Source: a bacterium (lineage in GTDB: Bacteria > UBP4 > UBA4092 > JAOAEQ01). Taken from it: 64,000 bases of DNA. The stretch spans positions 1 through 64,000 of the forward strand of contig JAOAEQ010000011.1 of NCBI GenBank assembly GCA_026416715.1, given 5' to 3'. How positions within the stretch are numbered: the stretch's first letter is position 1; the number at the start of each line of letters is the position of its first letter. The notes beneath the pieces are model-generated. The model made no database searches. It saw nothing but the letters and a program-made list of their open reading frames with translations, and had not been told where the DNA came from. Shown here one piece after another: positions 1 to 64,000 of this stretch. A program made the translations under genes and the position numbers.

Positions 1-1
1 T

Positions 2-1426
2 GCGAGTATCAATGAACCGACATTTACCTGGAACGGAGGCGATGTGGTTGATTCGCTGGATTTCAAACAGCATTGGGTAACCTTTTTATTAGAGACATTC
101 GATAATGAAATTAGCCAGTTGAATAAATCGTTCGGAACTCGGTATCGCAGTTTCGAAGATGTAGCGTATCTTCCGCGCGTGGTTTATTCCGGTGCAAATC
201 ATACGCATTGGTCAGGCATTCCCGGGAAGGGATTCAATTCGAACTATGAAGTTATTAAAACTCGGTTTAAACATTGGCTAATGCGACTTTCATTTCAGCG
301 GATGTATGAAGGGATTAAAGAGGTTTGTGGTGATTATCCCATCATGGTGAAATTCAACTGGCTCAATATAGATACGATGGCGAAACAAGGGTCCGGCGCA
401 TATCTCGCTGCAGGGTCACCGTGGATTGATATCATCGGCTGGGATATGTATCCGTTATCATTAGGCATATCCGGTATCCCAGCGATTTGCGGTTCGAACG
501 AAGTTGAAACGAAAGGAACGAACCCTGCGGATTATGTCCCAGCAATGACCAGTACCGCAGCGTCAGTTGCTCTGCTTGGGAAAGCGTATGCTAAACCGGC
601 ATGGGTTGCAGAAACTGCGTGTGGTTGGCGGAAGAAAGATGAAAACTTAATCGCTCAAATTACTGCAGCGAGTTTTCCGCTGATACTCGATATGGGAATA
701 GACCAGATTCATTATTGGGCGGTTGCACCGTATCAACGTCCATCAGGTTCACCGCCGTATAACATGCAGGAGAAAACGAAATCCGCTAGAATTCGACCGG
801 TTGGGAAAGTACTGGCAAACATTACCAAAAGATATCAGAATAAGAAACGGAGCGAATTTCCGCAGTTCGATGTTCTGTTAGCGTATCTGGAAGATAATGT
901 TTTTCTCTATAACGCTACGGATGATGGCGCTTCTTGGGTAATCTGCAGGACGATTTGTGAACGATGCCATCGTGTAGGAATATTTGCCGTCGATGAAATG
1001 TTAACTCCGACGTTATTACCGCATGTAAACGCGTTAATGTTTTATGATGGATATTATGTAAGTGAACAGGATAAAACGTTAATAGAATCGTTAGAGAAAC
1101 CGATTTTGGTTCTCGGTCATGCGTTTCCAACCAACCCGCTATTCGGGATGAAGTATGATTCGAAACCAGAGAAAGGAACTGACCCATATCGCGTTGAGAA
1201 GCCCCAGATGGTTCATTTACCTAATGGAAAGAAATTGATAGCAACCGAATTTTCGTTAATTACGCCACCGGAAGGAGCCGTGAGTTATCTCCGATGCCGG
1301 TATCGAAATAAAACCTACTATCCTTTTTTCAGTCTCGGGAATCGTATGGTTTTCGGATTCAAACTCGCTAATCCGATGGAGTATGGAGAAGTTATCCGGT
1401 GGTGGTGGGAAAATATCTCGCAGTAA
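2..1426 (+). CDS. Clan GH-A glycoside hydrolase, 3' part (GH42-like)
   Basis: The reading frame is open from the first bases of the window, so the gene begins upstream. The first codons encode the motif N-E-P (bases 11-19), the classic acid/base site on strand 4 of clan GH-A TIM barrels. A second glutamate in V-A-E-T-A-C-G-W (codon 611-613), about 200 residues later, fits the strand-7 nucleophile. After the barrel comes a region reading like the Rossmann-type, glutamine-amidotransferase-like domain of GH42 beta-galactosidases (about bases 950-1150), then a short beta-rich tail. A GTG at 44 is an internal codon, since it would discard the catalytic N-E-P. It is followed by GH130 and GH18-like genes, so a role in oligosaccharide breakdown is likely. 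The exact GH family and substrate are inferred and uncertain. Confidence 0.75.
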   Translation, partial: ASINEPTFTWNGGDVVDSLDFKQHWVTFLLETFDNEISQLNKSFGTRYRSFEDVAYLPRVVYSGANHTHWSGIPGKGFNSNYEVIKTRFKHWLMRLSFQRMYEGIKEVCGDYPIMVKFNWLNIDTMAKQGSGAYLAAGSPWIDIIGWDMYPLSLGISGIPAICGSNEVETKGTNPADYVPAMTSTAASVALLGKAYAKPAWVAETACGWRKKDENLIAQITAASFPLILDMGIDQIHYWAVAPYQRPSGSPPYNMQEKTKSARIRPVGKVLANITKRYQNKKRSEFPQFDVLLAYLEDNVFLYNATDDGASWVICRTICERCHRVGIFAVDEMLTPTLLPHVNALMFYDGYYVSEQDKTLIESLEKPILVLGHAFPTNPLFGMKYDSKPEKGTDPYRVEKPQMVHLPNGKKLIATEFSLITPPEGAVSYLRCRYRNKTYYPFFSLGNRMVFGFKLANPMEYGEVIRWWWENISQ

Positions 1427-1529
1427 TACTTCAATGGAATATTCATGGGAAAATAGTTCAATGAGTTCCAGAAGTTAAATAGAGAGAAAATCCATTTTCA
1501 GCTTTTATTATCTTAGTGGAGGTAACAAT

Positions 1530-2462
1530 ATGCTTTATCCTAAAAAAGAGGTTGTTAAACGGTATCCGAAGAATCCGATTCTAACCCCGGCAGATTTACC
1601 GTTCGCCTGTTCTGGGATTTATAATTCTGGGGTAACGAAGTTTAATGGTAAATATCTGATGTTATGTCGAGTAGAAAGTATTGATATCCAGAATTATTTT
1701 TTTGTTGCGCTGAGTGATGATGGATATACGTTTAAAATTAACGAGAAACCGATTCAATTGCCAGACGACCCGGAATTTAAAGAGTATACTGATGAAATGA
1801 TATATGACCCGCGCATAACGTTGTTAGAAGGGAACTACTATATTTGTTTTGCATGTCATAGTTCACATGGAGTACGGATAGGGATGCTGAAAACCGTTGA
1901 TTTTGAACAGTTCGAGTGGTGTGGGTTTATCTCCGAACCGGATAACCGGAACGCGGTGTTATTTCCGGAAAAAATTAATGGACTATATGCGCGCCTTGAC
2001 CGACCGATAGTGCCGAACGACCATGGTGATATCTGGATATCATATTCGCCGGATTTAAAATTCTGGGGATTATCGAAATGCGTTGCGCGGCATGGAAAAC
2101 ATGGTTCATGGCATTGGCTGAAAATCGGTGCGGGCGCAGTTCCGATTAAAACCAAACAGGGATGGCTAGAAATCTGGCATGGAGTCCATATACTTGCCCG
2201 GTATCAGTATGTCTATCATCTCGGGGTGATGCTTTTAGATTTGGATGACCCGAGTAAAGTTATCGCTCGGGCAAACGCCCCGATATTATCGCCAACTGAA
2301 CTCTATGAACGGGTGGGATTAACATCGAACGTGGTATTCACCAGCGGAGCTATTGTTGAAGATAATGGTGAAGTTAAGATATACTATGGTGGTGCGGATA
2401 CGGTGCAGTGTGTGGCAACCGCGCAACTCGATGATTTAATTCAAGCTTGCTACGAACGATAA
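1530..2462 (+). CDS. GH130 family glycoside phosphorylase/hydrolase
   Basis: The 310-residue protein has the five-bladed propeller pattern of GH130: an N-terminal Y-P-x-N-P-I-L, a central Y-D-P-R (near residue 93) carrying the family's catalytic Asp, W-L-E-I-W-H-G-V, and a C-terminal I-Y-Y-G-G-A-D-T strand. GH130 enzymes phosphorolyse or hydrolyse beta-mannosides (for example mannosyl-glucose or mannosyl-N-acetylglucosamine); which substrate is used here cannot be read from sequence. It has no signal peptide, so a cytoplasmic role is expected. A strong Shine-Dalgarno (GGAGGT at 1518-1523) lies 6 bases before the ATG. It sits 103 bases after the clan GH-A gene, probably in the same transcription unit. 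Confidence 0.9.
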   Translation: MLYPKKEVVKRYPKNPILTPADLPFACSGIYNSGVTKFNGKYLMLCRVESIDIQNYFFVALSDDGYTFKINEKPIQLPDDPEFKEYTDEMIYDPRITLLEGNYYICFACHSSHGVRIGMLKTVDFEQFEWCGFISEPDNRNAVLFPEKINGLYARLDRPIVPNDHGDIWISYSPDLKFWGLSKCVARHGKHGSWHWLKIGAGAVPIKTKQGWLEIWHGVHILARYQYVYHLGVMLLDLDDPSKVIARANAPILSPTELYERVGLTSNVVFTSGAIVEDNGEVKIYYGGADTVQCVATAQLDDLIQACYER

Positions 2463-2525
2463 AGATAAAAATGCTTTTCTTGCAAAGAACTCCAAGATAC
2501 CGTATATCGCATAATATATCTTTTT

Positions 2526-3722
2526 ATGTTTCGATATAAATCGTTGTTAGGTATCCTAGTTTATCTTGTTTTGACCGGGTGTATCGCTGGGGTTAGACTG
2601 TATCCTGCAAGAAATCACTATCGCGTGCCGGAAATTGCGGTCTGGATGCCGTTCTGGGATTGGGAACGCAGTTATGCGACTTTGCGGAAACAAGCGCAAG
2701 CGATCGATATCGTTATGCCGTTCTGGTATGATGTTAGTTCAACGGGAAACATTATCCCGGCGCAGGGGATCGCGGAAATGACACAAGCTGGAAAACTTAA
2801 CCTTGATATGAAGCAATTTACCCGCTGGGCGCATCAGCATCAGATTAAAGTTATGCCGCTGGTGAGCAACGAGTTTAACGGGCAATTAATTCATCAGATA
2901 TTAAGCGATGAAACACTGCGGAGTCAACATATTCAATCTCTGCTTGAGTTAGTTAAACAGAATAAGTTTGATGGACTCGATTTGGATTATGAAGGGATGC
3001 TTGCGGTAGATCGAGAACTATACCCTGCTTTTTTACGGGATTTAGCAGCGGAATTGCATCGGGAAAAAAAGAAACTATCCGTTTGTGTTCATGCGAAAAC
3101 GTCTGAGCCTGGAGGTTGGGATGCGGTAATTGCGCAGGATTATCAAGCGATTGGGAAATATGCTGATATCGTTCGGATTATGGCGTATGATTTCCATTAT
3201 GCGAGCGGTGAGCCCGGACCGATATCTCCGCCGGATTGGATAACCAAAGTGCTCCAGTTTGCTGTGACCCAGATTCCGCGAGAGAAAATTTCACTCGGTA
3301 TCGGCATATATGGAATCAACTGGGCGAGTTCACCAACCGGATTCCGTGAGAAACCTGAATTGAAAGATGAAGAAGCGATGTATCTCGATGCGAAAAACCT
3401 AGCGAAAAAAGAACACGTACAGATAAATTTCGATTCGACCTCGCAAGAGTGTTGGTTCAGCTATACCGATTCGAGCACCGGGGTTCAACGAACAGTATGG
3501 TTTCTTGACCATCGCGGGTTCAAATCCCGCTGGCAGTTAGCGAAACAATATCGAGTTGGTAGTGTTAGTTTATGGCGCTTGGGTGGGGAAGACCCCTATC
3601 TATGGCGATATATTCGTGCGGATAAATTTATTGGGTTTAATGATTCTAGCGAATTCTGGCTATTCGAAATGGATAGACCATCACATACCCGTTTCGGATT
3701 AGAAATCATCTTCGGGAAATAA
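2526..3722 (+). CDS. GH18-like glycosidase lipoprotein (YaaH type)
   Basis: This 398-residue protein begins with a short hydrophobic signal ending in the lipobox L-T-G-C (Cys19), so it should be a lipoprotein. Near residue 150 it carries D-G-L-D-L-D-Y-E-G, the GH18 motif whose final Glu is the proton donor. A later Y-D-F-H-Y segment and a W-R-L-G strand near the C terminus match the YaaH/spore-germination branch of GH18, which cleaves or binds N-acetylglucosamine polymers such as peptidoglycan or chitin. It follows the GH130 gene by 63 bases with no clear Shine-Dalgarno. The catalytic Glu is present, so activity is plausible; the substrate is not known. Confidence 0.85.
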   Translation: MFRYKSLLGILVYLVLTGCIAGVRLYPARNHYRVPEIAVWMPFWDWERSYATLRKQAQAIDIVMPFWYDVSSTGNIIPAQGIAEMTQAGKLNLDMKQFTRWAHQHQIKVMPLVSNEFNGQLIHQILSDETLRSQHIQSLLELVKQNKFDGLDLDYEGMLAVDRELYPAFLRDLAAELHREKKKLSVCVHAKTSEPGGWDAVIAQDYQAIGKYADIVRIMAYDFHYASGEPGPISPPDWITKVLQFAVTQIPREKISLGIGIYGINWASSPTGFREKPELKDEEAMYLDAKNLAKKEHVQINFDSTSQECWFSYTDSSTGVQRTVWFLDHRGFKSRWQLAKQYRVGSVSLWRLGGEDPYLWRYIRADKFIGFNDSSEFWLFEMDRPSHTRFGLEIIFGK

Positions 3723-4000
3723 GATTCGTTTCGGAATGCAAAAGTTATACCTGGCGTATCGTTAACAAACTCAACTCACTTCCGCTATGAATAAACTAAA
3801 CTTGCTTATAAAATATACTACCCAATTTGAGTTTAATTATTTAACTATCATATTGTTCGGTACGTATACAAGCGCGGCCTTCAAGCAGGATGAGATATCG
3901 CTACTTGAGAAGGTAAATTTTCGAACAGTATAATATCCAATGGCAATACTATATCGCTATAAAACGCCTAAGGTTATATGGCTGAGCAATACCATTAAAT

Positions 4001-5542
4001 ATGTTTAACAGTATTATTAGGCTAAGTTGTATAATGTTAGCGGTTTGTATAGTTATTTCGTTTACGATCTGGTTAATCTTGCACGAGCAAAAAATTGTGC
4101 AGCTAGGTGATAAGTATGGTAAATTGCAAGATGAGATTGAATATATCGAATCGCTCCCTATTAATGATCCCCGATTAGCTGAAGTTAGCAAGTTACAAGA
4201 TGAAATTATCGAACTAGAAGATAAATATATTGAAACGGAACTTCAATTCGATGAATTCCATATTCGCGGTAAAATTATCCGTCGTTATGGTAATACGTTA
4301 GAAATCAGAGGAACAGCGAGACCGTTTCCGACAACAGGAAAACCAATCAAGGGGACTCTTTTCCAAGAAGGAAATATTCTTGTCAGGAATGCTAAACAAG
4401 AATTTATTCATGGTTCTCGGTATTTCGGTATTTGGGAACATTATTTTGTTGGAGAAACATATACGACTAACTCCACCGGTGGTAAAACTACTTTCTATGT
4501 TTTCACTCCTGAAAAGCCGTATCAACTGAAGAGGATTCGTAAGCTGATTGATGAAAAATGGCATCAGGTAGAAAACCAAAAAAATATAGTTTACCAAGAA
4601 TACCGTTTAGACCAAAAACTAGAAAAATTAAACCGTGAATTAGAAAATGTAGAGTTCCAATTACATCGAACATTACCTACACGTCTTTTTAGAGAGTTAA
4701 AGAAGAATGATTATGTATATCGTTTATACTATTATATAGATTATTATCGAAATTTGAATCAGGTTCCATATTTAAAGCCGATGTTTTTTGAAATATTTTA
4801 TAAAGGAAAACTAATTTATTCAGAATCCGCAGAACCATTTGGATTTATGGAACCATGTGGACTATGTGAAGAAATTAGAGATATTAATAACGATGGTATC
4901 CCGGAACTTGTCCTAACTCAAACACTGGCAGGTAATCCTGGCGGGACAGTACTAGAAATATTTGTGTTAGGGAAACAGTTAGAAAAATTATCTTTACCGT
5001 ATGATGGTATAGCAGCAGGTTTTGCTACTATTTGGCTTGAAGATAGAGATGGTGATAACATTGATGAAATAATTATAGATGATATCCCAGAACCTTTTAC
5101 ATTTTTCGGAACGTGTAGGGCAGACAGTATAGCAAAAGTGGAACAAGTGTTTCGATACAAAAATCATACGTATTGTTTAGCGCCAGAGTTAATGAAAAAA
5201 CCACCGCCTACCGTAGAAGAATTTCAACAGCATCTCGATGCAATAAAAAAAGAAATGATTCAGCCATCATGTGATTACTCAATCGGGGGTGATATTCCCG
5301 GTGTTCCTACCCCGTTCTGGAGTTATGTGGTAGAACTCATATACTCCGGTAATTTACAGGCAGCCTATGCTTTTTATGATCTAGCTTATCCTTTTATGGG
5401 AGAACGCAAAAAATATAGTTGGTTATTTTTCAAAACACAACTTGCTGAAGATCCATATTGGCCTACTCTTTGGGAATATTTAATTAGGAATAATTATGGT
5501 ATTCTGCAAGCTCGTATTGATAGTGGAGTAATATTGGATTAG
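4001..5542 (+). CDS. Membrane-anchored protein of unknown function with Ca-binding-like loops
   Basis: I do not recognise a family. The 513-residue protein starts with one transmembrane or signal-anchor helix (about residues 5-27), followed by charged heptad-like helices (about 30-85) and a beta-rich region. Around residues 290-300 and 345-355 are two acidic loops, D-I-N-N-D-G-I-P-E and D-R-D-G-D-N-I-D-E, which resemble the calcium-binding loops of FG-GAP/VCBS or EF-hand-like repeats. The C-terminal 90 residues are helical. No Shine-Dalgarno is evident. The gene stands alone between the GH cluster and the rimP operon and is visibly more AT-rich, with more AGA codons, than its neighbours, which may indicate acquisition. 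An extracytoplasmic location is inferred. Confidence 0.6.
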   Translation: MFNSIIRLSCIMLAVCIVISFTIWLILHEQKIVQLGDKYGKLQDEIEYIESLPINDPRLAEVSKLQDEIIELEDKYIETELQFDEFHIRGKIIRRYGNTLEIRGTARPFPTTGKPIKGTLFQEGNILVRNAKQEFIHGSRYFGIWEHYFVGETYTTNSTGGKTTFYVFTPEKPYQLKRIRKLIDEKWHQVENQKNIVYQEYRLDQKLEKLNRELENVEFQLHRTLPTRLFRELKKNDYVYRLYYYIDYYRNLNQVPYLKPMFFEIFYKGKLIYSESAEPFGFMEPCGLCEEIRDINNDGIPELVLTQTLAGNPGGTVLEIFVLGKQLEKLSLPYDGIAAGFATIWLEDRDGDNIDEIIIDDIPEPFTFFGTCRADSIAKVEQVFRYKNHTYCLAPELMKKPPPTVEEFQQHLDAIKKEMIQPSCDYSIGGDIPGVPTPFWSYVVELIYSGNLQAAYAFYDLAYPFMGERKKYSWLFFKTQLAEDPYWPTLWEYLIRNNYGILQARIDSGVILD

Positions 5543-5800
5543 GGTTAAGGTAATTGACTATTACGTTGATTCCTCTCCCAAACAGGTAAGGATATTGTAC
5601 CGCTTAGAAATAATTCAGAAATAATTAGGATTCAACGGTTCTGTTCCAAGTGGTATCTTGCAGTAGGGATTTAGTTGAACAAACCCTGCCCATAATCACT
5701 CAACGTTTCACGTATTGACTTCATTTTAATAGATTTTACTTGCTAACTAGGGGTTTTTTATGCTATTGTATTAAGTGATTAAAATTATGGTTACTCAATA
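5543..5800. other. Noncoding stretch before the rimP operon
   Basis: This stretch of about 260 bases holds no convincing gene. A TTGACT at 5715-5720 resembles a -35 box, but no good -10 sits at proper distance, so I do not call a promoter. The stretch ends at the terminator-like hairpin described next. The promoter of the rimP-nusA-infB operon should lie in or near here. Confidence 0.4.
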
Positions 5801-5834
5801 AAAGAGTGGGACCAGAAAACCCACTCTTTTTTTT
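5801..5834 (+). terminator. Intrinsic terminator hairpin ahead of rimP
   Basis: A perfect 10-bp stem (5801-5810 with 5820-5829) closes a 9-base loop and runs into a tract of eight T (5827-5834). It ends 28 bases before the rimP ATG. It could terminate the gene ending at 5542 or act as an attenuator in the leader of the rimP-nusA-infB operon. A GTG at 5806 that would extend rimP lies inside this stem and is therefore rejected as the start. Confidence 0.8.
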
Positions 5835-5862
5835 GTCAAGAACTACGATAGCGATATTCTAT

Positions 5863-6357
5863 ATGCCCAAACCGGAACCACAAGAGCTTGAATCGTGGAT
5901 AATCCCGTTGGTTGAAGATATGGGGTTAGAGTTGGTAGATTTAGAGTTTGCCCGAGAACCGAAAGGATTCATCCTACGGGTATATATCGACCGACCGCAA
6001 GGAGGTGTAACGATCGATGATTGTCAAGCGGTCAGCGAACAGCTGAATTTCCGGTTGGATACTATCGAAGAATATAAACGATATAATATCTCATTGGTAG
6101 AAGTTTCATCTCCCGGACTTGACCGCAAACTAGACTCGGAGAAAGATTTTTTGCGAGAACGAGGGAAACAGATTCGAGTGATTGTTAAAGAACCGATTGG
6201 TAAGCAGAACACATTTTCTGGTATACTAAAAGATTATCGAAATGGACAAGTTTTACTCATTGAGCAGAAATCGAACCGAGCTATTGAACTAGCGATAGAA
6301 AACATTGCGGTAGCTCAGCTGGAAGTAGATTGGCGAACGTTATTTAGAAAGAAATGA
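5863..6357 (+). CDS. rimP: Ribosome maturation factor RimP
   Basis: RimP assists assembly of the 30S subunit. The protein has the usual two-domain layout: an N-terminal alpha/beta domain with G-L-E-L-V-D-L-E-F and the conserved V-S-S-P-G-L-D-R motif (about residues 85-92), then an SH3-like C-terminal domain. Using the ATG at 5863 gives 164 residues, close to the family norm. The longer GTG start at 5806 would fall within the terminator-like hairpin. It is the first gene of the classic rimP-nusA-infB order and ends 91 bases before nusA. No Shine-Dalgarno is visible. Confidence 0.93.
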   Translation: MPKPEPQELESWIIPLVEDMGLELVDLEFAREPKGFILRVYIDRPQGGVTIDDCQAVSEQLNFRLDTIEEYKRYNISLVEVSSPGLDRKLDSEKDFLRERGKQIRVIVKEPIGKQNTFSGILKDYRNGQVLLIEQKSNRAIELAIENIAVAQLEVDWRTLFRKK

Positions 6358-6448
6358 TTACCCCGAGTACGTAAACCGATTAGAGCGAATTGAATCTGTG
6401 TAATCTTCGCTAATAAATCTGTGTAATTGTGAATTGATGAGGTAAATT

Positions 6449-7732
6449 ATGGAAGGATTAGTACAAACGATACGACAAATCAGCGCGGAACGCGGTATCG
6501 ATCCCGAGACCATTTTTGCCGCAATCGAATCCGCGATGGTAGCAACCGCGCGGAAAAGTCTGCCACGCATGCGGAATCTTCGCGTTTCCGTTAACCGGGA
6601 AACTGGAACCGTACAGGTCTTCTCGACGAAACGCGTCGTTGAAGAAGTGAAAGATTATTATACCGAGATAAGCGTAGCGGAAGCGAAGAAAAAACTCGGC
6701 CGGAAACCGAAAATCGGTGAAGAAATAGAAGATGAAGTAAATCCGGATGTGCTAGGTCGAATAGCCGCACAGACCGCTAAACAAGTGGTCATCCAGCGGA
6801 TCCGAGAAGCACAACGGGAAAATGTTTATGAAGAATATAAAACCAAAATTGGAACCATTGTTAGCGGGGTAGCGCTTCGTTCGGAAAAAGAAGGGACTAT
6901 TATTGATTTAGGCAGAACTGAAGCGTTGCTACCGATTAAAGAGCAACCACGGGGTATGCGGTTACGACAAGGGGACCGGATTCGATGTTTAGTGCTTGAT
7001 GTACGTCCATCCGCTAAGGGACCGCAAATCATTTTGTCGCGAACGCATCCGGATTTGATTCTCCGCATGTTCGAACAGCAGGTGCCGGAAATTGTTGATG
7101 GGATTGTTAAAATTCGTGCAATTGCACGGGAAGCAGGCGATCGGACGAAAATTGCGGTTGAATCTACAGATAAACAGATAGACCCGGTAGGCGCATGTGT
7201 TGGAACGAAAGGCGTTCGAGTCCAGGATATTGTGAAAGAACTGGTTAATGAAAAAATTGATATCATTCATTATAGCGATGACCCGAAAGTGTTTATCACG
7301 AATGCAATTAGCCCAGCAAAAGTTATTGATGTTAAAATAGATGAAGTGAATCATACCGCGTTAGTCATCGTTGCGGAAGACCAGTTATCATTAGCTATTG
7401 GGAAACATGGGCAGAACGCACGGTTAGCTGCACGATTGACTAACTGGAAAATAGATATTATCAGTGATAAAACGTTGCAGGAACATCCGAAGTTTCTTGA
7501 ACCATACGAACGACAACCAGTTTCTGAATCATCAACTAAATCGGTTGAAAATTCTGAGATTAACCAGCTTGTTGGTCTCGGACCAAAACTGACAGAAAAA
7601 CTTATTGAAGCGGGATATACAACCATTACCCAGTTAGCTGAAAGTTCGGTTGAATCATTAGCGCAAATCCCTGGTATCGGCGCAAAAACCGCTGAAAAAC
7701 TCATTGCTACCGCTAAGAAAGCATTGAAATAA
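6449..7732 (+). CDS. nusA: Transcription termination/antitermination factor NusA
   Basis: NusA binds RNA polymerase and nascent RNA to modulate pausing, termination and antitermination. The 427-residue protein shows the N-terminal polymerase-binding domain (1-125), an S1 domain (about 130-200), two KH domains (about 200-345; the second contains A-I-G-K-H-G-Q-N-A-R-L-A) and a C-terminal helix-hairpin-helix pair (about 370-427) with G-L-G-P-K and I-P-G-I-G-A-K. The ATG is preceded by GAGGT at 6439-6443, five bases away. YlxR and L7Ae-like genes, often found between nusA and infB, are missing here. Confidence 0.97.
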   Translation: MEGLVQTIRQISAERGIDPETIFAAIESAMVATARKSLPRMRNLRVSVNRETGTVQVFSTKRVVEEVKDYYTEISVAEAKKKLGRKPKIGEEIEDEVNPDVLGRIAAQTAKQVVIQRIREAQRENVYEEYKTKIGTIVSGVALRSEKEGTIIDLGRTEALLPIKEQPRGMRLRQGDRIRCLVLDVRPSAKGPQIILSRTHPDLILRMFEQQVPEIVDGIVKIRAIAREAGDRTKIAVESTDKQIDPVGACVGTKGVRVQDIVKELVNEKIDIIHYSDDPKVFITNAISPAKVIDVKIDEVNHTALVIVAEDQLSLAIGKHGQNARLAARLTNWKIDIISDKTLQEHPKFLEPYERQPVSESSTKSVENSEINQLVGLGPKLTEKLIEAGYTTITQLAESSVESLAQIPGIGAKTAEKLIATAKKALK

Positions 7733-7815
7733 AATAGTAAACAGGTTATACGGCAGGTATACGGAGATCATTCATCCGTTTATTCCTGGAACAAAGTATC
7801 AGAATCGTTTTCAAT

Positions 7816-10218
7816 ATGAGTGAGAAAATAAGATTGCATCAACTAGCAAAAGAGTTGGGAGTATCTAGTGCTGAAATTGTAGAATTTTGTCATAAACTCG
7901 GACTGAAAGATATTAAAACGCATGCGAGTACGGTTGATGAACAAACCGCAAACCAGATTAAAGCGAAATATAAAAAACCGCCGGTAAAAAAACCGTCGAA
8001 ACCAACGGAACAACCGGAAAAAAAACCAGGTGTATCGCAGAAATCTGATAAAGTTAAAAAAGATGAAATATCACTCGCTGCACCACCAGTTAAACCTGTC
8101 GAGAAAACGATACCACCGTCGAAACCGACTCAACCACAATCTGAACCTTCCCGTGCGGAAGTTAAACCGATTTATAGTGCGAGACCGACATCTGTTCCGG
8201 AAGCAAAACCAGTGGTTGAACCGTCATCTAAACCACCGGTATCGACTCCAACACCACAGCTGACACCAAAGAAACCAACTCCAGCGGTTAAACCGAAGTA
8301 TGTTCAAATCCCGAGAGCGGAAACGCCACGGACTGCGCGCAGAAAAGAACAGGTCAGAATTCTTGAACCCAAAAGACCGGTTCCGCCAGCCCCAGCTCCA
8401 TCGCCAGCGCCGGTAATTACACCGAGTAAACCAGCGGTTGATGAGATACCACCAAAACCATGGAGAAAAGTACAAATCGGTCTATCGCCAACCTTACATC
8501 AACTCGCAACGAAACTTGATGTGAAAGTAAACGATCTGATTAAAAAAGCGATGCAGCATAAATGGATGATTTCGATCAACCAACGGCTTGATGAAACCAC
8601 GGCGAAAACGTTAGCGAGTAGTTTTGGGGTCGAGTTAGAATTGATTGATACCGAAAGTGAAGATTATCTATTAACGGAAGAACTCGACGAAGCGGATGCG
8701 CAATACAGTGAACCGCGTGCGCCAGTCGTAACCATTATGGGTCACGTTGACCATGGGAAAACTTCGTTGCTGGATGCAATTCGAAAAACCAACGTTACCG
8801 AAGATGAGTTTGGTGGGATAACCCAGCATATTGGCGCCTATGATGTCAGTGTTTCCGGAAAAGATATTGTGTTCTTGGATACGCCGGGACATGAAGCGTT
8901 TACCGCGATGCGTGCGCGTGGTGCAAAAGTAACCGACCTAGTTGTGTTGGTCGTTTCCGCTGTTGAAGGAGTTATGCCCCAGACGGTCGAAGCGATACAT
9001 CATGCCCAAGCGGCACAGGTTCCGATCCTCGTTGCAGTGAATAAAATAGATTTACCGGAAGCGAATCCGATTCGGGTAAAACAGCAATTGATGGAACATA
9101 ATCTGGTACCGGAAGAATGGGGTGGAAAAACTATTTTTGTTGAGGTTTCCGCCAAGAAAAAAATCGGGATTGAGCAATTATTAGAAATGATACTATTAGA
9201 AGCAGAAATGCTTGAGTTGAAAGGGAATCCGCGTCGTCGTGCGGTAGGTGTTGTTATCGAGGCGCGGTTGGATAAAGGACGCGGGCCTATCGCGACGGTA
9301 TTAGTCCAAAATGGAACATTGAAAATCGGAGATGCGTTCGTCTGCGGTCTGTCGCATGGTAAGGTGCGGGCGATGTTTAATGATAAAGGTCAGCCGATAC
9401 ATAAAGCCGGACCAGCGAAACCTGCGGAAGTTATCGGATTTTCTGCGGTTCCTGCAGCCGGTGACCGGTTCCAAGCGGTATCCGATGAACGAATTGCGAA
9501 AGCGGTCTGTGCGAAACGGTTACTCGAAAGACGAGAAAAAGAATTACACCAGCGGCATCATGTTACTCTAGATGATTTATATACCCGGGTTAAAGCAGGT
9601 GAAATAAAAGAATTATTGATTATTCTCAAAGCGGATGTCCAAGGGTCACTGGAAGCATTACAATCCGCGTTATTGAAACAAAGTACGGACGAAATTCAGT
9701 TACGGATTATTCACAGTGCGGTTGGTGCGATAACCGAATCGGATGTATTATTAGCCTCAGCATCCGATGCGATTATTGTCGGATTCAATGTTCGTCCGGA
9801 ACCGAAAGCGGTAGAACTTGCTGCCCAAGAGAAGGTGGATATTCGCATATATCGGATTATTTATGAAGCGATATCCGAGATTCGAGCAGCGCTAGTCGGA
9901 ATGCTTGAACCAGAATATCGAGAAGTAGTTCAAGGTCGGGCGGAAATTCGGCAGGTATTTAAAACACCGAAACTAGGAAATGTTGCCGGATGTTATGTCA
10001 GTAGCGGTAAAATTTCACGGAATGCAAAAATCCGATTGATTCGCGATAATGTGGTAATCCATGAAGGGAATATCGCATCATTACGCCGATTTAAAGAGGA
10101 TGTACGAGAAGTAACTGAAGGATATGAATGCGGTATCCTGCTTGAGAATTATAATGATATCCGCGAAAAAGATTGGATTGAAGCTTTTGTTCTAGAAGAG
10201 ATTCCGCGTAAACTTTAA
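7816..10218 (+). CDS. infB: Translation initiation factor IF-2
   Basis: IF-2 is the GTPase that places initiator tRNA on the 30S subunit and promotes subunit joining. The 800-residue protein opens with an IF2_N helix bundle (1-52), then a long Pro/Lys-rich disordered linker (about 55-215), a second IF2_N module (about 220-285), and the GTPase core with G-H-V-D-H-G-K-T (about 309), D-T-P-G-H-E and N-K-I-D. Domains II, III and the fMet-tRNA-binding C-terminal domain follow. It starts 83 bases after nusA, as expected for the operon. Confidence 0.97.
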
Positions 10219-10220
10219 CG

Positions 10221-10297
10221 AACGGATGCAAACAGATACTCGCTGACGGAGTTCACGGCATAGAGGTCTAATCTGTTTGAATGAGTTTCCATCCGTT
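10221..10297 (+). repeat. Nested inverted repeat between infB and ylxP
   Basis: Two nested 8-bp perfect arms are visible: 10221-10228 with 10290-10297 and 10230-10237 with 10271-10278, enclosing a 33-base loop. As RNA this forms a long hairpin immediately downstream of infB. An ATG at 10281 lies between the two right-hand arms. There is no T tract, so it is not a standard terminator; RNA processing or message stabilisation is possible. Confidence 0.6.
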
Positions 10298-10310
10298 TGA
10301 GTCGTTTGTG

Positions 10311-10589
10311 ATGCATATCGGGTTGCTTCGAGTAGAACTGTATCTGCCGGTAAACCATTCCCTGAAAGGTAAACGGCAGATACTCAAGAGTATTAAAGAC
10401 CGAGTTCGTGCGCTAAATATCTCGATTGCAGAGGTAGCGTATCAAGATTCATGGCAGCAAGCGATGCTAGCGAGTGTAACCGTGGCAAATGACCAGCGAT
10501 TAGTTCATCAGACGTTGATGCAAGTAGTGAAATTGATTGCTAGTGAACCGGACTGTGAAATCACCGCACAACAAATCGAAATGTTGTGA
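10311..10589 (+). CDS. ylxP: DUF503 family protein YlxP
   Basis: This small protein belongs to the DUF503/YlxP family, found almost always between infB and rbfA and implicated in ribosome biogenesis. Using the ATG at 10311 gives 92 residues that begin M-H-I-G-L-L-R-V-E-L-Y-L-P, matching the family's usual N terminus. The conserved S-L-K-G-K-R and the helix-turn following it are present. An upstream ATG at 10281 with a distant GAGGT would add 10 residues but lies inside a predicted hairpin. The exact biochemical role is unknown; family assignment is secure. Confidence 0.85.
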   Translation: MHIGLLRVELYLPVNHSLKGKRQILKSIKDRVRALNISIAEVAYQDSWQQAMLASVTVANDQRLVHQTLMQVVKLIASEPDCEITAQQIEML

Positions 10590-10686
10590 GGAACAGAGAT
10601 ACCGCGAGCTCGACCTAATCGGAATAAGCACAGGTTTGATACATTTGAATGTCGAGATACGAAATTAAATTATTATTGGGATTATT

Positions 10687-11040
10687 ATGTCGCATCGTAT
10701 AGAACGAGTTCAGGCAACGATTGCAGAAGAAATCAGTCTGATTGTATTAAACGAATTGAAAGACCCGCGGGTTGAACGCGTAACGATTCTTGATGTGAAA
10801 ATAAGTCACGATTTACGCAATGCAACCGTATATTTCAGTGTGTTAAGTGATGAACGTGAAGATATCGAACAAGCGCAATTAGGTTTAGAACATGCCCGAG
10901 GGTATATTCGTCGGCAATTAGGTGAGAAGGTGCGATTACGGTATATTCCCGAGCTAATCTTTCGGTTTGATGATTCAATTACCCGCGCGGCACGAATAAC
11001 AGAATTGCTCGAGCAGATTAAACACGACGAAGAACCATAG
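10687..11040 (+). CDS. rbfA: 30S ribosome-binding factor RbfA
   Basis: RbfA binds the 30S subunit during late 16S rRNA maturation. The 117-residue sequence has the KH-like fold signature: an N-terminal R-I-E-R-V-Q helix, L-K-D-P-R-V-E-R-V-T, a D-L-R-N-A-T-V-Y-F strand, and the closing R-Y-I-P-E-L-I-F-R-F-D-D-S strand. It follows ylxP by 97 bases and precedes the DHH-family nrnA gene, the order seen in many bacteria. Confidence 0.95.
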   Translation: MSHRIERVQATIAEEISLIVLNELKDPRVERVTILDVKISHDLRNATVYFSVLSDEREDIEQAQLGLEHARGYIRRQLGEKVRLRYIPELIFRFDDSITRAARITELLEQIKHDEEP

Positions 11041-11136
11041 GTTGTCTACCTAGCTTTAGATAAGGGTTAATGGAACGTCAGTGGTTATCTGCGCAAGCGG
11101 CGTTTCCTTCAGCTGAAGTCGGGTAGAAAAAATTGA

Positions 11137-12129
11137 ATGGCTACTCAGTTTGAATCGGTTCAGGATACAATCGTTCAGGTGTTCAAAGAGAAACAATCGT
11201 TTCTTATTCTTTCACATATTTATCCTGATGGAGATAGTCTCGGTTCCTCGCTGGGACTAGGTCTATTTTTAGCTGAAGGGATGAATAAACAGGTTGATAT
11301 TGGTATTGACGGAGCGATCCCTCGGCAATATCAATTTTTACCAGGTCAATATTTATTAAAACAACATGATAATCTTCGCACCGAATATGAGACAACAGTT
11401 GTTCTCGAGTGTCCAGACAAATCCAGATGCGGTTCGGTAGCGGAGAACGTCCGTCGGTTCGGACTCACGATTAATATCGACCACCATGATACCAATGTAA
11501 ATTTTGCTGATTTGAACTATGTGGATATTGCGGCAAGTGCGGTCGGTGAACAGATATATTATCTCTTAACAAAACTAGATAGAAACAAGATTTCACGCGA
11601 GGTAGCGATATGTCTGTATACTGCAATCGTGACTGATACAGGTCGGTTTAGTTATACGAACACTACCCCTGCTGCGTTGATGATCGTAGCGGAATTATTG
11701 ACGTTAGGGGTTAGTCCTTTTGACATCAACCAGAAGATATATGAAAATCGGTCGTTAGCATTAACACAACTGCTCATACGAATGCTCGGTACTATAAAAC
11801 TGGTTGACGGTTCGCCGGTAGCAATCGGCTACATTTCGCAGCCGATGCTCCAGGAGACAGGAACTTCACCCCGTGATACGGAAGGGTTTGTTGATTATCT
11901 TCGTGCACTCGAAAATATTGAAGTAGCGATATTGTTTCAAGACCCGGGAAACGGGAAAATTAAGGTTAGTTTTCGGTCGAAAGGAAAGGTTGATGTTGCC
12001 CGGTTAGCTGCAGAATTAGCTGGTGGCGGCGGTCATAAAGCTGCTGCCGGTTGTACGATTCCCGGTACCCTTGACCAAGTGATCGATCAAGTTGTCTCGT
12101 TTATTAAGTCGCGTCTACCCTTGCGATAG
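11137..12129 (+). CDS. nrnA: DHH-family nanoRNase/pAp phosphatase NrnA
   Basis: NrnA-type proteins degrade short RNA oligonucleotides and dephosphorylate 3'-phosphoadenosine 5'-phosphate. The 330-residue protein has the DHH motifs in order: S-H-I-Y-P-D-G-D-S-L-G-S (about 26-36), I-D-H-H-D-T-N (about 113-119), D-T-G-R-F-S-Y-T-N-T (about 167), and the DHHA1 domain ending G-G-G-G-H-K-A-A-A-G (about 297-306). It sits 96 bases after rbfA. In many genomes truB and ribF follow; here rpsO follows directly. Confidence 0.93.
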   Translation: MATQFESVQDTIVQVFKEKQSFLILSHIYPDGDSLGSSLGLGLFLAEGMNKQVDIGIDGAIPRQYQFLPGQYLLKQHDNLRTEYETTVVLECPDKSRCGSVAENVRRFGLTINIDHHDTNVNFADLNYVDIAASAVGEQIYYLLTKLDRNKISREVAICLYTAIVTDTGRFSYTNTTPAALMIVAELLTLGVSPFDINQKIYENRSLALTQLLIRMLGTIKLVDGSPVAIGYISQPMLQETGTSPRDTEGFVDYLRALENIEVAILFQDPGNGKIKVSFRSKGKVDVARLAAELAGGGGHKAAAGCTIPGTLDQVIDQVVSFIKSRLPLR

Positions 12130-12172
12130 ATACGTTACCAAAATGGTTATGTGATAGATACAACCATATTCT

Positions 12173-12206
12173 AGGTTTCGGGAGCGCCGTTCCCTCCCCG
12201 AAACTT
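12173..12206 (+). promoter_or_regulatory. Stem-loop in the rpsO leader
   Basis: An 8-bp stem (12175-12182 with 12197-12204), extendable by two pairs including one G-T, encloses a GC-rich 14-base loop with alternative GGGA/TCCC pairings. It ends 21 bases before the AAGGAGGT Shine-Dalgarno of rpsO. S15 represses its own message through leader structures in several bacteria, and these structures differ between lineages, so this may be such an element. There is no T tract, which argues against a terminator. Confidence 0.5.
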
Positions 12207-12245
12207 GGATGATGGTGGATTCTCATAAGGAGGTGTACCTGATTT

Positions 12246-12515
12246 ATGCCATTGCCGAAAGAACGGAAACAAGCGGTAATCGAGTCGAATAAAATCCACG
12301 AATCTGATACCGGTTCTCCGGAAGTGCAGATAGCGTTGTTGACCGAGCGGATTAATATGTTATCCGACCATTTTAAAGTCCATGTGAAAGACCATCATTC
12401 ACGGCGTGGTCTATTAAAAATGGTTGGTAAACGGCGGCGATTACTGAATTATCTGAAGAAGAAAAGTCCGGAACGGTATATGAAGATTATCGATAAATTA
12501 GCGTTACGAAAGTAG
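12246..12515 (+). CDS. rpsO: 30S ribosomal protein S15
   Basis: S15 binds the central domain of 16S rRNA early in 30S assembly. The 89-residue length and the motifs [18 protein letters not shown][10 protein letters not shown] and the closing Y-x-K-I-I-D-K-L-x-L-R-K are diagnostic. A near-perfect Shine-Dalgarno (AAGGAGGT at 12227-12234) precedes the ATG. It sits directly upstream of pnp, as in most bacteria. Confidence 0.98.
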
Positions 12516-12553
12516 TCAGAAGCAAATCAAATGATGGTGTATGATGGATTTTC

Positions 12554-12622
12554 TTCCTGCCTTTGTAGGAATGACCGTATTCTCGCAGAGGCGGGAATCG
12601 AAATCCCCTTTCGAAGAAAGGG
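12554..12622 (+). promoter_or_regulatory. Three consecutive hairpins in the pnp leader
   Basis: The rpsO-pnp spacer holds three inverted repeats: 12554-12558 with 12567-12571 (5 bp), 12579-12586 with 12591-12598 (8 bp including one G-T pair, loop AGAG), and 12606-12612 with 12616-12622 (7 bp, 3-base loop). The right arm of the last one, GAAAGGG, is also the only Shine-Dalgarno candidate for pnp. The middle hairpin resembles the common GC-rich intergenic repeat in many genomes. Leader stem-loops are known to control pnp in enterobacteria; a similar role here is inferred. Confidence 0.6.
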
Positions 12623-12626
12623 TTGT

Positions 12627-14744
12627 ATGGAATATAAAAGTTCAGTTTTACTCAATGGAATTGAATTGCAATTTGAAACTGGCAAAATGGCTAAACAAGC
12701 GGATGGCGCGGTAGTAGTTCGTTATGGCGATACGGTCATATTAGTCACGGCAGTTGCTGAAAAGGAACCTGCGGCGGACGTAGATTTTTTCCCGCTAACG
12801 GTTGAATATCGCGAACGGAGCTATGCTGCGGGAAAATTTCCGGGCGGATTTTTTAAACGAGAAGGGAAACCGAGCGATTTGGAAACATTAGGTGCGCGAC
12901 TGATTGACCGCCCGTTACGTCCGTTATTTCCGGAACATTATTATTGTGAAGTACAGGTTATTGTAACCGTTCTATCGTATGACGGAGAAAGTGATCCGGC
13001 AGTGTTAGCGGTGAACGGTGCGTCTGCCGCATTATGTATCTCTGATATCCCGTTTTCGATTCCGGTTGGTGCGGTTAAAGTTGGACGAATTAATGGCCAG
13101 TTGGTATTAAATCCGACGTTTGCGCAGTTGGAGGAGAGTGACATAAATCTTGTGGTTGCTGGGACTGATACCGCGATTATGATGGTTGAAGGGAGCGCAC
13201 GGGAAGTAGCGGAATCGGATATGCTTGCCGCATTAAAATTTGCGCATCAGTATATAGTGCAGATTATTGAATCGCAACGTGCGTTGATCCACCAGTGCGG
13301 GAAACCGAAACGAGAAGTGAAACCGATAGAACTCGACCCGGGATTGGTTGCTGCGGTGCGAGAAGTGGTTATTCCGAAATTGAATACTGCGATTCGAATT
13401 GCCGATAAAACGTCGCGAGAATCAGCGGTCGAAACAATCGTTAAAGATGCACTCGACCAATTTCTGCCCACTTATCCTGAGCAGGAGAAAGCAATTAAAT
13501 CAATTGTTTATCAAGCGGAATACGAACTCGTTCGGAAAATGATTTTAGATGAAAAACGACGCGCTGATGGACGAGGATATACTGATATCCGTCCGATAAC
13601 CTGCGAAGTAGGGATATTACCGCGAACCCATGGATCCGCATTGTTTACCCGGGGTCAAACGCAATCGTTAGCAGTAACTACGCTGGGAACCACCGAAGAT
13701 GAACAGTTGATTGACGGGATTCTAGGCGAAACAACCAAACGGTTTTTATTCCATTACAATTTTCCGCCGTATTCAGTAGGGGAAGTGCGTCCGATTCGTG
13801 GGCCTGGTCGTAGAGAAATCGGACATGGGAATTTAGCGGAACGGTCATTAGAAGCGGTTATCCCCTCTGCGGAAGTATTTCCGTATACGATACGGATTGT
13901 TTCTGATATTTTAGAATCGAATGGGTCATCATCGATGGCATCAGTGTGCGGTGGGACATTATCACTAATGGATGCTGGTGTTCCCATTAAATCGCCGGTT
14001 GCTGGGATTGCTATGGGATTAGTTAAAGAGGGAGAGCGATATGCAATTTTATCCGATATTATGGGGCTGGAAGACCATATCGGAGATATGGATTTTAAAG
14101 TTGCTGGGACTCAAGCTGGCATAACTGGCTTCCAGATGGATATCAAGGTCAGCGGCGTAACATTTGAAATTATGGAACAAGCGATGGAACAAGCCAAATC
14201 CGGTCGGTTGTTTATCCTACAGAAAATGCTGGAAACGATTGCGCAACCCCGGCCGGATATTTCGATTTACGCACCACGAATTATCACGATGCAAATTAAA
14301 CCAGACCAGATTCGGACAGTGATTGGTCCTGGTGGGAAAGTGATTAAAGATATCATCAGCAAGACCGGAACAAAAATCGATATTGAAGATGACGGAACTG
14401 TTAAGATTGCTTCCGTAGATGAAAAAGCAGCTCAGGAAGCAGTGCAGATGATTGAATATCTGACGGAAGAAGTTGAAGTCGGTAAAATTTATTTAGGGAA
14501 AGTAACGCGGATTCTTAATTTTGGCGCGTTTGTTGAAATTCTTCCTGGAAAAGAAGGGTTATGTCATATTTCGCAGTTAGATGATAAGCGGATATCGAAA
14601 GTTGAAGATGTAGTGCATGAAGGAGATACCATCCTGGTTAAAGTAATTGAAATTGATGACCAGGGTCGGATAAATTTAAGTCGTAAACTAGCGCTGCGAG
14701 AAAAAGAGAAATCCGGAACTCGCGGGGTCGAATCGCGAAAATAA
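12627..14744 (+). CDS. pnp: Polyribonucleotide nucleotidyltransferase (PNPase)
   Basis: PNPase is the phosphorolytic 3'-5' exoribonuclease of the RNA degradosome. The ATG at 12627 gives 705 residues, the family norm, beginning M-E-Y-K-S-S-V-L-L-N-G. Two RNase PH domains flank an alpha-helical linker (first with F-P-L-T-V-E-Y-R-E-R, second with R-T-H-G-S-A-L-F-T-R-G-Q-T-Q), then a KH domain (I-G-P-G-G-K-V-I-K) and a C-terminal S1 domain (about 620-690). An upstream ATG at 12531 would translate through the leader hairpins into unrelated sequence, so I reject it. Confidence 0.97.
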   Translation: MEYKSSVLLNGIELQFETGKMAKQADGAVVVRYGDTVILVTAVAEKEPAADVDFFPLTVEYRERSYAAGKFPGGFFKREGKPSDLETLGARLIDRPLRPLFPEHYYCEVQVIVTVLSYDGESDPAVLAVNGASAALCISDIPFSIPVGAVKVGRINGQLVLNPTFAQLEESDINLVVAGTDTAIMMVEGSAREVAESDMLAALKFAHQYIVQIIESQRALIHQCGKPKREVKPIELDPGLVAAVREVVIPKLNTAIRIADKTSRESAVETIVKDALDQFLPTYPEQEKAIKSIVYQAEYELVRKMILDEKRRADGRGYTDIRPITCEVGILPRTHGSALFTRGQTQSLAVTTLGTTEDEQLIDGILGETTKRFLFHYNFPPYSVGEVRPIRGPGRREIGHGNLAERSLEAVIPSAEVFPYTIRIVSDILESNGSSSMASVCGGTLSLMDAGVPIKSPVAGIAMGLVKEGERYAILSDIMGLEDHIGDMDFKVAGTQAGITGFQMDIKVSGVTFEIMEQAMEQAKSGRLFILQKMLETIAQPRPDISIYAPRIITMQIKPDQIRTVIGPGGKVIKDIISKTGTKIDIEDDGTVKIASVDEKAAQEAVQMIEYLTEEVEVGKIYLGKVTRILNFGAFVEILPGKEGLCHISQLDDKRISKVEDVVHEGDTILVKVIEIDDQGRINLSRKLALREKEKSGTRGVESRK

Positions 14745-14991
14745 TAGCCATAATAATCACTACGTAATGCACGTGAACAACCGTAGCGCGTTCATCATTT
14801 ACTACTAGTCATAACTATTTCGCTTCCTTTAAGATTCAAGATATAAAACGGGTAAGGGTTTCGGTTAGGTGACGTGCTGTCTAATATTCAATCATCGTTT
14901 AGTTTAGTTCGACTGCGATACCGTCATGATACCAACCTGCGATATAGTCGAATTGCGAAAACCGTTAACCGATATCCTATAGAATTGTTCT

Positions 14992-16251
14992 ATGACTCGC
15001 GGGAATCAAACTATGTTCAATAAAACCGTGTTGGATAATGGATTGACGATTGTAAGTGAACGTATACCCCATCTCCGTTCGGTATCACTGGGGGTATGGA
15101 TTCTTGCTGGGTCACGACAGGAAGAAGCGACTCAGAATGGACTTGCGCATTTTATCGAACATATGACATTTAAAGGGACAACGACGCGCAGCGCGAAACA
15201 GATTGCCATTGAAATCGAATCGGTTGGAGGAATGTTGAACGCATCTACCGACCGTGAATTAGCTTGTTTTTATGCGAAAGTTCTTGACCAGCATCTGCCG
15301 CTCGCGTGCGATTTACTGTCCGATATTGTACTCCATTCTAAATATGACCCGATAGATGTTGAAAAAGAAAAAAACGTTGTTATTGAAGAGATTCGCATGT
15401 ATGAAGATGACCCGGATGAGCTGATTACCGATATTTTTGCAGCAACGTTATGGAAAGACCAGCCGTTAGGCAGACCGATTTATGGAACGAAAGACCTCGT
15501 TCGAACGTTTACCCAGAACGATATTTTCAATTATCGGAAACAACATTACCAGCCGGAAAATATGGTTATCGCAGCGGCGGGTAATCTTGACCACCAGCAG
15601 TTAGTTGATTGTGTCGCGACGCATTTTCATCTTATTCCGAATGGAAATAGTCCTGCCCCGAAGCTTTTAGAAAAACCGCAACCGTTCTATCAGCAAGTTA
15701 CTATCGACCGTCCGTTAGAACAACTCCATTTCTGTTTAGGAACAGAATCTATTCCGCGGTCGCATCCGGATAGATATGCGTTAGGTATCCTCGGAACGAT
15801 ACTCGGTGGTGGGATGAGTTCGCGATTATTTCAGGAGATTCGCGAGAATCTCGGTCTGGTGTATTCCATCCATTCATTTGGAGTATATTTTCGTGATACC
15901 GGTTATTTTGCGGTCAGTGGCGCTACCGGACCGAAGAAATTAAACCGAGTTTTCCAGTTAGTGGATAAGGAATTGAAAAAAATGGTAGATGAATTGGTTA
16001 CCGAAGAAGAATTCCGTAATGCGAAAGAACATTTAAAAGGTTGGATGATGCTTGCGTTAGAAAGCACGAGTTCTCGCATGACCCGAATCGCTGATCTCCA
16101 AATTTATTTCAATAAATATATTTCATTAGATGAAACTATCGCGCGGATTGATGCGGTGACCCCGGATGATGTAAAACGATTAGCGACCCAATTATTTGCG
16201 GATAGCAAACTGACTACTGTTGTCATCGGACCGATTGATAAAATCGAGTAA
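14992..16251 (+). CDS. M16 family zinc metallopeptidase
   Basis: The protein matches the bacterial processing-peptidase-like M16B family. The inverted zinc motif H-F-I-E-H lies near residue 57 and the third ligand Glu lies about 75 residues on, in V-V-I-E-E-I-R-M-Y-E-D-D-P. The two-lobe architecture ends with the G-L-V-Y-S-I substrate-binding stretch. At 419 residues it is the usual length. An ATG at 15013 (M-F-N-K-T-V-L-D-N-G) is an equally good start. M16 genes often follow pnp. No signal peptide is seen, so it is probably cytoplasmic. Confidence 0.92.
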   Translation: MTRGNQTMFNKTVLDNGLTIVSERIPHLRSVSLGVWILAGSRQEEATQNGLAHFIEHMTFKGTTTRSAKQIAIEIESVGGMLNASTDRELACFYAKVLDQHLPLACDLLSDIVLHSKYDPIDVEKEKNVVIEEIRMYEDDPDELITDIFAATLWKDQPLGRPIYGTKDLVRTFTQNDIFNYRKQHYQPENMVIAAAGNLDHQQLVDCVATHFHLIPNGNSPAPKLLEKPQPFYQQVTIDRPLEQLHFCLGTESIPRSHPDRYALGILGTILGGGMSSRLFQEIRENLGLVYSIHSFGVYFRDTGYFAVSGATGPKKLNRVFQLVDKELKKMVDELVTEEEFRNAKEHLKGWMMLALESTSSRMTRIADLQIYFNKYISLDETIARIDAVTPDDVKRLATQLFADSKLTTVVIGPIDKIE

Positions 16252-16272
16252 AATGGCTAACGTAAGCCTTAA

Positions 16273-16415
16273 TAATGTCAAATTATAATATCCTAATGTC
16301 AAATAGATAACGTGGGAACGAAAGAATTGAAGAACCGCAACCTGTTCATGTATATATTTTTTGTTCCGTTTTTTCGTTCTTAGGTTGTTGTATTTGGCAT
16401 TTGCGCTTTGACATT
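16273..16415. repeat. Intergenic nested inverted repeats
   Basis: Between the M16 gene and the following membrane protein there is a direct pair TAATGTCAAAT (16273-16283 and 16294-16304), an inverted pair GAACGAAA/TTTCGTTC (16316-16323 with 16372-16379), and a TTTGACATT (16407-16415) inverted relative to the first motif. The arrangement is nested, like a small non-coding repeat element. Related sequences occur near 27.8, 37.6 and 53.8 kb. Confidence 0.5.
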
Positions 16416-17947
16416 TGATATTGAACTCAGGGATTGCTCCTATATCTAAATCTCGGATAGTAGTATCTAAATCCGAGATCTATCTATTGATTCTCCTTAT
16501 TCTAACGGTTTTCCTGCGTGTTTTTCTACTCCCAACGTATCCGCCTGGATTATGGTATGATGAAGCGATTAACGGATTAGATGCATTAACGATTTATTCT
16601 GGAAAAGCGTATCCGATATTTTTTGATTCTTACGGTCATCCGCGTGAACCGTTATTCCTCTATTTCATTGCAGTACTCTATTCGATTTTCGGAGTTTCGG
16701 CATTCACGTTGCGGGTCGCTGCCGCGATTATCGGTAGTATCACGGTTATCGTTTTCTACTATTTCATCCGCTATCTTTTTACCAATCGGATCGCGTTCAT
16801 CGCTTCGTTTCTATTAGCGACCGCTAAATGGCATCTCATATTCAGCCGATTATCGTTTCGAACGATTCTAACCCCGCTGTTGCTCATTCTGGTTTGCTAC
16901 TGTTTATTCCGCGCGTTCAATGAACGCAAACGAATCTGGTATATTTTAACCGGTATATTTTTAGGGATCGGAATGTATACGTATCTTGCGTTTCGATTAG
17001 CCCCGTTGTTCATATTGATAATTATTATGTATGCTTATGTTCAAGAGAAGAATACGATCGTACCTCGTAAATCTAACATTGCCATTATTTTCCTTGTCTG
17101 GTTTCTCGTCTTCCTCCCGCTATTGATAGATTATATCGTGCATCCGTTCCATTTCTTCGGAAGAACGGACGAAGTTACGGTTTTCCAGAACGGATTCGGT
17201 GAGGGAATTAAACATATTGTCGCGAATGCATTGAAAGTTGCAATGATGTTTTCGATTCCGGGGAAAGGCGACCCGGAACCGAAACATAATTTTCCAGGCG
17301 AACCAGCGTTACCATTCTTCTTATCAATTTTTTTGGTTATCGGAACCATCGTTGCGGTCAAAAAGATTCAAGATACTCGATACTTTACGCTCCTAGTATG
17401 GTTTATTCTTTTCCTAACTCCGAGTGTTTTCTCGATGGGTGCGCCGAATACGCTACGAACCACCGGCGCTCTACCCGCATTATATGCGCTGATCGCACTC
17501 GGGTTCGATTGGGTCTATACATTCGGATTACATAAACTCCTATCGCAAACGCATCGGGTGCTCAATATTATTGCAGTAATCATTTTACTTTATTGCGGGT
17601 CGGTTGGTGTATATCAATATTTCCGTTGGGCGAAATCTGACCGCACTTGGCTTGCGTTCAACACTGCAGAAGTTGAATTGGGTCACCAAATCAAATTATG
17701 GAGTTCGGATTCGAAATCCGCAATTTATCTTCCGAAAGTAGTTGCGGAACATCCGACGGTTATCTTCTCTGCATATCCATTTGATTATTTCTACTATGAG
17801 ACCCTTGACCCGTTACCGAACACGATTTATATTATCATTGAACCGAGTATATTCGTCCAACTACAAACGCAGTTCCCAAACGGGAACATCATCCGCGAAT
17901 TTAAACTGATTAACGGACAAACCTGGGCTATTGCATATAAAACCTAA
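16415..17947 (+). CDS. GT39/ArnT-like integral membrane glycosyltransferase
   Basis: The protein has about 11 hydrophobic helices. The first periplasmic loop carries P-G-L-W-Y-D-E-A (near residue 45), the acidic D-E of GT-C enzymes such as protein mannosyltransferases and ArnT. Further on it has the family-like R-E-P-L-F-L-Y and P-A-L-Y-A-L-I-A-L segments. GT-C enzymes move a sugar from a polyprenyl-phosphate donor to a protein or lipid outside the membrane; donor and acceptor here are unknown. The start is uncertain: no ATG lies near the N terminus and the TTG at 16415 falls inside a repeat. It is 24 bases from the next membrane gene. Confidence 0.75.
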   Translation: MILNSGIAPISKSRIVVSKSEIYLLILLILTVFLRVFLLPTYPPGLWYDEAINGLDALTIYSGKAYPIFFDSYGHPREPLFLYFIAVLYSIFGVSAFTLRVAAAIIGSITVIVFYYFIRYLFTNRIAFIASFLLATAKWHLIFSRLSFRTILTPLLLILVCYCLFRAFNERKRIWYILTGIFLGIGMYTYLAFRLAPLFILIIIMYAYVQEKNTIVPRKSNIAIIFLVWFLVFLPLLIDYIVHPFHFFGRTDEVTVFQNGFGEGIKHIVANALKVAMMFSIPGKGDPEPKHNFPGEPALPFFLSIFLVIGTIVAVKKIQDTRYFTLLVWFILFLTPSVFSMGAPNTLRTTGALPALYALIALGFDWVYTFGLHKLLSQTHRVLNIIAVIILLYCGSVGVYQYFRWAKSDRTWLAFNTAEVELGHQIKLWSSDSKSAIYLPKVVAEHPTVIFSAYPFDYFYYETLDPLPNTIYIIIEPSIFVQLQTQFPNGNIIREFKLINGQTWAIAYKT

Positions 17948-17971
17948 TCATTTTATTTTTGCTATACTCAA

Positions 17972-19429
17972 ATGAATGCTCACATCAACCTTTGGCTAAA
18001 AACCTATCGAATTGAGTTCATACTTTTTTTCTTACTGTGGTTCACCTACGGCTATTTCATCCATCAGAACCCTGGATGGAATGTTACCACGCGGATGGAT
18101 TTCATCTATGCCGTAGTTGACCAAGGGACACTTTCGATAGATGCTTATTACCATCAGCCGTCGAAAGAATATTATACCGGCGATGTTGCTGAATATAACG
18201 GTCAGCATTATTCGGATAAAGCGCCAGGACTCGCCCTGCTCGGCATTCCGGTCTATGCGGGATTTATCAACCTAGCCGATATAATCGGCTGGCATCCGAG
18301 TCCGTTAATTTCTCGATATATTGTCACCTTATTTACGGTCGGATTACTTTCCGCAACGCTTGGCGTAATCTTGTATCGGTTTCTAGCGGTTTTTGATGCG
18401 AATAACCAGAATCGGGTGATGGTGGTTTGCGCCTATGCGTTTGGAACCATTGCGTTTCCTTATTCAACCTTATTTTTTAGTCATATACCCGCAGCTGTAT
18501 TTTGTTTTTTGGGATTCTATCTCATATTTACAAAAATAAGATATCAACCGGTAGAGGTTAGAAATCAGATGGGAGAAGCCAGAAAACAACAAAATCGAAC
18601 TACTAGCTACTGGCTTCTAGCCTCAGGTTTTTTTGCCGGCTATGCGCTGATAACTGAGTATCCAGTCGGGCTCATCGTTTTCGGATTAGTCGTTTATTTA
18701 TACCTCCAGCGGAAGAAAATACACGATGTTATTTTATTTCTTGTTCCTATATTTATTTGCTTACTAATTCCTGCGATGATCAATTATCTCCAGTTCGGAA
18801 CACCGTTTGCGCTTGGGTATCAATATGAGAAACTGGATGAATTCCGCACCGGAATGAGTCGCGGATTGTTCGGGATAACTGTTCCCTCGTTAAAAACATT
18901 GTATGGGATAACCGTTCATCCGTTTCGTGGATTATTCTTCTGGTCGCCAGTATTAATCTTATCGCTATTCGGCTTCTATCATTTCTATCGGGAGAAGAAG
19001 TTCCGAAACGAGTTCTGGTTATTCCTTGTTATCGTCGTCGTATTTTTCTTGTTTAACATCTCATATTTCGCTTGGTGGGGCGGGTGGGCGACTGGACCAC
19101 GGCATATCATTCCGATACTGCCGTTTTTAAGTATCCCGATGATCTATCTATTCTCTCGATTGAAAAAACTCAGTCTCGGATTGAGTTTGATTTCGATAGG
19201 TTTAATGATTATCGCTACTGCAGCTGACCCGCAGGTTCCACAATCCTATCTCTATCCGCTTTGGGAATTCGCGCTTCCTCGATTGATGTATGGTATTGTA
19301 ACTCTCAATCTCGGTTCCCTCTTATTTGGATTACAAGGGTTAACAAGTTTGATTCCGTTACTTAGTCTCCTTATCCTCGGCATCGGATTACTCGTTAGAG
19401 TATCACAACAAGCATCTAAAACAACTTAA
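17972..19429 (+). CDS. Polytopic membrane protein, probable GT-C-type glycosyltransferase
   Basis: This 485-residue protein has 10 or more transmembrane helices. A long loop after the first helix contains acidic residues (T-R-M-D-F-I-Y and D-V-A-E-Y-N-G-Q-H-Y-S-D-K-A-P-G), the position where GT-C enzymes hold their catalytic Asp/Glu. A later W-W-G-G-W-A-T-G-P-R-H loop is typical of this group of uncharacterised bacterial membrane proteins. It lies 24 bases after the ArnT-like gene and is probably co-transcribed. Glycosyltransferase function is inferred from topology and context only. Confidence 0.6.
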   Translation: MNAHINLWLKTYRIEFILFFLLWFTYGYFIHQNPGWNVTTRMDFIYAVVDQGTLSIDAYYHQPSKEYYTGDVAEYNGQHYSDKAPGLALLGIPVYAGFINLADIIGWHPSPLISRYIVTLFTVGLLSATLGVILYRFLAVFDANNQNRVMVVCAYAFGTIAFPYSTLFFSHIPAAVFCFLGFYLIFTKIRYQPVEVRNQMGEARKQQNRTTSYWLLASGFFAGYALITEYPVGLIVFGLVVYLYLQRKKIHDVILFLVPIFICLLIPAMINYLQFGTPFALGYQYEKLDEFRTGMSRGLFGITVPSLKTLYGITVHPFRGLFFWSPVLILSLFGFYHFYREKKFRNEFWLFLVIVVVFFLFNISYFAWWGGWATGPRHIIPILPFLSIPMIYLFSRLKKLSLGLSLISIGLMIIATAADPQVPQSYLYPLWEFALPRLMYGIVTLNLGSLLFGLQGLTSLIPLLSLLILGIGLLVRVSQQASKTT

Positions 19430-19557
19430 TCGCAGAGAACGCAGAGTTTATCCTGCTTTTCATCCTCAAATAACTACTGATTATATTCCTTGCAGGGGAG
19501 TTGAATTAAATCGTATAATAATTAAAATCGAGTTTAATGAGTTAAATAAAATCATTA

Positions 19558-19632
19558 CTACCAAGATACTAAGACATAAAGTTTTACAAATTCATTTTTT
19601 AGTGATTCGTGGTGGTTTTTGTGCCTTGGTAG
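19558..19632. repeat. Widely spaced inverted repeat upstream of tRNA-Ser
   Basis: CTACCAAG (19558-19565) is repeated in inverse as CTTGGTAG (19625-19632), with partial similarity continuing inward. The segment lies in the 266-base gap between the membrane gene and tRNA-Ser. It looks like a non-coding intergenic repeat; no function is apparent. Confidence 0.35.
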
Positions 19633-19695
19633 CAGGTTTTGGTTTTCCAATTTAACCCATTTATCCATTTAACCATTTAACTGGGTTTAAGGTAC

Positions 19696-19786
19696 GGAGA
19701 GATGTCCGAGTTGGTCGAAGGAGCACGCCTGGAGAGCGTGTAGGTGGGTAACTGCCTCGTGGGTTCGAATCCCACTCTCTCCGCCA
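19696..19786 (+). tRNA. tRNA-Ser (anticodon GGA), CCA encoded
   Basis: A 7-bp acceptor stem (19696-19702 with 19776-19782), discriminator G and encoded CCA (19784-19786) frame a cloverleaf. The anticodon stem CACGC/GCGTG (19724-19728 with 19736-19740) closes the loop CTGGAGA, giving GGA at 19731-19733. A long variable arm, as in class II tRNAs, precedes a GTGGG/CCCAC T arm with TTCGAAT. The downstream neighbours are an eroded regulator and a nuclease gene, so this tRNA may have been an integration site. Confidence 0.97.
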
Positions 19787-19819
19787 GAGTACGCTAAACC
19801 TTTATCTAGCACAAGTAAA

Positions 19820-19855
19820 AGTTTGTTTTATATCGGGAGGGAAACAAAACAAACT
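19820..19855. repeat. AT-rich 10-bp inverted repeat downstream of tRNA-Ser
   Basis: AGTTTGTTTT (19820-19829) pairs perfectly with AAAACAAACT (19846-19855) across a 16-base loop containing GGGAGGG. It is not followed by a T tract. It lies between tRNA-Ser and the decayed XRE regulator. It could be a tRNA transcript end or a leftover of an inserted element. Confidence 0.4.
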
Positions 19856-19950
19856 GCTAAATAACCTAAACACAATATCAGTTCGAACTTTATTTTAACC
19901 AGCAGCGGTTTTATACTTTTTCATTGATTGATTTTATATTTTTTGTTAAT

Positions 19951-20159
19951 ATGAGAGAAGATGAAAATGCAAAAGTAAACAAAAAATATTGAGTGAAAAT
20001 TTCGGCTTAACTCAAGACGATTTAGCCAAGAAAGTTAATATTAAATACACTACGCTTATAGAGCTCGAAAAGTGGAGCAGTTAATCAACCAAGTGTTTAA
20101 ACAATGGCAAAAATTGACAAAACTCGCTGGGTGTTAGTATTGAGAAGTTAAATAAATAA
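19951..20159 (+). pseudogene. Decayed XRE-family helix-turn-helix regulator
   Basis: One frame from 19986 reads I-L-S-E-N-F-G-L-T-Q-D-D-L-A-K-K-V-N-I-K-Y-T-T-L-I-E-L-E-K, a typical XRE/Cro HTH, and then stops at 20082. The conserved continuation appears in other frames: V-N-Q-P-S-V, stop, T-M-A-K-I-D-K-T and finally G-V-S-I-E-K-L-N-K ending at 20159. The expected product is thus spread over at least two frameshifts and one stop, and no start codon is in frame with the HTH. It lies 15 bases ahead of the EVE-nuclease gene and may once have controlled it. Confidence 0.8.
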
Positions 20160-20174
20160 ACCTGGCCAAACATT

Positions 20175-21287
20175 ATGCGATATTATATTGATTTATTTTC
20201 TCCAGAAACCGCAAAAGCTTTTGCAGATTCATCTCAAGATGTAACTGGGTTTCGTATTTCTCGAAAAACTTATGTAGAAAATCAAAAAATCGGCCTTGGC
20301 GACAGATTTATTTGTTATGTTACGAGGATACAAAGATTTATAGGTGTATTAGAAATACAAAGCGATCCTTATATTGATAACATACCAATACTTACTGCGG
20401 AAAACGATCCCTTTGTGTTAAGGTTCAAAGTAAAAACGCTTGTTTGGTTACCATTAGAAAAGTCTATACCTATCCATATTGATGAATTATGGAATAACCT
20501 TTCTTTTACAAAAGGGCTTGCTAAAGACAACCTTAGATGGATATTTATGGTTCGTGGTTCTCCTAAGCTTTGGCCGCAGAAAGATTGCGAGCTTATTGAA
20601 AAAGCATTGTTGGAACAATCTAAAATTCAGAAAGATTACAGCTTTTCCGAAGAAGAATCTAGTAAATTAAAACCTCAAAAAATAAGAGTAAGTGATAAAA
20701 AAGAAATAATAGTATCGGTACCAGAGGAAGAAGTTACAGAAGAAATTGAGATTAAAGAAGAAGATAGGAAAGCAATCGCTATTCAAGCTAAACTTGCGGA
20801 AATTGGAGAAAAACTCGGCCTGAAAATATGGTTACCAAATAGCGATAGAGTTAAAGTTTTAAGCATTTGGAAACCTAAAAATGAAGACATACTATTAAAC
20901 GAATTACCCTTAGTCTTTGATGATACAACACTTAAAACAATAAGAAATATAGATGTTTTATGGATAAAAGGACGTTCGATCGTTAGAGCTTTTGAAGTAG
21001 AACATACGACTTCAATATATTCTGGGATTCTAAGAATGGCAGATTTATTGGCACTTCAACCTATGCTCAATATTAAAATTCATATTGTAGCGCCTTCTGA
21101 GCGTAAGGAAGCTGTTTTCAGACAAATAACAAGACCGGTTTTTTCTTTAATCGGCGAAAACTCTCTTTCGGAAGTATGCTCTTATATTTCATATGATTCG
21201 ATTATAGAATTAGCTCAGGAAGAAAGATTAGAGTTTATGAATGATACAATTGTAGATGAGTATTCTGAGTTTTTTGGTGAACAATAA
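20175..21287 (+). CDS. EVE domain fused to PD-(D/E)XK-like nuclease (candidate modification-dependent restriction enzyme)
   Basis: Residues 1-150 match the EVE fold of the PUA superfamily: Y-Y-I-D-L-F-S-P-E-T, a G-D-R-F-I-C-Y-V strand, R-F-I-G-V-L-E-I, and the closing W-I-F-M-V-R-G-S-P-K-L. EVE domains bind modified bases. A charged linker (about 155-200) leads to a helix with I-Q-A-K-L-A-E-I-G-E-K-L-G-L-K-I-W, then a nuclease-like core (about 250-320) with I-D-V-L-W and A-F-E-V-E-H-T-T-S-I-Y, consistent with the D...ExE of PD-(D/E)XK enzymes. The gene is clearly AT-richer than its neighbours, with AGA, AGG and ATA codons, and lies beside tRNA-Ser and a dead XRE gene. No methyltransferase is near, which suits a type IV-like role. 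Function is inferred. Confidence 0.75.
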   Translation: MRYYIDLFSPETAKAFADSSQDVTGFRISRKTYVENQKIGLGDRFICYVTRIQRFIGVLEIQSDPYIDNIPILTAENDPFVLRFKVKTLVWLPLEKSIPIHIDELWNNLSFTKGLAKDNLRWIFMVRGSPKLWPQKDCELIEKALLEQSKIQKDYSFSEEESSKLKPQKIRVSDKKEIIVSVPEEEVTEEIEIKEEDRKAIAIQAKLAEIGEKLGLKIWLPNSDRVKVLSIWKPKNEDILLNELPLVFDDTTLKTIRNIDVLWIKGRSIVRAFEVEHTTSIYSGILRMADLLALQPMLNIKIHIVAPSERKEAVFRQITRPVFSLIGENSLSEVCSYISYDSIIELAQEERLEFMNDTIVDEYSEFFGEQ

Positions 21288-21351
21288 TCTCGTTTTATCT
21301 GTGGCAAGTTTAACCGTTTATTTTATTCCGCAGAATTAACTTCTACAATCA

Positions 21352-22437
21352 ATGCATCCTATCCCAGTTTTTGATGGGCATAACGATACGCTCTATCATC
21401 TTTTCCTGCCAGAAAAAAGTAAAGGACGGACTTTTTTCGTCGAAAGTTCGTTCGGGCATATCGATTATCCGCGCGCGAAAAAAGGCGGACTAATAGGCGG
21501 GTTCTTCGGGATTTATACTCCACCGCCAAAATCTACTTTGGAACCAGTCACGCAGTTCAACGCCCAGATGACCGAATCGGAATATAATGCCCCGCTACCA
21601 CCACCGTTAAATTATGATTATGCACATACGTTTGTTCATTCAGTAATCGATTTCGCTGAACAGCTAGAACAGCTATCTGCTGGGAAAGTTAAAATTGTCC
21701 GGCGGTATTCCGAATTACAACAGTGGATTGAAAATGATATCCTTGCGTTCGTCCTCCATATCGAAGGAGCGGAAGCTATTAATCCGGATTTATCGGATTT
21801 ACCGGAGTTCTATCAGCGTGGGGTTAGGTCGCTCGGATTAGTCTGGAGCCGGCCGAATGCGTTCGGTTCCGGTGTTCCGTTCCGATATCCGAGTTCGCCG
21901 GATATCGGTCATGGACTGACTCAGGCAGGGAAAAACCTAGTCGCAGCGTGTAATGAATTAGGGATTATCCTAGATTTATCGCATCTGAATGAACAAGGGT
22001 TCTGGGATGTAGCGAAACTATCGAAACATCCGTTAGTCGTCAGTCATACCGGCGTGCATGCGATATGTCCATCAAGTCGCAACTTAACTGATGAACAGAT
22101 TGATGCGATCGCTGATTCTGGCGGAGTTGTCGGGATAATGTTCCAACCGGCACATCTGCAATTTAGCGGTAACAAGGACCCTATGCCGAATGATAATGTT
22201 GCAATAACCGATATTGTTAAACATATTGATTATATTAAGACGCGAATTGGAATAGAACATGTTGCGTTCGGATCGGATTTCGATGGCGCTCAAATGCCGA
22301 AAGAGTTAAACGATGTTTCAGGGTTACAGAAATTGATTGAGGCACTTCGCCAAGCGGAATATGCGGATAAAGATATCGAAAAGATTGCGTATAAGAATTG
22401 GTTTCGAGTTATTCAAGAAACGTGGATACGTGGATAG
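21352..22437 (+). CDS. Membrane dipeptidase, peptidase M19 family
   Basis: M19 enzymes are di-zinc dipeptidases of the amidohydrolase fold. The zinc motif H-x-D appears at residues 10-12 (D-G-H-N-D-T-L), the bridging Glu in H-I-E-G-A-E-A, further His in L-D-L-S-H-L-N and V-V-S-H-T-G, and the active-site strand G-S-D-F-D-G-A near residue 308. The length, 361 residues, fits. No signal peptide is present, so it is probably cytoplasmic and recycles dipeptides. A terminator-like hairpin lies about 210 bases downstream. Confidence 0.93.
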   Translation: MHPIPVFDGHNDTLYHLFLPEKSKGRTFFVESSFGHIDYPRAKKGGLIGGFFGIYTPPPKSTLEPVTQFNAQMTESEYNAPLPPPLNYDYAHTFVHSVIDFAEQLEQLSAGKVKIVRRYSELQQWIENDILAFVLHIEGAEAINPDLSDLPEFYQRGVRSLGLVWSRPNAFGSGVPFRYPSSPDIGHGLTQAGKNLVAACNELGIILDLSHLNEQGFWDVAKLSKHPLVVSHTGVHAICPSSRNLTDEQIDAIADSGGVVGIMFQPAHLQFSGNKDPMPNDNVAITDIVKHIDYIKTRIGIEHVAFGSDFDGAQMPKELNDVSGLQKLIEALRQAEYADKDIEKIAYKNWFRVIQETWIRG

Positions 22438-22649
22438 ATGCGCAATAGCAAATGTCGAATGTATCAAATGTGATATCCCCTAATTTTCTGATAACAATAT
22501 TGTACTTCACTGAGGCAAGCAAGTTCGCCATTGGAGAACTTGCTCCATCGTTTATTTCATTCGAGTTAGATTTGTTAACACATCGCTAACTTGTCGTTTC
22601 CAGTTAGCAGATAATATTTCATATAATTTACTGTTTAAAGAAGCATATT

Positions 22650-22680
22650 AGCAGATTCTGCATTAGAAAATCTGCTTTTT
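22650..22680 (+). terminator. Intrinsic terminator between M19 dipeptidase and EamA transporter
   Basis: AGCAGATT (22650-22657) pairs with AATCTGCT (22669-22676) across an 11-base loop and is followed by a T tract (22676-22680). It lies 27 bases before the start of the transporter gene, so it either ends the dipeptidase transcript or acts in the transporter leader. Confidence 0.7.
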
Positions 22681-22707
22681 CTGATATGATATTATAAATA
22701 GTATCGT

Positions 22708-23592
22708 ATGACGTGGCTCGTATATACTCTCATAGCAACGTTGTTAATTTCGATAGTAAATATTATTGATAAATATCTGATATCGAAACTAGGGGTTAAA
22801 CCGCTCGTTCCGGTGATGATATTAGGATTAATCGGAGCGATTTCAGCGGGAGTCATTCTTGCGATTGAAGGGTTCGTCATTTTAGCTCCGGTTCATTTAT
22901 GGTTAGCGTTCATTTGCGGGATTCTGTTCATCTTGAATGTTTATTTCTATTTTGAAGCGGTGAAAATTGAAGATATCTCTCGGATTGTTCCGCTGTATTA
23001 TCTCTCGCCGATATATATTCTGGTTATCGCTTGGTTCTTTCTCGGAGAACGGTTCTCCGCATCGAAATATATCGGAATCCTGCTGATCGTTTCGATGGCA
23101 ATCGTTATTTCGATGAAAGATTTTAAATCGTTCCGGATGAGTAGAGCGTTTTGGTATATGATCTTAGCATCGGTGGCGGTAAGTATTGTGCAAGTTATAA
23201 CCAAATATCTCTTAAATTCAAACGAGTTCTGGCCGGTATTCGCATATATCCGGCTAGGAGCGTTTGTCGCATTAATTCCGGTATATTGGACGAAATATCC
23301 GGAATTGAAAAGGCAATATCAGACCGCTGGAAAGAAACCGTTTGGGATAATCGTTGTGAATGAAACCGTAACCTTATTTTCGTTAATACTCTACACTGCA
23401 GCGATTGCAGTTGGATTTGTAACTCTGGTTAACGCGTTATCCGCAACTCAACCATTATTCGTTTTAATGTTCTCGGTGTTGCTGAGTCTATGGTATCCGC
23501 AGATTCTCAAAGAAGAACTTTCTAAATCTGGGATATTGATTAAGCTGGTTGCGATCATCCTGATGTTTATCGGTATCATGCTCATCAGATGA
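22708..23592 (+). CDS. EamA/DMT superfamily transporter
   Basis: The 294-residue protein has ten hydrophobic helices in two homologous halves, the drug/metabolite transporter layout. Features include the first-helix S-I-V-N-I-I-D-K-Y and the half-ending P-L-Y-Y-L-S-P-I-Y-I-L-V and F-L-G-E-R. It is related to small-molecule exporters and may move metabolites or polyprenyl-linked amino sugars; the substrate cannot be told. A terminator-like hairpin follows closely, before tRNA-Met. Confidence 0.88.
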   Translation: MTWLVYTLIATLLISIVNIIDKYLISKLGVKPLVPVMILGLIGAISAGVILAIEGFVILAPVHLWLAFICGILFILNVYFYFEAVKIEDISRIVPLYYLSPIYILVIAWFFLGERFSASKYIGILLIVSMAIVISMKDFKSFRMSRAFWYMILASVAVSIVQVITKYLLNSNEFWPVFAYIRLGAFVALIPVYWTKYPELKRQYQTAGKKPFGIIVVNETVTLFSLILYTAAIAVGFVTLVNALSATQPLFVLMFSVLLSLWYPQILKEELSKSGILIKLVAIILMFIGIMLIR

Positions 23593-23598
23593 AAAAAG

Positions 23599-23635
23599 AG
23601 TTGGTTTGTTCCGTCATTTAAGAAACAACTTTTTT
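23599..23635 (+). terminator. Probable terminator after EamA transporter
   Basis: AGTT-G-TTT (from 23599, one bulged G) pairs with AAA-C-AACT (23623-23630), followed by six T (23630-23635). The stem is AT-rich and imperfect, so the call is moderate. It would separate the transporter message from the tRNA pair. Confidence 0.5.
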
Positions 23636-23685
23636 AATTTGCTCTTTTTGTAGTACAATATATAGTTAAATAAATCAATGGTTAT

Positions 23686-23762
23686 GGCGGCGTAGCTCAG
23701 ATGGCTAGAGCATGCGGTTCATACCCGCACTGTCAGGGGTTCGAATCCCTTCGCCGCCACCA
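23686..23762 (+). tRNA. tRNA with anticodon CAU (Met elongator or Ile2), CCA encoded
   Basis: The acceptor stem GGCGGCG/CGCCGCC (23686-23692 with 23752-23758) and encoded CCA frame a normal cloverleaf. The anticodon stem TGCGG/CCGCA closes the loop TTCATAC, giving CAT. A G1-C72 pair argues against initiator tRNA. Elongator Met and lysidine-modified Ile2 cannot be separated confidently by eye. Confidence 0.95.
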
Positions 23763-23790
23763 TAGTCATTTCACATTGAGCAGATACAAC

Positions 23791-23875
23791 GCCGGGATGG
23801 TGGAATTGGCATACACGTACGTTTGAGGTGCGTATGGGGAGACCCGTGCGGGTTCAAGTCCCGCTCCCGGCACCA
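23791..23875 (+). tRNA. tRNA-Leu (anticodon GAG), CCA encoded
   Basis: The acceptor stem GCCGGGA/TCCCGGC (23791-23797 with 23865-23871), discriminator A and encoded CCA are present. The anticodon loop TTGAGGT gives GAG. A class II variable arm and the GCGGG/CCCGC T arm with TTCAAGT complete the molecule. It lies 28 bases after the CAU tRNA, probably in one transcript. Confidence 0.97.
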
Positions 23876-24053
23876 TATTTAATCTCACATTTCTTTCTCG
23901 TCATATGTTTCATCGTGTTCTCTTTCGTCTTCATCGAGTGAACCTCAGTGATGTTTCCGATTAAACGCCGGTTAATCAAACGCAATTGTTATCCGAACGA
24001 ATGAAAACCAACCGAACGAGCATAAATTTTATTCGAAACAATTAGTTTTCCCC

Positions 24054-24082
24054 TTGACACTCTACTTAAATAGAGATACAAT
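24054..24082 (+). promoter_or_regulatory. Sigma-70-type promoter for the DppA-type aminopeptidase
   Basis: TTGACA (24054-24059) and TACAAT (24077-24082) are separated by exactly 17 bases. Transcription should start near 24089, giving a leader of about 35 bases with GAGGAG at 24104-24109. The TTG of the -35 box happens to be in frame with the gene; it is promoter, not start codon. Confidence 0.85.
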
Positions 24083-24122
24083 CGTAAGGCAAATTTATTT
24101 AACGAGGAGCCACATTATTGAT

Positions 24123-24923
24123 ATGAAACTCTTTATTTCTGCGGATATGGAAGGTATCTCCGGAATTGTGCATAACGACCAGCGGAATCGTGACGGTCGG
24201 GATTATGAGAAATCACGCAAATTGATGACGGAAGAAGTGAATGCGGCTATTGACGGTGCACTAGCTGCAGGAGTTAAAGAAATCGTGGTTAACGATTCGC
24301 ATGATACGATGCGGAATATCATTCCGGCAGATTTACATCCCGCCGCTAGTCTCATCTCCGGAGATTATAAACCATTGTCAATGATGCAAGGGATAGATAG
24401 AACATTTGATTTTGTTTTTTTTATTGGCTATCATGCGAAACGTGGAACCGCTGGTGCGGTAATGGATCATACCTATACCGAAAGCGGGGTATATCGACTC
24501 CGAATTAATGGAAAACCTTACGGCGAAACCGGAATAAACGCTGCGGTGGCTGGATATTTTGGTGTGCCGGTTATTTTAGTTTGTGGTGATGATAAATTAG
24601 CGCTGGAAGCGAAAGAAACCCTTAAAAACGTGGTTACGGTAACCGTAAAATTCGGGCAAGGGAGAACATCAGCGCGGAATCTCCATCCGGAAAAGGTTAA
24701 ACAACTCATTAAATCGGCAGCGATTGATGCGATTCAGCGCCGGAAAGAATTTCAGCCATTTAAATTTACTCCGCCAATCGTTATGGACCTCGATTTTGTC
24801 TATACGCATTACGCTGACCGGGCTTGTCGCATACCAGGGGTGAAACGGACCGGTGCAGCATCAATTCGATATATTAGCAGAGATTATCTAGAATTGTTCA
24901 AAGTTTTCCTAGCCGTAATGTAA
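24123..24923 (+). CDS. dppA: D-aminopeptidase DppA, peptidase M55 family
   Basis: M55 enzymes are zinc D-aminopeptidases that release D-Ala from short peptides. The ligands are visible: D and E in S-A-D-M-E-G (residues 8 and 10), His in N-D-S-H-D-T-M, His in G-Y-H-A-K-R-G and Glu in Y-G-E-T-G-I-N. From the ATG at 24123 the protein has 266 residues, the family norm; a sigma-70 promoter ends 41 bases earlier and rules out the longer in-frame TTG. A role in recycling peptidoglycan peptides, alongside the M19 dipeptidase nearby, is plausible but inferred. Confidence 0.93.
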   Translation: MKLFISADMEGISGIVHNDQRNRDGRDYEKSRKLMTEEVNAAIDGALAAGVKEIVVNDSHDTMRNIIPADLHPAASLISGDYKPLSMMQGIDRTFDFVFFIGYHAKRGTAGAVMDHTYTESGVYRLRINGKPYGETGINAAVAGYFGVPVILVCGDDKLALEAKETLKNVVTVTVKFGQGRTSARNLHPEKVKQLIKSAAIDAIQRRKEFQPFKFTPPIVMDLDFVYTHYADRACRIPGVKRTGAASIRYISRDYLELFKVFLAVM

Positions 24924-25017
24924 CCTAATAGTTGAATATTTGATTTTCTTATGTTATTCTTAAAGCTGAAATTTTAGTAATGCTGGATTCATATTATCGT
25001 TGAGGTGTGGTATAAGT

Positions 25018-25557
25018 ATGAACTTGCGCTTGCCAAATTTCATCTTATTGTTAATAGTTTGTCTTTGTTTAGCAATACTTATTACCGGCTGCGCTAAAAC
25101 CAGAGTCGCTAAAAAACCGATTATCATCGAACCAGCCGAACCTGTTCCGCCACCAGAACCTCCTCCAGCACCACTACCGCCACCGCCGCCGGAACCTGAA
25201 TCAGTTACTCCAGCGCCGCCCCCGCCCCCTGAACCAGTTGTAGTTATCCCATCAGTACCACCATCACCGCCGCCCCCGCCACCAAAACCTGTTGCACCAC
25301 CAGCAAAAAAACCAGCGCTACAATTCGCTACGGTTACCGTTCCCCCAATAAGCATTCTAGGCAAAAAAATATCTACCGTTGATATTCTAACCGCACCGGG
25401 ACCAAATAATCCTGTAGTTGCTCAGGTTTCAGATAAAACTCGGGTACAAATTATTTCAAAAACCGCAAATAACTGGTATAAAATCAAATTGCCTGACGGG
25501 CGAGTTGGTTGGATTTCAGGGAATTTTCTAATCATCCCGGTTAAAACCAGTCCGTGA
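25018..25557 (+). CDS. SH3b-domain lipoprotein with long Pro-rich linker
   Basis: From the ATG at 25018 (GAGGTG at 25002-25007) the 179-residue product has a signal peptide with lipobox L-I-T-G-C (Cys25). A low-complexity Pro/Glu-rich stretch (about 40-100) should act as an extended spacer from the membrane. The C-terminal 70 residues form a bacterial SH3 domain: I-S-T-V-D-I-L-T-A-P-G-P, then W-Y-K-I-K-L-P-D-G-R-V-G-W-I-S. SH3b domains bind peptidoglycan, so this is probably an envelope protein that touches the cell wall. It precedes the zinc-ribbon membrane gene by 42 bases. Confidence 0.8.
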   Translation: MNLRLPNFILLLIVCLCLAILITGCAKTRVAKKPIIIEPAEPVPPPEPPPAPLPPPPPEPESVTPAPPPPPEPVVVIPSVPPSPPPPPPKPVAPPAKKPALQFATVTVPPISILGKKISTVDILTAPGPNNPVVAQVSDKTRVQIISKTANNWYKIKLPDGRVGWISGNFLIIPVKTSP

Positions 25558-25599
25558 TAAAGTGTATACTGGTATAATAACTTGGCAATAGGTTATCTT

Positions 25600-26739
25600 A
25601 TGAAATCCTGTCCTGCGTGTAAATATCAGAATGAAGATGATGCAAAGTTCTGTAAAGGATGCGGTATTCCACTCAAATCCGCGCCGGTAACCGTTGCTGC
25701 GGAAGAGACAGAGAAACAGCCGATTAGTGCAAAGACGGTATTCCAAAAAGTTGACAAAGAAATTGATGGTAATAACATTGAAATAAAAACTATCCGATGC
25801 CCGAACTGTGGAAATGATACGCTGCCTGATTTTGAAACCTGTACGCAATGCGGGAGACCATTGATTCCGATTGCGGTTCAATCGTATATGCAATCGCAGA
25901 AACAAGAAGCATCGGAAAAATTCAATCTCGAAAAAAAACGTATCAATGGTAACGAAGAGATAAAAAATCAACCGCAACCGCCAGCGGAACCGTTCAAGGA
26001 AGAGTCGCCCGATGAATCATGGGAAGTGGTTTACTGTCCAGTTTGCGGAAGGAGAACGCGAACCAGTTTTGGATATTGCCTGAACTGTCGGGTCAGTTTA
26101 AGTCCACAATCGCAACTGGCAACAGGCTCTGATTCCGCTAGTATTACCAGCCGCCCAGTAGAACTTCAACCTACTGAAGCTAGAGGTTTACCACCGGCGG
26201 ATATCGCCGGAGAAAAACCGAAACCAGCAATTCACAAGAATCGGTTACGAGCTATTATTCCGATAATTATTGTGATTTTTATTGTCAGTATAATATTCCT
26301 AGGGATACTGTTATTCGTTTATCGTTCGCATCGTTCAGAACGAATTGCACTAGAAGAAGAACTGGGTTCAGTTGCTGAAACAGGAATAACGGCGGAAATA
26401 TCAGCGGTTGTTGCAGTTTTCGATACCGTCCGTGATGCAACGCTGGCGAAAGATACCGAGTTGCTCATGAGCTGTTATTCCGCTCAATTTCCGGATTATC
26501 AGCAAAAACTTAAGGATACTGAAGAAACGATTCGAACCTATGATATTGTTTCCTTAACCTATGTGATAGATAGTTCGGCGATAAAAATTACTCCGGATAC
26601 AGCGGAACTACCGATACAATGGCAGATTAAATTGCGTAAATATGATGACGGGTCGACTATCTCCGCTACCGATTCGAATTATGTTGTTCTGACTAAAGAA
26701 AATAACCGCTGGAAAATTGTTCAAGTGTTCCAGCGGTAG
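25600..26739 (+). CDS. Zinc-ribbon membrane protein with C-terminal NTF2-like domain
   Basis: Three C-x2-C...C-x2-C zinc ribbons lie in the N-terminal half: C-P-A-C...C-K-G-C-G (about 4-21), C-P-N-C-G...C-T-Q-C-G (about 67-85), and C-P-V-C-G...C-L-N-C (about 146-164). A transmembrane helix (about 222-246) separates these cytoplasmic ribbons from a region (about 270-379) shaped like an NTF2/SnoaL-type domain with the closing W-K-I-V-Q-V-F-Q. The ATG at 25600 is preferred over an in-frame upstream start that adds six residues. The stop lies only 24 bases from that of the convergent GHL10 gene. Function unknown. Confidence 0.7.
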   Translation: MKSCPACKYQNEDDAKFCKGCGIPLKSAPVTVAAEETEKQPISAKTVFQKVDKEIDGNNIEIKTIRCPNCGNDTLPDFETCTQCGRPLIPIAVQSYMQSQKQEASEKFNLEKKRINGNEEIKNQPQPPAEPFKEESPDESWEVVYCPVCGRRTRTSFGYCLNCRVSLSPQSQLATGSDSASITSRPVELQPTEARGLPPADIAGEKPKPAIHKNRLRAIIPIIIVIFIVSIIFLGILLFVYRSHRSERIALEEELGSVAETGITAEISAVVAVFDTVRDATLAKDTELLMSCYSAQFPDYQQKLKDTEETIRTYDIVSLTYVIDSSAIKITPDTAELPIQWQIKLRKYDDGSTISATDSNYVVLTKENNRWKIVQVFQR

Positions 26740-26763
26740 ACATTATACAAAATTGGAAATATG

Positions 26764-27771
26764 TTATAATTCCTGATTTGCAGATTTAAGTTCAGCGAGT
26801 TGTTCTTTTGATATTCCGGGGTAATGATAGATCACTACACCATCCGCTCCTGCTGCTTTCGCTGCTTGCATTCCGAGTCGAATCTCACCAGGTTTCATCT
26901 CTTCTATTGGATATCCGAATCCGGCATAATAGTTACATTTCCCTTTCATTTCTTTAAGTCCTAATTCGGTAGCTTCTTTAACCCAGGTGATAGGTTTACC
27001 CCACTGTTTTTGCGCATAAATCATCGTGCAAAGGTGGTCGAGTTGGTCTGCAAACGATGGCCAATCTTGCAGAACATTTTTTCGCGCAATATCCGGTGTC
27101 GGAAATACTGCAGCTGAAAGTTTTAAATTTGGCGGGATTTGGTTTCGTATCTGGCGAACAGTATCAGTTATCGTTTGATATCGCCATTGAGTCCACTGCT
27201 GATATAATGCTGACTTCGGGTCGAGCGGAACATCCACCGGATCAACCCCAGTTTCTTTCATATATCTTCCTCGACAATTCAAACAATAACAGAAACTATA
27301 TTCTGGCACTTCATCACGCGGAATTGCTAATCTACCCTGAAACGCAAAAATATCTGGATATCGGATAAAATCTAGATGGAGTCCATCACATCCGGTTTCC
27401 GCAACTTTCTTTTGTACCCGCTGTAAATAATAGTTCAAATAATGCTTATTATCCGGGCACCACCAACTATGTTTACCCCAAAGTATCTTCTGGCGGGTAT
27501 TATATCCTTCACGGCTGACCGCAAGCCAATATGGCCGTTCATTCATAGTTTTCCGGACTTCGTTATCCTGTGAAACCAAATTATTTATCATCCAAGCATG
27601 GAATTCAAGTCCAACTTGATGTGCCTGTTCAACGAGTTTCGATATTTCTTGCGGAGAAGCAGTTTCTACAAGAACCCAAACTTTTTCTGCACCGACCTCT
27701 TTCATTTCAGCACAAGACCGAGCGAAATCCATATCTGAGTTGTATATAACCCAAAATCCTTGAAGAATCAT
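26764..27771 (-). CDS. GHL10 (DUF187-type) glycoside hydrolase-like protein, cytoplasmic form
   Basis: The 335-residue protein reads as a TIM barrel of the GHL10/PF02638 group. Diagnostic are G-L-E-F-H-A-W-M after the third strand and G-L-H-L-D-F-I-R-Y-P on strand 4, followed by a loop with C-Y-C-L-N-C, then L-S-A-A-V-F-P and D-G-V-V-I-Y-H-Y. There is no signal peptide. It lies 99 bases downstream of a secreted member of the same family on the same strand, so the two may act on one substrate inside and outside the cell. The activity is not established. Confidence 0.8.
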   Translation of the reverse strand: MILQGFWVIYNSDMDFARSCAEMKEVGAEKVWVLVETASPQEISKLVEQAHQVGLEFHAWMINNLVSQDNEVRKTMNERPYWLAVSREGYNTRQKILWGKHSWWCPDNKHYLNYYLQRVQKKVAETGCDGLHLDFIRYPDIFAFQGRLAIPRDEVPEYSFCYCLNCRGRYMKETGVDPVDVPLDPKSALYQQWTQWRYQTITDTVRQIRNQIPPNLKLSAAVFPTPDIARKNVLQDWPSFADQLDHLCTMIYAQKQWGKPITWVKEATELGLKEMKGKCNYYAGFGYPIEEMKPGEIRLGMQAAKAAGADGVVIYHYPGISKEQLAELKSANQEL

Positions 27772-27793
27772 AATGGTGCACTAACGAAACTAG

Positions 27794-27853
27794 GTAAAAC
27801 GAAATAAACGCAAACTCGTAGAAGGTGTAATTCTAACGTTCTTTCGTTTTTAC
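27794..27853. repeat. Inverted repeat between the two GHL10 genes
   Basis: GTAAAACGAAA (27794-27804) faces TTTCGTTTTTAC (27842-27853), identical except for one extra base. It resembles the ACGAAA/TTTCGT repeats near 16.3, 37.6 and 53.8 kb. Confidence 0.5.
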
Positions 27854-27870
27854 GATCTTACGTTTTACAG

Positions 27871-30237
27871 TTACTTTTTCATCCATTTTTGGAGTTTACC
27901 TCCTAACGGACCGTAATCCATAATCAGAATGTATAGGGTATGTCCGTTATCGGTAAACGCTACTCCACGGGGATGCGTTACCGGCGGCGTTCCACCAACC
28001 AAATCAGCAATGTGTTGTTCATGCGTATTGAAAACATGCACGCAATTCAATCCATAATTGCTAACATAGATATTTCCCTGGCGATCAACATCGACGGCGC
28101 CGGAAGCATCCTGAACTTTAATTAAATCTTCTTTCTGTTCATAGTTAGCAATTCCTTTTTTTATTCCGCCAACCCATTTATGAATTGCGCCACTCGCTTC
28201 ATCAGCAATATAAACCGTTTTCCCATCTCGAGTTACTCCGATTCCACGATTGATATGTATGGTTTGCGAAGTCACATCTCCAAACGGACTCCCTGGAACT
28301 TCTTTTCCCTCTGGAGTATAGATATGCCATCGGTTATGCAGTTTTTCCACCACATAGAGATATCCCGCATCAGAGATATCCAAATCCCCAGGAACATAGG
28401 GTAACTCAAATCCGGGGAATGGTTTTCCATCTTTCGCGCGGAATTTTAGAATCCGACCGGTAGTATCGCAAGATACATAAACGTATCCTTTCCGGTCAAC
28501 ATCAATTCCAGATGGATTCAGTATCGGGACTTCTCTTCCGTGCGAATCGAGTCCAACACTGATTTTTGAAAATGCGGATTCTAATCCATTCGGTTCAAAT
28601 ATCCGAATATTCGGAGGACGCAGTTCGGTCAACCAGACTTTTCCTTCCTGGTCACAGACCGCATATTGTCCAACCTTATAACTGCTACCAAAATCGCCTC
28701 CTTGAATATAGTTGCCTGATGGATGATAGATATGAATTCTGGTATATTCACTTTCACCGAGATTTTCTGCGGTATCGTACGCACGAACCCGCAGATATAT
28801 TTTCGTTTGTGCGGGTAGTGCAGGGATAGATTCTGCAGTGGTAAATATATCGCGCGTTTGCGGATCGCGAATCATTTTTAGTTCTGCGATGTTTTCTGTT
28901 CCATCAGGTGAATAAATGGTGTAACTGAGTGAAACGGAATTTTCTTCGATACCCGAACCATCAGTAATTTTGCAGGCAACCCGAAATGGTTCGCCAGCTC
29001 GAACAATTTGTGGTATAGTTCGTAGTTCGGTGATTAATGGACCTACCACGTCAGCTTTTGTTGAAGTTTTCCACCACATATCTTCTATACCAGGAGCAAT
29101 AGCTGGTTGGGCAAACGGACCAGCAATAAGCGCTTCCGCAAATTTTGTTCGATTCTGTTTTGAAAAAAGCGTTAAATAATCGAACACCGTTATTCCCCGG
29201 ATTCTATCGTTTTTCGCCTCCTCGCGAGCTATTTCAATCTGTTTAACCAAATCCTCTGCGGTTTTCAATTGATAAGGACCGGTGCCAGGATAAATCAGCC
29301 GTTGATGTTGATTCTGTAAATGCCGTTTCGCCCAAGCGCGATATTGTTCGTTATCTGGTGTATACATCATCGGACAGATGAAATCAATAATTCCTTCTGC
29401 AAGCCACCGATGTGAATCCTGCAGATAGTAGGTATATCCATCATCATAGTCTCCCCAAACTGATGCGGATAACATGAGGTTCGGTTTAACCGATTTTATT
29501 CCCTGATATGTTTTACGAACTAATGCGGTAACCTGTTCTCTGCGGAATTCGTTCCAGAGTTCAGGGTTTTCATCTGGGGTAGCATTCGTCTGGTCATAGA
29601 ATCGTTTCAAACTGACCGAATCGAATGAATAACTTGCACCGTAGTACCTGACGTAATCGAAATGGAGTCCGTCAATATCATATTTCTGGATAATTTCCAT
29701 AAAAATGTTATACAGATACTCCTGCACTTCCGGATGCGCAGGATTTAATACTACATATTCATTACTGAGTTCCATTTTTTTGCCATCGCGAGTATAACAG
29801 AACCATTCCGGATGAGTATGCCAGATATGCGCTCGTGATTTCGGTGGAACTTTCCCACGCCATGCAGGATAAACGTTTACCCACGCATGAAGTTGTAATC
29901 CGAGTCGATGCGCTTCTTCAACCGCGATAGCTAAAGGATCCCAGCCCGGGTCATTCCCATCCGGACTGATTTGTTCTGCCCACGGTTCATAATCTGATTT
30001 ATAATACGATTCCGCCTGACCACGAACCTGGAATATCACGATATTAAAATTGGTTTCTTTAACGTTTTTCATTATCATTTTAATGTCTTCTGGTGAATTA
30101 TAACTCCATCGCGATATCCAGATAGCGCGCGCTTCTTTCACCAGCGGTTCATTTTCAGCAAAAGTTATTTGGATACTTAGTAAAAAAATGAAACACCAGA
30201 GTAGTATGAGCGAATGAATGAATTTTGCGTGTGCCAT
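27871..30237 (-). CDS. Secreted GHL10 glycoside hydrolase-like protein with NHL-type propeller
   Basis: The 788-residue protein begins with a signal peptide (about 1-27, cleavage after F-A). Residues 30-380 form a GHL10 barrel with A-R-A-I-W-I-S-R-W, L-Q-L-H-A-W-V-N and G-L-H-F-D-Y-V-R-Y. A region of about 100 residues with an Ig-like pattern follows (about 400-500). The C-terminal 280 residues carry repeated G-x-x-V-D-x-x-G-x-x-Y-V units typical of NHL beta-propellers, which usually bind sugars or protein. Upstream there is an extended -10 promoter and an AAAGGA Shine-Dalgarno. An extracellular or periplasmic polysaccharide-active enzyme is the likely role. Confidence 0.85.
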   Translation of the reverse strand: MAHAKFIHSLILLWCFIFLLSIQITFAENEPLVKEARAIWISRWSYNSPEDIKMIMKNVKETNFNIVIFQVRGQAESYYKSDYEPWAEQISPDGNDPGWDPLAIAVEEAHRLGLQLHAWVNVYPAWRGKVPPKSRAHIWHTHPEWFCYTRDGKKMELSNEYVVLNPAHPEVQEYLYNIFMEIIQKYDIDGLHFDYVRYYGASYSFDSVSLKRFYDQTNATPDENPELWNEFRREQVTALVRKTYQGIKSVKPNLMLSASVWGDYDDGYTYYLQDSHRWLAEGIIDFICPMMYTPDNEQYRAWAKRHLQNQHQRLIYPGTGPYQLKTAEDLVKQIEIAREEAKNDRIRGITVFDYLTLFSKQNRTKFAEALIAGPFAQPAIAPGIEDMWWKTSTKADVVGPLITELRTIPQIVRAGEPFRVACKITDGSGIEENSVSLSYTIYSPDGTENIAELKMIRDPQTRDIFTTAESIPALPAQTKIYLRVRAYDTAENLGESEYTRIHIYHPSGNYIQGGDFGSSYKVGQYAVCDQEGKVWLTELRPPNIRIFEPNGLESAFSKISVGLDSHGREVPILNPSGIDVDRKGYVYVSCDTTGRILKFRAKDGKPFPGFELPYVPGDLDISDAGYLYVVEKLHNRWHIYTPEGKEVPGSPFGDVTSQTIHINRGIGVTRDGKTVYIADEASGAIHKWVGGIKKGIANYEQKEDLIKVQDASGAVDVDRQGNIYVSNYGLNCVHVFNTHEQHIADLVGGTPPVTHPRGVAFTDNGHTLYILIMDYGPLGGKLQKWMKK

Positions 30238-30277
30238 ATGTTATAAATAATCCTTTCGATATAAAATTGGGATTTTT

Positions 30278-30286
30278 ATTATAGCA
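30278..30286 (-). promoter_or_regulatory. Extended -10 promoter of the secreted GHL10 gene
   Basis: On the minus strand TGC-TATAAT (30286 down to 30278) is a perfect extended -10 element. Its -35 region is weak, which extended -10 promoters tolerate. It lies about 40 bases ahead of the ATG at 30237. Confidence 0.55.
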
Positions 30287-30479
30287 GAAATAAGTAATAA
30301 TGAGGAAATAAATGAGGAAATTAGGTTAAACGAGAAAACAAAATCCGGTATTATTATCTCGTTTACGCATAGTAAACGCAAAATATTTAATAAGGCAAAC
30401 ACACTGTTTTAGAATGAACGTATATTAGAAAATTGGCAGAAATAAGATTATAAAATGCTGGTGAGGAAGTCTTATAAAG

Positions 30480-31490
30480 TTATCGAATGAATTTTAGCGG
30501 ATTAACGGGAGTACCATCTCTATGCACTTCAAAATGTACGTGCGGACCGGTTGACAGACCGCTACTACCAACCCGAGCAATCGGTTGTCCTTTTTTAACA
30601 TAATCTCCCGGTCGAACGAGTAAAAATGAACAATGTCCGTATATGGTTTCGTACCCTCGATTATGACGAATCACTACGGTTTTCCCTAACAGTCCGTTCC
30701 AACCGGATTCAATAACCCGACCACTTTCCGCAGCAACAATCGTTGCGCCATACGATGCTGCAATATCTATCCCAGTATGGAGTCGAGCTCCGCCACCCAT
30801 TGGATGGGTTCGATATCCGAATCGGGAAGTAATTCTCCCTTGCACCGGTAATCTGAATCCAGTTCCAGTTTGATTTCCAAGCGCAATTTGAATCGCTTTC
30901 TGCCCAGGTAGAAAAATCCGAGTTCCGGATTTAACTTCAGTTGCTGAAGTTAATCCGTTTACCAATAGGATATCTTCAACTTTTATACGATATGTTTTTG
31001 CGAGTGAGGTTATTGATTGGTTTTTAGTGACTGTGCGAAACACTCCAACTTGATTCGGGACTTTGATAATTCTTCCCGGCTGGAGTGCGTGTGCGTCTAG
31101 AGAAGGATTCTCTGCTAGAATAGTCTGCGGGGTAACTCCATATTTTTGGGCAATGCTCCAAATTGATTCCCCGGAGGAAATTCGATGATGATAAACCACA
31201 ACTTTATTCGTATTCGGTGGCCGTTCTGTTGCATTCGTTGATTCACCCGCATGTGAAATGGTTTTTCCAGCGTTTTCTACAGACTGCTCTGGAGTAGCAA
31301 TCGGCGTTGAATTTGATGTCGGTTCATTGATTGCGATAGTATTTTTCGGAGATTTAACTTCGGAAGGTGTTGGTATCGTCGCAAAATATAGCCGGCCAAT
31401 TCCTGCGAACATTATTGCAATTGTAATTACAGTGCTAATCAGAACCGAATATGGTATTTTACTGTTGCGCTCTCTGTTTTTTTCTATCAT
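30480..31490 (-). CDS. LysM-LysM-M23 peptidoglycan endopeptidase
   Basis: After a short cytoplasmic tail and a transmembrane anchor (about 14-33) comes a Ser/Thr/Pro-rich linker, two LysM domains (about 101-145 with S-S-G-E-S-I-W-S-I-A-Q-K-Y-G and about 152-197), and a C-terminal M23 domain (about 210-336). The M23 zinc site is intact: H-T-G-I-D and H-V-H-F-E. It should cleave peptidoglycan cross-bridges in the periplasm while anchored to the inner membrane. A clear sigma-70 promoter lies about 45 bases upstream. Confidence 0.92.
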   Translation of the reverse strand: MIEKNRERNSKIPYSVLISTVITIAIMFAGIGRLYFATIPTPSEVKSPKNTIAINEPTSNSTPIATPEQSVENAGKTISHAGESTNATERPPNTNKVVVYHHRISSGESIWSIAQKYGVTPQTILAENPSLDAHALQPGRIIKVPNQVGVFRTVTKNQSITSLAKTYRIKVEDILLVNGLTSATEVKSGTRIFLPGQKAIQIALGNQTGTGFRLPVQGRITSRFGYRTHPMGGGARLHTGIDIAASYGATIVAAESGRVIESGWNGLLGKTVVIRHNRGYETIYGHCSFLLVRPGDYVKKGQPIARVGSSGLSTGPHVHFEVHRDGTPVNPLKFIR

Positions 31491-31534
31491 TATTCAACCC
31501 TAGAATCCTAAAAAAATAAATCCTGTGCGAAAAT

Positions 31535-31563
31535 AGTATAACGATAACTCTATAAAATGTCAA
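31535..31563 (-). promoter_or_regulatory. Sigma-70-type promoter for the LysM/M23 gene
   Basis: Reading on the minus strand, TTGACA (31563-31558) and TATACT (31540-31535) are 17 bases apart, close to the ideal consensus. Transcription should begin near 31528, leaving a leader of about 38 bases. The -35 lies in a 17-base sequence ATTTTGCTTGACATTTT that recurs in the divergent promoter at 31.92 kb. Confidence 0.85.
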
Positions 31564-31923
31564 GCAAAATCTTGCTATTTTTGTAAAAAATAAAAAAATA
31601 AAATACACCTTACTTTATTTTAAGGCATAACATTATACTTTTTCGTATCTCGCATATAAAATAAATTTTGCAATTATTATACCATAACTAGCTACATTGT
31701 TTGTTTCCTTTCGATGATATATTTCACGTTGTAACTAATCGGACAACCAGTAATCGTTGCGATTTTTTCGGTAGAGAAAATCGCAGATTGTTGAACGGTA
31801 AAAAGAATATTTCTATTTTGTAAAAACGTTAAAACGCTCTCTAAGCAGTAAAATAAAGAACGAATAACGAAAAACCAATACATTACCTTGCCGCATTTCG
31901 CTATAATATTTACAATATTTTGC

Positions 31924-31952
31924 TTGACATTTTTCTCAATTCCCAGTAGTTT
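31924..31952 (+). promoter_or_regulatory. Sigma-70-type promoter for the BamA-like gene
   Basis: TTGACA (31924-31929) and TAGTTT (31947-31952) have a 17-base spacer. The -35 sits in the same 17-base sequence as in the divergent promoter at 31.56 kb. The predicted start site, near 31959, is only a few bases before the ATG at 31965, so the message would be almost leaderless; the -10 is weak, so this remains tentative. Confidence 0.55.
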
Positions 31953-31964
31953 GATTGAGTGCTT

Positions 31965-33536
31965 ATGATAATTGCTAATCGACAAACTTCATTGCGATAT
32001 TTATTTTTCATACTTTTTTTTATAATTCTTACTCAACTATTATTTGCACAAGAGCCTCCTATAACCTATACAATCCAAACTATCGGGTTTATAGGAAATC
32101 AGGAAATTCCATCAAGCGAATTAGTGCAAGTGGTTCCGATACGTGCTGGGCAAGAATATAGTCGTGATTCGGTCATTGAAGGAAAATATAATATACTATC
32201 ATTTTATGGAGAACATGGTTATATTTATGCCAAAGTGAAAGAATTACTCTATGTGAATGAAACCACCGGTGATATCGCGTTAACCTATGAAATTTCTGAA
32301 GGGAAAAAAGCCTATTTCGGGAAAATTAGTCTGGTCGGCAATACCAAAACACATGACCGTGTCATCTGGCGAAAACTCACCATTCGTCCGGGAGAAGTAT
32401 ACAATCGGAAAGAGGTGTTTACGTCACAACGGAAATTAATGTTATTAGGATATTTCGATGAAGTTAAAATTGAACCAGCGAATCCGACTGTGGAAGAAGA
32501 AATTGTCGATTTGATTATTTCGGTGAAAGAGCGGCAGACCGGATTGATCAGTTTGGGAACCGGATATAGCACGGAAGAAGGGGTTCGTGGCTATGCGCGA
32601 TATCGGCAGACGAATTTGTTTGGAAAAGGGCAGCGGTTTGGAGCGAGTGTCTATTTATCCGAACAAGGTGATTTAGTCGAACGTGGCCGAGAGGTCAATC
32701 TCGATTTTTATGAACCGTATTTGTTTAATACCATGAACGGATTCGGTTCGAACATTTATTTCCGACGAGAAAATCTAGAAAATTATAGTCTTCGACGTCG
32801 TGGCGGAAAGATGTATGTAGAACGGAGTTCAGCCGATGGTCGAATAAAATATTCGGCTCAATATCGATTGGAAGAAAATCAGATGTGTTATATCAAAAAC
32901 ACTGTTGACCCAGAAATCATTGCGCTGGAAGGAACGAAAACTGACCTCGGAGTTTTCAGTGTTAACCTTACAAAAGATACCCGGGATAATTTAGCGAATC
33001 CACACCGGGGACAACTTCAATCGTTAACCGCAGAATTAGCGTATCGCTGGCTAGGGTCAGAAGCAGACTATTATAAAGTGTATGCAGATTTACGGACCTA
33101 TTTCCAATTATTCAAATCGGAATGGATATTAGGGTTCCGAACCGCTGGCGGGTTTGCTGAACCGTTTGGTCACTCCGACTCTATCCCAATCTACGAACGA
33201 TTTTATGCGGGTGGCGGCGAATCGGTTCGTGGGATTAAAGACCGGTATCTCGGTCCAAAAGATTTAGATGGTTATCCCGTTGGTGGCGATGCGATATTAT
33301 TATTGAACGTAGAATTGCGCTTCCCGATCTATAAACAATTCGGCGGGGTCGTTTTCTATGACTACGGCAATGTTTGGGAGAAACTCTCTGATGTTAATCT
33401 AAATGATATGCAATCGTCGGTTGGTATTGGGTTCAGGTATCAGACGCCAATCGGTCCATTCCGCATTGATTATGGTATTAAAATTCCGAAAGAAGATAAT
33501 GGCCGATTCCATATTAGTGTGGGTCAGACGTTCTAA
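31965..33536 (+). CDS. BamA/TamA-type outer-membrane protein
   Basis: From the ATG at 31965 the 523-residue precursor has a signal peptide (about 1-28, ending L-L-F-A), about two POTRA-like domains (Y-T-I-Q-T-I-G-F-I-G-N and K-K-A-Y-F-G-K-I-S-L-V-G-N), and a C-terminal surface-antigen barrel (about 185-523). The barrel contains the G-G-G-E-S-V-R-G motif of Omp85 proteins and ends with aromatic F. It is shorter than classic BamA, which has five POTRA domains, so it could be the main BamA of a divergent phylum or a TamA-like paralogue. It shows that the organism has an outer membrane. Two coiled-coil periplasmic proteins follow. Confidence 0.88.
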   Translation: MIIANRQTSLRYLFFILFFIILTQLLFAQEPPITYTIQTIGFIGNQEIPSSELVQVVPIRAGQEYSRDSVIEGKYNILSFYGEHGYIYAKVKELLYVNETTGDIALTYEISEGKKAYFGKISLVGNTKTHDRVIWRKLTIRPGEVYNRKEVFTSQRKLMLLGYFDEVKIEPANPTVEEEIVDLIISVKERQTGLISLGTGYSTEEGVRGYARYRQTNLFGKGQRFGASVYLSEQGDLVERGREVNLDFYEPYLFNTMNGFGSNIYFRRENLENYSLRRRGGKMYVERSSADGRIKYSAQYRLEENQMCYIKNTVDPEIIALEGTKTDLGVFSVNLTKDTRDNLANPHRGQLQSLTAELAYRWLGSEADYYKVYADLRTYFQLFKSEWILGFRTAGGFAEPFGHSDSIPIYERFYAGGGESVRGIKDRYLGPKDLDGYPVGGDAILLLNVELRFPIYKQFGGVVFYDYGNVWEKLSDVNLNDMQSSVGIGFRYQTPIGPFRIDYGIKIPKEDNGRFHISVGQTF

Positions 33537-33621
33537 GATAGAGCAGAATAAGAATCGAGAAATAGTGAAATAATTGTTTCTAAATATTCTGGTATAAGTT
33601 TTGCATAATTAGGTAGTAGTT

Positions 33622-34419
33622 ATGCAATTCTATATGAAACTTTTTACTATAATCCAAGTACTGTTGTTGCTGGTTAGTCTTAACATTGCTGGATATGCCC
33701 AAGTCCATCCACTACCACCACCTACCCAACCAGCTCCTGTTCCACCTCGATATATACCGAAGCCATCTCCCATCGTTCCTGCGGATAAACCGATGCCGAT
33801 AGATTTAGCCCAATTGCAGAAAGTGTATCAAGACTTGCGCACGGAACGCGACCGGCTTGAAAAAGAAATTGATATTGCGGTTGGGAACATTCGGCAGTTG
33901 AAAAATGACTTGCGAAATACCGATAACCCGGTCAGTAAATTTTTTTATCGACGGCAGTTAGAAACCCAATTTGCTGCGTTTCGTGAGAAAGTTGAACAGC
34001 TAGAACTAGTTGAAGAACGGCTTACCGGGATAATTCGCGAATTCGGCAAACGGATTAGTCTAGAACCTACCGGAATTCAGCCGACACCACCACTTCGCCC
34101 AATACCATTCCAGAATCAACCCTCTCCATTACGACCGGATTTTTCATCAGAACGAACCTTTGATCCGGAACCAGTCGTTATTCCGCCGGATTTCGACCAC
34201 TGGCCTAGAATAGAAAAAACGAAATATCTCCAGCAGCAAATCCAACGGATTACTGCGGAGAAAAAACAACTTGAAACCGCTATTCACCAGTATCAAACTG
34301 ATTTAGCTAAGCTGAGAAAGTTGCTTGACCAAGAAGCTAATCCGAAATCCGAAACGCTCAATGCCAACGAGTTCTTGGAGCGCGATGCTGCACCTAGCAG
34401 TCGAAACCCTCATCCATAA
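33622..34419 (+). CDS. Secreted Pro-rich coiled-coil protein of unknown function
   Basis: I do not recognise a family. The 265-residue protein has a signal peptide (about 1-26, ending G-Y-A-Q), a Pro-rich stretch (about 29-60), a coiled-coil (about 65-135), a second Pro-rich spacer, and a second coiled-coil (about 205-245). It lies 85 bases downstream of the BamA-like gene, where many diderms keep a periplasmic chaperone such as Skp. A chaperone or scaffold role is only suggested by position. Confidence 0.6.
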   Translation: MQFYMKLFTIIQVLLLLVSLNIAGYAQVHPLPPPTQPAPVPPRYIPKPSPIVPADKPMPIDLAQLQKVYQDLRTERDRLEKEIDIAVGNIRQLKNDLRNTDNPVSKFFYRRQLETQFAAFREKVEQLELVEERLTGIIREFGKRISLEPTGIQPTPPLRPIPFQNQPSPLRPDFSSERTFDPEPVVIPPDFDHWPRIEKTKYLQQQIQRITAEKKQLETAIHQYQTDLAKLRKLLDQEANPKSETLNANEFLERDAAPSSRNPHP

Positions 34420-34513
34420 ACAGTAGCGGAGGGCGACCCTGCTCGAGTGAGTACAGGTTTTGTACAATTTGGTGCGATTATAATCAGGATTGAGATGAAA
34501 AGGAGGAAAATTA

Positions 34514-35398
34514 ATGATGGGAAACTATCATAGATTCATACAAACCATACCCCTAGAAAGATGGGTAGCTCTTTTTATCATTGTTATCGGACTTACGATA
34601 CCAAGTTATGCTAAAAAAGAACTCGAATCTGAACACATTATTGCGTTACGGGAAGAGATTCAAATTTTGAATTTGCTAACTAATTTATATTTAACCCCAA
34701 CCCAAATGCACCAATTGATTCCCAAAATCAAACAAGCGGAACAGGAGCGTAACCGATTGCAGAGCTATTTAAAATCAAATGAAGCACAAACGATTGCTGC
34801 CCTTAACCAATTGCGCGCAGAACTCATTGCTGGTAAGGATATTTCGCCGGATACCGAACGGAAAATCAATTCAATCCAGGGACAAGCAAAAAAAGAACTC
34901 TATACAATGAAACAGCGTATTGATGCGATTGCTGATGAGGTCAGGAATATCTTGAATCCGAATCAGCGAGTAGTATTAGTTGAATATGTCCCCTGTTTAA
35001 TCCCAGCAAAAGATATTCGGCATCCTGCATTGGTTGGACAAGCGGAAAATGATGAGCGATTAGAACAAATGTTACTCCGCATCCGAAAGATGCCGCAGCC
35101 AGTTTATGAAAAAAATCGGGAGAACATCGTTGACCGTTTTCTCGAGCATAAAAAACTCTATCTGAAACCAGAAGAACTCGAGCAAGAAAAACGGCAGCTT
35201 TTACAGGTGCTCGATGAAGCGTATCGGTTGAATGAAACAGATTTTACGGTTAAAAAAAGCGTTTTGCTAGCCAGAATGAAGCCGATTAGAAAACATCCGA
35301 CCAGTATCGAGTTTGAACGCGACCGAGTTAAATTATTTCTCCTTGACCCGAAACTTATCCCTATCCTCGAGAGCCGACTGGCAAGCATTGCTAAATAA
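34514..35398 (+). CDS. Secreted helical protein, Spy/CpxP-like pattern, function unknown
   Basis: The 294-residue protein has an N-terminal hydrophobic signal (about 17-34) and is otherwise helical and highly charged. The segment L-Y-L-T-P-T-Q-M-H-Q-L near residue 60 recalls the L-T-x-x-Q motif of Spy/CpxP periplasmic chaperones, and a related L-K-P-E-E-L occurs near residue 218. A strong AGGAGG (34501-34506) precedes the ATG by 7 bases. It follows another secreted coiled-coil gene and ends at a strong terminator. Chaperone function is speculative. Confidence 0.6.
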   Translation: MMGNYHRFIQTIPLERWVALFIIVIGLTIPSYAKKELESEHIIALREEIQILNLLTNLYLTPTQMHQLIPKIKQAEQERNRLQSYLKSNEAQTIAALNQLRAELIAGKDISPDTERKINSIQGQAKKELYTMKQRIDAIADEVRNILNPNQRVVLVEYVPCLIPAKDIRHPALVGQAENDERLEQMLLRIRKMPQPVYEKNRENIVDRFLEHKKLYLKPEELEQEKRQLLQVLDEAYRLNETDFTVKKSVLLARMKPIRKHPTSIEFERDRVKLFLLDPKLIPILESRLASIAK

Positions 35399-35406
35399 TC
35401 TGATTA

Positions 35407-35439
35407 CCGAGGGCGACTTCTATGTCGCCCTGGTTTTTT
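35407..35439 (+). terminator. Intrinsic terminator after the envelope gene cluster
   Basis: AGGGCGAC (35410-35417) pairs with GTCGCCCT (35424-35431) around a 6-base loop; two further C-G pairs form across a bulge. Six T (35434-35439) follow. It is placed 9 bases after the stop at 35398. Confidence 0.9.
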
Positions 35440-35516
35440 ATGTTTTTCATCTTACTATTTCCACCGCACTATCTCAATATTTCATTCAAATTATTCGTTG
35501 ATTGGTAATACTATGG

Positions 35517-35567
35517 GTCTGGGGTGACTACGAACGAGATATTATCTCGTTCGTAGTCACCCCAGAC
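35517..35567. repeat. Perfect 24-bp inverted repeat with 3-base loop
   Basis: Bases 35517-35540 are the exact reverse complement of 35544-35567, with ATT between. It lies between convergent genes, 14 bases from the end of the minus-strand glycosylase gene. No T tract follows on the plus strand, so it is longer and more perfect than a normal terminator. Confidence 0.9.
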
Positions 35568-35580
35568 TATCTCGTTGCGG

Positions 35581-36255
35581 TTATCTTGGATATAAGCATA
35601 GCGTATTGAGTGGACAAGATGAACAGCGGGGTCGTTTGGTGCATAGGTTTTTCCCAAGAGCAACAAGAAGCGCATGGTATTCATTGAATAGTTTAGGATT
35701 AGGCGGTAGATGAGACATAAAAAGCGTTTGCAATTCGCTATAGGTTACCTTAGGGTTGACGAGACCGAGTCGGGTGAAAATCCGTTTGGTATAGGCGTCA
35801 ATAACGAAAATGGGCTTATTCCCCGCATACAGGAGAATCGAATCAGCAGTTTCTTCTCCGATTCCATAGACCGATAATAATTGAGTTCGTAGTTCTAATA
35901 ACGGTACCGCAAACATTTTGTTCAGGTTTCCGTGATATCGCTGATGGAAAAAAGTAACGAATGCTTTGAGTTTTTTCGCTTTGGTATTGAAGTAGCCAGA
36001 AGAACGAATCAGTTGTGCGAGTTTTTTTTCATCGATAGTTACTAAACTCTGGCAATCAAGTAACCGTTCGTGTTTAAGATTAGCGATAGCTTTTTCAACG
36101 TTTTTCCAAGAGGTTGATTGGGTTAGAATCGCTCCGATAATAATTTCGAATCTAGTTTCTGCAGGCCACCAATGCTGGTCGCCAAAATGGTTATGCAATC
36201 GGTGAAAAATATTGAGTAGTAGGTTAGTCGTTCTAGATTTCTGTGGATACGTCAT
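35581..36255 (-). CDS. Endonuclease III-family DNA glycosylase (MagIII-like)
   Basis: The 224-residue protein has the HhH-GPD fold: I-L-T-Q-S-T-S-W near residue 40, the hairpin V-Y-G-I-G-E-E-T-A-D-S, the catalytic Asp in V-I-D-A-Y-T-K-R, and a C-terminal iron-sulphur loop C-x6-C-x2-C-x5-C. At the position of the endonuclease III Lys (G-x-G-x-K-T-A) it has Glu, as in monofunctional alkyladenine glycosylases of the MagIII group. It should therefore excise damaged bases without lyase activity. Base specificity is inferred. Confidence 0.85.
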   Translation of the reverse strand: MTYPQKSRTTNLLLNIFHRLHNHFGDQHWWPAETRFEIIIGAILTQSTSWKNVEKAIANLKHERLLDCQSLVTIDEKKLAQLIRSSGYFNTKAKKLKAFVTFFHQRYHGNLNKMFAVPLLELRTQLLSVYGIGEETADSILLYAGNKPIFVIDAYTKRIFTRLGLVNPKVTYSELQTLFMSHLPPNPKLFNEYHALLVALGKNLCTKRPRCSSCPLNTLCLYPR

Positions 36256-36483
36256 TGTAAAAGTATATTTCTTGCAACGACCGCTTGATGAAATGCCCAG
36301 CGTCGATTTTCTACTATCGTAAGAATGACGTCAAGCCTGACGGTACATCCTACCATAAAATTGAAAACCTGAAAAACTTCGATAACCAGATTCTATCCGT
36401 TCGTCCACTCGATGGTTCCATTTCATCACGGCATCTTGGCGGATACTCGAGTTGAAAATATGGAATATAGGAACAAAAATTAT

Positions 36484-36513
36484 TTGACAGCATTAACCAA
36501 AGAATACTACAAT
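36484..36513 (+). promoter_or_regulatory. Sigma-70-type promoter for the GAF-domain gene
   Basis: TTGACA (36484-36489) and TACAAT (36508-36513) are separated by 18 bases. The predicted transcript starts near 36520 and reaches the ATG at 36549 after about 30 bases. Confidence 0.75.
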
Positions 36514-36548
36514 TATCGTACCTATTTTCTTTAGATTCGTTTTACGTT

Positions 36549-37589
36549 ATGAGCGAAAAAAACCATACTACGCATAACCATGAATTGAATTTTACCCGGT
36601 TACATAAGCTCATTGAACAGATTCATACATATCCTGATACCGAAAAGTTAATTGAGCAGATTCCGTTGATTTTCTGTCAATATGCCGGGGTGAACCGTTG
36701 TGTGTATTATGCGGTTCAGGAGAGGAAATTGCGATTATTATCTGCTTATTGTACCCATAATACGCATTGGCGAAAAGAGATTGCGCAACATCAATTAGAA
36801 CAGGTTAATATCGATGGACACTCTCCGGAAGCGCAAGTGGTGCGAACTGGCAAATCCGTGGTGACAAACCATACCAGAAAAGAATTAACCTCATCTATGG
36901 AACAATGGATATTTCGTGATGTAACTGCATATATTTCTTTACCGATACTGTCTCGCAATAAGGTGGTTGGGTTAATTCTCTGTCTTTATACCGATCCTGA
37001 AAAGATGATTGAAACTCACGAACAGGAATACCTCAATCTCGCTGCGCTCACGGTAGGCTGCGCGTTAAACACTACCCAAGTTATTCAGCGAATGAATCAG
37101 AAGGAAAACGAACTTGCTGCATTACATAAATTCAGCCAACTACTCTCCAGTGGGAAAGGATTTTCGGAAATATTGCCAGTAATAGCGCGCGAGACGGCAA
37201 AATCGTTGCAAACGAAAATCTGCATCATCCGTTATCTTGAAGGGGATGAGATGGTTCTCGGCGCAGTAGTTGGAATGGAACCAGCCGAACTATCCGAACG
37301 ATTTCCAGCGCATGTTGGTCTTTCAGGATGGATGGTGAAAGAAAAGAAAATTCTTGTCGTTAAAGATTTAACTACTGACCCGCGAGTTGAAAACCGAGTA
37401 TTGATTTTTTCGCGAAAACAAGGATTACGGTCGTTCATAGGTGCACCATTATACTTTCGAAATAAATTGGTTGGTTTAATAGCAATTTATACCACCACCC
37501 CAAGATATTTTACGAATGAAGAAAAAGAATTATTAAGTCATTTTGCTACCGAAGCTGCGATAGCAATAGAATTAACTAAGGAGAAGTAA
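36549..37589 (+). CDS. Tandem GAF-domain protein
   Basis: The 346-residue protein contains two GAF domains (about 30-165 and 205-340) joined by a helix that probably forms a coiled-coil (about 175-200). The second has the usual L-S-G-W-M-V-K-E-K-K and S-F-I-G-A-P-L-Y-F-R-N-K-L-V-G-L motifs. No kinase, cyclase or DNA-binding output domain is present, so it may sense a small ligand or redox state and act through a partner protein. A sigma-70 promoter is close upstream. Confidence 0.8.
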   Translation: MSEKNHTTHNHELNFTRLHKLIEQIHTYPDTEKLIEQIPLIFCQYAGVNRCVYYAVQERKLRLLSAYCTHNTHWRKEIAQHQLEQVNIDGHSPEAQVVRTGKSVVTNHTRKELTSSMEQWIFRDVTAYISLPILSRNKVVGLILCLYTDPEKMIETHEQEYLNLAALTVGCALNTTQVIQRMNQKENELAALHKFSQLLSSGKGFSEILPVIARETAKSLQTKICIIRYLEGDEMVLGAVVGMEPAELSERFPAHVGLSGWMVKEKKILVVKDLTTDPRVENRVLIFSRKQGLRSFIGAPLYFRNKLVGLIAIYTTTPRYFTNEEKELLSHFATEAAIAIELTKEK

Positions 37590-37598
37590 TGAATAGGG

Positions 37599-37683
37599 AA
37601 ACTTAGGACGAAACCGCATCAGTTAAGTAGATAATGCGTCGATAATAAGGTTAGATTAATTAGGTGTTTGCGTTCTTAAGTTT
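37599..37683. repeat. Intergenic inverted repeat after the GAF-domain gene
   Basis: AAACTTAGGACG (37599-37610) faces CGTTCTTAAGTTT (37671-37683), nearly inverse, with an inner CGCAT/ATGCG pair (37615-37619 with 37634-37638). The CTTAGGACGAAA core recurs in the repeat at 53.8 kb. Confidence 0.5.
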
Positions 37684-37701
37684 TTTGGTTTTTTAGTAAT
37701 T

Positions 37702-38997
37702 ATGGCAACTATATTACCATTTCGAGGATATCAATATAACCGAAACAAGGTTGGGAATATCCAGGAGTTAGTAACTCCGTTGTATGATTTAATCTCAACT
37801 GCAGAACAAGAACAGCTTTATCAGGTTAGTGAATATAATATGATACGGTTAAATCTTGGTAAACAATTTCAGAGTGATACAGCTGAAAATAATCGATACA
37901 CCCGTTCTGCAGCGACATTACAAGCATGGATTAACGAACAGATACTCATTCCCAGTCCGGAGCCATCTTTGTATATTTATACCATCCAACTTGCCGGGAA
38001 TCCGGTACCGTTAATCGGGTTTATGGGATTAGTTGAATTAGCTGAATTTGACCAGAAGGAAGTCCTTCCGCATGAGAACACGCTCCGGGCACCAGTCGAA
38101 GATAGGGTAAATTTAACTCGAGCTTGTCATAGTTATTTCGACCCGATTTTTGGCTTGTTTCAAGGGAATCATGGGCATGTTCGCTCGATCCTTGAACGAT
38201 GGATGAACGACCATACACCAGAAATATCTATCTGGGACGCCAATGCGGCAATGCATAAACTATGGACGTTAGATGACCAACACGTAATCCAGCAGATCGT
38301 TGAATCATTAAAACCAAATCCGATTTTGATTGCCGATGGACATCATCGATATACCGCAGCGTTACAATATCGCCGAGAACGAAAACAAGCTAATCCGAAC
38401 CATACTGGCAAAGAGCCGTATAACTATACCTTAATGCTACTAGCGGATTTAGAAGACCCGGGGATACTGATTCTTCCGACACATCGGTTGATCAAAAATC
38501 TCGCAGAAGAGAAATTAGCGCGAATTCCGGCGATATTTTCTGAAGATTTTAGTATTAACGAAATCCCATGTCTAACGGGTAACCGCAGAGAAATGCTTGA
38601 GCATGTAATCTCCAAAATGAAGGAAGCCCGAAATCAGAATCAGGTAGTATTTGGACTCTATACGGGAGGAGATAAATGCTACTGGTTAACTTATAAAGGA
38701 CAAACTCCTGAAGGCGAAATCGACGTGCATATCTTTAATGCAAAAATATTAAATCAAGCGTTAGGAATATCGCAAAACGATGTTTTTTCTGGTGATTATC
38801 TTCGGTATACGAAAGATATTGCTTATGCATTACAATCCGTAGATTCAGGGAAAGTCCAACTCGCATTTTTCCTCAACCCTGTAACTATCGAACAGGTCAA
38901 ACAGATTGTACTACGCGGAGATAAAATGCCACAAAAATCTACTTATTTTATCCCTAAACCTATGACTGGTTTGGTGATATATTGTTTTGGTGAATAG
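37702..38997 (+). CDS. DUF1015 family protein
   Basis: The 431-residue protein matches the DUF1015 family across its length: I-L-P-F-R-G near the N terminus, V-T-P-L-Y-D, the N-M-I-R-L-N-L-G segment, L-P-H-E-N-T and the most conserved stretch A-D-G-H-H-R-Y-T-A-A-L. The family is widespread and may be linked to serine or phosphonate metabolism, but its reaction is not settled. It ends with a strong shared terminator facing ppdK. Confidence 0.9.
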   Translation: MATILPFRGYQYNRNKVGNIQELVTPLYDLISTAEQEQLYQVSEYNMIRLNLGKQFQSDTAENNRYTRSAATLQAWINEQILIPSPEPSLYIYTIQLAGNPVPLIGFMGLVELAEFDQKEVLPHENTLRAPVEDRVNLTRACHSYFDPIFGLFQGNHGHVRSILERWMNDHTPEISIWDANAAMHKLWTLDDQHVIQQIVESLKPNPILIADGHHRYTAALQYRRERKQANPNHTGKEPYNYTLMLLADLEDPGILILPTHRLIKNLAEEKLARIPAIFSEDFSINEIPCLTGNRREMLEHVISKMKEARNQNQVVFGLYTGGDKCYWLTYKGQTPEGEIDVHIFNAKILNQALGISQNDVFSGDYLRYTKDIAYALQSVDSGKVQLAFFLNPVTIEQVKQIVLRGDKMPQKSTYFIPKPMTGLVIYCFGE

Positions 38998-39120
38998 CTA
39001 TGGTAATATCGGGATGCTGATAGAGTAGGATAACGTTTGATATTCTCGAGATTATAGGTATTATTGCATCTCCAAGAAAAAGTGAAAAGAATTACAAAAA
39101 AATATTGATGACAAATAAGA

Positions 39121-39160
39121 ACCCCCGTAGCTCGAATATATTGACCTACGGGGGTATTTT
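39121..39160. terminator. Bidirectional terminator between DUF1015 gene and ppdK
   Basis: A perfect 10-bp stem, ACCCCCGTAG (39121-39130) with CTACGGGGGT (39146-39155), encloses a 15-base loop. A T-rich tail follows on the plus strand and an A-rich stretch precedes it, so it can serve both convergent genes. Confidence 0.85.
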
Positions 39161-39244
39161 ATTTTCTTCTCCAGTTCAATCTCTTCTCTAGCGTTACTAT
39201 GGTGAAAGCTATAGAAACCCGCAAATCAGATTGGGCAGAACACT

Positions 39245-41983
39245 CTATTTCTTTTTTTTCTTATCCGCAACCGCAGCACGCGCGGCAGCAAGTTTCGCGA
39301 TCGGAACTCTAAATGGTGAACAGCTAACATAATCCATCCCAACTTTATAACAGAATTCAACGGATGCAGGGTCACCGCCATGTTCACCACAGATACCGAC
39401 TTCTAAATTCGGACGAGTAGCACGACCGCGCTCAATTCCGATCTTTATGAGTTCTCCAATACCTTCTTGGTCAATCGTCTGGAACGGGTCATCAGGGAGA
39501 ATTTTCTTTTCGATATAGTGATGCATAAACGCGCCGGTATCATCGCGCGAAAACCCGAATCCCATCTGGGTTAAATCGTTGGTTCCGAACGAGAAGAACT
39601 CTGAACATTGGGCGAGTTTATTTGCCGTTAATGCGGCGCGAGGAATTTCAATCATCGTTCCAACCATATGTTTGATTTTCTTGAGACCAAATTTTTTCAA
39701 TACGTCAGCATAAATTTGTTTAACCAGAGCAAATTGATGTTCGAGTTCTGTTACCGTACAAACTACCGGAATCATAATTTCCGGAAACGCATCTTTTCCT
39801 TCTTTGATCAATTCCGCCGCAGCTTCAAAAATCGCCCGAATCTGCATTTCCGCTATTTCCGGATAAGTTATTCCGAGTCGAACTCCACGATGCCCCATCA
39901 TCGGATTGGTTTCATGTAATTTCGCCGCACGGGTTTCAAATTCATCGAGGTCAATTCCAAGACTGTCCGCAAGTTTTTTCCGCTCATCTTCGCGTTTCGG
40001 AACAAATTCATGTAACGGCGGGTCGAGCAATCGAATGGTAACCGGTAGTTTTCCCATCACTTCTAGAGTCGCTTTGATATCTTTCTTAACAAAGGGATAA
40101 AGTTCCGCTAATGCCGCTTTCCGTTCTTCAACAGTTTTTGAAATTATCATTTTCCGTAATAAAAATAATGGTTCTTCTGACCCTTTGCCATAAAACATAT
40201 GTTCAGTTCGGAATAAGCCGATACCTTCCGCACCGAACGATAACGCTTTTTTCGCGTCATCCGGTGTGTCTGCATTAGTGCGTACTCCAAGCGTCCGAAC
40301 TGCATCGCAGAGTTTCATAAATTTCTGGAAATAAACATTTTCTTCTGCAGATTTAATCATCGGCAGTTGACCAAGATACACATATCCTTTAGTCCCGTTT
40401 AAGGTAATCCACTCACCTTCTTTAACCGTGACCTCACCGGCGGTAAACAGTTTAGCTTCTAAATCAATATGGATATCACCCGCGCCTACAATACAACATT
40501 TACCCCAACCTCGGGCGACTAACGCTGCATGACTAGTCATTCCACCTCGAGCAGTGAGAATCGCTTGTGCTGCACGCATCCCTTCAACATCTTCAGGATT
40601 GGTTTCTTCCCGGACAAGGATAACCTTTTCCCCGCGTTTCGTCCACTCAACCGCATCGTTCGCAGTGAAAACGACTTTCCCGCTTGCCCCGCCAGGACCC
40701 GCTGGTAATCCTTTTGCAATCGGTTTAACCGTTAACTCTGCTTTCGGATCAATAATCGGATGTAAGAGTTCATCTAATTGCGACGGGGTGACCCGCATGA
40801 CCGCTTGTTCTTTCGTAATCAATCTTTCATTATACATATCCACCGCCATTTTTACCGCTGCGGGACCATTGCGTTTTCCAACCCGACACTGTAACATCCA
40901 GAGTCGTCCTTCCTGAATGGTGAATTCGATATCCAGCATATCTTGATAATGTTTTTCCAGTCGTCTGCGAATTTGATCAAGTTCTTTATATAATTTCGGC
41001 ATCGCAACTTCTAATGAAGGTAAATGCCGCGATTGTTCGGTTTTACCAGCTTCATTAATCGGATTAGGTGTGCGGATACCTGCGACAACATCTTCTCCCT
41101 GTGCATTTGGTAACCATTCGCCATAAAATACGTTATCGCCAGTCGCTGGGTTTCGGGTAAATGCTACGCCAGTCGCTGAGGTATCTCCCATATTGCCGAA
41201 TACCATCGCTTGAACGTTAACTGCGGTACCCCATTCTTCAGGAATTTTCTCGATTTTTCGATATGCTACCGCTCGTTTCCCCATCCAACTCGCGAATACT
41301 GCACCGATTCCACCCCAGAGTTGTTCCATCGGATCCTCCGGAAAAGGTTTCCCAAGCACTTCTTTCACTTTCTTTTTATAGATATCAACCAATTCTTTTA
41401 AATCATCTGCGGTCAATTCGGTATCATTTTTAACCCCGCGTTTCTCTTTCATTTTATGGAGTTCCGCTTCTAATTGTTGCCGAACTCCTTTCCCTTCCGC
41501 AGGTTCAATCCCAGCTGCTTTTTCCATAACAACATCGGAATACATCTGAATCAACCGCCGTTGCGCATCATAAACGAACCGTGGATTATTGGTTTTTTTG
41601 ATTAATCCTTCCCGAGTTATATCATTTAATCCGATGTTAAGTACAGTTTCCATCATTCCTGGCATTGAACTTCGTGCTCCCGACCGAACGGAAACTAACA
41701 ACGGATTTTCCGGGTCACCAAATTTCGCTCCCATAATCTGTTCAACCCGTTTCATTGCGGATTCAACATCTTTTTTTAATTCCGGTGGATATTTCCGACC
41801 GTGCTTGTAATAATAGGTGCATACTTCAGTAGTGATTGTAAAACCGGCTGGAACAGGAATTTTTAGATTGACCATTTCTGCTAAGTTTGCTCCTTTACCA
41901 CCGAGCAGTTCTTTCATAGCGCCGGTTCCTTCCGCTTTACCCGCACCGAAAAAATAAACATATTTCTTTTTCTTCTTAGCCAT
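39245..41983 (-). CDS. ppdK: Pyruvate, phosphate dikinase
   Basis: PPDK interconverts pyruvate, ATP and phosphate with phosphoenolpyruvate, AMP and pyrophosphate. The 912-residue protein has the ATP-grasp N-terminal domain (G-G-K-G-A-N-L-A-E-M at about 28), the swivelling phosphohistidine domain with G-G-M-T-S-H-A-A-L (about residue 480) and the C-terminal PEP-binding barrel with G-L-F-R-T-E-H-M-F and G-T-N-D-L-T-Q. Lys-rich tracts cap both ends. AAAGGAG precedes the ATG. The upstream leader contains a terminator-like hairpin, so expression may be attenuated. Confidence 0.97.
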   Translation of the reverse strand: MAKKKKKYVYFFGAGKAEGTGAMKELLGGKGANLAEMVNLKIPVPAGFTITTEVCTYYYKHGRKYPPELKKDVESAMKRVEQIMGAKFGDPENPLLVSVRSGARSSMPGMMETVLNIGLNDITREGLIKKTNNPRFVYDAQRRLIQMYSDVVMEKAAGIEPAEGKGVRQQLEAELHKMKEKRGVKNDTELTADDLKELVDIYKKKVKEVLGKPFPEDPMEQLWGGIGAVFASWMGKRAVAYRKIEKIPEEWGTAVNVQAMVFGNMGDTSATGVAFTRNPATGDNVFYGEWLPNAQGEDVVAGIRTPNPINEAGKTEQSRHLPSLEVAMPKLYKELDQIRRRLEKHYQDMLDIEFTIQEGRLWMLQCRVGKRNGPAAVKMAVDMYNERLITKEQAVMRVTPSQLDELLHPIIDPKAELTVKPIAKGLPAGPGGASGKVVFTANDAVEWTKRGEKVILVREETNPEDVEGMRAAQAILTARGGMTSHAALVARGWGKCCIVGAGDIHIDLEAKLFTAGEVTVKEGEWITLNGTKGYVYLGQLPMIKSAEENVYFQKFMKLCDAVRTLGVRTNADTPDDAKKALSFGAEGIGLFRTEHMFYGKGSEEPLFLLRKMIISKTVEERKAALAELYPFVKKDIKATLEVMGKLPVTIRLLDPPLHEFVPKREDERKKLADSLGIDLDEFETRAAKLHETNPMMGHRGVRLGITYPEIAEMQIRAIFEAAAELIKEGKDAFPEIMIPVVCTVTELEHQFALVKQIYADVLKKFGLKKIKHMVGTMIEIPRAALTANKLAQCSEFFSFGTNDLTQMGFGFSRDDTGAFMHHYIEKKILPDDPFQTIDQEGIGELIKIGIERGRATRPNLEVGICGEHGGDPASVEFCYKVGMDYVSCSPFRVPIAKLAAARAAVADKKKKK

Positions 41984-42039
41984 AGAATGTTATGCTCCTT
42001 TCGAAAAGATTTTAATGGCAATAGTTAGCTGGTTACATT

Positions 42040-42080
42040 AAAAAAGCCGAACCACAATGTTGTTCATTTTTGGTTCAGCT
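42040..42080 (-). terminator. Terminator-like hairpin in the ppdK leader
   Basis: On the minus strand the arms 42080-42071 and 42054-42045 form a 10-bp stem with one U-G wobble that exists only in the minus-strand RNA, followed by six U. It lies about 60 bases before the ppdK ATG and downstream of a good promoter. The upstream gene is divergent, so the hairpin can only act on the ppdK leader or on a short independent RNA. Confidence 0.75.
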
Positions 42081-42103
42081 CGCATATTAGTATAATTATA
42101 AAT

Positions 42104-42133
42104 AAGATACCTGACAATGGGTTTGCTTGTCAA
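42104..42133 (-). promoter_or_regulatory. Sigma-70-type promoter upstream of ppdK
   Basis: On the minus strand TTGACA (42133-42128) is followed after 18 bases by TATCTT (42109-42104). Transcription would start near 42097 and run into the leader hairpin about 20 bases later. The rest of the ppdK/barrel-protein divergent gap shows no other feature I can support. Confidence 0.6.
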
Positions 42134-42300
42134 GGAAATTTGCGGTATATTGACTAACGTTAAATGAAAATGGTGTATCAACAAAATTTTCTGCTAACGG
42201 TTGTTTCAATATACTCAGCATTAAGTGGTATAATATCACTAGGTAATAAATCCGATTTTATAGGTGTATGTTTGTTATAAGAAAGGGGGGATAATCAACT

Positions 42301-43068
42301 ATGTTGAGAAAAGTCGGGTTACCTATCATCTTATCGATAGTATTTGCGAGTTTTGTTTTTGCCCAGCGTATTGAGTTCGAAGGCAGATATTGGATGCCAG
42401 AACTAAGCGGAAAAGCGCAGGTTACTGAATCTGGGCTCGTTGGAACAGAAATAGATTTGGTTTCAGACCTTGGTTTTGAAGACCAGGATTTTCCGGAAGC
42501 TAGAATAACGTGGTCACCGGGTCCACGACAGAAAATTCGGATTGCCTTAACCCAATTTGATTATGATGGCGATAAGGTTATCACGAGAAACATCAATTTT
42601 AATGGCGAAACGTATCCTGCTGGAACTCGAGTACTATCTGATGTAGAACTACAATATGCGCGATTCGGCTGGATATGGAATTTCATGCCGCCAGAAGAAG
42701 TTTTTAAGCTCGGATTGATGTTTGAAGTGAAAGGATTTTGGATCGATGCTGCGCTCGATGCGCCGTATACTGTTCCAGCAATCTCAGAAAGGGAAGAGGT
42801 GGTGGTTGGTCTACCGACAATTGGTATGACCGCAGAATTAGCGCCGATTCCAATGTTCAGATTGTTCGGGGAGGTTTCCGGGATTCCGAAAAATGATTAC
42901 GGCTATTGTTTAGATGCAGAAGGCGGAATTAAAGTTTCACCTCTCCCAAATGTTAGTATTCTTGGTGGGTATCGCGTGCTTGATGTTAAAGGTGAGGACG
43001 ATGAGAATGATGATTTTGCACGAGTGAAATTAGACGGTGTATTTTTCGCCGGCTCAGTGAGATTTTAA
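42301..43068 (+). CDS. Probable outer-membrane beta-barrel protein
   Basis: The 255-residue precursor has a signal peptide (about 1-21, ending V-F-A-Q) and then alternating short amphipathic strands with G-R-Y-W, R-I-A-L-T-Q-F-D-Y and a terminal G-S-V-R-F. The final Phe and the strand pattern suit a small outer-membrane barrel recognised by the Bam complex. An AAGAAAGGGGGG tract precedes the ATG. It is alone, divergent from ppdK and closed by a terminator. Function unknown. Confidence 0.7.
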   Translation: MLRKVGLPIILSIVFASFVFAQRIEFEGRYWMPELSGKAQVTESGLVGTEIDLVSDLGFEDQDFPEARITWSPGPRQKIRIALTQFDYDGDKVITRNINFNGETYPAGTRVLSDVELQYARFGWIWNFMPPEEVFKLGLMFEVKGFWIDAALDAPYTVPAISEREEVVVGLPTIGMTAELAPIPMFRLFGEVSGIPKNDYGYCLDAEGGIKVSPLPNVSILGGYRVLDVKGEDDENDDFARVKLDGVFFAGSVRF

Positions 43069-43107
43069 CCCGCATGCGAAACCAATGAGACTCGTTCGAT
43101 GTTTTAA

Positions 43108-43156
43108 GCCACAGAAACAAGTAGAGATAAAATTTGGGTTTCTGTGGCATTCTTTT
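43108..43156. terminator. Terminator between barrel-protein gene and purN
   Basis: An 11-bp perfect stem (43108-43118 with 43138-43148) is followed on the plus strand by ATTCTTTT. It lies between two convergent genes and overlaps the last bases of purN. Confidence 0.8.
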
Positions 43157-43763
43157 AGGGTGAAACTATCCGCACCTTTCTTCCATCGACTCGGATACGG
43201 TTCTCGCTATACCATTGGATGACTTGCGGGTATAACCGATGTTCAATAGCGTGGATTTTTAATTCCAGCGTTTCGAGAGTATCGTTATCGTCGATTCGCA
43301 CCACTTCTTGAGCAATAATTGGTCCGGTATCGACGCCTTCATCAACAAAATGTACCGTAACCCCGGTATATTTAACTCCGTAATCAAAAGCATCTTTGAT
43401 TCCGTGAGTTCCTGGAAATGAGGGAAGAAGTGCCGGATGAATATTGATAATTCGTAACGGATATCGACCAATGATGTATGGAGATAGAATCCGCATATAC
43501 CCTGCTAAAACAATCAATTCAACACCGAGCGGGTCAAGATGTTCAATGATTTTCTTTTCATGTTCTTCCCGAGACGGAAACTCTTTTGCAGAAAGATACA
43601 GCGTTGGAATCGAATGTTTTTTTGCCCGTTCTAAAGCAAATGCTTCTTTTTTATCGCTAAACACAATCGCAATTCGGGCATCGAGTTGTTTCGATTCAAT
43701 TGCGTCAATAATCGCTTGAAGATTACTGCCATATCCGGAAGCGAATACCGCTATCGTAACCAT
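43155..43763 (-). CDS. purN: Phosphoribosylglycinamide formyltransferase
   Basis: PurN transfers the formyl group of 10-formyltetrahydrofolate to GAR in purine synthesis. The product shows F-A-S-G-Y-G-S-N-L-Q, the catalytic N-I-H-P-A-L-L-P-S-F-P-G, and V-H-F-V-D-E-G-V-D-T-G-P-I-I-A-Q. The ATG at 43763 with AGGAGG just upstream is preferred to an in-frame start eight codons earlier. With 202 residues it is normal length. No other purine gene is nearby. Confidence 0.95.
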   Translation of the reverse strand: MVTIAVFASGYGSNLQAIIDAIESKQLDARIAIVFSDKKEAFALERAKKHSIPTLYLSAKEFPSREEHEKKIIEHLDPLGVELIVLAGYMRILSPYIIGRYPLRIINIHPALLPSFPGTHGIKDAFDYGVKYTGVTVHFVDEGVDTGPIIAQEVVRIDDNDTLETLELKIHAIEHRLYPQVIQWYSENRIRVDGRKVRIVSP

Positions 43764-43904
43764 AGAGAACCTCCTATCAATAAACATTGCTGAATGTCAA
43801 AATCCAAATGGTAAATCAATGGCAAAATGCTTTATTAACGATAGTATTTGAATCTTGACATTAGTTACCACTTTGCGATTTTGCGATTAGACCTTGAGCA
43901 TAAA

Positions 43905-44645
43905 TTAATATATAACTTTCATTAAAAACAATCCTTGCGCCGGAACCGTCATTCCAGCTCGTTTTCGCTGTTTACTTTGTATAATTGCTCGTACATCTTC
44001 TGGTTCGAGTTTTCCACGACCAACCTGCAAAAGTGTTCCAACCATAATCCGTACCATATTATGTACAAATGCGTTTCCTTGAATGGTAATGTAAATCCAA
44101 TCATGCTCGCGTTTAATGGTTAGTTTTTTTATTGTACGAAAAGAATGTTTCATTATGCTTGGACTAGCATTAAACGCAGTGAAATCATGCGTTCCAATAA
44201 AATATTTTGCTGCTTGTCGCATCCGGTGGATATTGATTTTATACGGATAATGGTATACAAAATTATGGTTGAATACATCCGGGATCTGCCGGTTTAATAT
44301 TCGATATTGATATATGCGCCATTTAGCATCACGTCTAGCATTGAATGAATGCGGGACTTCTACCGCATCTTTAACAGCGATATCGTTCGGTAACAGCGTA
44401 TTCATCGCGCGAATAAGATTTTGCGTCGGAATACGACTATGGGTTTTGAAATTAGCGATTTGGTTCAGCGCATGGACTCCAGCGTCGGTTCGTCCAGCGA
44501 CGATAAGTTTTACCGGATGGTTAAGTATTTGCTGCAAGGTTTTTTCCAGTACTTTTTGGATGCTCATTTGCTGCGGTTGAATCTGCCAACCGCAATAGTT
44601 CGTCCCATCGTATTCAATGGTTAACTTAATATTTCGGGTATCCAT
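43905..44645 (-). CDS. truA: tRNA pseudouridine synthase A
   Basis: TruA makes pseudouridine at positions 38-40 of tRNA anticodon stems. The 246-residue protein has Y-D-G-T-N-Y-C-G-W-Q, the catalytic G-R-T-D-A-G-V-H-A near residue 56, F-N-A-R-R-D-A-K-W-R-I-Y, and N-A-F-V-H-N-M-V-R-I-M-V-G. Its start is only 3 bases after the stop of the membrane protein gene upstream, indicating tight co-transcription. Confidence 0.95.
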   Translation of the reverse strand: MDTRNIKLTIEYDGTNYCGWQIQPQQMSIQKVLEKTLQQILNHPVKLIVAGRTDAGVHALNQIANFKTHSRIPTQNLIRAMNTLLPNDIAVKDAVEVPHSFNARRDAKWRIYQYRILNRQIPDVFNHNFVYHYPYKINIHRMRQAAKYFIGTHDFTAFNASPSIMKHSFRTIKKLTIKREHDWIYITIQGNAFVHNMVRIMVGTLLQVGRGKLEPEDVRAIIQSKQRKRAGMTVPAQGLFLMKVIY

Positions 44646-44648
44646 TTT

Positions 44649-45587
44649 TTATTTATTGGATTGTAAAGACGTATCAATTGAATTCGGCAATACCGGCAAC
44701 CGTTGGGTAACATTTGGTGGAGTTGGTGGTAGAATATTTTTAATGCGCGGTTTGGTGATATAGGTGAATCCAATCACAATCAAAAGGAATAATCCGATAA
44801 AAATAAATGTTGTCCGAATATCGTTCGGTTTAAATTCCAATAACTTCCAATTTACCCACAGAAATGCTGCTGCCATAAACGGTATAACCGGGATACCTTT
44901 ACCACTTAAAATTGAGAGTAGAATCGCTATAACAAACGAAAGTATCAATCCCCAACCGGTTGCGCGAACCCGTAAATTAAATCGCGGAATTAACGTTAAA
45001 AATAGTGATAGAAACGCGAAATCGCCTAAGCCAAGCATAGGGGTGAGAAATTCACTGCCGAACGTAGGATAGTGGATGATAAATCGATGGTAATACAGTG
45101 GTGTTTCGATAATTCTTGCGGTAGGTCCAGCAAATACACTCCATACATCTGCAACGGCAGCAACTAATGCTAATGGGACAATATAACTTCGTTCAGCAAC
45201 AAATAATCCAATCAATTTTCCAAGATTACACGCGATTCCAAGAATCGCTAGATTGACAATAAAACTCGTGGTTACCGTAGCTGGTTCAATTTGATTAACA
45301 TAATGATTGATAACAGTACAGACCAAGGTCAATCCGAATAAACTTGCAATAGATAGAGAATATCGAACATATACATCTATTAAATACAGCGTCGAAGCAA
45401 TTAGAATCATTGCTGAAAGAAACGTTAGATAATCTTCAGCCCAAAAGAATAAAACTGTTTCTTCTGGGTTAGGAATAAGTCGCGAACAGTACACCATTGC
45501 CCAAAACAATGCACTCCAAACCCCGATGGCTAATAATAATTGCCAATAACCTGTTGCTTTTCGTGGTAGATCGTTCGTAAATATCAT
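44649..45587 (-). CDS. Polytopic membrane protein with GxGD intramembrane aspartyl protease motifs (presenilin/SPP-like candidate)
   Basis: The product has eight or nine transmembrane helices. Three features occur in the order seen in presenilin/signal peptide peptidase (family A22): A-D-V-W-S-V (Asp147) in one helix, G-L-G-D-F-A-F (Asp189) in the next, and P-V-I-P-F (233-237) near the position of the PAL motif. These fit the two catalytic Asp and the substrate-gating loop of GxGD proteases, which cut helices within the membrane. The ATG at 45587 is preferred to an upstream TTG. It lies 3 bases before truA and 45 bases after an SBP gene, within a minus-strand run including recN and cvpA. Protease activity is inferred. 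Confidence 0.65.
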   Translation of the reverse strand: MIFTNDLPRKATGYWQLLLAIGVWSALFWAMVYCSRLIPNPEETVLFFWAEDYLTFLSAMILIASTLYLIDVYVRYSLSIASLFGLTLVCTVINHYVNQIEPATVTTSFIVNLAILGIACNLGKLIGLFVAERSYIVPLALVAAVADVWSVFAGPTARIIETPLYYHRFIIHYPTFGSEFLTPMLGLGDFAFLSLFLTLIPRFNLRVRATGWGLILSFVIAILLSILSGKGIPVIPFMAAAFLWVNWKLLEFKPNDIRTTFIFIGLFLLIVIGFTYITKPRIKNILPPTPPNVTQRLPVLPNSIDTSLQSNK

Positions 45588-45632
45588 GGTAAATTTCCGT
45601 GATCTCAATTATGAGGTTTCAATTAACCAATG

Positions 45633-47234
45633 TTATCGCATCAAATGATTGATCCAGATGTTTTTCAATGATTGCGATTGAATACCGCGCTGAGTCACCT
45701 GTTGCAGATACGGTTGTCGGATATAATATGGTCTTGTCTCAAATAGCGGAATGACCGGCAGTTCTTGTTGAACTAGGTTAAGTGCTTGTTGTAAAAATTT
45801 ATCCCGTTCTGATTCAGTTTGTGACATTCGTGTAGAATCGAGTATCGGTTCGAGTTGCGGATGGTAAAAATAGGTTTGGTTTCCTTCCACCCCGCAATTC
45901 TTCTGCAGGTATAACGAGCGTAATATTATTTCTGGATCCCAACTCTCAGCGAAATATTGCGAATAGAACATATCGAAATTACCGGTTTTAATCCGTTGGA
46001 TAAAATCTACTGTCGGGAGTTCTTCAATTTGAATCGGATACCCTGCTTCGATGAACCCTACTTGGATCCGTTGTGCGATATATTTTGCTTCCCAATCTGA
46101 ACGATTAACTAGCAACGATAATTTACGCTTTGCGAATTGGCGAAACAGTTCTTGAGCGGTAGTCAATGAGTAAAAATATGCTTGTTCTTCACTGGTTAAC
46201 CTATGAATAGCTGAAGAAGATAATATTCCGTGATTGTTTAAAACAAATTCAAGAATACCTTGTCGATTCAACGTAAATGCTACCGCTTGCCGAAACTTAA
46301 TATCGGACATCGGGAATTTAGTTAAATTGAAACCCAGATAAGCTAGGTTCGGAATATTAGTTTGGACTAAATACGGTTTTAACGCTGGATTTTCAGTCAC
46401 CCTATGGAATTCTTCTTCAGGAACATACACAAAATCAAGATTACCTAACTCAAACTCGAGCAAATCAGCAGTCGGCATTTCACTTAGGATAAAGTTAATT
46501 CCATCGAGATAAGGTCTTCCTTCCCAGTATACTGGATTGGCAAGCAATCGCACTGCATGTAGAGTCTGTTCTAAAAAGATAAAAGGACCGCTCCCTATCG
46601 GTTGAATATCAATATCTGCTATCTTTTCAGGACAAACAATACTCGCCGCCGGATGGGCTAATGCATACAACAATTTTGGATACGGTCGCAGGAGTCGAAA
46701 TCGAACCGTTGTTTGGTTAACAGATTCAATTCCGGTAATCTGATTATTTTGCCCTGTATTATATTCCCGATACCCGCTAAGCGAAGAAAAAAGCCAACTT
46801 TTAGGCGAGCGCAATGATGGTGAAACCAATCGTTCGATAGAGTATTTAACATCATCTGCGGTAACCATTCTACCGGTATGGAATTTTGCTGTAGTGCGTA
46901 GGTGAAATGTCCAGGTTAATCCGTCAGGAGAAGTTGACCAAGATTCAGCTAATGATGGTATCGGTTTATTTTCGCTGTCGAACTCAACTAATCGGTCGTA
47001 TAGATTGAGAATAACCGTTCGTTCTGCTGGGGTAATAGCTATGGCAGGATCGTAGGTTGTTGGTAGTACAGGGATAGGTATCCGCAACGTACCACCATAC
47101 TGTGGCAGAATTACGCTAAACCCAAGCTGTGCAAATAAAAAAGTTATTAAGATACCACAAGCAGTTCGGGAGAAACGATGAACGATGGTATATGGTACAT
47201 GTAAAATGTAAAATGATAAAGGTATAAAAACCAT
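45633..47234 (-). CDS. ABC transporter solute-binding protein, family 5 (peptide/nickel type)
   Basis: The 533-residue protein has an N-terminal hydrophobic signal (about 22-42) and the SBP_bac_5 layout: G-G-T-L-R-I, D-P-A-I-A-I-T-P-A-E, the L-A-E-S-W-S-T-S-P-D-G-L-T-W-T-F-H-L-R signature (about residue 95), and F-R-Q-A-V-A-F-T-L-N-R. Such proteins bind oligopeptides, nickel or sugars for an ABC importer, but no permease or ATPase gene is next to it here. It starts 13 bases after recN. The first 15 residues may be noncoding if the true start is further in. Confidence 0.88.
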   Translation of the reverse strand: MVFIPLSFYILHVPYTIVHRFSRTACGILITFLFAQLGFSVILPQYGGTLRIPIPVLPTTYDPAIAITPAERTVILNLYDRLVEFDSENKPIPSLAESWSTSPDGLTWTFHLRTTAKFHTGRMVTADDVKYSIERLVSPSLRSPKSWLFSSLSGYREYNTGQNNQITGIESVNQTTVRFRLLRPYPKLLYALAHPAASIVCPEKIADIDIQPIGSGPFIFLEQTLHAVRLLANPVYWEGRPYLDGINFILSEMPTADLLEFELGNLDFVYVPEEEFHRVTENPALKPYLVQTNIPNLAYLGFNLTKFPMSDIKFRQAVAFTLNRQGILEFVLNNHGILSSSAIHRLTSEEQAYFYSLTTAQELFRQFAKRKLSLLVNRSDWEAKYIAQRIQVGFIEAGYPIQIEELPTVDFIQRIKTGNFDMFYSQYFAESWDPEIILRSLYLQKNCGVEGNQTYFYHPQLEPILDSTRMSQTESERDKFLQQALNLVQQELPVIPLFETRPYYIRQPYLQQVTQRGIQSQSLKNIWINHLMR

Positions 47235-47247
47235 AAGTGCCTTAAAT

Positions 47248-49005
47248 TCAGAGCGTATTTTTTTTCTTCTTATTTGATTTCGATGAACGATATTCTTCTA
47301 ATAAAGACTCCGCATGGTGTATTGCGGTCGGAGTAATTGATTCTCCGCTAAGCATTCGAGCGAGTTCGTTGGTTCGCGCTTGACTATCAAGATGATGGAT
47401 AGTCGTAAACGTTTTGGTTTTGAGTTGTGTTTTTGTCACCCGATAATGGTTATGTGCCGCGGCAGCAATCTGGGGGAGATGAGTTATCACAATTACTTGA
47501 CGGCTCTCGCTCAGCTGTCGGAGTTTTTTCCCAACAACTTGTGCCATAGCACCACCAATTCCGACATCAATTTCATCGAAGACCAATGTCGGGATATCAT
47601 CTATTTTCGCTAGGATAGTTTTTATCGCTAACATTACCCGAGATAATTCACCACCAGATACGATTTTAGCTAGCGGTTTTAATTCTTCGCCCGGATTAGC
47701 GGAAAATAAAAATTCAATTTGGTCAATTCCAGTAGCCATAACCGCAATTTTTTCGCCCTGATATTCTAAAATACCGTTCGGATTGGTTTTTTGGTTGACA
47801 TCAACCTGAAACCGGGTTTTGGTCATTCCTAGTTCATTTAATTCAGAGGCTATCAACTGCGCAAGTTTTTTCCCAGCTTGGTTTCGTTTGGCGGATAACT
47901 GCCATGCGAGATCTGATAAGGTTTTTTTAGTTATATCTAATTGCTTTCGTAACGCAGCTATTCGTTCTTCTTGATGGGTTAAATTATATAAATTTTCTTC
48001 CCAATTTTTTTTCAATACCATGAGTGCTGAGATAGACTCGCAGGCATATTTTCGTTTCAATTTTTGAATTAACGCCAATCGTTCTTCAACCCATTCGAGT
48101 CGATTCGGGTCTATCACAATATTATCGCGATATGTTCGAAGAGCACGATATAGTTCATCTAAACCAGATTTAATCTGTTCTATGTCTGCAATGAGAGACT
48201 GTTGCGTTGGATCAAGCTGGGCAAGCTCTTCGATAGCTAATCGCACCCGATTGATTCCGGACAATAACCCGCCGAAACTTTGGTATTCACTACCGTAGAG
48301 TTCATCTACTGCTTTTGCAGCTAGTAGTTGCCGCTTTTCCGCTTGACTAAGTAACTGTCGTTCTGCAGATAACTCTGGTTCTTCGTTTTCCTGTAATTCC
48401 GCATTTTGTACCTCAGCAATTTGATATTGTAAAGTTTCCTGCTGCCGAATCATATCTGCCTGCGTTTGCATCAGCGCCAGCAGTTCTTGTTCTAAAGAAC
48501 GATACCGCACTAACGTGTTTTCGAACTCGTTCCGTAGAGATAGTAAACCTGCAAAATTATCAAGCAAATCCAACTGTTTACTCGGGTGCAATAGTGATTG
48601 ATGTTGATGCTGACCATGGATATCAACTAACTCAGCCCCGATTTTTTGCAGGAGATTTATCGTCACAATGTTGTTGTTCACCCATGCCCGAGTTCGACCG
48701 GTTCGCGCTACTTCCCGACGCACTAAAAGTTCAGATTCACCATCTGCTGCTAGCCCTGCGGTAGCGAGTAATTGCTGCAGGTGCTGATTCGCACCGATAT
48801 CAAATACCGCTTCGACTACCGAAGTTTCCGCATCAGTGCGGATATTACTTAAATCCGTTCGTTCACCAAGAACTTGAGCAAGCGCATCGATTAGAATAGA
48901 TTTACCGGTTCCCGTTTCCCCGGTTAAAACGTTTAATCCTGGTGCGAATGATAATTCAAGGTTATCAATTAATGCGAAATTAGTTATCTTAAGTATCTGC
49001 AACAT
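47248..49005 (-). CDS. recN: DNA repair protein RecN
   Basis: RecN is an SMC-like ATPase active in double-strand break repair. The 585-residue protein has Walker A G-E-T-G-T-G-K-S at residues 29-36, long coiled-coil arms (about 150-360), the signature L-S-R-V-M-L-A-I-K, Walker B L-V-F-D-E-I-D-V-G-I-G-G, and H-L-P-Q-I-A-A near the C terminus. Its length is typical. It lies between cvpA and an SBP gene. Confidence 0.96.
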   Translation of the reverse strand: MLQILKITNFALIDNLELSFAPGLNVLTGETGTGKSILIDALAQVLGERTDLSNIRTDAETSVVEAVFDIGANQHLQQLLATAGLAADGESELLVRREVARTGRTRAWVNNNIVTINLLQKIGAELVDIHGQHQHQSLLHPSKQLDLLDNFAGLLSLRNEFENTLVRYRSLEQELLALMQTQADMIRQQETLQYQIAEVQNAELQENEEPELSAERQLLSQAEKRQLLAAKAVDELYGSEYQSFGGLLSGINRVRLAIEELAQLDPTQQSLIADIEQIKSGLDELYRALRTYRDNIVIDPNRLEWVEERLALIQKLKRKYACESISALMVLKKNWEENLYNLTHQEERIAALRKQLDITKKTLSDLAWQLSAKRNQAGKKLAQLIASELNELGMTKTRFQVDVNQKTNPNGILEYQGEKIAVMATGIDQIEFLFSANPGEELKPLAKIVSGGELSRVMLAIKTILAKIDDIPTLVFDEIDVGIGGAMAQVVGKKLRQLSESRQVIVITHLPQIAAAAHNHYRVTKTQLKTKTFTTIHHLDSQARTNELARMLSGESITPTAIHHAESLLEEYRSSKSNKKKKNTL

Positions 49006-49057
49006 GAGTAAAATGTAAAAGGAACGTTATTGCTGATATTCCCATTCATTTATTCAT

Positions 49058-49588
49058 TTAGAGGTCACGAAATCCGAGCTTATCAGCGCCAGCTAGATTT
49101 ACAAAGATGTTATACACTTTCGGACAGAGTTTCATTGTTTTTTGCACGATGAAATCAGTATCGAGTGGTTTTGCCAATAGATGTTCTGCCGGTAACGAAT
49201 AATGGAGAAAAACCAAAACTACACTCGCAATAATGATTCCTTTCATTGTGCCGAAAATAGTGCCAATAATTTTGCTCGGCATCGTATATAATTCAACCCG
49301 ACGAATTTTCCCCTGAAGATAGAGTGTAGTGGTACTAAATAACCCGCGCACGATAATAAAAATCAGACCGAACGCAATACCTTCAGGTAATGAGGTGGTT
49401 GCCGTCCAGTATTCTCTGAAAATATCCGCAAGCCATTCGTAATTAGTTAAAGCCGCGAACGCTGAAATAATCGATGCCATGAAATTGAATGATTCGAGTA
49501 ACGCGCCATTTAAGTGCCCGCGATGCCCGAGAATAAAAATTAAAATAATAATATCGAGGATATAAATAAACCGAATGACCAATTCCAT
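49058..49588 (-). CDS. CvpA family membrane protein
   Basis: The 176-residue protein has four transmembrane helices in the CvpA pattern, with the family's F-G-L-I-F-I-I-V-R-G-L helix and K-I-I-G-T-I-F-G-T-M-K-G-I-I-I-A segment. CvpA-like proteins are linked to colicin V production and envelope maintenance, but their mechanism is unknown. It precedes recN by 52 bases, probably in one operon. Confidence 0.8.
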   Translation of the reverse strand: MELVIRFIYILDIIILIFILGHRGHLNGALLESFNFMASIISAFAALTNYEWLADIFREYWTATTSLPEGIAFGLIFIIVRGLFSTTTLYLQGKIRRVELYTMPSKIIGTIFGTMKGIIIASVVLVFLHYSLPAEHLLAKPLDTDFIVQKTMKLCPKVYNIFVNLAGADKLGFRDL

Positions 49589-49702
49589 AATAAATAGTGA
49601 AATTGTATCTTTTGTAACGCATTGAACGTCCTCAACGGCATTCGAATAACCGTTTACCGTTAAAGATTCCGTTCGTTCCCCTATCAGGGTTATGCGTGCA
49701 TG

Positions 49703-51244
49703 TTATGTGGATATCGCTTGAGCGACTTCTTCTAACGTGGTTGTGCCACGCTTTGCTTTAATGATTCCATCTTCAGCCAAAGTTTGCATCCCATTTTTTA
49801 TTGCCGTCGAACGAATAATCACTGCGGATTCTTTTCGGTCAATCATTTCTCGGATCATATCATCAATAATCAGCAATTCAAATATCCCGGTTCGTCCACT
49901 ATATCCGGTATATTTGCAGAGTTCGCATCCTTTTCCAGAGAATAATGGTGTATTGAGTGGGAGATTGAATTCTTCCAGTAGTTCTTTTTTCGGGGTATGC
50001 GGTTCTTTACAATGTTGACAGATACACCGCACCAGACGTTGCGCCATCACGGCGAGCAACGACCCTGAAATAAGATACGGTTCGACCCCGATATCCATCA
50101 ATCGGATAATTGTGCCGACCGCATCGTTGGTATGTAACGTTGAAAAAATCAAATGACCGGTTAACGCTGCTTGAATTGCAATTTGTGCGGTTTCCGCGTC
50201 GCGAATTTCACCGACCATAATCACATCCGGATCCTGGCGGAGAATAGAACGGATTCCACTCGCAAAAGTGATATCCGCTTTCGGATTAATTGGAATTTGG
50301 TTGATACCATCGAGTTGATATTCGACCGGTTCTTCGATGGTAATAATGTTTTTCGATTTCACATCGAGTGCGGATAATGCAGAATATAGCGTCGAAGTTT
50401 TTCCACAACCGGTTGGTCCAGTAACTAGAATCATTCCTTGCGGTCGTTCGATAAGACGTCGGAATTTGGTTAATACTTCCGGTTGAATTCCTAACGAATC
50501 CAGTGCTAGTAAATATCCTTTTCGGTCTAACAGGCGTAACGCTAGTTTTTCACCATAAATAGTAGGAGACGTGCTGACGCGGATATCAATTCTCGTATCA
50601 TTGAATTCGACTTGGAACCGACCATCGAGTGGTTTCCGCCGTTCAGCAATATCCAAATCTGCCATAACTTTTATACACGGAATTATCCCAGATTGCAATT
50701 CTTTAGGCGGACCGACAATTTCGTGTAGTACACCATCTATCCGGTAGCGTACCCGCAACGATTCTGCTTCCGGTTCGAGATGGATATCGGTTGCTCGGTC
50801 GAGAATCGCATTCGCGATGAGCATTTTCGCTGCACGAATTGACGACCATTGATCTTCAATGCCGGGGATATCCGCTTGAGTCATCATTTCTTTTCCGATA
50901 ATCCGGAGACTACGTTCATCAAATTTTCGTAAGGAGTCAACGAAGATATTGCTCACTACCGCTGCAGATAATGGATGATGACATTTCGGACAGACAGCGA
51001 GTTTTGTTTTAGTTCGCGGAAGTTTGTATCCACAGGTCGGACACCGATTTTTCGATTCTACTTTCGAGAGAAGATACATCACATAACCGACCGGACCGGT
51101 GAAGAGCGTGATGGTATTCCAAAAATGCGGTTTCTGTTTTCGTTCGAGTTGGTCAGCGTTAACCCAGCAAACGAACCACACCCAACCAATGGTTACCGTG
51201 GCGAGTATTCCGAGAACAATATTGATAAAAATAATTTCGTCCAT
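49703..51244 (-). CDS. GspE/PilB-type secretion ATPase with N-terminal membrane anchor and zinc ribbon
   Basis: The C-terminal 400 residues are a T2SS_E-type ATPase: Walker A G-P-T-G-C-G-K-T (about 276), Asp box I-I-T-I-E-E-P-V-E, Walker B D-P-D-V-I-M-V-G-E, His box and the tetracysteine C-x2-C...C-x2-C metal loop. Unlike GspE/PilB, the usual N1 domain is absent; the first 60 residues hold two transmembrane helices and then a zinc ribbon (C-P-T-C-G...C-P-K-C). No pilin, secretin or PilC gene is close by. It may power a pilus-like or competence machine whose other parts lie elsewhere. Confidence 0.88.
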   Translation of the reverse strand: MDEIIFINIVLGILATVTIGWVWFVCWVNADQLERKQKPHFWNTITLFTGPVGYVMYLLSKVESKNRCPTCGYKLPRTKTKLAVCPKCHHPLSAAVVSNIFVDSLRKFDERSLRIIGKEMMTQADIPGIEDQWSSIRAAKMLIANAILDRATDIHLEPEAESLRVRYRIDGVLHEIVGPPKELQSGIIPCIKVMADLDIAERRKPLDGRFQVEFNDTRIDIRVSTSPTIYGEKLALRLLDRKGYLLALDSLGIQPEVLTKFRRLIERPQGMILVTGPTGCGKTSTLYSALSALDVKSKNIITIEEPVEYQLDGINQIPINPKADITFASGIRSILRQDPDVIMVGEIRDAETAQIAIQAALTGHLIFSTLHTNDAVGTIIRLMDIGVEPYLISGSLLAVMAQRLVRCICQHCKEPHTPKKELLEEFNLPLNTPLFSGKGCELCKYTGYSGRTGIFELLIIDDMIREMIDRKESAVIIRSTAIKNGMQTLAEDGIIKAKRGTTTLEEVAQAIST

Positions 51245-51753
51245 AATAGTTAATCAATTCTGATTATACCGAAAAATGTTGGTTTTCGTCTAATAATTTT
51301 CCCACTTTTATTTTCAGCTAAATTGTCTGAATGGGTAAAAAAACGGTTTGATTCCTATATCGCTCGTGTCTAGTTCATCATTCAACCACGAACAAAGACC
51401 AATTAGCCATAATTGAGACCATACAGTTCATTTAGTTATTTTTCTACGCTAATCATACACTCAATAATTAAGGATACATACCCGAATTGAACCGAACAAT
51501 TCCGTATCTACTCCACTGTTTCCCTGAAACATCAGTGTCATAAAAGACAACTCATACAAAATAGGGTTTTAACCCTAAATCGCTTGATTCCGCAAGGTTG
51601 GACATAAGAATCGAATATCGCCTATGGCAAAATTTGGGTTAAATTGAGGGTAGGCTAAAAATTGTGTAGAATAAATAAAAAACAGTTTAATTTTATGAAA
51701 TGTTATGGTAAAATTATGTATATATACAGTTAAGCTTATGAATGAAACCAATC
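51245..51753. other. Divergent intergenic region between pilB-like and ABC exporter genes
   Basis: This region of about 510 bases has no credible gene. It includes a dyad TAGGGTT-TT-AACCCTA (51562-51577) that could be an operator, and a TATAAT on the minus strand (51268-51263) that could be the -10 of the pilB-like gene, though no matching -35 is visible. It ends in the terminator-like hairpin below. Confidence 0.4.
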
Positions 51754-51784
51754 GAACCTCCGTCAAATTCGGAGGTTCATTTTT
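51754..51784 (+). terminator. Terminator-like hairpin in the ABC exporter leader
   Basis: GAACCTCCG (51754-51762) pairs perfectly with CGGAGGTTC (51770-51778) across a 7-base loop, followed by ATTTTTG. The hairpin ends directly before the GAGGTG Shine-Dalgarno (51785-51790). The gene upstream is divergent, so the hairpin should act on this leader. Confidence 0.75.
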
Positions 51785-51796
51785 GAGGTGAAATGT

Positions 51797-52741
51797 ATGT
51801 TGATGATTAGAACGGAAAATTTATCGAAAGTATATCTGGTGAAAAAGTTTGCGCTTGCGATTAAACCGAAAAAGACAGTGGCATTAAATCGGTTGAATTT
51901 AGAAGTTCAATCCGGTGAAATTTTTGGTTTCCTTGGTCCGAATGGTGCAGGGAAAACCACTACGATTAAGCTTATCCTTGGTCTTTTGTTTCCGACTGAA
52001 GGGCAAACCTGGTTATTTGAGCAGCCAGCAACGAGAGTTGATGTGAAACGAGAAATCGGGTTTTTGCCGGAGAACCCCTATTTTTATGATTATCTTAAAG
52101 GGGAAGAAATCCTGCATTTTATGGGTCAGTTGTATGGAATTAATAAATCTGACCGTGTGCGGAAAGTAGATGAATTACTCAAAAAAGTCGGGTTAGAAGA
52201 AGCTCGGTCGATGCCATTACGCAAATATTCCAAAGGGATGCTCCAGCGGATAGGACTGGCACAAGCACTGTTAAATGATCCGAAACTAGTCATTCTTGAT
52301 GAACCGTTAACCGGTCTCGACCCGATCGGCAGAAAAGAAATCCGCGATTTAATACTTCAACTGCGGGATGAAGGGAAAACTGTTTTCTTTAGTACCCATA
52401 TCTTATCAGATGCAGAAATGATTTGCGACCGGGTAGGGATGCTTATGAAAGGGAATTTGACGAAGGTTGGAAAACTCTCAGAGTTGCTGAATCCGCAGGT
52501 TAAATCAATTGAAATAGTTATTGCTGGTCTTTCAGCGGAGGGAAAACAGCAGGTACAGAAATTTGCGAACCGAATGAAAGATTTAGGGAATGAATTGGTA
52601 GCGAATTTAGCAGATGAAAAATCAGTTCCAGCACTACTCGAATTAATTAAACAAGAACAAGCGAAACTGGTTTCACTAATTCCGCAGAAAGAATCGCTCG
52701 AAGAAGTATTTATGCGTGAAGTAAAAGAAAGCCAAGAATAA
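51797..52741 (+). CDS. ABC transporter ATP-binding protein (ABC-2 type exporter)
   Basis: The 314-residue protein has a complete ABC domain: Walker A G-P-N-G-A-G-K-T (about residue 48), signature Y-S-K-G-M-L-Q-R-I-G-L (about 140), Walker B L-V-I-L-D-E-P-L-T-G-L-D and the switch His in F-F-S-T-H-I-L. A C-terminal extension of about 90 residues is usual for ABC-2 exporters. The ATG at 51797 follows GAGGTG by 6 bases; a GTG at 51788 would lie within that Shine-Dalgarno. Its permease is the next gene. The substrate is unknown. Confidence 0.94.
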   Translation: MLMIRTENLSKVYLVKKFALAIKPKKTVALNRLNLEVQSGEIFGFLGPNGAGKTTTIKLILGLLFPTEGQTWLFEQPATRVDVKREIGFLPENPYFYDYLKGEEILHFMGQLYGINKSDRVRKVDELLKKVGLEEARSMPLRKYSKGMLQRIGLAQALLNDPKLVILDEPLTGLDPIGRKEIRDLILQLRDEGKTVFFSTHILSDAEMICDRVGMLMKGNLTKVGKLSELLNPQVKSIEIVIAGLSAEGKQQVQKFANRMKDLGNELVANLADEKSVPALLELIKQEQAKLVSLIPQKESLEEVFMREVKESQE

Positions 52742-52893
52742 CCGGCATATCCAACATACAAAAATAAATGTTAAAGAAAAAACTTTAAATGCCAAAATAA
52801 AATCAAAAACCATGAAAACGCGAAAATTGACCATTATGGAATAAAGTTGGTAATAGGGTATTTCGATTTTCGTGATTTCGTGGAAGGTGAACT

Positions 52894-53793
52894 ATGCTCA
52901 AACGAATCAGTGCAATTGCAGTGAATACGTTCCGGGAAGCAATCCGGAATAAAATCTTGTACATCCTATTAGTTTTTGCGATGGTGTTAATTTTATTTTC
53001 GGTTATCCTGGCGATCCTCTCTATTGGTCAGGAACAGAAGATTATTAAAGATGTCGGGCTATCCGCGATTCTGTTTTTTGGTGTGTTGATTTCAATTATG
53101 GTGGGTATCGGACTGATATATAACGAGCTGGATAAACGAACGATTTATGTTATCGTGTCGAAACCCATCCATCGGTATGAATTTGTACTCGGGAAATTTT
53201 TCGGACTTCTCCTGACGTTAGCAGTGAATGTTATTCTCATGTCAATCGTCTTTTTTCTGCTGGTGATATTCCGTCAACCGGTGACCACGATTATTGACCA
53301 AGTCATCTTCTGGCTTGGTCGCGTTACCCCACACCAGATGTGGTTGATGGTTAAAGAAGCCGCGTCAACCTTTACAACCGCATTGAATAATCTACCGGAA
53401 TTATTGCCGTTAACTAAAGCTATCGCATTCACGTTTCTCGAGCTGACTGTTATCACGGCATTAGCGGTTATGTTTTCATCGTTTTCTACGCCGATTCTCT
53501 CGGCGGTATTTACCTTCATTCTATTCATTGTCGGACATTTAACCCAGGATTTATTAATGCTGGCAGATAACTTGATTAAGAAAGGAACCGGCATCGCATT
53601 AGCTATCGCCTATTTTGCAAAAATATTCGCATATCTCCTTCCGGATTTAGAAGTGTTAAATATTCGGAACCATGTGGTGAGTAATGTGCCGATAACCTGG
53701 AGTTTAACCCAATCAGCGGTTTATGCGATTTTCTATACTTGCTGCGTGTTAATTATTGCCGTGTTAGCGTTCGAACGGCGAAACTTTAAATAA
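52894..53793 (+). CDS. ABC-2 family transporter permease
   Basis: The 299-residue protein has six hydrophobic segments and the ABC-2 hallmark Y-N-E-L-D-K-R-T-I-Y-V-I-V-S-K-P after helix 2 (about residue 77), then P-I-H-R-Y-E-F-V-L-G-K-F. It pairs with the ATPase gene 152 bases upstream. Similar permeases export lipids, polysaccharides or drugs; nothing here decides which. Confidence 0.9.
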   Translation: MLKRISAIAVNTFREAIRNKILYILLVFAMVLILFSVILAILSIGQEQKIIKDVGLSAILFFGVLISIMVGIGLIYNELDKRTIYVIVSKPIHRYEFVLGKFFGLLLTLAVNVILMSIVFFLLVIFRQPVTTIIDQVIFWLGRVTPHQMWLMVKEAASTFTTALNNLPELLPLTKAIAFTFLELTVITALAVMFSSFSTPILSAVFTFILFIVGHLTQDLLMLADNLIKKGTGIALAIAYFAKIFAYLLPDLEVLNIRNHVVSNVPITWSLTQSAVYAIFYTCCVLIIAVLAFERRNFK

Positions 53794-53822
53794 CATATAC
53801 CGAAAAATAATTGAACTTAAAA

Positions 53823-53871
53823 ACGAAAGAACAACGGCGAAGTGAATACTTCGGTTCTTTTGTTCTTTCGT
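53823..53871. repeat. Inverted repeat between permease and TPR-like genes
   Basis: Outer arms ACGAAAGAAC (53823-53832) and GTTCTTTCGT (53862-53871) are perfect inverses; an inner stem CGAAGT/ACTTCG (53838-53843 with 53848-53853) with loop GAAT extends it. There is no clear T tract. The CGTCCTTAGG after it matches the repeat core at 37.6 kb. Confidence 0.7.
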
Positions 53872-53885
53872 CCTTAGGTTAGTCC

Positions 53886-54737
53886 ATGAAGTTAGGTAGA
53901 AATCCGTTTATTATCACCGCACTAATCTGTTTGCTCATTATCGCTATCGGAGTGCATGCACTGCATCTGCATGTGCGGAAGAACCGAGGGCAGAATCCGT
54001 TCCAGGAATTATTGTATCTTCCTTCAGGAAAATATCTTAAAGTTGTTGTTCTCGGGTTCGATAATGTTATTGCCGATATTCTCTGGCTACGCGCTATTCA
54101 ATATTTTGGCGGGCATTTTATGGGCGATAAAAACTATGCGATGCTTGACCGGATTTTTGAAGTGACAACCACGTTAGAACCAACCTTTATTGATGTATAT
54201 CGGTTTGCTACGATGGCACTCGGTGAAGAAGCACGGAGATATACCGAAACCACGACGCTGCTCTGGAAAGGAATCGAACGTAATCCGACCAGTTGGGAAA
54301 TCCCATACGACCTCGGATTTTTCCTGTTGTATACGGTTAAAGATTATGACCAGGCATTGCTTGCCTATTCGATCGCAACGTCGCGTCCGAATTGTCCAGA
54401 TTTCGTCCATCGAATTATTCCGTTTATCTACTCTGAAACGGGCCGAGAACAGATTGCTATTGAGCGGTGGCGAGAAATATATCGAACTGCAAAAGATGAC
54501 ATGACCAAAGAAATCGCTGACCGAAACATTAAACTCATATATCTGAAAAAAGCGCTTAAACCCATGCGAGAAGCGTTACTCGCGTATAAGAAAAAACATG
54601 GTCGGTTCCCACCAAATATTGAAACGTTAGTCCAGGAAGGATATCTCCGAAAAATTCCACCGGAACCATATGGTAGTGGCTGGGCGTATGATCCCCAAAC
54701 CGGTTGGCTGCGGAGTAAATTTCGTCCGGAATATTAA
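53886..54737 (+). CDS. Membrane-anchored TPR-like protein linked to ABC exporter
   Basis: The 283-residue protein has one N-terminal anchor helix (about 9-27) and then a conserved-looking L-P-S-G-K-Y-L-K-V-V-V-L-G-F-D-N-V-I-A-D segment. Degenerate TPR-like helical hairpins follow (about 75-190: repeated L-E-P-T-F-I-D-V-Y, N-P-T-S-W-E-I-P-Y-D-L-G). The C-terminal 55 residues, with Y-K-K-K-H-G-R-F-P-P and P-P-E-P-Y-G-S-G-W, look like the tail of a pseudopilin-type domain. It comes 92 bases after the permease, so I infer a partner of that exporter. I cannot name the family. Confidence 0.6.
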   Translation: MKLGRNPFIITALICLLIIAIGVHALHLHVRKNRGQNPFQELLYLPSGKYLKVVVLGFDNVIADILWLRAIQYFGGHFMGDKNYAMLDRIFEVTTTLEPTFIDVYRFATMALGEEARRYTETTTLLWKGIERNPTSWEIPYDLGFFLLYTVKDYDQALLAYSIATSRPNCPDFVHRIIPFIYSETGREQIAIERWREIYRTAKDDMTKEIADRNIKLIYLKKALKPMREALLAYKKKHGRFPPNIETLVQEGYLRKIPPEPYGSGWAYDPQTGWLRSKFRPEY

Positions 54738-54842
54738 CGGACGATAATCCGGAAACTTAAATAGTATCCGTGGATTACCCTTGAGATGAACGGCTACTAA
54801 CCGAACTCATTGGGGTACATCTACAGATCATTCTGCTCTCCT

Positions 54843-56249
54843 ATGCGCCAAGCGAATATTCTCGTTGTCGATGATGAGAAAAATATTCTAACTACATTAT
54901 CGCGCGCGTTAACCAACTTGGGTTATGCCGTAAAAACGGCTACTTCTGCTGAAGAAGCGCTAGAATTAATTCGTGAAAATGGATTCGATTTAGCTATTAT
55001 TGACCTTTGCTTGAAGAAGATGGATAATAATGAAGGATTGGAATTACTGAAACGAATTCGGGAACTCGAACCGGAGATAATCACGATCATGATGTCAGGC
55101 CATGGCACTATGGGGATTGCGGTGCAGGCGGGGAATTTTGGTGCAGTTGATTTTATTGAAAAGCCATTATCGCTGGAAAGGATTCAATTTTCCGTTGAAA
55201 AAGCATTAAAACTGAATCAACTTGAACGCGAGAATATCGAACGGAAACAAAAAGAAGAAGCTGAATATCAACTGATCGGAACCAGTAAAGTTATGCGGGA
55301 ACTCTACAAAAAGATAGAAGTCGTTGCGCCTACGAATGCGCGGGTACTGATTTGCGGAGAGAATGGAACTGGGAAAGAATTGGTTGCGCGAGCCATCCAT
55401 TATAAAAGTCCTCGGAAAAATCAGCCGTTTATTAAGGTCAACTGCGCAGCGATTCCAGCAGAGTTGATTGAAAGTGAACTGTTCGGTCATGAAAAAGGAG
55501 CGTTTACTGGCGCAACGGAACGACGTCGTGGGAAATTCGAACTCGCTGATGGTGGAACCATTTTTCTCGATGAAATCGGGGATATGAGTTTGCCGACGCA
55601 AGCGAAAATTTTGCGGGTTTTAACCGATGGATTGATTGACCGAGTCGGCGGAAGTAAACCGATTAAAGTCGATGTTCGAGTGCTAGCGGCAACGAATAAA
55701 AATCTAGAGCAAGAAATCCAACGTGGGAATTTCCGGGAAGATTTATACTATCGACTGAATGTTATTCCATTTCACGTTCCGCCGTTACGTGAACGGAAAG
55801 AAGATATCCAACTATTAGCGGAACATTTTTTAAACCGATACTGCGAAGAAGCGAGAAGTAATGCTCGAATATTTACTCCGGTCGCGATACGGCTATTAAT
55901 GCAATATGATTATCCTGGAAACGTTCGAGAACTGAAAAATATCGTGGAACGGGCAGCCATTTTGATTCCTGCTGACCGTGATGAAATTACTGAGAAAGAT
56001 ATTGCGCCACTATTACCAACCTCATTTCGACCGGTTGAGTCGGATATACCGAGCAGTTCGCTTAATCTCGGAATAAATGAACGGCTCCCGTTGAAAGAAG
56101 CAAGTGAACAATTCGAAAGAGCGATGATTATTTCTGCGTTAGAACGGAATGAATGGAATGTTAGTAAAGCGGCACTCGAACTGCAGATTGAACGGAGCCA
56201 TCTCTATAAAAAGATGAAAACCTACGGTATCGAAAGAAAACTTACCTAG
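54843..56249 (+). CDS. Sigma-54-dependent NtrC-family response regulator
   Basis: The product (468 residues from the ATG at 54843) has a receiver domain (1-120) with acidic V-V-D-D-E, phospho-acceptor Asp in I-I-D-L, M-S-G-H and I-E-K-P; an AAA+ domain with Walker A G-E-N-G-T-G-K-E, the sigma-54 contact G-A-F-T-G-A and F-L-D-E-I-G-D; and a Fis-type HTH at the C terminus (N-V-S-K-A-A-L-E-L). The receiver is closest in feel to NtrX. No histidine kinase gene adjoins it, and I saw no convincing -24/-12 promoter in the window. Confidence 0.93.
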   Translation: MRQANILVVDDEKNILTTLSRALTNLGYAVKTATSAEEALELIRENGFDLAIIDLCLKKMDNNEGLELLKRIRELEPEIITIMMSGHGTMGIAVQAGNFGAVDFIEKPLSLERIQFSVEKALKLNQLERENIERKQKEEAEYQLIGTSKVMRELYKKIEVVAPTNARVLICGENGTGKELVARAIHYKSPRKNQPFIKVNCAAIPAELIESELFGHEKGAFTGATERRRGKFELADGGTIFLDEIGDMSLPTQAKILRVLTDGLIDRVGGSKPIKVDVRVLAATNKNLEQEIQRGNFREDLYYRLNVIPFHVPPLRERKEDIQLLAEHFLNRYCEEARSNARIFTPVAIRLLMQYDYPGNVRELKNIVERAAILIPADRDEITEKDIAPLLPTSFRPVESDIPSSSLNLGINERLPLKEASEQFERAMIISALERNEWNVSKAALELQIERSHLYKKMKTYGIERKLT

Positions 56250-56389
56250 ACACTAAAATCTAAATCCCAAATTTCCGATTCCAATAATTTCTGCCTGATT
56301 AACGTTACCAATTTATTCTGCAATGTTACGGTTAACCATGATGTTCCTTGCGAGACATACCTTCTGACATTTGCATTTTAGTTGCGTCG

Positions 56390-58030
56390 TTATATCAGCA
56401 TCCTTTCCCGAATCAGTTTCAAGGGAATTGAACCGTAACTTAACAATTTCGTATGAAATTCTTTTAGATGGAATTGCGAGCCTAGTTTGTGTTGATAGTC
56501 TTCGCGTAGTTTCATAATTTCACGTTTTCCGATAAGATAACTCATCGGTTGCGTTGGGGTTTGGGTATACCGTTGCACTTCCCGGATCGCGTTAACTTTC
56601 TCTAAGCCAGCAATGTTAACCAACATATCTACCGCTTCACTAAACTTCATCTGTCCGGTATGGAGTTGGATATCAATTACTACTCGACATGCGCGCCATA
56701 ATAAATCTTTCAACTGAAATAACCGTATTGCTGGTTCGAGATAAAATCCCTGTTCATACATCAATTCTTCACAATAGAGCGCCCAACCTTCCCAAAATAA
56801 CGGGGTACCGAATTGTTTTCTAACGTTCGATTGCACCTGGTTATTATATAAGAACTGCAAATGATGACCGGGATATCCTTCGTGGAGTGCAGTTATCGGA
56901 ATCGAATATCGGCAATGTCCTTTTAACTGCTCGATTTGTTCTTCTTTCGACTTGTTCATGTCGACTGGGGTAACCCAGAAATACCCGATTTGCTTTTCTT
57001 CAAATGGCGCTGGAGCGATATACGCAGCATACGGGGTTGTCGCCCGTTCGAATACTGGCGTTTCAATAACCTGCAACGATTCATGCTCCGGAATATCAAG
57101 CAAATTCTTTTCGAGAACGAACGTTCGGGTCGATTCCATCGCTTGGGTATATACGGCAAGGAGTTCTTCCGGTTTCGGATGTTCATTTTTCAATTCTGCG
57201 ATAACCGTTTTCCAGGTATTTAACGGGTCGATGAGTTTCGCGGTGCGATATATTTTCCCTTGTGTTTCCTCGATAGTTTTCATACCGAATTCAAGGAGTT
57301 GGTCGGTCGTATAGGGCAGCAGATGTTCGGTCTGTAAAAGGAAAGTAAACAAGGTTTTGCCAATAGCGAAATTCCCGTGCGATCGTGCAGTCAACGTGTG
57401 GTTCAAGAAATGTTGATATTCATTGAACGCATTTAGTGCTGCGGTATTAGCGGTCAACATTTCATCTTTCAGCGATGGGAGTTGTTCGGCGACCGTCGGG
57501 ATAAACGATTTACAGAACTCGATTCCGCCTTGCGTAACCTCTTTCGCAATCTGGGTCCATACTTCAGGTATGTTATCCGAATCTACAAGATTCTTTTTCC
57601 CTTCTTCTAATAACCGAGGAACTTGTTTCAATCGCGCTACCGCCCGCGATGCCCGCTCTTCAAACGGCGCAAACTCCCGCAGTAATACTATATATACCCC
57701 GAATAACGCTAATTCCGGATAGATACTCGCATCACGTAAATGTCGTTTAATTTTCTCTTCTTTTTCGATATCGACAGTAAGAGCGTTTGCAAGAACAGTG
57801 ATATCAAGTTTATCATCTAGGTCAAGTTCAGAATCGTTTCTCTGCGCACATTGGGTTAACCGAGTCAAATACTCTTTTTTCTTCTGCCGTGATGCATCCC
57901 GCTGGTCGCGATGCATTATATCCAGTTCAGTATCATACGTATGAATTCCGACATAAGTTGCATACACTGGACTATCCTGCCATAAAAAATTCAGAATTTC
58001 ATCGATCAGATTATTGAGTTCACCATGCAT
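56390..58030 (-). CDS. DUF885 family putative metallopeptidase
   Basis: The 546-residue protein belongs to the DUF885 family. The signature H-E-G-Y-P-G-H-H (about residue 381) resembles a metal-binding HExxxxH-like motif; F-W-E-G-W-A-L-Y-C-E-E-L follows, as does the closing P-T-Q-P-M-S-Y-L-I-G-K. Members are suspected zinc peptidases or carboxypeptidases. The ATG at 58030, with GGAG 11 bases before, is chosen over a TTG two codons upstream. It has no signal peptide. Confidence 0.85.
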   Translation of the reverse strand: MHGELNNLIDEILNFLWQDSPVYATYVGIHTYDTELDIMHRDQRDASRQKKKEYLTRLTQCAQRNDSELDLDDKLDITVLANALTVDIEKEEKIKRHLRDASIYPELALFGVYIVLLREFAPFEERASRAVARLKQVPRLLEEGKKNLVDSDNIPEVWTQIAKEVTQGGIEFCKSFIPTVAEQLPSLKDEMLTANTAALNAFNEYQHFLNHTLTARSHGNFAIGKTLFTFLLQTEHLLPYTTDQLLEFGMKTIEETQGKIYRTAKLIDPLNTWKTVIAELKNEHPKPEELLAVYTQAMESTRTFVLEKNLLDIPEHESLQVIETPVFERATTPYAAYIAPAPFEEKQIGYFWVTPVDMNKSKEEQIEQLKGHCRYSIPITALHEGYPGHHLQFLYNNQVQSNVRKQFGTPLFWEGWALYCEELMYEQGFYLEPAIRLFQLKDLLWRACRVVIDIQLHTGQMKFSEAVDMLVNIAGLEKVNAIREVQRYTQTPTQPMSYLIGKREIMKLREDYQHKLGSQFHLKEFHTKLLSYGSIPLKLIRERMLI

Positions 58031-58254
58031 ATACAATAATACTCCTAATCAAGAAAAATTGAGCTTATATAAATATATTACTAAGTATTCTGGACTTGAG
58101 CAATTGGTAAGATCACGCTGATGGATTACTGCAGAGACGACCTCAAATTGATCCTAAAATATTTCAAGATATCCAAGCAGTTTTCGAAACAATAATTTAG
58201 GATACCATAACTCGCCTTTAATGGTGTGGTATACGTTACACCGTACCCAATTTA

Positions 58255-58980
58255 TTATTCACCCCGTTCCTCACCATCTCTAAACATTTTACATCCATCA
58301 ATTCGTTTCCAGTCTTCATTTTCCGTCAAAGGTTCGGTGGCAATAAGAACCGCTTTTTCATCTGGTTTTTTGATGTCATTCAAATCAACTGAGTATTGTT
58401 CATCTCTTAAAGTTACCGTGCGAAATGGAGCTTTCCTTTGAACAAAATACAAGCTATTGTCGCCATAAACAAAAAGGGTTTTACCATCAGAAAGCAGAAA
58501 GTTGAAATGACCATATTGTTTGATTTTTCTAGCTTCAGCTTGTAAAATCTCTCTAATATTGCCCGATTTATAGGTTAATTTTTCTAAGAGATAGCAAAAC
58601 GCATATTCTGAATCCGTGTACCCTTGCGGCTGATAATCTCCCAACCTAAATTCTGGTTTGTTCATGATTGCACGAACCGTTCCATTATGTGCGAATACCC
58701 ATTTATTGATTTTAAATGGATGAGTATTTTGATGGATGTAATTGCCGCAAGTAGCAAACCGTACATGTCCGATAATAATTTTGCTCTTAAACTGGAATTG
58801 TTCACCTTTTATATCTTCATACGAAAGTGGGCGAGGTTCCTTAATGACATGCCAATCTTCATCTTGGTAAAACGCAAATCTCCAGCCATGTTTATTCTGT
58901 TCACCTCGATGACGAAACTAACGGAGAGAAAATTGGATATCAACGTTATTGTTCGAAGATAGACCTAAAAGTTGGCACAT
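58255..58980 (-). pseudogene. Class II glutamine amidotransferase (YafJ-like) interrupted by one in-frame TAG
   Basis: From the ATG at 58980 (GGAG 6 bases upstream) the frame starts M-C-Q-L-L-G, giving the N-terminal nucleophile Cys2 of class II amidotransferases. At codon 21 (58920-58918) it meets TAG between S-L-R and F-R-H-R-G-E; the same frame continues without another stop to 58255, including G-H-V-R-F-A-T-C-G-N and H-N-G-T (98-101). A GAG-to-TAG change of the expected Glu would explain it. All other motifs are intact, so this is a recent nonsense mutation, a sequencing error, or a readthrough codon. The gene lies between DUF885 and ubiD. Confidence 0.85.
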
Positions 58981-59029
58981 ATTTACTCCGTTTCAAAAAC
59001 ATAGCGTTAATTCTTTATAGTATCTATGG

Positions 59030-60469
59030 CTATAAACCATAATCATTCCACTTTATGTCAACTAATTTTTTGATATCTTCGTTCATCGTGATTTCCTCTG
59101 GCCAAGGTCGGTTGGTTTCCTCCGGGAATTTGCGCGTCGCATCAATTCCCATTTTCGAACCATAATTCGGTTGCGGTGCCGCATGGTCAAGAACATCTAC
59201 CGGTCCTTCAACAATGGTTACGTCTCGTTTCGCATCAATATTATTGAACACTTTCCAAGCTACCTCGGATAGGTTCTGGACATCAACCTCAGCATCAACG
59301 ATGATAATCAGTTTGGTGAACATCATCTGACCAAGCCCCCAGATAAACTGCATAACTTTTCTCGCCTGCCCCGGATAACTTTTTCGAATGCTGATAATCG
59401 CACAGTTATGGAATACCCCTTCAATCGGCAGGTTCATATCGACTATCTCCGGCTGGAGAATCTGAAGTAAAGGGAGAAAAATCCGTTCAGTCGCTTTTCC
59501 AAAGTAGCAATCTTCCATCGGCGGTTTACCAACAATTGTTGCTGGATATATCGGGTTGTTCCGATGGGTTATGCAGGTGATATGGAATACCGGATATAAA
59601 TCCGCGGGGGAATAAAATCCGGTATGGTCGCCGAATGGTCCTTCAATTCTGCGTTCTTCTGGGTCAACATACCCTTCTAACACGATTTCAGAATAAGCTG
59701 GAATTTCGAGGTCTACGGTTTCGCATTGAACGAGTTCAACCGGCTCTTTTCGCAAGAAACCAGCGAACAGCATTTCATCTATTCCTTCCGGTACCGGCGC
59801 GGTAGACGCATACATCGTTGCTGGGTCTGCGCCGATAGCCACCGCGACTTCAAGTCGTTTCTGATTCTGTGAAGATTTTTCATAATGCCGCGCACCATGT
59901 TTATGAATATGCCAATGCATCCCCGTCGTTCGGTCGTCATACACCTGCATGCGATACATCCCAACGTTTCGAATCCCAGTTTCCGGATCTTTCGTGAAAA
60001 CCATCGGGAGCGTGATAAACCGACCGCCGTCATTCGGCCAGCATTTCAGAATTGGGAATTTAGATAATTGCGGATTATCTTTAATAATCACTTCTTTGCA
60101 AGGACCGGATTTAACCTGTTTCGGAATATAGTTCGATAATTCAGCAAGTTTGGGTAACATCAAGATTTTTTCCCAGATACCGGTTGGCATCTGCAGTTTG
60201 AGCAGGTTTCGAATCCGGTCAGCGATTTGGTTTAGATTATCTACTTCTAGCGCTAGATTCATTCGCTCATACGAAGCGAAGGTGTTAATCAGAACGGGAA
60301 TAGAGTATCCTTTGACGTTTTCAAATAGTAGCGCTGGTCCGTTCTGTTTAACCATCCGATCAGCGATTTCGGTTATTTCCAATTCGCAATCGACTTCGGT
60401 CTTAATCCGTTTCAACAACCCGTTTTGTTCTAATATTTGGATAAACTCTCTTAAATCTTTATATGCCAT
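59030..60469 (-). CDS. ubiD: UbiD family decarboxylase
   Basis: UbiD enzymes use prenylated FMN to decarboxylate aromatic or unsaturated acids, in quinone synthesis or aromatic degradation. The 479-residue protein carries A-L-L-F-E-N-V-K-G, the G-M-Y-R-M-Q-V and H-x-H-K-H-G-A-R-H strands (about 170-195), P-E-G-I-D-E, and the catalytic-loop E-P-V-E-L-V-Q-C...E-G-P-F-G-D-H-T-G-F-Y with the conserved acidic residues. UbiX, which makes the cofactor, is not in this window. The exact substrate is not known. Confidence 0.93.
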   Translation of the reverse strand: MAYKDLREFIQILEQNGLLKRIKTEVDCELEITEIADRMVKQNGPALLFENVKGYSIPVLINTFASYERMNLALEVDNLNQIADRIRNLLKLQMPTGIWEKILMLPKLAELSNYIPKQVKSGPCKEVIIKDNPQLSKFPILKCWPNDGGRFITLPMVFTKDPETGIRNVGMYRMQVYDDRTTGMHWHIHKHGARHYEKSSQNQKRLEVAVAIGADPATMYASTAPVPEGIDEMLFAGFLRKEPVELVQCETVDLEIPAYSEIVLEGYVDPEERRIEGPFGDHTGFYSPADLYPVFHITCITHRNNPIYPATIVGKPPMEDCYFGKATERIFLPLLQILQPEIVDMNLPIEGVFHNCAIISIRKSYPGQARKVMQFIWGLGQMMFTKLIIIVDAEVDVQNLSEVAWKVFNNIDAKRDVTIVEGPVDVLDHAAPQPNYGSKMGIDATRKFPEETNRPWPEEITMNEDIKKLVDIKWNDYGL

Positions 60470-60879
60470 ATCTAATAGAAACTATCGAACTAACCGAGAT
60501 TTATCTTAAAACCGCCGACTCTTCAATGATTATGTTATGTCCTTAAGTATAAAGGTTAATCACAATTTTTGCAATAGGAGATATTCGTTTCGTATGTCCA
60601 TCCATGCGCGGAATCAAAGATTCGCATTCGGGGTTAAAACCCCAAGATTTTGTATCCACCCGTTCCCACGATACTAGACTCGGACTTTCGTCCATAGTTT
60701 GGTGCCAATGCAAAACCAATTCTATTCAAGAGAAGGATTTGGAAATATACAGTATTCCTAATATTAAACTCCAGTATCTGGAGTTTGATAAGAAATATAT
60801 TATATTAATGGTTGGATTATCTTATTATAGATAGAGTTATTCCTACAGGGGTAGGGAAATAAAGGCAAAATAGCAGGAA
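60470..60879. other. Noncoding gap with dyad symmetries
   Basis: This 410-base stretch between two minus-strand genes holds no gene I can support. It contains an imperfect hairpin GAATC-AAA-GATTC (60611-60623) and, directly after, a perfect dyad GGGGTT-AA-AACCCC (60630-60643), similar in form to the dyad at 51.56 kb. A 76-codon plus-strand open frame across it has no coding signs. Confidence 0.4.
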
Positions 60880-61740
60880 TTATTTCGGCATATCAGGTGT
60901 CGACGCAGGATTTTTGCGGTCGGGAATTAATGTTCGGTCGAATGGTTTATATTGTTCAATTCTTCCGACCCGAGCGAGCCGGAGACTTTCCCGAATAACT
61001 TTTCCGCCAGAATCACTGAATAGTTCAGTCTGGAATCCGACTCCTTTTTTCTGGGAAGAGAAATAGTCTAGTCCAATAATTTTCCCGTCAGGATTATAGA
61101 GCCACCGGATGAAAATAATCGAATGGCCGGTTCCATTATTGCGACTAAAATCGCCGAAATCGCCCGGTTTCGCTTGCTTCCAATCCGTAATCGGTTGACC
61201 TAATCCGTAATATTCAATTGCTTTTTGCGGGCTATCCCCGGAACCGACAACAAACCATATCAGCATAAAATTATATAAATCGTCATACGTCATCCCGTTA
61301 AAATCGTTGATATCAATTCCTTTAGCTTTATTCCGGAGTTGCATCGCTCGGAAGAATACTTCAAAGGTTAATCCGCAGCAGTTACTACATCGAGACCCGT
61401 TCGGATGCGCTTTTGCTACCGTTTGCTCTTGATACACCAAATCTTGCGTAACCCCGTTATAAATATCATATTCATTCTTTTCCCAACGATATGGATAAGA
61501 ACCATCTACCGGATAAGCATCAACAATTTTGAGAACATAGGGATTCAATGACCCTTCAGCATCATCGAGTACCGGACTGGTTTTCTTAAGGAATTTATCC
61601 ACCGGCGATAATTCCGCTGTCTTAGCTGGTTTTAAAGTTGGGGTTGCAGTAGGCGGTTTAACCGGAACAGTTTTGCATCCGGTAATGATGAAAATTAGAG
61701 TCCCAAGAATTCCAATAATCATTACGCTAAATTTATTCAT
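60880..61740 (-). CDS. NlpC/P60-like lipoprotein
   Basis: The 286-residue protein has a signal peptide with lipobox I-I-T-G-C (Cys22) and a Pro/Thr-rich spacer. Its C-terminal part resembles a papain-fold NlpC/P60 cysteine peptidase: candidate nucleophile in S-N-C-C-G-L-T-F-E (about 125-133) and His in G-T-G-H-S-I-I-F-I-R-W (about 205-215), with P-G-D-F-G-D-F between. That fits a cell-wall peptidase or related amidase anchored in the envelope. The match is by motif only, as the insertions are unlike typical members. Confidence 0.65.
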   Translation of the reverse strand: MNKFSVMIIGILGTLIFIITGCKTVPVKPPTATPTLKPAKTAELSPVDKFLKKTSPVLDDAEGSLNPYVLKIVDAYPVDGSYPYRWEKNEYDIYNGVTQDLVYQEQTVAKAHPNGSRCSNCCGLTFEVFFRAMQLRNKAKGIDINDFNGMTYDDLYNFMLIWFVVGSGDSPQKAIEYYGLGQPITDWKQAKPGDFGDFSRNNGTGHSIIFIRWLYNPDGKIIGLDYFSSQKKGVGFQTELFSDSGGKVIRESLRLARVGRIEQYKPFDRTLIPDRKNPASTPDMPK

Positions 61741-61860
61741 AATAGTATTCCTCGGCTTATTCTATGGGATTCAGCTTACGATGATATGTTCTTTATCGCA
61801 GCAGGAATCCAGATAAAGCTGAACAGACGCATATATTATACTTAAATACCAGAAATTTGA

Positions 61861-64000
61861 CTACCAATAAACAGTAATTTTAATCGAATCACCTTCTCCA
61901 ATAGAAATAGCAGGTTTAATTGTTATTGTTAAAAGCGAATTGTCGGATTGTGTCCAAGTGATATGTATAGATTGATTTTTTTGAACGATTTCAACTCGTT
62001 TGATATTCTTTTTTACGGAGTTAAGAATTCCTAACCGCAATTCGTGAAGTACGAGATTTCCGCTAGCAACAGTAATTTCATTCAATTGTATTCGGTTCGT
62101 TCGTTTCTGGGAGAAAGTTCCCCAAGCGGTTGCGGTTGCATAGAATGATTTGAAATTTTCCGGAGTGATTCTTGGATTAAATCCGAGCATTTTTTCCGAA
62201 CCGTTATGGATAAATCCGGATAAAGCAAGCAATAACGACCAGCTACTCATCGCTCGTGCATAATGGTCACCGCATTCGATTTCGTTCCAAGGATTGCGTT
62301 TAATCCCGTTATATCGTTCGCGTGCAGCTTTAACAATCTGCAATCCTAGTTTAATGAATCCTTCATAAATCATATGTGCCGCAACCTGGTATTCAACTCC
62401 AGTCCAAACTTCATCGCAATAGAGAATCGGTTCTTTCGATCGTCCGCCTTTCGGCCAAGTACAGTTTATCAGGCCGGCTTCGTGTCCTTCTGCGAAGACC
62501 CGTTGCGTATGTTCGAAGTCGGTTAAATCTTTCCGCCAGTTATATTTGAAAATAGATTGCAGGGTTTTCTTAATATGTTCTGCAGGTAGAATATATCCTA
62601 AATTCAACATATGTGCCCACCATTGACCGACAACTTGGTCAGATAAACATCCTTTTCCATACTGCAACTTCGGATATTGTTTCGAATCTACGTTCTGCAC
62701 ATAATACTCTCCATTCCAGAGCATGGTATCCAACAGTTTTGTTCCTTGGGTAAAAAGCGACTGATATTTCGCTGCTAGTTCGGGTTCATTCTGGATTTTT
62801 GCCATTTCTTCCATTGCCCGAAGCGCCGCTAAATAGAGCGACCCGATGAAACTATTTGCGCCATATAACGATAAATCGTAGGTATTCCATTGTTCCCCTT
62901 CAAGGAGTCCCTGTTTTTTAGCATCGCAGATTTCAGTTAAATAGTTCATCGCTTGTTTGAGTTGCTGCCAATGTTCATCAAGAAATTGCCGGTCTGGCGA
63001 CATTAGATATTCTCGATATACTTTTAAGATTTCACCAGCTTGTCCATCAATAGCATCACGTTCCGTATGTGGTAGATAAGTCGGAATATTTGTTCGATGC
63101 GGAATCATACCGTTCGGCTGCATGATACCGGTTAAATCCGTATGCCGCATGTTCCGTTCGAGTTCCGGGAACAGATATGCCATGGTTTGGACATAATTCC
63201 AAACATGGGTACAGTTCATCGGACAACAACCACGATCTGCACCGCAACCTTCAAACCCGGCAACAGTTCCATCTTCAAGCCACAGCAGCGTTTGACTACG
63301 GAGCGTAGAAATCTGGGACGTGATGCAATCAAGGATATAATAGGGCAGAGTACTATTGTAGAACGTATCCCGGAATGTAAACGTCGTATTTCTTAATCGG
63401 ACGAAATTTTGAACGACATAGTCGGTGACCGCAAGCGAATCGTTGAACCAATGGTTATACATATTCCCGATACGATATTGGGTATTCTCTTCCCAGAAAT
63501 CAACATAACGATTCGGAAAATGCCAGGAAATTAGAAAAGTTATCGAGCAGGATTCGTTCGGTGTCAGTTTTCGTTGAACTGCGATTGCGCCGTTCCACGT
63601 TCGACCGAGTTTGCTCGGTGACATATCAGGTTCAGAAGGTAATATTCCAGATTGAGAAAATGCTTGCCAGAACGTTCGAAGAGTATCCCAGTGCGTGAGA
63701 TATTGAACGTTTTTCTCTAGAACCGCAAGCGTCATAGAACCATATAGTTGCGATGTTGGTTCCAACACTTCATTCGTCATGTGGATCGCAGTATATGTGT
63801 CGGTCTGAACAGCGGTATTGTTGTTTCCACCGAAGGTAGGATAAGTTACGCCGATAACCGGACCAAATCCGGTATATCCGACTGCATTCTGGAGAGTAGA
63901 TACAAGAGAAATCTGAACATGCTTTTTCGTTTTGTTTTTAACCGTAAATTCAAAAACAGCAACCGGGATTCCTGAATCTTTTGCATTCTGCGGAACAAAC
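61861..64000 (-). CDS. GH116 family glycoside hydrolase, 3' part
   Basis: The frame is open through the end of the window, so the N terminus lies beyond base 64000; a Met at 63780 is internal, as the residues before it (V-A-V-F-E-F-T-V-K-N) continue the N-terminal beta domain. The (alpha/alpha)6 catalytic domain shows C-C-P-M-N-C-T-H-V-W-N-Y, D-G-Q-A-G-E-I-L-K-V-Y-R-E, E-G-E-Q-W-N-T-Y-D (candidate nucleophile Glu), C-L-S-D-Q (candidate acid/base Asp), and N-P-W-N-E-I-E-C-G-D-H-Y. GH116 includes glucosylceramidases and beta-glucosidases/xylosidases. Substrate is unknown. Confidence 0.9.
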   Translation of the reverse strand, partial: FVPQNAKDSGIPVAVFEFTVKNKTKKHVQISLVSTLQNAVGYTGFGPVIGVTYPTFGGNNNTAVQTDTYTAIHMTNEVLEPTSQLYGSMTLAVLEKNVQYLTHWDTLRTFWQAFSQSGILPSEPDMSPSKLGRTWNGAIAVQRKLTPNESCSITFLISWHFPNRYVDFWEENTQYRIGNMYNHWFNDSLAVTDYVVQNFVRLRNTTFTFRDTFYNSTLPYYILDCITSQISTLRSQTLLWLEDGTVAGFEGCGADRGCCPMNCTHVWNYVQTMAYLFPELERNMRHTDLTGIMQPNGMIPHRTNIPTYLPHTERDAIDGQAGEILKVYREYLMSPDRQFLDEHWQQLKQAMNYLTEICDAKKQGLLEGEQWNTYDLSLYGANSFIGSLYLAALRAMEEMAKIQNEPELAAKYQSLFTQGTKLLDTMLWNGEYYVQNVDSKQYPKLQYGKGCLSDQVVGQWWAHMLNLGYILPAEHIKKTLQSIFKYNWRKDLTDFEHTQRVFAEGHEAGLINCTWPKGGRSKEPILYCDEVWTGVEYQVAAHMIYEGFIKLGLQIVKAARERYNGIKRNPWNEIECGDHYARAMSSWSLLLALSGFIHNGSEKMLGFNPRITPENFKSFYATATAWGTFSQKRTNRIQLNEITVASGNLVLHELRLGILNSVKKNIKRVEIVQKNQSIHITWTQSDNSLLTITIKPAISIGEGDSIKITVYW

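Follow-up and report, generated by a model that had tools for sequence, protein, structure and literature searches.

What does a lone, AT-rich gene that joins a reader of modified bases to a nuclease-like domain do for the bacterium that carries it? The gene lies in the 64,000-nucleotide stretch of contig JAOAEQ010000011.1 that was analysed here (positions 1 to 64,000, hereafter the window), where it occupies 20175..21287 on the forward strand and encodes a 370-residue protein. The answer that we consider probable is that this EVE-nuclease is a type IV-like, modification-dependent restriction endonuclease (MDRE), working as one chain and without NTP, that cuts modified DNA of phage or other foreign origin and moves horizontally.

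Results

The EVE-nuclease open reading frame (ORF) begins 388 bp downstream of a tRNA-Ser (GGA) gene (19696..19786, forward strand), just past the remnant of an XRE regulator. Among the 41 ORFs of at least 200 amino acids in the window it has the lowest GC content (0.329 versus a mean of 0.424, z -4.5), with a GC3 of 0.222 versus 0.382 (z -3.7). The flanking genes are ordinary ones: upstream are two membrane proteins, of which Pfam identifies the first as a PMT_2-type glycosyltransferase, and downstream is an M19 dipeptidase. The host genome holds no second copy of the gene. Another low-GC gene in the window (4001-5539, about 512 amino acids, GC 0.350, GC3 0.255) has no Pfam match.

The XRE remnant (about 19980..20156, forward strand) is split over two frames, reading LSENFGLTQDDLAKKVNIKYTTLIELEK in one frame, GAVNQPSV in the next and LGVSIEKLNK again in the first, and its translation across the breaks matches Pfam HTH_3 (E 2.3e-8). 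A preliminary description of the locus had noted the adjacent tRNA-Ser, the broken regulator and a gene richer in AT than its flanks, all of which hold, and had placed the gene in a small island. The term island is too strong, as the locus comprises one gene and a pseudogene remnant. There is no integrase ORF between 19787 and 21352 and no direct repeat that involves the tRNA-Ser or its end, and of the four closest loci L004 alone has a tRNA. Lacking an integrase and a repeat of the tRNA end, the locus gives no support to a tRNA-integrated genomic island, and we rejected tRNA-linked integration. We likewise rejected the XRE gene as a conserved partner, since no such gene was seen directly upstream of the close relatives that have sequence there (L002-L004), and the remnant is probably incidental.

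The N-terminal part of the protein (residues 1-146, 20175..20612, forward strand) is an EVE domain, a reader of the PUA superfamily, and the family leaves little doubt on this point. A profile of 24 aligned members matches the solved UPF0310/EVE proteins PH1033 (E 1.6e-10) and MJECL36 (E 2.7e-9) over residues 1-143. The window protein alone gives a weak match to Pfam EVE (PF01878; E 0.021, 15.3 bits, under the cut-off of 23), and its relative L036 passes that cut-off (29.0 versus 23, E 1.2e-6). An AlphaFold model built from the 24-member alignment has a pLDDT of 86.6 and a pTM of 0.52, the latter making the placement of the domains uncertain; an earlier model from four close sequences was poor (pLDDT 60.2) and was set aside. 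The model agrees with the EVE fold, aligning to PH1033 (1wmm) with a Z of 16.4 and an rmsd of 2.5 over 132 residues, to 2hd9 with a Z of 16.1 and to 2p5d with a Z of 15.8; YTH domains align with a Z of about 12. PH1033 (1wmm, 2hd9), the closest solved match, is a stand-alone EVE domain without a nuclease, whereas the window protein carries one. An invariant aromatic residue, F80, aligns with a tyrosine of PH1033, and the alignment is suggestive of a role in the base pocket, which in the EVE domain of VcaM4I is formed by P24, W82 and Y130 (PMC7897488).

A linker (residues 147-194, 20613..20756, forward strand), disordered at about 170-192 where pLDDT falls below 50, leads to a PD-(D/E)XK-like nuclease domain (residues 195-363, 20757..21263, forward strand). 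The PADLOC model REase_II matches residues 188-328 with an E of 2.9e-14. In the AlphaFold model, helix 195-213, strand 217-219, strands 261-265 and 268-275, helix 281-294 and strand 301-306 follow one another in the order of the PD-(D/E)XK core, that is helix, strand, two triad-bearing strands, helix and strand. The predicted catalytic residues are D260, just ahead of strand 261-265 (20952..20954, forward strand), and E274-x-E276, at the end of strand 268-275 (20994..21002, forward strand). When 38 divergent nuclease domains were aligned, these three positions were the only invariant columns. Thus the proposed fusion of an EVE domain to a nuclease-like core with a D...E-x-E pattern stands: none of the 38 domains lacks the aspartate or the E-x-E pair, and the predicted C-terminal half did not prove to have some other fold. 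Secondary-structure order and the invariant triad support a PD-(D/E)XK fold, short of proof. The nuclease-domain profile found no relative in the PDB and neither a relative nor a model in Pfam. Fold-search matches cover residues 1-154 only, and no PD-(D/E)XK structure is among the matches listed; their absence does not count against the fold, as the list was taken up by EVE matches. Genome G397 encodes a divergent second EVE-nuclease paralogue (L054, 820-2019) in which FAIE replaces FEVE, so that the first catalytic glutamate is lost and the paralogue is possibly inactive.

A homologue search for the same fusion and its neighbours returned twelve EVE-nuclease relatives from Bacteria, Archaea and viral contigs, all of them full-length or nearly so except for one broken copy. 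L001 and L003 are from Deltaproteobacteria, L002 is from Kerfeldbacteria and L004 is from Altiarchaeota; the last is the broken copy (8001-8826), in which about 110 N-terminal and about 170 C-terminal residues are left, the middle is deleted and there are frame changes. Close relatives are 67-70% identical to the window protein in amino acids, and comparison with L001-L003 gave a pN of 0.19-0.23 and a pS of 0.71-0.74. This identity, together with a pN far below pS, indicates that the ORF encodes a real protein under purifying selection. More distant relatives (L011, L012, L035 and L036) are 34-36% identical, L013 being nearly identical to L011, and the viral-contig relatives share 50% (L059), 47% (L033) and 39% (L034) identity with the window protein. 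The L033 copy adjoins tail genes (tape measure and major tail protein) and the L059 copy adjoins a resolvase. A 135-residue ORF in L059 (7101-7508) overlaps the end of the EVE-nuclease gene there and contains a stretch, GIDVIGAKDGKKWIIEVKG, that resembles another PD-(D/E)XK-type nuclease; it has no Pfam match.

The EVE-nuclease gene spreads horizontally, across phyla and domains of life. In L001-L004 its GC content is 0.31-0.35 within loci of 0.47-0.52. The L002 and L003 proteins share 65% identity, as against 48% for the Ddl and 31% for the Alr proteins from these two loci. The gene occurs patchily, in 2 of 7 genomes of one searched group and in 1 of 21 of another. Taken with the pN and pS values, these contrasts describe a selected protein that moves between lineages. 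A tblastn search of phage records gave no match to the EVE-nuclease, plasmid matches span the nuclease half only, and PHROGs has no family for it.

The nuclease core also occurs with other N-terminal parts. In L055/L056 it is joined to a domain that, as a two-sequence profile, matches the YTH reader of Thermococcus gammatolerans McrB (6p0f, E 4.8e-7), which targets 6mA DNA (PMC7897488; PMC12707154). The core fused to a YTH-type domain with this match runs over 5082-6203 in L075 and 4963-6006 in L094; the L094 protein alone, one of the two sequences of the profile, gave no YTH match by phmmer. L072 combines the core with a weak HARE-HTH and lies beside an N6/N4 methylase fragment, and L073 (4538-7069) encodes an 843-residue protein in which the core, at the C-terminus, shares the chain with an N6/N4 DNA methylase domain. 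The core is contained in 175 plasmid records, many of them from Enterococcus. In the plasmid loci L006-L010 it belongs to relatives of about 420 amino acids that are annotated as type II restriction endonucleases and have a conserved N-terminal domain of no assigned fold, and one of these five examined loci (L008) adjoins a class I SAM methyltransferase whose target is unassigned. PDB matches of the N-terminal domain of the 415-427-residue relatives to spike heptad repeats were taken as chance; by eye, an LGPAVANxLYF stretch in that domain is helix-hairpin-helix-like.

Discussion

How might such a protein work? The likely mechanism, based on its anatomy and on analogy with VcaM4I, is capture of a modified base by the EVE domain followed by metal-dependent cleavage by the C-terminal domain. 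The N-terminal EVE domain would sample DNA, flip out a base and retain it only when it is suitably modified; again by analogy with VcaM4I, our default guess for that base is a 5-substituted cytosine. A flexible linker would tether the EVE domain to the C-terminal D...E-x-E nuclease domain, which may bind metal at D260, E274 and E276 and, probably acting as a dimer, cut the DNA close to that base. We infer the DNA target, base flipping, cleavage and dimerisation, as we do the biological role, which would be defence against phages with modified DNA.

Several lines of evidence favor an MDRE, namely the EVE domain, the invariant triad, the lone-gene context, the exchange of readers, the mobility of the gene and its carriage on viral contigs. 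Reader and nuclease lie in one chain, and the motif scan detected no cognate methyltransferase close to any cellular copy, that of the window included. The gene is solitary both in the window and at the other cellular loci, where its neighbors are housekeeping genes; it may follow lysS or ddl, for instance, or sit between guaA and dnaE. A host that lacks the modification needs no protective methyltransferase, which lets a single gene pass from genome to genome and be active immediately.

An alternative possibility is that the protein is an ordinary type II-like restriction enzyme that acts at an unmodified site, with the EVE domain serving structure or sequence specificity, and with a methyltransferase elsewhere in the genome, or rarity of the site, giving protection. 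Such a reading would suit the type II annotation of the nuclease core and the N6/N4 methylases adjacent to or inside the proteins of L072 and L073. Because these two loci, and possibly L084, have a methyltransferase, we also gave up the general statement that such enzymes are missing from every relative of the nuclease core. The EVE-type loci themselves present another picture. ORFs within 13001-28500 of the window contain no amino-methyltransferase motif (DPPY type), and the whole window contains no m5C-methyltransferase motif, in keeping with the earlier observation that the gene has no methyltransferase partner. Around the relatives, amino- and m5C-methyltransferase motifs are absent near 12 of the 13 EVE-type loci, all cellular ones included, in a crude scan that would miss unusual enzymes and covers flanks only (for L001, 299 bp upstream). 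The exception is the viral contig L034, where an NPPY-type methyltransferase lies about 450 bp upstream of the EVE-nuclease gene, so that this copy could belong to a methylation-protected pair. A type II enzyme arriving on its own would be lethal to a new host, whereas this gene has spread between phyla and between domains of life, and we therefore regard a type II-like enzyme as improbable.

It is also conceivable that the substrate is RNA, with the EVE domain reading a modified RNA base, for instance in tRNA, and the nuclease cutting RNA or triggering cell arrest on infection. A survey of EVE domains includes proposals of RNA roles (PMC7641849), and the model of the reader is similar to YTH domains, a group with many m6A RNA binders. 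The partners of the nuclease point the other way, since DNA methylases adjoin or are fused to its relatives, indicating DNA as the substrate of the core. Moreover, the YTH-bearing relatives match the DNA 6mA reader of McrB, and there is no recurrent neighbor of an antitoxin-like kind. An RNA-directed enzyme or toxin is thus quite unlikely. Least probable is a DNA-repair or lesion-processing nuclease whose EVE domain recognizes damaged or deaminated bases: chromosomal copies often come immediately after a housekeeping gene (lysS, ddl or guaA) as if co-transcribed, but patchy occurrence, distant transfer, phage carriage and the decayed L004 copy fit an accessory defence gene better.

The modification-dependent enzyme is therefore the reading that we retain. 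The preliminary description had proposed a single-chain type IV-like anti-phage enzyme, and the lone-gene contexts, the swapping of readers and the transfer across phyla and domains strengthen that proposal, although we still infer it. A broader idea, to which we give about an even chance, is that the nuclease core, a family without a Pfam model, is a common cutting module for interchangeable readers (an EVE domain, a YTH-type 6mA reader, HARE-HTH, the conserved N-terminal domain of the plasmid relatives or a DNA methyltransferase), each combination restricting a different modification state in a natural series of MDREs. As the nuclease half is constant and the reader half changes, base specificity could be compared across natural relatives. 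The EVE-nuclease family supplies small candidates for such a comparison, each encoded by one gene, from bacteria, archaea and phages, and MDREs of new specificity also serve to map DNA modifications.

How does the window protein compare with known systems? Bell, Wolf and Koonin (2020, PMC7641849) predicted EVE-PD(D/E)XK fusions as a class of putative type IV enzymes or MDREs, with the same two-domain core architecture and the same predicted role as the window protein, and the window gene belongs to this already predicted kind. They give a class and ours is one gene, whose nuclease subfamily is compared with theirs by the class description only; any novelty may lie in the nuclease family and in the way it swaps readers. 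The literature consulted on EVE enzymes yielded no characterised EVE-PD(D/E)XK enzyme. The closest counterparts in layout are the EVE-HNH MDREs VcaM4I, TspA15I and CmeDI (PMC7897488), which likewise have an N-terminal EVE sensor, a linker and a C-terminal nuclease in one chain, VcaM4I being similar in size to the window protein. The EVE domain of VcaM4I accommodates a flipped 5mC or 5hmC in a hydrophobic pocket and directs the HNH nuclease (PMC7897488). In these enzymes the nuclease is of the HNH type, whereas that of the window protein is D...E-x-E and PD-(D/E)XK-like, and the 5mC/5hmC specificity of VcaM4I has been tested, whereas the window protein is known from its sequence and a model. 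MspJI and PvuRts1I, like the window protein, carry a PUA-superfamily reader and a PD-(D/E)XK nuclease in one chain, but their reader is SRA or SRA-like rather than EVE, and the profile of the window nuclease matches no solved structure. Finally, the YTH reader of T. gammatolerans McrB (6p0f) exemplifies the kind of reader that this nuclease core carries in L055/L056; in T. gammatolerans it feeds a GTP-driven McrBC machine, whereas in L055/L056 the nuclease is in the same chain as the reader and there is no NTPase.
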